Source: Methanomassiliicoccaceae archaeon (lineage in GTDB: Archaea > Thermoplasmatota > Thermoplasmata > Methanomassiliicoccales > UBA472). From it: a DNA stretch of 14,884 nucleotides. The number at the start of each line of letters is the position of its first letter. The first letter of the stretch is position 1. Below the pieces are notes generated by a model. The model ran no database searches, was not told where the DNA came from, and saw only the letters and a program-made list of their open reading frames with translations. A program made the position numbers and the translations under genes. Below, piece after piece: positions 1-14,884 of the stretch. Where the stretch lies: the NCBI GenBank assembly GCA_016919565.1, contig JACXTO010000047.1, positions 1 to 14,884 on the forward strand, given 5' to 3'.

Positions 1-68
1 GCCAGTTCCCGGACGTTCCGGTGATCGTGGTCTCCGTGGACCCGTGCGTCTGCTGCACGGACAGGTAA
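1..68 (+). CDS. Group 4 [NiFe] hydrogenase large subunit, C-terminal end (partial)
   Basis: Only the last 21 codons are present, entering from the left edge. They end in D-P-C-V-C-C-T-D-R and then TAA. This fits the L2 signature DPCxxCxx(H/R), whose two cysteines bind the NiFe centre in hydrogenase large subunits. Complex I NuoD/FpoD proteins lack these cysteines, so a true hydrogenase is indicated. The R ending and the ferredoxin gene starting 9 bp later point to group 4 energy-converting enzymes (EchE/CooH type) at the cytoplasmic membrane. Translation stops directly after the motif, so there is no C-terminal peptide for a maturation protease to remove. The rest of the operon lies outside the window, so the exact subgroup cannot be set. 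Confidence 0.8.
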   Translation, partial: QFPDVPVIVVSVDPCVCCTDR

Positions 69-77
69 GGTGAGGGA

Positions 78-470
78 ATGGGAATGCTAAGATCGACGTT
101 CAGGAACCTCTTCTCCCGTCCAAACACCCTAAGGTATCCTTCCGTTCCGGCGGACCTGCCGGAGAACAACCGCGGGAGGGTGGAATGGGACATGCAGAAA
201 TGCACCTGGTGTATGCTGTGCTACAAGAACTGCCCCACTCATGCCATCGCCACCGACAAGGCGGCCCAGACCCAATCGGTCACGCGCAACCGCTGCATCG
301 CCTGCGGCCGCTGCGTCGAGGTCTGTCCGACCCAGACGATTTACATGCGCGAGCAGTACTCCAAGCCAGCTGCCGAGCCGGAAATCCACGTGTACGCGGT
401 CGGCATGGAGCAATGGGGCTATAGGGTCGAGAAGCTGCCCATCAAGAGATACCGGACGGATGAGGGCTAG
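78..470 (+). CDS. echF: Ech-type hydrogenase ferredoxin subunit with two [4Fe-4S] clusters
   Basis: A 130-residue polyferredoxin subunit that would pass electrons between ferredoxin and the membrane hydrogenase. Two classic CxxCxxCxxxCP motifs are visible: C42, C45, C48, C52 and C73, C76, C79, C83, each set giving one 4Fe-4S cluster. The N-terminal basic and proline-rich stretch and the roughly 45-residue tail resemble EchF and the NuoI-like subunits of group 4 hydrogenases. An AAGGTGA site lies just before the start; a second ATG six bases downstream is an alternative start with better spacing. The gene follows the large subunit gene by 9 bp, so they are co-transcribed, and it appears to be the last gene of that operon because the next gene is convergent. 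The subunit letter depends on genes not seen here. Confidence 0.85.
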   Translation: MGMLRSTFRNLFSRPNTLRYPSVPADLPENNRGRVEWDMQKCTWCMLCYKNCPTHAIATDKAAQTQSVTRNRCIACGRCVEVCPTQTIYMREQYSKPAAEPEIHVYAVGMEQWGYRVEKLPIKRYRTDEG

Positions 471-934
471 GATCCCTCGTTCCTGCGCTTGGAGTAGTAG
501 TGCACCGTTCGGTCGTCCTTGTATCCGATTTCCTCGAAGAATCGCATAGATCCCGGATTATGGTCTTCGATCAGGCAGGCGAATACCTCCAGCCCTTTTC
601 TCTTGAAGCGTGCCTCGATCTCCAGAACCATTCTCGATCCCAGGCCGCCCCGCTGACGATCGGGCTCAATGGCCAAACGATTGATCCAGCCTTTGCGCCC
701 ATCGATTGTTCCGAGGATCGTGCCAACGACTCTTCCTCGTTCTTCGGCTACCAGGAAGATCGCCGACGGCCCCTCGATCTCCGCGGCGATTCGTTCCCTG
801 CTGTCCCGTCCATTGGGGCGGAAGGGGAGGAGGCATCTGCTCCATAGGGAGATGACCTGGTCATAATCAGCCATTCGAAAATCGCGCATCAGGACCTCGT
901 GTTCGGTCCCGTCCTTCTTATTGGCCTGCGTCAT
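467..934 (-). CDS. GNAT family N-acetyltransferase
   Basis: A 155-residue single-domain GNAT protein. It shows the N-terminal strand and helix (E13-VLMRDFRMADYDQV), the acetyl-CoA pyrophosphate loop QRGGLG at 94-99 after the strand INRLAIEP, and the closing N-PGSMRFFEEIGY segment at 126-138 that is typical of motif B. The acceptor substrate (a small molecule or a protein N-terminus) cannot be told. The ATG at 934 is preceded at about 29 bp by a TATA-like ATAAAA (plus-strand reading), which suits a leaderless transcript. A second start at 889 has a GAGGT site 4 bases upstream but would cut into the first strand. The stop codon shares the CTAG palindrome with the convergent ferredoxin gene. The 71 bp gap to the HNH gene upstream and the separate promoter suggest it is transcribed alone. 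Confidence 0.85.
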   Translation of the reverse strand: MTQANKKDGTEHEVLMRDFRMADYDQVISLWSRCLLPFRPNGRDSRERIAAEIEGPSAIFLVAEERGRVVGTILGTIDGRKGWINRLAIEPDRQRGGLGSRMVLEIEARFKRKGLEVFACLIEDHNPGSMRFFEEIGYKDDRTVHYYSKRRNEGS

Positions 935-960
935 CCAAGGGATAATCCTCACGCCGCATG

Positions 961-966
961 ATAAAA
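961..966 (-). promoter_or_regulatory. TATA-like box of the GNAT gene
   Basis: TTTTAT on the minus strand, centred about 29 bp before the ATG at 934, the distance expected when transcription starts at or next to the start codon. The assignment rests on position and AT content only. Confidence 0.4.
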
Positions 967-1005
967 CAGGTCGCTCTCTCGAAAGAATAGCGCGGAGCCT
1001 CCATT

Positions 1006-1668
1006 TCATTCCGAGGTCGAGAAATGATCGAGGTCGAGCTGTTTGCGCTTCGCCTCCACGACAGAAGCTTCGACGATGGCCTCGAACCACAGTTGCGCCA
1101 GGAGCTCGTTGGTATGGGCACGGTGGCACACCAGGCAGAGGGTCTTGAGGTTGGAAGGATGGTCACTTCCGCCACGCTCTCGGGGCACGATGTGATGCAC
1201 CTCGGTGAACCAGGTCGGGACACCTGCCAGGGGCTTGTTGCATTCTTGGCACTGGGACCCATCGCGAGCCAGGACACCTTGGCGAACCTCCTTCCATCCA
1301 AACGCCTTCAATGCCGGGGGCATGCTCTCATGGCTTAGATTCTCCCGACTGCCCTCATCGCTCCATCGCCCCTTCTCCTCAAGCGCCTTGCGGACCTCCT
1401 GCGAGATCAGGCAGCGTTTGAAGTCGAAGAGGGTGGGGTGTCGCTTTCCACACCGAACGCATCTACCTACATGGGAGGACCTTCCGCTCGCAACCTCCAG
1501 ACTGACCTTATGGTCCCATGCCCTGTGCTCGCAGTTCCTCTCGACGCCTGCGTCGCACATCCTGAGATCGGGCTCGCTGCCAAGTTCGCCTCCGACTATC
1601 CACGCATAATGCTCCCTTAGGCAAAGGGAGGCTCGGCGAGGGCGATCTTGAAAATGGCACCCGATCAT
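1006..1668 (-). CDS. HNH endonuclease domain protein with N-terminal zinc finger
   Basis: A 220-residue protein. The C-terminal half is an HNH nuclease: zinc pairs C140/C143 and C178/C181 bracket the motif E156-V-H-H159, N173 (PSNL) and H182 (VCHRAH), the usual ββα-metal layout of McrA-like HNH proteins that cut DNA. The N-terminal part carries a second cysteine/histidine group (C38, C46-x-H48, C70-x2-C73-G-K), probably a zinc ribbon used for binding. It stands alone, with no methyltransferase, intron or phage gene nearby, so defence, homing or repair roles are all possible. The ATG at 1668 has TTAATTTA about 28 bp upstream and no ribosome site, so a leaderless start is likely. An internal ATG at 1560 (MCDAGVERNCEH) would keep most of the finger and is an alternative. 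Confidence 0.75.
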   Translation of the reverse strand: MIGCHFQDRPRRASLCLREHYAWIVGGELGSEPDLRMCDAGVERNCEHRAWDHKVSLEVASGRSSHVGRCVRCGKRHPTLFDFKRCLISQEVRKALEEKGRWSDEGSRENLSHESMPPALKAFGWKEVRQGVLARDGSQCQECNKPLAGVPTWFTEVHHIVPRERGGSDHPSNLKTLCLVCHRAHTNELLAQLWFEAIVEASVVEAKRKQLDLDHFSTSE

Positions 1669-1691
1669 ACGCGTGATATCGGGGCATCTCC

Positions 1692-1699
1692 TAAATTAA
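1692..1699 (-). promoter_or_regulatory. TATA-like box of the HNH gene
   Basis: TTAATTTA on the minus strand, centred about 28 bp before the ATG at 1668. It is the only AT-rich patch in the 90 bp gap between the HNH and arsenate reductase genes. Confidence 0.45.
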
Positions 1700-1758
1700 C
1701 CGCTCGGGGCGGCTATCAAGGCAGTCATTTCCCCTTCGGCCGGCTGCCATTGGCCAGC

Positions 1759-2175
1759 TCAGACGTCGATGAAGGTCTTCTTAATCCAGGTAAGAATGTC
1801 GTCACGCATGTACCTCATCGCGCCCAAGCGTCCTTCTTCCGTTCGAACCGTTCCCTCTGGCTCGTTAACGCCATGGTGCAGATGCTCTCTAGCGTCGGGG
1901 AAGAAGGGGCAGAACTCCTCCTCATCCCCGCACAAAGTCACCGCATAATCGAAGAGCATGCCTGTGAACTCGTTGAGGTGCTTCGCCCGGTTCTTCGATA
2001 TGTCGATGCCCATTTCCTTCATCACGGCTATTGAGTATGGGCTCACTTCGGTGGGGCTGCTTCCCGCACTGCTCGCTTCCAGTCTGTCCCCGAACAGGCT
2101 GTTTGCCAGTGCTTCAGCCATTTGTGATCTGGCTCCGTTGTGAGAGCAGACGAACAGTAACTTCAGCTTTGTCAT
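1759..2175 (-). CDS. arsC: Arsenate reductase, thioredoxin-coupled type (LMW-PTP fold)
   Basis: A 138-residue cytoplasmic enzyme expected to reduce arsenate to arsenite. The P-loop is C10-SHNGAR-S, the CX5R loop of low-molecular-weight tyrosine phosphatases. C82 and C89 (TLC and FCP) fall at the positions of the redox cysteine relay in the Staphylococcus aureus pI258 enzyme (C10, C82, C89), so a thioredoxin-dependent mechanism is expected. Aligned without gaps to that enzyme, the general-acid Asp105 is Glu here (N104-E105-P106). The ATG at 2175 is chosen because AGGAGG lies 6 bases before it; the reading frame stays open further upstream but runs into the aldo/keto reductase gene. It starts 10 bp after that gene's stop, so the two form an operon. 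No arsenite pump or ArsR is seen. A plain phosphatase role remains possible but is less likely given the cysteine triad. Confidence 0.85.
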   Translation of the reverse strand: MTKLKLLFVCSHNGARSQMAEALANSLFGDRLEASSAGSSPTEVSPYSIAVMKEMGIDISKNRAKHLNEFTGMLFDYAVTLCGDEEEFCPFFPDAREHLHHGVNEPEGTVRTEEGRLGAMRYMRDDILTWIKKTFIDV

Positions 2176-2185
2176 TTCGTGCCTC

Positions 2186-3013
2186 CTAGGGTACCGACGA
2201 CGGGTCCCACGAGACCCTCCTCTCATTGTCGATGGAATCGATCTCCTTCATGTCAGGATCATCGATCTGGAAATCGAAGACATCAGCATTCTCCCTGATG
2301 CGCTCCTTGTGCGTCGACTTAGGGATCTCGACCAACCCATGCTGCAGCCCCCAGCGGATCATGATCTGCGTTGGGGTCTTGCCATAATGAGAACCGATCC
2401 GTTCCAGGATCGGAGAATCGAGCTTCCGAGCGCGGGCCAATGGACTATATGCCTCCAGCTGGATCCTCTCCTTCTTGCAGAACTCCAGCAGGTCATTTTG
2501 GAATAGCCAAGGATGGAATTCCACCTGGTTGACCGCCGGAACGACGTCCGCGTATCCAATCGTCTCCTTCAGGTGGGCTATCGTGTAGTTGCTCACCCCG
2601 ACCGCCCGGCATTTCCCGTCATGTAGCAGCTTCTCCATCGCCTTCCAGGTCTCCTTCCTCAATCCTCCACCCGGCCAGTGGATCAAGTACAGGTCGATAT
2701 AATCCAGGCCCAACGCTGCTTGGCTTCGCTGGAACGCCTTTAGGGTCCGATCATAACCGTGATCGTTGTTCCAGACCTTGGTGGTAATGAACAGTTCCTC
2801 CCGGTCCAGGCCGCTCTGCGCCACGGCGGCACCCACGTCGCTCTCATTCCCGTACATGCTCGCGGTGTCGATCAGGCGATATCCGGCGGCGATGGCATCC
2901 AGACAAGCGGTCTTGGCCTGGCCTCCTGATGACATCTGGTACACGCCAAGGCCGAGGACAGGCATCTCGACCCCATTGTTGAGCCTCACCCTGGTTTTGA
3001 TCGCGATCTGCAT
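2186..3013 (-). CDS. Aldo/keto reductase (NADPH-dependent)
   Basis: A 275-residue AKR with a single (β/α)8 barrel, full length for bacterial and archaeal AKR5-like enzymes. The catalytic tetrad is D49, Y54, K79 and H112. The cofactor motif IPKS at 230-233, followed by R238 and N242, is the usual NADP(H) phosphate clamp. It should reduce aldehydes or ketones in the cytosol; the physiological substrate cannot be told, though 2,5-diketogluconate reductase-like and methylglyoxal reductase activities are common in this group. The start has AGGAGG five bases upstream and a CTTATATG box at 3046-3053. It is the first gene of an operon with arsC, whose ribosome site overlaps this gene's stop codon. 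Co-expression suggests a stress or detoxification role. Confidence 0.9.
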   Translation of the reverse strand: MQIAIKTRVRLNNGVEMPVLGLGVYQMSSGGQAKTACLDAIAAGYRLIDTASMYGNESDVGAAVAQSGLDREELFITTKVWNNDHGYDRTLKAFQRSQAALGLDYIDLYLIHWPGGGLRKETWKAMEKLLHDGKCRAVGVSNYTIAHLKETIGYADVVPAVNQVEFHPWLFQNDLLEFCKKERIQLEAYSPLARARKLDSPILERIGSHYGKTPTQIMIRWGLQHGLVEIPKSTHKERIRENADVFDFQIDDPDMKEIDSIDNERRVSWDPSSVP

Positions 3014-3045
3014 TTCTTCCTCCTACGAATTATTCGCAGCTTTGG

Positions 3046-3053
3046 CATATAAG
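3046..3053 (-). promoter_or_regulatory. TATA-like box of the AKR-arsC operon
   Basis: CTTATATG on the minus strand, about 36 bp before the ATG. A transcript starting some 26 bp downstream would have a leader of about 10 bases that still contains the AGGAGG site next to the ATG. The rest of the 154 bp gap up to 3168 holds nothing else I can identify. Confidence 0.45.
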
Positions 3054-3167
3054 CTCGCGCACGAAACTGTATGAGATGCCCTTTCGAGATGTTCCGCTCA
3101 ATTGCTCGAAATGCGAGCGATATCGCTGGCTGCATTTATCGCCCGATCATACCTGCCCAACCCTTGG

Positions 3168-3695
3168 TCATTTGATCGATCCAGCACCCTGTTGTTCGAG
3201 CACCTGCTTGACCGCCAGATACAGTAAAAGCGTCCATGCGGTAATGAAGATGGTCAGAAGCACACCGACCGTCATCAGCATCCTAGCAACATCGTCCGTA
3301 AGCCAGATGAAAGCTGATTGCAGGGAAGGAGGGACCAAACGGGTGAAATCGAACGGGAAGACGCTCAGCAGGTAGACCATCGACGCAATGCTGAAGGTGG
3401 AATTGACGGCCTCCAATGGGCGGACCGCATTCCGCCTTCGAAGCACTAGGCGCAGGGCAGGAGGGAACAATCCTGCAATGGCCGCGCCAAAGAAGAAGAA
3501 AGCCTCCACACCTCCAAACTTGTCGGTGAAGAACCCACCTTTGGACACATAGATGTTGATGAAATAGGCGGTCAGTATCGCAATGGCGGCGATGGCGATG
3601 ACGTCCCCTATAAGGACCGCCGTCTTCAGTCGGTCCTTCACCGCCTCCTTCTTTGCCACGTTGTGTAGCCAAGGCACCATTGCCAAGTCGACCAT
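3168..3695 (-). CDS. Small four-helix membrane protein, function unknown
   Basis: A 175-residue protein I do not recognise. Four hydrophobic segments are visible at about 26-49, 63-84, 99-119 and 139-162. The second segment contains a run of four phenylalanines and a PPALRLVLRRR exit, so the positive charges put the loop after helix 2 in the cytoplasm. There is no signal peptide, cysteine motif or obvious ligand-binding pattern. The N-terminus (about 25 residues) is short and charged, consistent with a cytoplasmic start. The ATG at 3695 lies 25 bp after a TTAATAT box. It sits between the Lon-like protease gene (same strand, 120 bp upstream) and the AKR operon with its own apparent promoter, so no partner is implied. 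Confidence 0.7.
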   Translation of the reverse strand: MVDLAMVPWLHNVAKKEAVKDRLKTAVLIGDVIAIAAIAILTAYFINIYVSKGGFFTDKFGGVEAFFFFGAAIAGLFPPALRLVLRRRNAVRPLEAVNSTFSIASMVYLLSVFPFDFTRLVPPSLQSAFIWLTDDVARMLMTVGVLLTIFITAWTLLLYLAVKQVLEQQGAGSIK

Positions 3696-3716
3696 CGAAC
3701 CGCTATTTCGTCCCGG

Positions 3717-3723
3717 ATATTAA
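3717..3723 (-). promoter_or_regulatory. TATA-like box of the small membrane protein gene
   Basis: TTAATAT on the minus strand, centred 25 bp before the ATG at 3695. This matches the leaderless spacing seen for several other genes in the window. Confidence 0.45.
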
Positions 3724-3815
3724 GATTATTTCCTGGGAACCAGCAGCTTCTGCCATTGCCCTTTCTCGTCCGCTCGTTCCTCTCCCGGTTGAGGGTTGAA
3801 ATATCGATATCAGAG

Positions 3816-6197
3816 CTACACGCGATACTCCTTGACCTTCTCCGCCATTTCCGCCAGTCGTGCCTGGACCAGGAAGTTGATCGTCCCTTTGTCGAAGCTC
3901 CCGTCCGATTTGCGCTTCCCCGCTTTCATGCCAGTCAAGGTCTCGATGCCCTGCTCGATGCTCGCCACTGGATAGATATGGAACTTGCCTTCCCTCACGG
4001 CATCAACCACCTCTTCCTTGAGCATCAGGTTCTGAACGTTGCTTTGAGGCATCATCACGCCGTTCTTCCCATTGAGGCCGAGCAACTTGCAGACCTCGAA
4101 GTAACCCTCGATCTTCTCGTTGATCCCTCCGATGGCCTGCACCTCTCCCTTTTGATTCACAGAGCCAGTGACAGCGAGGTACTGCTTGATCGGCTTGTTC
4201 GCAAGCGCAGACAATATGGCATAGAGTTCGGTCGATGAGGCGGAATCGCCATCTACCCCCGAATAGTTCTGCTCGAAGACGAGCCTGGCCGTCAGGGAGA
4301 GCGGCTGGTCCCTGGCATACATCCCGTTCATGTAACCGCTCAGGATCATGACCCCCTTGGTGTGCGAGGGGCCGCTCATCTCCGCCTCTCGTTCAATGTT
4401 TACGACGCCGTCCATGCCTACGCCCACCGACGCGGTGATCCGGCTCGGCATGCCGAAGGCATAGTCCCCGGTCGACATCACGCTCAGCCCATTGACCTGG
4501 CCTGCCTTCTCTCCTGAGACATCAAGGATGACCAGGCCCTTGCCGATCGCCTCTTGGATCTTCTTCTGGATGATATTGGAGCGATAGACCTTCTCCTCCA
4601 ATGCCTGATTGATATGCTGCCTCTTGATCAGCTTGGCACGAGCGGTCTTCGCATAGAAGTTCGCCTCCCTGATCAGGTCGGCGATCTCCGAGAAAAGGGT
4701 CGACATCTTCGCCTTATCGTTTGCCAGGCGGGAGGAGTGCTCCACGACCGCCGATAGCGCACTAGGGGCGAGATGCAACAACTTCTCCTTCTGGCAGAGC
4801 GTGCAAACGAAATGTCCGTATTGGACGATGTTCGCCTCATTGCGTTCCATGCTGGTATCGAAGGCCCCCTTGACCTTGAACAGCTCTTTGAACTCCCGGT
4901 CGGCGTTGTAGAGGACCTCGTAGCTGTACGGATCGCCCAGGATGATCACCTTGGCATCGAACGGGATCGCCTCTGGCCGTAGGCTCTTGGTCATGATGTA
5001 CCCGAACTTCACCGCCGGGTCCTCGATCTCCAGCTTGCCGTTGGACAACGTTTGCTTGAGGCTTGGCCATGACAGGGGATCGCTGAACAGCCCCTCGACC
5101 GGGACAACGAGATAGCCCCCATTTGCCCGGTGCAACGCCCCCGCCCGGACCATGGTGTAATCGGTGTAGAGAGCCCCGAACCTTGCCTCCTTCTCCGTCG
5201 CCCCGAACAATCTGAAATAGGAGGGATTGGTCTCGATAACGACAGGTGCACCGACGGTCTTGGAATTGTCAACGATGAGGTTCACGGCATAGTTGTGAGC
5301 TGGACTATCTACCGTGATGGGGATGCCCATCGGTCCGGCCTGTTTCTGGTCCCCGGTCATTATGGCCGCGATGTTATCGAGGATGTTGGCCTGTACGTCT
5401 GCAAGGAACGCGATCACCTGCTCGAACGCGCCGAACTTTTCCCTCAGCAACGAGAGCCTGGGCTCAATGACGTACGTGGCCGCATCACGATTCAGCTTGT
5501 TCACTCGTTCCTCGGCCTCCCTGTCCAAATCTCTCATTTGGATGAGTCCCTTCTGAACCTCAGCCTGTAGCCCCTCCCGCTTGTCCTCGATCTTCTTCCG
5601 GTTCTTCGTCGGCATATTGGCCAATTGTTCCTCGGTGATCGGCTTCCCGTCCACAACCGGCACCAACAGCAGCCCGATCGGGGACTGGGTTATCTGGAAT
5701 CCAGCCTTCGAGGTCCTGCGGCTCATGTTCGCGACGAACTCCTTCCGCTTCTCGTCCAGACTGTGCAAGGCCGTGGTGCGCTGCTGCGAGTATTCGTTGC
5801 TCTCGAACGCTTCCCGAAGGCCCGTCGTCAGGCCAGAGACGAACTTCTCCATCTCCTTCTTCAGTTCCTCTCCCTTCCCGGCCGGTAGCCTCAAGGCCCG
5901 CGGGCTGGTGGGGTCCTTGAAGTTGTTCACATAGCACCAATCGTCCGGAGGTCCCCTCTCCTTGGCCAATTGCTCTATGAAGCTCACGATGGCGGTCTTG
6001 CGTCCCGTGCCTGGAAGACCGGCGACGAATATGTTGAATCCTGGATTCTGGATACGAAGGCCGAACTGCAGGGCTCGAACCGCCCGGTCCTGACCGATTA
6101 TCTCCATGAGGGGCGACAGCTCCTCCGATGACTTGCATTTGAACGTTCTCTCTGGGCAGATGTTGCGGCACTGCTCGGGCGTGAGTTCCTTGATCAT
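3816..6197 (-). CDS. Lon-like protease of the AAA_32/Lon S16 type
   Basis: A 793-residue protein with an N-terminal AAA+-like domain of the AAA_32 kind and a C-terminal Lon (S16) protease domain. The Walker A motif is GLPGTGRKT at 60-68. A long helical insert (about 105-270) separates it from the Walker B region. The catalytic dyad is S652 (DGDSAS) and K695 (GGINEK), 43 residues apart as in E. coli Lon S679/K722. A CxxC pair (C465, C468) lies after the AAA region. The Walker B strand reads YLVVPVEG, with no acidic residue at its expected end. No transmembrane helix is visible, unlike classical archaeal membrane LonB, so it is probably cytosolic and closer to YcbZ/LonC-like proteins. The start is taken as the ATG at 6197 with GAGGG upstream; the frame extends two codons further to a TTG at 6203. 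Confidence 0.85.
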   Translation of the reverse strand: MIKELTPEQCRNICPERTFKCKSSEELSPLMEIIGQDRAVRALQFGLRIQNPGFNIFVAGLPGTGRKTAIVSFIEQLAKERGPPDDWCYVNNFKDPTSPRALRLPAGKGEELKKEMEKFVSGLTTGLREAFESNEYSQQRTTALHSLDEKRKEFVANMSRRTSKAGFQITQSPIGLLLVPVVDGKPITEEQLANMPTKNRKKIEDKREGLQAEVQKGLIQMRDLDREAEERVNKLNRDAATYVIEPRLSLLREKFGAFEQVIAFLADVQANILDNIAAIMTGDQKQAGPMGIPITVDSPAHNYAVNLIVDNSKTVGAPVVIETNPSYFRLFGATEKEARFGALYTDYTMVRAGALHRANGGYLVVPVEGLFSDPLSWPSLKQTLSNGKLEIEDPAVKFGYIMTKSLRPEAIPFDAKVIILGDPYSYEVLYNADREFKELFKVKGAFDTSMERNEANIVQYGHFVCTLCQKEKLLHLAPSALSAVVEHSSRLANDKAKMSTLFSEIADLIREANFYAKTARAKLIKRQHINQALEEKVYRSNIIQKKIQEAIGKGLVILDVSGEKAGQVNGLSVMSTGDYAFGMPSRITASVGVGMDGVVNIEREAEMSGPSHTKGVMILSGYMNGMYARDQPLSLTARLVFEQNYSGVDGDSASSTELYAILSALANKPIKQYLAVTGSVNQKGEVQAIGGINEKIEGYFEVCKLLGLNGKNGVMMPQSNVQNLMLKEEVVDAVREGKFHIYPVASIEQGIETLTGMKAGKRKSDGSFDKGTINFLVQARLAEMAEKVKEYRV

Positions 6198-6238
6198 CAA
6201 CAATTCCCTCGCTGTCGAAGCATTGTACTGCCCCCCTT

Positions 6239-6244
6239 GTAAAA
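6239..6244 (-). promoter_or_regulatory. Possible TATA-like box of the Lon-like gene
   Basis: TTTTAC on the minus strand, about 44 bp before the ATG, which would give a leader of roughly 20 bases containing the GAGGG site. It lies in the 130 bp divergent gap shared with the winged-helix gene. Confidence 0.3.
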
Positions 6245-6296
6245 CCTACTGTTGGGCTCCAACAATTGTAAAGAGAGCGCCAGCCTCAGCAAGAAG

Positions 6297-6302
6297 TATT
6301 AT
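6297..6302 (+). promoter_or_regulatory. TATA-like box of the winged-helix protein gene
   Basis: TATTAT, centred about 28 bp before the ATG at 6328, which has no ribosome site. It supports that start over the open frame extending further upstream. Confidence 0.45.
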
Positions 6303-6327
6303 CCTCCCGAATGGCGATGAACCGGTA

Positions 6328-7341
6328 ATGGCAGGCAAGCGGAGTCCCAAGAAAAGCCCTGGCAAGGACCTCTATCCCGTCAAGTCGGCGATCGTAATGC
6401 GATTGGCTCAGAGCCCGGTAGGCCGCTCGGGTCTATTGGCGGAGCTGAAGGAGCAGGGCCACGACGATCGGGTGGTGACTCAGACCCTGAACGAGCTCGT
6501 CAAAGGTGGCTCGGTAATGATGGACGGGGCTAAGAAGGGCAAGCTCAGCCTGCGCCAGGACTTCCCCACCTTCAAGATGATCTTCGGTCTTTGTGCCGCG
6601 GATGGGAAGGAGATCGATTTCTTGGCAACGAATTTCTCGAAATCGATCCTCAACGATGACATCTTCCCGGTACTGGCAAAAGAGTTCGTCCGCTCGGCCA
6701 TCCTCTCCACACTTCTTCTCCTTACGATCTCGCCCGTCGACCGGGCCAAGAACTCATCAATGCTCTTGCTCCACAGGACGGTCTACAGCGACCCCCAAAC
6801 CTCAGCTGCCATCCAGGGGATCGCCGGATCGCTGGAGGCGATCGGGTTCAATGAGGCGCTGAAGAAGAGCTTGGCCGGTCTGAAGACCAAACAGGAGAGG
6901 GATTCCGAGACCTATTCAAAACTGGAACAGATGGCCGAGGAGTACTTGACGCGCTTCCTTGGCAACTCGACGCCGCTGCAATCGGCGCTGGTCGGTTGCC
7001 AATCGCTATTGTTCCCGGAGAAGGAGAGGGCGGAGATGCTCGAGATACTGCGAGGCTCGCCGTTCGCGCTCAGCTTCCTCCTGGCCAACGAGGACAGGTC
7101 CCAGGGGACCGTCATGTCGATCGTCACCCCTCTGCTGTTGCCCGCGCTGGAGCATATGTTCACGCTATTCGCCCTGTTCAAGCTGTTCTCGGCCTCCGAC
7201 GTTGAAGCCTATATCGAGAGCAAGAAGAAGAGGGCCGACAGGGAGTTCCTCGAGGTCATAGAGAGGCATAAGGCAGGAATGCAGCAGCCCTCGCACCTCC
7301 TGCAGGCCCTCCGCTCCTGTCGCATGGCCGATATGCCTTGA
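6328..7341 (+). CDS. Unrecognised protein with N-terminal winged-helix-like domain
   Basis: A 337-residue protein I cannot assign to a named family. Residues 14-78 look like a winged helix: YPVKSAIVMRLAQSP, then GRSGLLAELKEQG, a recognition-type helix DRVVTQTLNELVKGG, and a short wing (MMDGAKKGKLSL). The rest is mainly helical, with a hydrophobic helix at about 120-135 (AILSTLLLLTIS) and another near 268-292 that is too broken to be a sure membrane span. A charged helix (ESKKKRADREFLEVIERH) closes the protein. The ATG at 6328 is chosen because of the TATA-like box; the open frame before it is antisense to the start of the Lon-like gene. It is divergent from that protease with 130 bp between them, so it could regulate it, but nothing in the sequence proves this. 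Confidence 0.7.
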   Translation: MAGKRSPKKSPGKDLYPVKSAIVMRLAQSPVGRSGLLAELKEQGHDDRVVTQTLNELVKGGSVMMDGAKKGKLSLRQDFPTFKMIFGLCAADGKEIDFLATNFSKSILNDDIFPVLAKEFVRSAILSTLLLLTISPVDRAKNSSMLLLHRTVYSDPQTSAAIQGIAGSLEAIGFNEALKKSLAGLKTKQERDSETYSKLEQMAEEYLTRFLGNSTPLQSALVGCQSLLFPEKERAEMLEILRGSPFALSFLLANEDRSQGTVMSIVTPLLLPALEHMFTLFALFKLFSASDVEAYIESKKKRADREFLEVIERHKAGMQQPSHLLQALRSCRMADMP

Positions 7342-7409
7342 TCGGCGGAGCACATCCGCATCGACCGCCACGATCATGAACGAGGTAGTACGATCGATAA
7401 GAATCGGCA

Positions 7410-7433
7410 GGGCACTGGAAAATGCCAGTGCCC
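7410..7433. terminator. Hairpin between convergent genes, possible bidirectional terminator
   Basis: GGGCACTGG and CCAGTGCCC form a perfect 9 bp inverted repeat around a six-base loop (AAAATG). It sits in the 103 bp gap between the winged-helix gene and ftsZ, 12 bp past the ftsZ stop. There is no T-run on either side, so it is not a standard archaeal poly-T terminator; it may instead stabilise the 3' ends or stop readthrough. Confidence 0.45.
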
Positions 7434-7444
7434 CCTGTAAGCGT

Positions 7445-8635
7445 TTAACGAACGAAGTCTATCCCATCGCTGCCCTTCTGCCCCCCGGAGGAGGCATTGG
7501 CACCGAGCTTCTCCGGCCTTATTCCCAACCTAGCGGCGACGTCGTCGCTGCCGCCGTTGAGCATGAACTTCGATTTCGCTCCTGTGAATATGACCAGCAC
7601 CTGGACCTTCCCCTCGTTCTCAGGGTCGATGGAGCATCCCCAGATCAACCTGGCGCGGGGATCGATGTTCTTGCCGACCAGTTCCGCTGAGCGCTGCGCC
7701 TCCTCCACCGTCATGTCCGGTCCGCCAACAACGCGGATAAGGGCGCCCTTGGATTGCTTGACGTTGATGTCCCCCAGCATAGGGGAGTTCAGCGCCTCGT
7801 CCACTGCCGTCTTGATCCTGTCGTCGGAGTCCTTATCGCCCTCGCCCATGCCGACGAAAGCGACCCCGCCCTCGTTCATGATGGTCATGATGTCCGCGTA
7901 ATCCAGATTGACCAATCCGGGCTTGGTGATTATCTCCGTCAGGCCCTTGATGGTCTGCATTAGCACCTCGTCGGCCACCTTGAACGCCGCCTGCACCGGC
8001 AGGTTGGGGACCAGCTCGAGCAACTTGTCATTCGGAACGACTATGGTGGTATCGGTCACTCGGCGGAGCTTGTCCATTCCATCCAGGGCATTCTCCATCC
8101 TCACCGTCCCTTCCGACTTGAAGGGAAGGGTGACGACGCCTATGGTCAGCGCCTTCATTTGCTCCTTTGCGATCCTCGCCACGAAATGCGCCGAGCCGGT
8201 TCCAGTCCCGCCACCCATTCCCGAGGTGACGAACACGATGTTGGCCCCGTTGAGGAACGCACGGATCTCCGGCTCGTTCTCCCGCGCGGCCTGCTCCCCG
8301 ATCTCGGGGATCGCTCCAGCGCCCATTCCTCGGGTGGAGACCTTGCCTATCAGTATCTTGGTTGGGGCGTGGACCGTCAACAGGTGCTTGGCATCGGTGT
8401 TGATGGCCGCCAATTGGGCACCGTTGATGCCAGCTTCGACACAGCGGTTGATGGTGTTGCATCCACCCCCTCCACAACCGATGATCTTGATGCTGACCTC
8501 AAGCTGGGCCGCGATCTTCTTGATCTCTTCGTCGGCCACGGAATCGGGTCCGACGGCCTGCACGGTCGCTGCCTGTGCCTCTTTCTGCTTGATGTTCTCA
8601 AGCGCGCTCTTCACCAAGGAGTTTGGCATGTGCAT
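7445..8635 (-). CDS. ftsZ: Cell division GTPase FtsZ
   Basis: A 396-residue tubulin-like GTPase that polymerises into the division ring at midcell. The nucleotide loop is GCGGGGCN at 53-60, the tubulin signature GGGTGTGS is at 141-148, and the T7 synergy loop is N243-LDYAD248, whose acidic residues drive GTP hydrolysis in the neighbouring subunit. The first ~48 residues are a charged extension of the type seen in archaeal FtsZ1. The protein ends in DGIDFVR, a short C-terminal peptide like those that bind membrane anchors. In the first loop the common GGAGNN is GGGGCN. The ATG at 8635 is used; ATG 8629 is an alternative with AAGGGATG before it. TTTATA on the minus strand lies about 32 bp upstream. 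It is a monocistronic-looking gene divergent from the MFS gene. Confidence 0.95.
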   Translation of the reverse strand: MHMPNSLVKSALENIKQKEAQAATVQAVGPDSVADEEIKKIAAQLEVSIKIIGCGGGGCNTINRCVEAGINGAQLAAINTDAKHLLTVHAPTKILIGKVSTRGMGAGAIPEIGEQAARENEPEIRAFLNGANIVFVTSGMGGGTGTGSAHFVARIAKEQMKALTIGVVTLPFKSEGTVRMENALDGMDKLRRVTDTTIVVPNDKLLELVPNLPVQAAFKVADEVLMQTIKGLTEIITKPGLVNLDYADIMTIMNEGGVAFVGMGEGDKDSDDRIKTAVDEALNSPMLGDINVKQSKGALIRVVGGPDMTVEEAQRSAELVGKNIDPRARLIWGCSIDPENEGKVQVLVIFTGAKSKFMLNGGSDDVAARLGIRPEKLGANASSGGQKGSDGIDFVR

Positions 8636-8664
8636 CCCTTGTAGGACATTTGTCTGACGGACGA

Positions 8665-8670
8665 TATAAA
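8665..8670 (-). promoter_or_regulatory. TATA box of ftsZ
   Basis: TTTATA on the minus strand, centred 32 bp before the ATG at 8635, so the leader would be only a few bases. It lies in the 123 bp divergent gap; a run TAAAAAAAG at 8681-8689 in the same gap could serve the plus-strand MFS gene. Confidence 0.5.
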
Positions 8671-8746
8671 TGTTGGCATCTAAAAAAAGTTCAATGGCGA
8701 GAACGGACGCTCATTTCTTATGGGAGGCGCCTATCGGGTATCTGCC

Positions 8747-8753
8747 GGAGGAG
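8747..8753 (+). promoter_or_regulatory. Shine-Dalgarno site deciding the MFS start
   Basis: GGAGGAG five bases before the ATG at 8759. No such site precedes the upstream in-frame ATG at 8720. Confidence 0.6.
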
Positions 8754-8758
8754 TGGCG

Positions 8759-9976
8759 ATGGGTGCCGAAGGGAGCCGACCGAGGGGGATATTTCCGAGG
8801 GTTCCAGCCCAGGTCAAAGGCCTGATCTACCTCACCTCGTTCTCCTCGGTCGCATACGGCTATCTAATGATGTCCGTCGCTGCCTATCTTCCAGAAGTGG
8901 GGATCACATCTGGCCAGGTGGGATTGCTGCTAGGCCTGAACGGGGCAGCATTGGTGATCACGGCGGTCCCCGTCGGCCTGCTGGCGGACCGGATCGGTCG
9001 GAAGCGCATCTTCATCTTGGGCCTGGCCGGCATCTCACCGATAATGCTGGTCTATGCCTTTACCACCGATTTCGCCATCCTGGCGATAGCCTCCGTCTTC
9101 GCCGGACTGGCCGAGGGTGCCTTCTTGACCACCTGGAACGCGATGATCGCGGACCAGACCGGTCCTGGTGCCCGGGAGGAGGCCTTCTCCATGAGCTTCA
9201 TCTTCAACACCTCCTCCATCTCGATCGGCTACGCCCTGCCATTGGCCTTCCCGGCCCTTCAGGCGCTGACCGGGCTGGATTCCAGAGGGATCCATTCATG
9301 GGCCTTCTTCGTCCTCGCGATAGTAGCATTCATTTCCCCGCTGGCCTTGCGATCTCTTCTCCGCAATTACAATGACATGGCCGAGTTCTCAAGAACGAGC
9401 ATCCGCAAGATCCGCAACCTCCGGGTCATTCTAAAATTCTCGGCCATCAACTCTTTGATAGGGCTGGGGGCGGGGTTCGTCATCCCTCTCATCCCCACCT
9501 ATCTATTCTTGCGCTTCAGCCTACCAGACACATATACCGGACCTTTGCTGGCGCTGTCCGGGATCACCATCGGCCTGGCATCGGTCTTCAGTCCGTGGCT
9601 GGCCCGCAAGTTCGGCCTGGTCCGCGCCATTGTCTTGACTCAGGCTGTGAGCACTGTCTTCATGTTCGCGATCCCCTTCATGCCGGATGCCACGACGGCC
9701 GCCGCGGTGTATTTGGTGAGGGCGGCGCTCATGAACATGGGCGGTCCGTTGATCGACACGTTCATGATGGGGATCGTGAGCAAGGAGGAGCGGGGTGTGG
9801 CTAGCGCGATCAACATGGTGATTTGGCGTTTGCCCAACTCCGTCACCACCATCGCCGGAGGCATCCTGTTGGCAAGCGGGCAGTTCGTCCTGCCATTCAT
9901 CATTGCCGCCACGTTCTATATGCTGGCCATCACGCTCTTCTTCTTCAATTTCAAGGACTTTAAGATAAAGAACTGA
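8759..9976 (+). CDS. MFS transporter
   Basis: A 405-residue polytopic membrane protein of the major facilitator superfamily with about 12 hydrophobic segments in two halves. MFS motif A is clear between helices 2 and 3: GLLADRIGRKR at 73-83. The second half has a weaker counterpart (SPWLARKFGLVRA). The substrate cannot be read from the sequence; drug efflux and small-metabolite exchange are both common in this branch. The ATG at 8759 is chosen because GGAGGAG lies five bases before it; an ATG at 8720 in the same frame would add 13 residues without a comparable site. It is divergent from ftsZ and followed after 115 bp by the thioredoxin-like gene, which has its own promoter, so it is probably transcribed alone. 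Confidence 0.9.
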   Translation: MGAEGSRPRGIFPRVPAQVKGLIYLTSFSSVAYGYLMMSVAAYLPEVGITSGQVGLLLGLNGAALVITAVPVGLLADRIGRKRIFILGLAGISPIMLVYAFTTDFAILAIASVFAGLAEGAFLTTWNAMIADQTGPGAREEAFSMSFIFNTSSISIGYALPLAFPALQALTGLDSRGIHSWAFFVLAIVAFISPLALRSLLRNYNDMAEFSRTSIRKIRNLRVILKFSAINSLIGLGAGFVIPLIPTYLFLRFSLPDTYTGPLLALSGITIGLASVFSPWLARKFGLVRAIVLTQAVSTVFMFAIPFMPDATTAAAVYLVRAALMNMGGPLIDTFMMGIVSKEERGVASAINMVIWRLPNSVTTIAGGILLASGQFVLPFIIAATFYMLAITLFFFNFKDFKIKN

Positions 9977-10061
9977 ACGTGGGATATGCAGCTGCCTGGT
10001 CAAGCAAGGCCCTCATCAGCGGCAGGTGCTTCCGTCTCTCCGGTATCGAGGACGACAAGCA

Positions 10062-10067
10062 TTTATC
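10062..10067 (+). promoter_or_regulatory. TATA-like box of the thioredoxin-like gene
   Basis: TTTATC centred 27-28 bp before the ATG at 10092, which has no ribosome site. This supports the ATG at 10092 over an in-frame one at 10026. Confidence 0.5.
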
Positions 10068-10091
10068 GGTCGGAATGGAATCGAAACTGCC

Positions 10092-10454
10092 ATGTCATTC
10101 TTCAGAAAGGAGCGGGCGCCTTCAAACGAACCCGAAAGCAGCGTGGTCGACCTCACCGAGGCCGATTTCGACGACATCGTCGGCAGGAACGAACTGGCCA
10201 TAGTGATGTTCTGCAGGCCAGAATGCCCGCATTGCATGCGAATGGAGCCGTTGTATCGGGAATTGAGCGCGGAAATGGTCGACCGGGTCCTGTTCTGCCG
10301 GGTGAACATCATGACCGATGTGGGATTGAGGCGGAGATACGGGATCACTGGAACACCAACTTTTGTCTTGATGAGGCGGGGGGCGGTCGTGAATTCGATG
10401 GTGGGAGAGAGAGCCAAAGACCTTCTGAAGGACGAGCTCGTCAAACAGTTTTGA
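10092..10454 (+). CDS. Thioredoxin-like protein with CPHC active site
   Basis: A 120-residue single-domain thioredoxin-fold protein, cytosolic because it lacks a signal peptide. The strand AIVMF leads into C41-RPE-C45-P-H-C48, so the active site is CPHC rather than the thioredoxin CGPC, and the Trp usually found before it is Glu. CPHC is the DsbA/glutaredoxin-like sequence and normally gives a more oxidising disulfide. The cis-proline loop is T88-P89-T90, and residues 92-96 form the following strand. Extra cysteines C41 and C69 lie near the active site. It may serve as an oxidant or reductase of protein thiols, possibly as a donor to the ArsC in this window, but no link is shown. It converges with the pirin gene, 49 bp apart. 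Confidence 0.85.
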   Translation: MSFFRKERAPSNEPESSVVDLTEADFDDIVGRNELAIVMFCRPECPHCMRMEPLYRELSAEMVDRVLFCRVNIMTDVGLRRRYGITGTPTFVLMRRGAVVNSMVGERAKDLLKDELVKQF

Positions 10455-10503
10455 CAAGGGCCACATCCAACGGACCGCACATCACTTCGTTTGTCGTATG
10501 GAA

Positions 10504-11346
10504 TCACCGTACGAATGTGCCCTTCCTGAGCTCGAGAGAGGCAGTCTCCAGTTCTTCCTCGGTGTTCATAACAATGGGGCCTCCCCAGGCCACTGGCTCA
10601 TGGAGCGGTTCACCGGAAGCCAACAGGAATCTCGCTCCTTCTCGGTCGGCCTCAAGGCTCACATCCTTATCGTCCGGGATGATGGCCAGCTGTCCCGCCC
10701 GGGCTTTCGATCCATCATCTGCGGAGATGCTGCCGCGGAAGACATAGGCGAAGGCGTTCCTTCCCCTCTGCACCCGGTGGGCGAATCTGCTCATGCCCGG
10801 CATTTGGACATCGAAATAATCGACGGGGACGACGATGTCCTTGACCGGCCCCACCGTGCCTGCCAACGTTCCTGCGATGATCCTGACCTCAACATCATTC
10901 GCCAGCTTCACGCTAGGAATCATCTTGGAAGGGATCTCCCGATAGCGCGGCGGCATCAGCTTGTTCTCCCTCGGAAGATTAATCCAGAGCTGGAAGCCCT
11001 GGAACATGCCATCGAAAGGTTCGGGCGTCTCTTGATGTAAGATCCCTCTTCCGGCAGTCATCCATTGAACGTCGCCGGACCGGATGGTTCCCTTGTTGCC
11101 CAGATTATCCCGGTGATTGATCGTCCCGGATATCATGTAGGTCACCGTCTCCATCCCCCGGTGCGGGTGCTCCGGGAACCCTGCAAGGTAATCGGCCGGG
11201 TTGGAGGAATGGATGTCGTCAAGCATGAGGAACGGATCGAGTCGCTCGATCTGGTCATGACCGAATACCCGATAAATGCTGACCCCCGCTCCATCCCGTG
11301 TCTGTCTTCCGGTGAGCACCTGTTCGAGTGATCGGTTCTGAGCCAT
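10504..11346 (-). CDS. Pirin family protein (bicupin)
   Basis: A 280-residue two-cupin pirin, the usual size for the family. The N-terminal cupin has all metal ligands: H60 and H62 in EHPHRGMETVTY, and H104 and E106 in GRGILHQE, matching the Fe site of human pirin (H56, H58, H101, E103). Pirins are non-heme iron proteins; some act as quercetin dioxygenases and others as redox-sensing protein partners. The true role here is unknown. The ATG at 11346 has CTTATA on the minus strand about 28 bp upstream and no ribosome site, so it is likely a leaderless transcript. It is on the same strand as the flavoprotein gene but 128 bp downstream of it with its own promoter. Confidence 0.9.
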   Translation of the reverse strand: MAQNRSLEQVLTGRQTRDGAGVSIYRVFGHDQIERLDPFLMLDDIHSSNPADYLAGFPEHPHRGMETVTYMISGTINHRDNLGNKGTIRSGDVQWMTAGRGILHQETPEPFDGMFQGFQLWINLPRENKLMPPRYREIPSKMIPSVKLANDVEVRIIAGTLAGTVGPVKDIVVPVDYFDVQMPGMSRFAHRVQRGRNAFAYVFRGSISADDGSKARAGQLAIIPDDKDVSLEADREGARFLLASGEPLHEPVAWGGPIVMNTEEELETASLELRKGTFVR

Positions 11347-11371
11347 GATTTATCGAGTCGTTCGTCGTGGG

Positions 11372-11377
11372 TATAAG
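11372..11377 (-). promoter_or_regulatory. TATA-like box of the pirin gene
   Basis: CTTATA on the minus strand, centred about 28 bp before the ATG at 11346. It indicates that pirin is not simply the third gene of the flavoprotein operon. Confidence 0.5.
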
Positions 11378-11474
11378 GGATGCGGCCAATTTCCTGGGAT
11401 TGCACCAATAGGCCTGCGTCGCCACCCAAGGTCGTAATTTCCTGTCCAGCTCAGCCCTCATAACATATTGGGTG

Positions 11475-12971
11475 TCATGGCTCGAAGGAGAGCCCTTCGG
11501 TGAGATCGGTCGATGATAGCATCGCACCTCGGTTCAGCAGGTCTTCGGGGTCGAAGAGTTGCTTCAATTCTTGGAACGCCTGATAGGTCCGTCTGCCGAA
11601 CTCCTCGATGAGGAACGGTGCTCGGTTCCGCCCCATACCATGCTCCCCTGTCATGCTGCCCCCATGGCTGAAGGTAATTCGAAGGCATTCCGAGGCCAGG
11701 CGCCGAAGCCTTTCCTGCCATCCATCGCTTGGCACCAGGGGGCGCACATGGACGTTGCCTTCGCCCACGTGACCGTAGATTATCACCATCAACCCCTCCT
11801 TCTCGAACAGGCGCATTATGTCATTGACGAATGGTCCAAGTTGACCAACTGGCACCGCCAGATCATCAGCGAACGGGATAAAGCGGTGTTGGTCATCCTC
11901 ATAGGCCCGCCGGATGCGCAACAGCATCTCCCCCCTCATTCTCCATAGCGAGGACCGCCGTTCTGGCTGCGCTATCTCGATGGTTCGGATCGATCTGAAG
12001 GCGAGCATCTCCATCAGTGCTTTCCCAGCTTGAACGGGGTCCTCATCGAACTCAATAATGAGGGATGCTCTGGTCTCCTCGGGCAAGTCCCATCCTGCCT
12101 TGATCAGCTCCTTGGTGCCATAAGCATCCATGAGCTCCAGGGAAGACGGTCGAAGGGCCAATATCTCTGGCACCGCCTCGCAGGCTTCCTCCAGCCCATG
12201 GTGCAGGGAGAGGAAGAGGGATTTTTGGCTCGGGGCAGTGATGAGCTTCAATTCCACTTCCGTCAGGATCCCCAATGTCCCGACCGAACCCGACATCAGA
12301 TGCACCAGCATCTTCCCTGGTTCTTCGTTCTCCAGGATGGCCGGGAGATTGTAACCGCTGCTGGATTTCACACCCTTGCGGGCCTTGAATGTCGCCAGGA
12401 TCTCCGAGTCCTCCTGGAATTCACTCTTGAGCCGCATCAGGCCCTGCGCCAGCTCTTCAGGCAGTACCTCCCTGGAATCGAGGATTCCGAAGCGAGGGTT
12501 GAACAGCCGAACCGATCGCAGCCATCGGTCGACGCTGCCATATTTGACCCCCCTCAGGCCTGTGGCATTGGTCGCCACGTTCCCTCCTATGGTGCAGAAC
12601 GAGCTGGAGCTCGGGTCATAGGGCACGATCGAGCCCAAGGCCTGCGCTCTCTTCATGAGGGCGCCGTGCCATACCCCGGTCTGGACCAGGGCGATCTCTC
12701 GATCGACCATGATGATGGCATTGAGCTTCGTTGTACCAAGGATCATCCCCCTTCCTACCGCGGATCCAGATTGATTTGAGCCGCCTCCACGGGCGGTGAT
12801 CACCACGCCGCGTTCATAGGCCATCTTGGCCGTTCGGATAAGCTCCCCCTCGTTGGATGGCATCGCCACGCACGTGGGCCTGATCTTGTAACCGCTCATG
12901 TCGCCGCTGAAGCGGGTCAGGGTGCGATCGTCGGTGAGAACATCCAGTGGTCGATTCTCATTTCGGCTCAA
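11475..12971 (-). CDS. FAD-linked 2-hydroxyacid dehydrogenase (GlcD / D-2-hydroxyglutarate dehydrogenase type)
   Basis: A 498-residue flavoprotein of the GlcD/D-lactate dehydrogenase/D-2-hydroxyglutarate dehydrogenase group. The FAD-binding PCMH domain shows ARGGGSNQSGSA at 60-71 and PYDPSSSSFCTIGG at 117-130 followed by NVATNATG. The C-terminal FAD-oxidase domain carries H401 and H408 (GHVGEGNVH) and E443 (TGEHGMGR), the residues that bind the active-site metal in D-2-hydroxyglutarate dehydrogenase. There is no C-terminal iron-sulfur domain, so electrons must leave through a partner such as ETF or quinone. The start is a TTG whose last bases overlap the TGA stop of the upstream gene (TTGA), so translation is probably coupled. 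D-lactate and glycolate are alternative substrates; the upstream gene makes D-2-hydroxyglutarate an attractive guess. Confidence 0.88.
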   Translation of the reverse strand: MSRNENRPLDVLTDDRTLTRFSGDMSGYKIRPTCVAMPSNEGELIRTAKMAYERGVVITARGGGSNQSGSAVGRGMILGTTKLNAIIMVDREIALVQTGVWHGALMKRAQALGSIVPYDPSSSSFCTIGGNVATNATGLRGVKYGSVDRWLRSVRLFNPRFGILDSREVLPEELAQGLMRLKSEFQEDSEILATFKARKGVKSSSGYNLPAILENEEPGKMLVHLMSGSVGTLGILTEVELKLITAPSQKSLFLSLHHGLEEACEAVPEILALRPSSLELMDAYGTKELIKAGWDLPEETRASLIIEFDEDPVQAGKALMEMLAFRSIRTIEIAQPERRSSLWRMRGEMLLRIRRAYEDDQHRFIPFADDLAVPVGQLGPFVNDIMRLFEKEGLMVIIYGHVGEGNVHVRPLVPSDGWQERLRRLASECLRITFSHGGSMTGEHGMGRNRAPFLIEEFGRRTYQAFQELKQLFDPEDLLNRGAMLSSTDLTEGLSFEP

Positions 12972-14317
12972 GCTTGGGTCCCCTTGTAGGTCAATGGGTT
13001 GGTAGCTTTGATGATCGCGCTCACCGAGCTTTGGTTGAAGCCTTTGAACCCGCTCGCTCGCTGCGTCAGTTCCATATGACTCCCCAAAGCTCCCTTCTTT
13101 TCCATCATATCGATCCAGTCCTTCTCGACTCGACCCGAGTCTCGAATCTGCGTCGCCCTTAGACCATCAACCGACCATTCCTCTCCGACCGTGAACAGCT
13201 GGCGCAGGAAAGGGAAGTCCGAGAAGGGCGTCATGCTCCTTACGCCGCTTTCCGAAAGCGATTCTCTCGCCCGATCGAAGTCCACTCGAACGGCCATATG
13301 ATGCATTCCAGCCTGAAGGAGGCTCTCACCATGCAAAGCGACCCACAGGCCGACCGTCCCAAGCTGTTCCGTTTCTGGGAGTGGTCGGTGAGCGAAGTCA
13401 CCTGAATTCTCTTTTGGGAGCAAGTCCACATCGGCGAATACGATCCTTGATGCGATGGGGTGTTCCATGACCTGTGCCCCCCATCCCGCCACATCACCAG
13501 CATAGAATTTTTCCCTGGGCTGAAAACCCATCACCTCCAGCAGATTGATCAAGCGATGGAAGTGAAGGCGCGAGCATCGGAACGTGAGGTGATCTTGGTT
13601 GGCCCACCCCAATCCAAGCTCGTCCTGAACCATTTGCTGCACTCTAGCGGCGGAATTTCGCGATGACCAGTATTCGATTTCGCTTCGAGCGAATGCATCC
13701 GCCAGGCGGGGTGGGTCCAAGCCTGATCGGAGCTCGGCGATCAGTCCTTCTATGGCATGGATGCCGTCTTCGTCCGGCTTTCTATCTCTGACACGCCTGC
13801 GAAGCAACCCCAGCGCGCTCTCATACTCGCTTGCATCATCCGAATGCCCCATGTCGAACCCATCATATCCACGTCTCTCTACCGCGATCAACCTGCCTGA
13901 TTTCATCTCTAGAACGCTCAATCGTCGAAAAGGCGCGAAGCGCTCGCCCTCCGCCTCCCGCGGCACGGACCACACCGATCGGAACACATCGACGTCGTCA
14001 ACCTTCAGAGCAAGTTCAGTTTTGCCATCATGGAACCTGAGCGGGAAAAGATCGGTGCCCGGCGCATGGAATACATCTCTTCCTTTGTCAATTTCCACGA
14101 AACCGTGCTTTGCCAGCTCGTCCCCATCCAGCATTTCTTGTGGCAACGTTAGATGGTCCACCCAATCGAAGAAACGGGTGGACGAGACGGCCTCGATCAT
14201 CGTGGCAACCCTCTCTGCCTGAGGACACAGGTCGATGAACCAATCTATTAGCTGATGCAGATGCTTGTCCGCTTCCGGTGCGAGTGACCAATCGAAGGAG
14301 CTCAACCCAATCGCCAA
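12968..14317 (-). CDS. Putative HglS/DUF1338-like dioxygenase with an extra N-terminal domain
   Basis: A 449-residue protein. Residues 210-440 resemble the DUF1338/HglS group of VOC-fold 2-oxoadipate dioxygenase/decarboxylases: a helix SRNSAARVQQMVQ, then D242-H243-LTF-R247, a strand/loop VMGFQPREKF, AGWGAQVMEHP and RIVFADVDL. Next come H339/H340 in GMHHMAVRV and E416 in SHMELTQRASGF. As I recall it, HglS uses two His and a late Glu as metal ligands, with an Arg four residues after the first His; all are present here. Residues 1-200 are extra and contain a second DHLT (54-57) followed by a VOC-like run, so the protein may hold another VOC module. The start is a TTG with GAAGG upstream and CATAT about 27 bp before; no ATG fits the frame before residue 40. 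It overlaps the flavoprotein start, forming an operon. Motif-based; other VOC dioxygenases remain possible. Confidence 0.55.
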   Translation of the reverse strand: MAIGLSSFDWSLAPEADKHLHQLIDWFIDLCPQAERVATMIEAVSSTRFFDWVDHLTLPQEMLDGDELAKHGFVEIDKGRDVFHAPGTDLFPLRFHDGKTELALKVDDVDVFRSVWSVPREAEGERFAPFRRLSVLEMKSGRLIAVERRGYDGFDMGHSDDASEYESALGLLRRRVRDRKPDEDGIHAIEGLIAELRSGLDPPRLADAFARSEIEYWSSRNSAARVQQMVQDELGLGWANQDHLTFRCSRLHFHRLINLLEVMGFQPREKFYAGDVAGWGAQVMEHPIASRIVFADVDLLPKENSGDFAHRPLPETEQLGTVGLWVALHGESLLQAGMHHMAVRVDFDRARESLSESGVRSMTPFSDFPFLRQLFTVGEEWSVDGLRATQIRDSGRVEKDWIDMMEKKGALGSHMELTQRASGFKGFNQSSVSAIIKATNPLTYKGTQA

Positions 14318-14457
14318 TGAGCATCCTTCGAACCCGATGGATATGAACTTTTCAGTTTCCTGAATGCAAGAAGGCTCGCCGCTTCCTTATCAACGAATCC
14401 TTCCCGAACGACCGGATGGTATCCCCAAGGCGCCAAGTAGGTTTCGGGCAATTGCAT
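14302..14457 (-). CDS. Possible small protein (51 aa) overlapping the operon start
   Basis: An open frame that begins MQLPETYLAPWGYHPVV and ends KDAHWRLG. Its composition looks protein-like (mixed hydrophobic, aromatic and charged residues, few rare stretches), and the frame stays open for 21 more codons upstream with a GTG three codons before the ATG. Its last 16 bases overlap the TTG start of the dioxygenase-like gene in another frame, so it could be a leader peptide, a small first gene of the operon, or the remnant of a longer N-terminus lost by frameshift. There is no good promoter or ribosome site at its start, and I do not recognise it. Confidence 0.3.
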   Translation of the reverse strand: MQLPETYLAPWGYHPVVREGFVDKEAASLLAFRKLKSSYPSGSKDAHWRLG

Positions 14458-14595
14458 CTTCGACACTAGAAACTTTGAAATGGACCCGGCTCCGTCAATA
14501 CGAATCGCTGCAGGATCGAGTTACGAGGAGTACCATCAGCTGACACGGAAATGCCTTGCGGCCTGCAATGGCCGAAGTTCAGGAAAGGAGCTCAT
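14318..14595. other. Divergent gap between the operon and the phosphatase gene
   Basis: This 278 bp stretch is the longest without a confident gene. It holds the possible 51-residue frame and TATA-like box on the minus strand, a small inverted repeat CGGCC-TGCAAT-GGCCG at 14559-14574, and the AAAGGAG ribosome site of the phosphatase gene at 14584-14590. No tRNA-like fold or repeat array is visible. Confidence 0.5.
14341..14347 (-). promoter_or_regulatory. TATA-like box of the dioxygenase-flavoprotein operon
   Basis: TTCATAT on the minus strand, centred 27 bp before the TTG at 14317. If real, it lies inside the possible small reading frame upstream and argues that transcription of the operon starts here. 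Confidence 0.35.
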
Positions 14596-14884
14596 ATGGA
14601 CTGGATCGATGAAACCGTCGCAATAGGGGGCGCGCTGGATGCTCGCTGCGTTCGCAGATTGAAGCGGGAGAAGGTGGATTTGCTCATCGATTCAAGGGCT
14701 TTGTTCTCAAGACAAGAGGGGTTCAGCCTCATGCCGGACATGAACCTAGTTATGAGGACCGCGGAAACGATGGTCGAGCTCTCTGGTCTCAAAGTGAGGG
14801 TGCTGATCTTCTGCAGGCACGGAAAGGACCGCAGCCCGTTCGTGGCAGCGATCTACTACAGCAAGAAGAACGGCGTGCCATGCA
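14596..14884 (+). CDS. Dual-specificity-type protein phosphatase, N-terminal part (partial)
   Basis: 96 codons are present before the window ends. The signature loop is C73-RHGKD-R79-S80, the CX5R(S/T) P-loop of cysteine phosphatases, placed after a strand VRVLIF and followed by the helix PFVAAIYYSKKNG, as in dual-specificity phosphatases. The opening MDWIDETVAIGGALD matches the strand-and-IGG start of archaeal and plant-like DSPs, and D48 in LMPDMN sits where the general-acid Asp is expected. The His normally just before the catalytic Cys is Phe here. It should remove phosphate from proteins or small phospho-compounds in the cytosol. AAAGGAG five bases before the ATG fixes the start. It reads away from the dioxygenase operon. 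Confidence 0.8.
   Translation, partial: MDWIDETVAIGGALDARCVRRLKREKVDLLIDSRALFSRQEGFSLMPDMNLVMRTAETMVELSGLKVRVLIFCRHGKDRSPFVAAIYYSKKNGVPC

Follow-up and report, generated by a model that had tools for sequence, protein, structure and literature searches.

A putative HglS-like 2-oxoadipate oxygenase of a two-module VOC-fold family, encoded with a GlcD-type flavoprotein in a Methanomassiliicoccaceae archaeon

The gene pair and its conserved residues

The window, by which we mean the whole stretch of DNA analysed, comprises 14,884 nucleotides from a Methanomassiliicoccaceae archaeon (GCA_016919565.1, contig JACXTO010000047.1, positions 1 to 14,884, forward strand). The genes considered here are the following, the first giving its letter to the family F of its homologues.

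12968 to 14317, minus strand: F, 449 aa, VOC-type protein of a new family, from sequence and model a probable 2-oxoadipate dioxygenase/decarboxylase (HglS-like)
11475 to 12971, minus strand: GlcD-type FAD-dependent D-2-hydroxyacid dehydrogenase, probable oxidiser of the F product, overlapping F by TTGA
10504 to 11346, minus strand: Pirin-family cupin protein, 128 bp downstream of the pair on the same strand, present in the sister genome (L005) too

Both open reading frames of the pair are confirmed as real genes. A preliminary description of this DNA had reported the TTGA overlap, and the four bases are indeed common to ORFs 14317-12968 (minus) and 12971-11475 (minus); its term "fused" has to be dropped, F and the flavoprotein being two overlapping genes and not a single fused protein.

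F matched no Pfam model (0 families) and reached no NCBIfam cut-off, and judged by such sequence searches it is apparently an undescribed family for which neither collection holds a model. Homologues are found in Thermoplasmatota, Micrarchaeota, Thorarchaeota, Planctomycetota and Acidobacteriota, and members from other genera share 37-45% identity with the window protein. The preliminary description had singled out H243, R247, H339/H340 and E416 as a motif; the codons lie where it had placed them, and because all five residues are invariant in the 41 full-length homologues (41/41) the motif is not a product of chance. For this alignment 44 sequences were loaded and three removed, namely one truncated at a contig end and two divergent paralogues. 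The invariant residues are as follows.

13589 to 13591, minus strand: H243, predicted first metal ligand, in the DHxxFR motif
13577 to 13579, minus strand: R247, predicted arginine for the distal carboxylate, matching HglS Arg74 in its HxxxR spacing
13298 to 13303, minus strand: H339-H340, with H340 probably the second metal ligand and at the start of strand 340-344 of the model
13070 to 13072, minus strand: E416, predicted third metal ligand, in an ExxxR motif with R420 and within strand 410-419 of the model

One of the two paralogues that were set aside lacks R247 and H339, and the other lacks H339, H340 and E416.

Predicted fold and relation to HPPD, HMS and HglS

An AlphaFold model of full-length F (pLDDT 82.7, pTM 0.86) consists of two VOC-like modules.

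13712 to 14317, minus strand: N-terminal module, residues 1-202, VOC-like and resembling the start of short HglS proteins (hhalign; strands and helices of the model)
12971 to 13711, minus strand: predicted C-terminal catalytic VOC module, residues 203-449 (model, Foldseek, conserved residues)

We would not expect the N-terminal module to bind metal. H243, H340 and E416 fall in order at strand positions of the predicted VOC fold, a correspondence of sequence order and not of side-chain geometry.

When the whole model was searched with Foldseek, the top solved matches were hydroxymandelate synthase (HMS; 2r5v, E 3.5e-9) and HPPD (about 1e-8), and DUF1338/HglS structures were significant too (2rjb, E 6.2e-6). 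The C-module alone gave HMS at 3.9e-5, HPPD at 1.6e-4 and DUF1338 3lho at 2.3e-4, the last with the highest TMq (0.47) among the 50 matches listed. TM-scores were low among the matches listed, TMq not exceeding 0.29 with the whole model or 0.47 with the C-module; folding the C-module by itself for cleaner scores was tried and abandoned, as it yielded a weaker model (pLDDT 67.3). The preliminary description had allowed that the best match might be to an unrelated family, and the best structural matches are instead to HMS/HPPD and DUF1338.

Given these top matches, one reading to consider is that F belongs to the HPPD/HMS type and that its substrate is an aromatic 2-oxo acid. Like HPPD and HMS, it has two VOC modules, with the predicted metal site in the second, catalytic, C-terminal one and a Glu ligand near the C-terminus. 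On the other hand, the orientation of the modules differs (rmsd about 20), the invariant HxxxR arginine of F suits an acidic substrate, and HPPD sequence models matched neither the window F nor any of 8 C-modules, with only an epimerase model appearing, below threshold. Furthermore, it is lysine and amino-acid genes that recur beside F, and the neighbour proteins scanned, a small fraction of the total, included none of the homogentisate pathway or of aromatic catabolism. We consider an aromatic substrate extremely improbable.

The HglS/DUF1338 family (PF07063) includes P. putida HglS, E. coli YdcJ and rice FLO7. Common to F and HglS are the HHE triad, the HxxxR arginine, the VOC fold (predicted in F) and, at some loci, linkage to lysine or aminotransferase genes and to a D-2-hydroxyacid flavoprotein; F differs in having an extra VOC-like module, about 200 residues long, at the N-terminus and a shorter His-His spacing. 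The PF07063 model matched neither F, nor 10 members, nor 8 C-modules, and found nothing anywhere in the window genome (G000). The similarity is seen only by profile and fold comparison. With hhalign against 14 short PF07063 proteins the N-module scored 32.6, where none of 30 scrambled controls exceeded 18.1, and the C-module 25.4, compared with a scrambled maximum of 21.6; in the local match the two catalytic motifs, DHxxFR and ExxxR, line up with those of the short proteins. No match was obtained when profiles were compared with long HglS proteins, and comparisons run in global mode yielded little at best. The earlier assignment to an HglS/DUF1338 type is thus borne out by the metal/arginine motif, the VOC fold and the HMS/HPPD and DUF1338 structural matches, but not by any PF07063 match, and F would appear to be a sister family of HglS and not a PF07063 member.

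The caveat that the His-His spacing is shorter in F is correct: the distance is 97 in F, the 10 of 14 PF07063 proteins that fit the pattern used have 124-125 (eight short ones) or 155 (the other two), and P. putida HglS has 156, from positions 70 and 226 (PMC7286885). It is not serious, since PF07063 itself varies from 124-125 to 155/156. The HxxxR spacing of H70/R74 in HglS is the same as that of H243/R247 in F (PMC7286885). HglS was named in 2020 as the third intramolecular 2-oxoacid oxygenase, after HPPD and HMS (PMC7286885), and F appears to be another sequence family within this group.

The flavoprotein and the gene neighbourhoods

In the downstream protein FAD_binding_4 and FAD-oxidase_C domains were identified, and it carries the motifs GHVGEGNVH and GEHG (H401, H408, E443), as in solved relatives, among which lactate and glycolate enzymes are closest. 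It lies well below every equivalog cut-off. Against NF049975, the D-2-hydroxyglutarate dehydrogenase model, it scored 145 bits where the cut-off is 1350, a weak test because the model describes the much longer YdiJ. The residues that hold the substrate (C5)-carboxylate in human D2HGDH are R386, T390 and K401; in the alignment with 6lpn an arginine is kept in the flavoprotein, and the positions of T390 and K401 are not. Both domains and the motifs are common to this protein and the GlcD, LctD and D-2-hydroxyglutarate dehydrogenase flavoproteins, with the carboxylate residues only partly kept. Of the preliminary label, a D-2-hydroxyglutarate dehydrogenase type, the two domains sustain the GlcD-type flavoprotein, and a specificity for D-2-hydroxyglutarate is only putative.

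Within 5 kb of F at 48 loci we found GlcD-type flavoproteins, of divergent GlcD branches, at 9, lysine-dehydrogenase-like (LysDH-like) proteins at 8, piperidine-6-carboxylate (P6C) dehydrogenase at 7, class I/II aminotransferases at 9 (one a weak match) and class III aminotransferases at 2. At least one of these five neighbour types is present at 26 loci (25 without the weak aminotransferase match) and none at 22. Compared with the window's flavoprotein, the GlcD partners in Micrarchaeota and in two planctomycete-sample genomes show about 24-25% identity, and a class III aminotransferase near F scored 296 bits against a 2-aminoadipate transaminase cut-off of 650.

The planctomycete sample held 392 genomes, 49 with F and 31 with PF07063. 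Nineteen of the F-bearing genomes have a P6C dehydrogenase over the NCBIfam cut-off, and in 12 of these it adjoins F, with the two genes divergent and at about 1.4-1.5 kb. That F goes with this enzyme at the genome level was also considered and rejected (19/49 F genomes vs 130/343 others; 149 of the 151 over-cut-off genomes typed, among the matches listed), and in the absence of such an association the linkage is visible only as adjacency. PF07063 occurs in 1/49 F genomes vs 30/343 others (one-sided p 0.08), which is only suggestive of avoidance in planctomycetes, and a LysDH-like protein was absent from all five further F hosts tested in this sample. F could be what carries out the 2-oxoadipate step when some planctomycetes break down lysine.

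A proposed reaction and its host

We propose that F is probably a two-module VOC-fold, Fe(II)-dependent 2-oxoadipate oxygenase, the product of which the GlcD-type flavoprotein oxidises to 2-oxoglutarate. The metal, use of O2, substrate and product that we infer would fit together as follows. H243, H340 and E416 of the C-terminal module would bind iron, and R247 would hold the far carboxylate of 2-oxoadipate; O2 would then drive decarboxylation and hydroxylation, as in HglS, to give D-2-hydroxyglutarate, which the flavoprotein encoded by the overlapping gene would oxidise to 2-oxoglutarate. Where bacteria carry lysine genes beside F, lysine would supply the substrate via 2-aminoadipate.

The window's lineage carries mcrA, the marker gene of methanogens, which normally avoid oxygen, and neither of the two terminal oxidase families sought was found in G000, G416 or G005. 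For both reasons an O2-dependent step would be surprising here, and F in mcrA-bearing archaea poses the question of what a dioxygenase does in a methanogen. A non-oxidative VOC enzyme, of epimerase or lyase type and needing no O2, would suit such an anaerobic host; F shows weak similarity to methylmalonyl-CoA epimerase near residues 319-361, and epimerases are present among the Foldseek matches of the C-module. This sequence similarity spans only about 45 residues, however; in its two-module layout, its HxxxR and its C-terminal ExxxR..GF motif F follows HglS/HPPD; and the same active-site residues occur in members beside lysine-catabolism genes. We judge a non-oxidative function very unlikely.

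The route from 2-oxoadipate through D-2-hydroxyglutarate to 2-oxoglutarate, as put forward in the preliminary description, explains the family best, with GlcD partners at 9/48 loci and lysine neighbours in some bacteria, but in G000, G416 and G005 we found no detectable LysDH and no over-cut-off P6C dehydrogenase. Because no lysine-entry gene was found there, 2-oxoadipate can only be inferred as the substrate in this lineage.

One candidate source is coenzyme B synthesis, an idea for which we draw on a single passage of PMC3087415. It is rather doubtful that the operon consumes O2 to burn 2-oxoadipate from the methanogen's own coenzyme B synthesis to 2-oxoglutarate; if it did, the pair would form a cycle with the coenzyme B chain-extension enzymes, removing O2 or recycling surplus precursor during brief exposure to air, and a methanogen would contain an O2-dependent metabolic step run by an unnamed branch of the intramolecular 2-oxoacid oxygenases.

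The same passage has methanogens making 2-oxopimelate and 2-oxosuberate as well (PMC3087415), and it was not unreasonable to consider that archaeal F applies the same mechanism to another 2-oxo acid, for example 2-oxopimelate, so that the flavoprotein receives some other D-2-hydroxy acid. Fold and ligands would be the same, and the missing lysine entry, the flavoprotein's low score against the YdiJ model and the flavoprotein's nearest solved relatives are all consistent with this proposal. Nevertheless, of seven acids tried with HglS, 2-oxopimelate among them, 2-oxoadipate was the only one it acted on (PMC7286885), and we hold another substrate to be unlikely, if worth keeping in view: R247 and the catalytic residues are identical in the members of F that lie beside lysine genes.

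The F/flavoprotein gene pair and the status of the family

The window is the entire contig C47 of an archaeal assembly of 1.06 Mb, estimated to be 63% complete, and the gene for the 449-residue protein (F) stands there at the head of three genes:

14317-12968, minus strand: F, ORF of 449 aa
12971-11475, minus strand: GlcD-type flavoprotein, ORF of 498 aa
10504-11346, minus strand: Pirin-family cupin gene, directly downstream of the pair

The first two ORFs overlap by TTGA, and an overlap of equal length occurs in Methanomassiliicoccaceae archaeon isolate fen_33, where a 70%-identical relative is found, and in the Thermoplasmatota genome G127. The cupin gene is also kept in fen_33 (locus L005, 10893-11735); Pirin-family proteins bind iron and are linked to O2. 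Elsewhere in the window, a 411-aa ORF (6106-7341, plus strand) has no Pfam match and is kept in fen_33 beside LonB- and FtsZ-type genes. An HNH-endonuclease gene (1006-1668, minus strand) shares the contig with F, and a related gene in genome G005 (L057, 8538-9311) is on the strand opposite to F, about 107 bp upstream of it.

Judged by library searches, F is a new family. Pfam gave no match to the window protein at E values up to 10, and NCBIfam nothing beyond a sub-threshold match to methylmalonyl-CoA epimerase; one of ten family members matched Glyoxalase weakly in Pfam, eight C-modules (residues 203-449 in F) gave the same kind of outcome in both libraries, and a search of the window's genome (G000) with PF07063, the DUF1338 family of HglS, found no match. 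F matches were present in 4 of 61 near relatives, with the centre genome included in the total (one, G024, weak and partial). A sample of 389 genomes from the centre genome's phylum, again including it, held 7 with a match (one a 33-residue fragment), and a sample of 392 from the phylum of a Rhodopirellula record (the planctomycete sample) held 49; named records with homologues belong to Micrarchaeota, Thorarchaeota, Acidobacteriota and Planctomycetota. The seven Thermoplasmatota rows of a 41-row tree group together (100/98), and its nine archaeal rows require two label changes, placements that are unsure because several branches are long. Open-licence literature on HglS/DUF1338, 2-oxoadipate, hydroxyglutarate synthase and Methanomassiliicoccales lysine degradation contained, among the matches listed, no description of the F family or of HglS in archaea, and the word 'archaea' is absent from the main text of PMC7286885.

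Predicted fold and likeness to HglS

The AlphaFold model of F, built from nine sequences (pLDDT 82.7, pTM 0.86), predicts two VOC-like modules in succession, with H243 on strand 241-247, H340 on 340-344 and E416 on 410-419. With the whole model, the best Foldseek match in the PDB was hydroxymandelate synthase (HMS; E 3.5e-9), followed by HPPD, and the DUF1338 protein YdcJ (2rjb) ranked 32 (E 6.2e-6). Given that TMq was only 0.22-0.29 in 49 of the 50 matches listed, and rmsd mostly about 20, the two modules are predicted to be arranged differently from those of HPPD. The C-module folded alone gave a less certain model (pLDDT 67.3, pTM 0.67) that again matched HMS, HPPD and methylmalonyl-CoA epimerases, and the highest TMq among the matches listed (0.47) belonged to 3lho. 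Passages of PMC7286885 name 3lho as a DUF1338 structure and place HMS, HPPD and HglS together as the three members of an intramolecular group.

D242, H243, R247, H339, H340, H414, E416 and R420 are invariant in 41 full-length members, a set reached from 44 once a truncated sequence and two divergent paralogues had been taken out, and lacking four further loci where the ORF picker missed F. The paralogues, from planctomycete-sample genomes, show partial loss of the HHE/Arg set: L095 (8962-10155; G530) is without R247, H339 and H414, and L096 (9097-10320; G494) without H339, H340, H414 and E416. G530 additionally carries a full-length PF07063 match.

The motifs DHxTFR, HH and ExxxR..GFKGFN..SV..II of F resemble DHxAFR, NHFT and EFAxR..F.GF..SA..IF, which occur in the short PF07063 proteins of the planctomycete sample. 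Local profile alignment of the C-half with these proteins covered 181 columns and scored 25.4, with the DHxTFR and ExxxR motifs in register, and the N-half aligned with the start of short HglS at 32.6; the 30 scrambled controls, one of them a reversal, reached at most 21.6 and 18.1, respectively. Global-mode alignment gave little or nothing, and alignment with long HglS nothing; F is therefore likely, on these profile comparisons, to be homologous to HglS, but remotely. The preliminary description had read the pair as a candidate archaeal operon converting 2-oxoadipate to 2-oxoglutarate, with an HglS-like dioxygenase and a GlcD-type flavoprotein. In substance this stands, as F probably acts like HglS, and in detail it was incomplete, F being a family of its own.

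Gene neighbourhoods and the flavoprotein partner

The survey of gene neighbours took in 48 F loci, reaching up to about 9 kb per side as contig ends permitted and with one duplicate excluded; 35 came from 34 of the 49 F-bearing planctomycete-sample genomes. Within 5 kb of F lay a GlcD flavoprotein in 9 loci, a class I/II aminotransferase in 9 (that of L092 lies 2.3 kb away on the opposite strand and has just 25% identity), a lysine dehydrogenase (LysDH)-like protein in 8, a piperidine-6-carboxylate (P6C) dehydrogenase in 7 and a class III aminotransferase in 2; at least one of the five was near F in 26 loci, and none in 22. The P6C dehydrogenase scanned, that of L085, is at equivalog level (810.9 bits against a cut-off of 730). 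The LysDH-like protein has saccharopine-dehydrogenase domains and matches 3abi, an L-lysine dehydrogenase. In L094 the aminotransferase, P6C dehydrogenase, LysDH-like protein and F share one locus, and L076 reads aminotransferase, F, corrinoid adenosyltransferase, GlcD.

Among the 19 planctomycete-sample F genomes with a P6C dehydrogenase over the cut-off, the gene is divergent and 1.4-1.5 kb from F in 12, cases that are not independent because several genomes are close kin. In the same sample, F and P6C dehydrogenase showed no genome-level association, and the LysDH-like protein was missing from all five other F hosts tested. In L064, where it was scanned, and, by clustering, in L068, L069, L071 and L082, a deoxyribonuclease IV-like gene precedes F on the same strand; a class I/II aminotransferase sits between it and F in four of the five.

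The window flavoprotein has both GlcD domains, and its closest solved structures are LctD, glycolate oxidase, D-lactate dehydrogenase and D-2-hydroxyglutarate dehydrogenase; from its pairing with F, we infer D-2-hydroxyglutarate as the substrate. In four other Thermoplasmatota loci the flavoprotein paired with F shares 35-75% identity with it (one is a fragment), and in Micrarchaeota and two planctomycete-sample genomes about 24-25%, an identity low enough that the pairing may have arisen more than once.

Archaeal hosts, lysine and oxygen

The methanogen setting of F is the surprising part. Three of the nine archaeal genomes with F have mcrA (PF02249), namely G000 (63% complete), fen_33 and G005 (99% complete), and the other six do not; a heme-copper oxidase was found in G099 alone among the nine, and cytochrome bd only in the Micrarchaeota genome (G417). 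A search of the nine for the LysDH-like protein gave matches of 34-38% identity in G099 and G418 and weaker ones in G077, G087 and G127, and did not find it in G000, fen_33, G005 or G417; P6C dehydrogenase exceeded its cut-off in G099 only. From this survey the whole lysine route is therefore credible in G099 and some bacteria, and in the methanogen hosts only its last two steps are seen. 2-Oxoadipate is described, in a passage of PMC3087415, as an intermediate of coenzyme B synthesis, which would be a candidate source of it in these methanogens. On the fen_33 contig, about 4.4 kb upstream of F, lies a putative DNA photolyase, read by eye (L005, 2216-3583), a hint that the host meets light and air.
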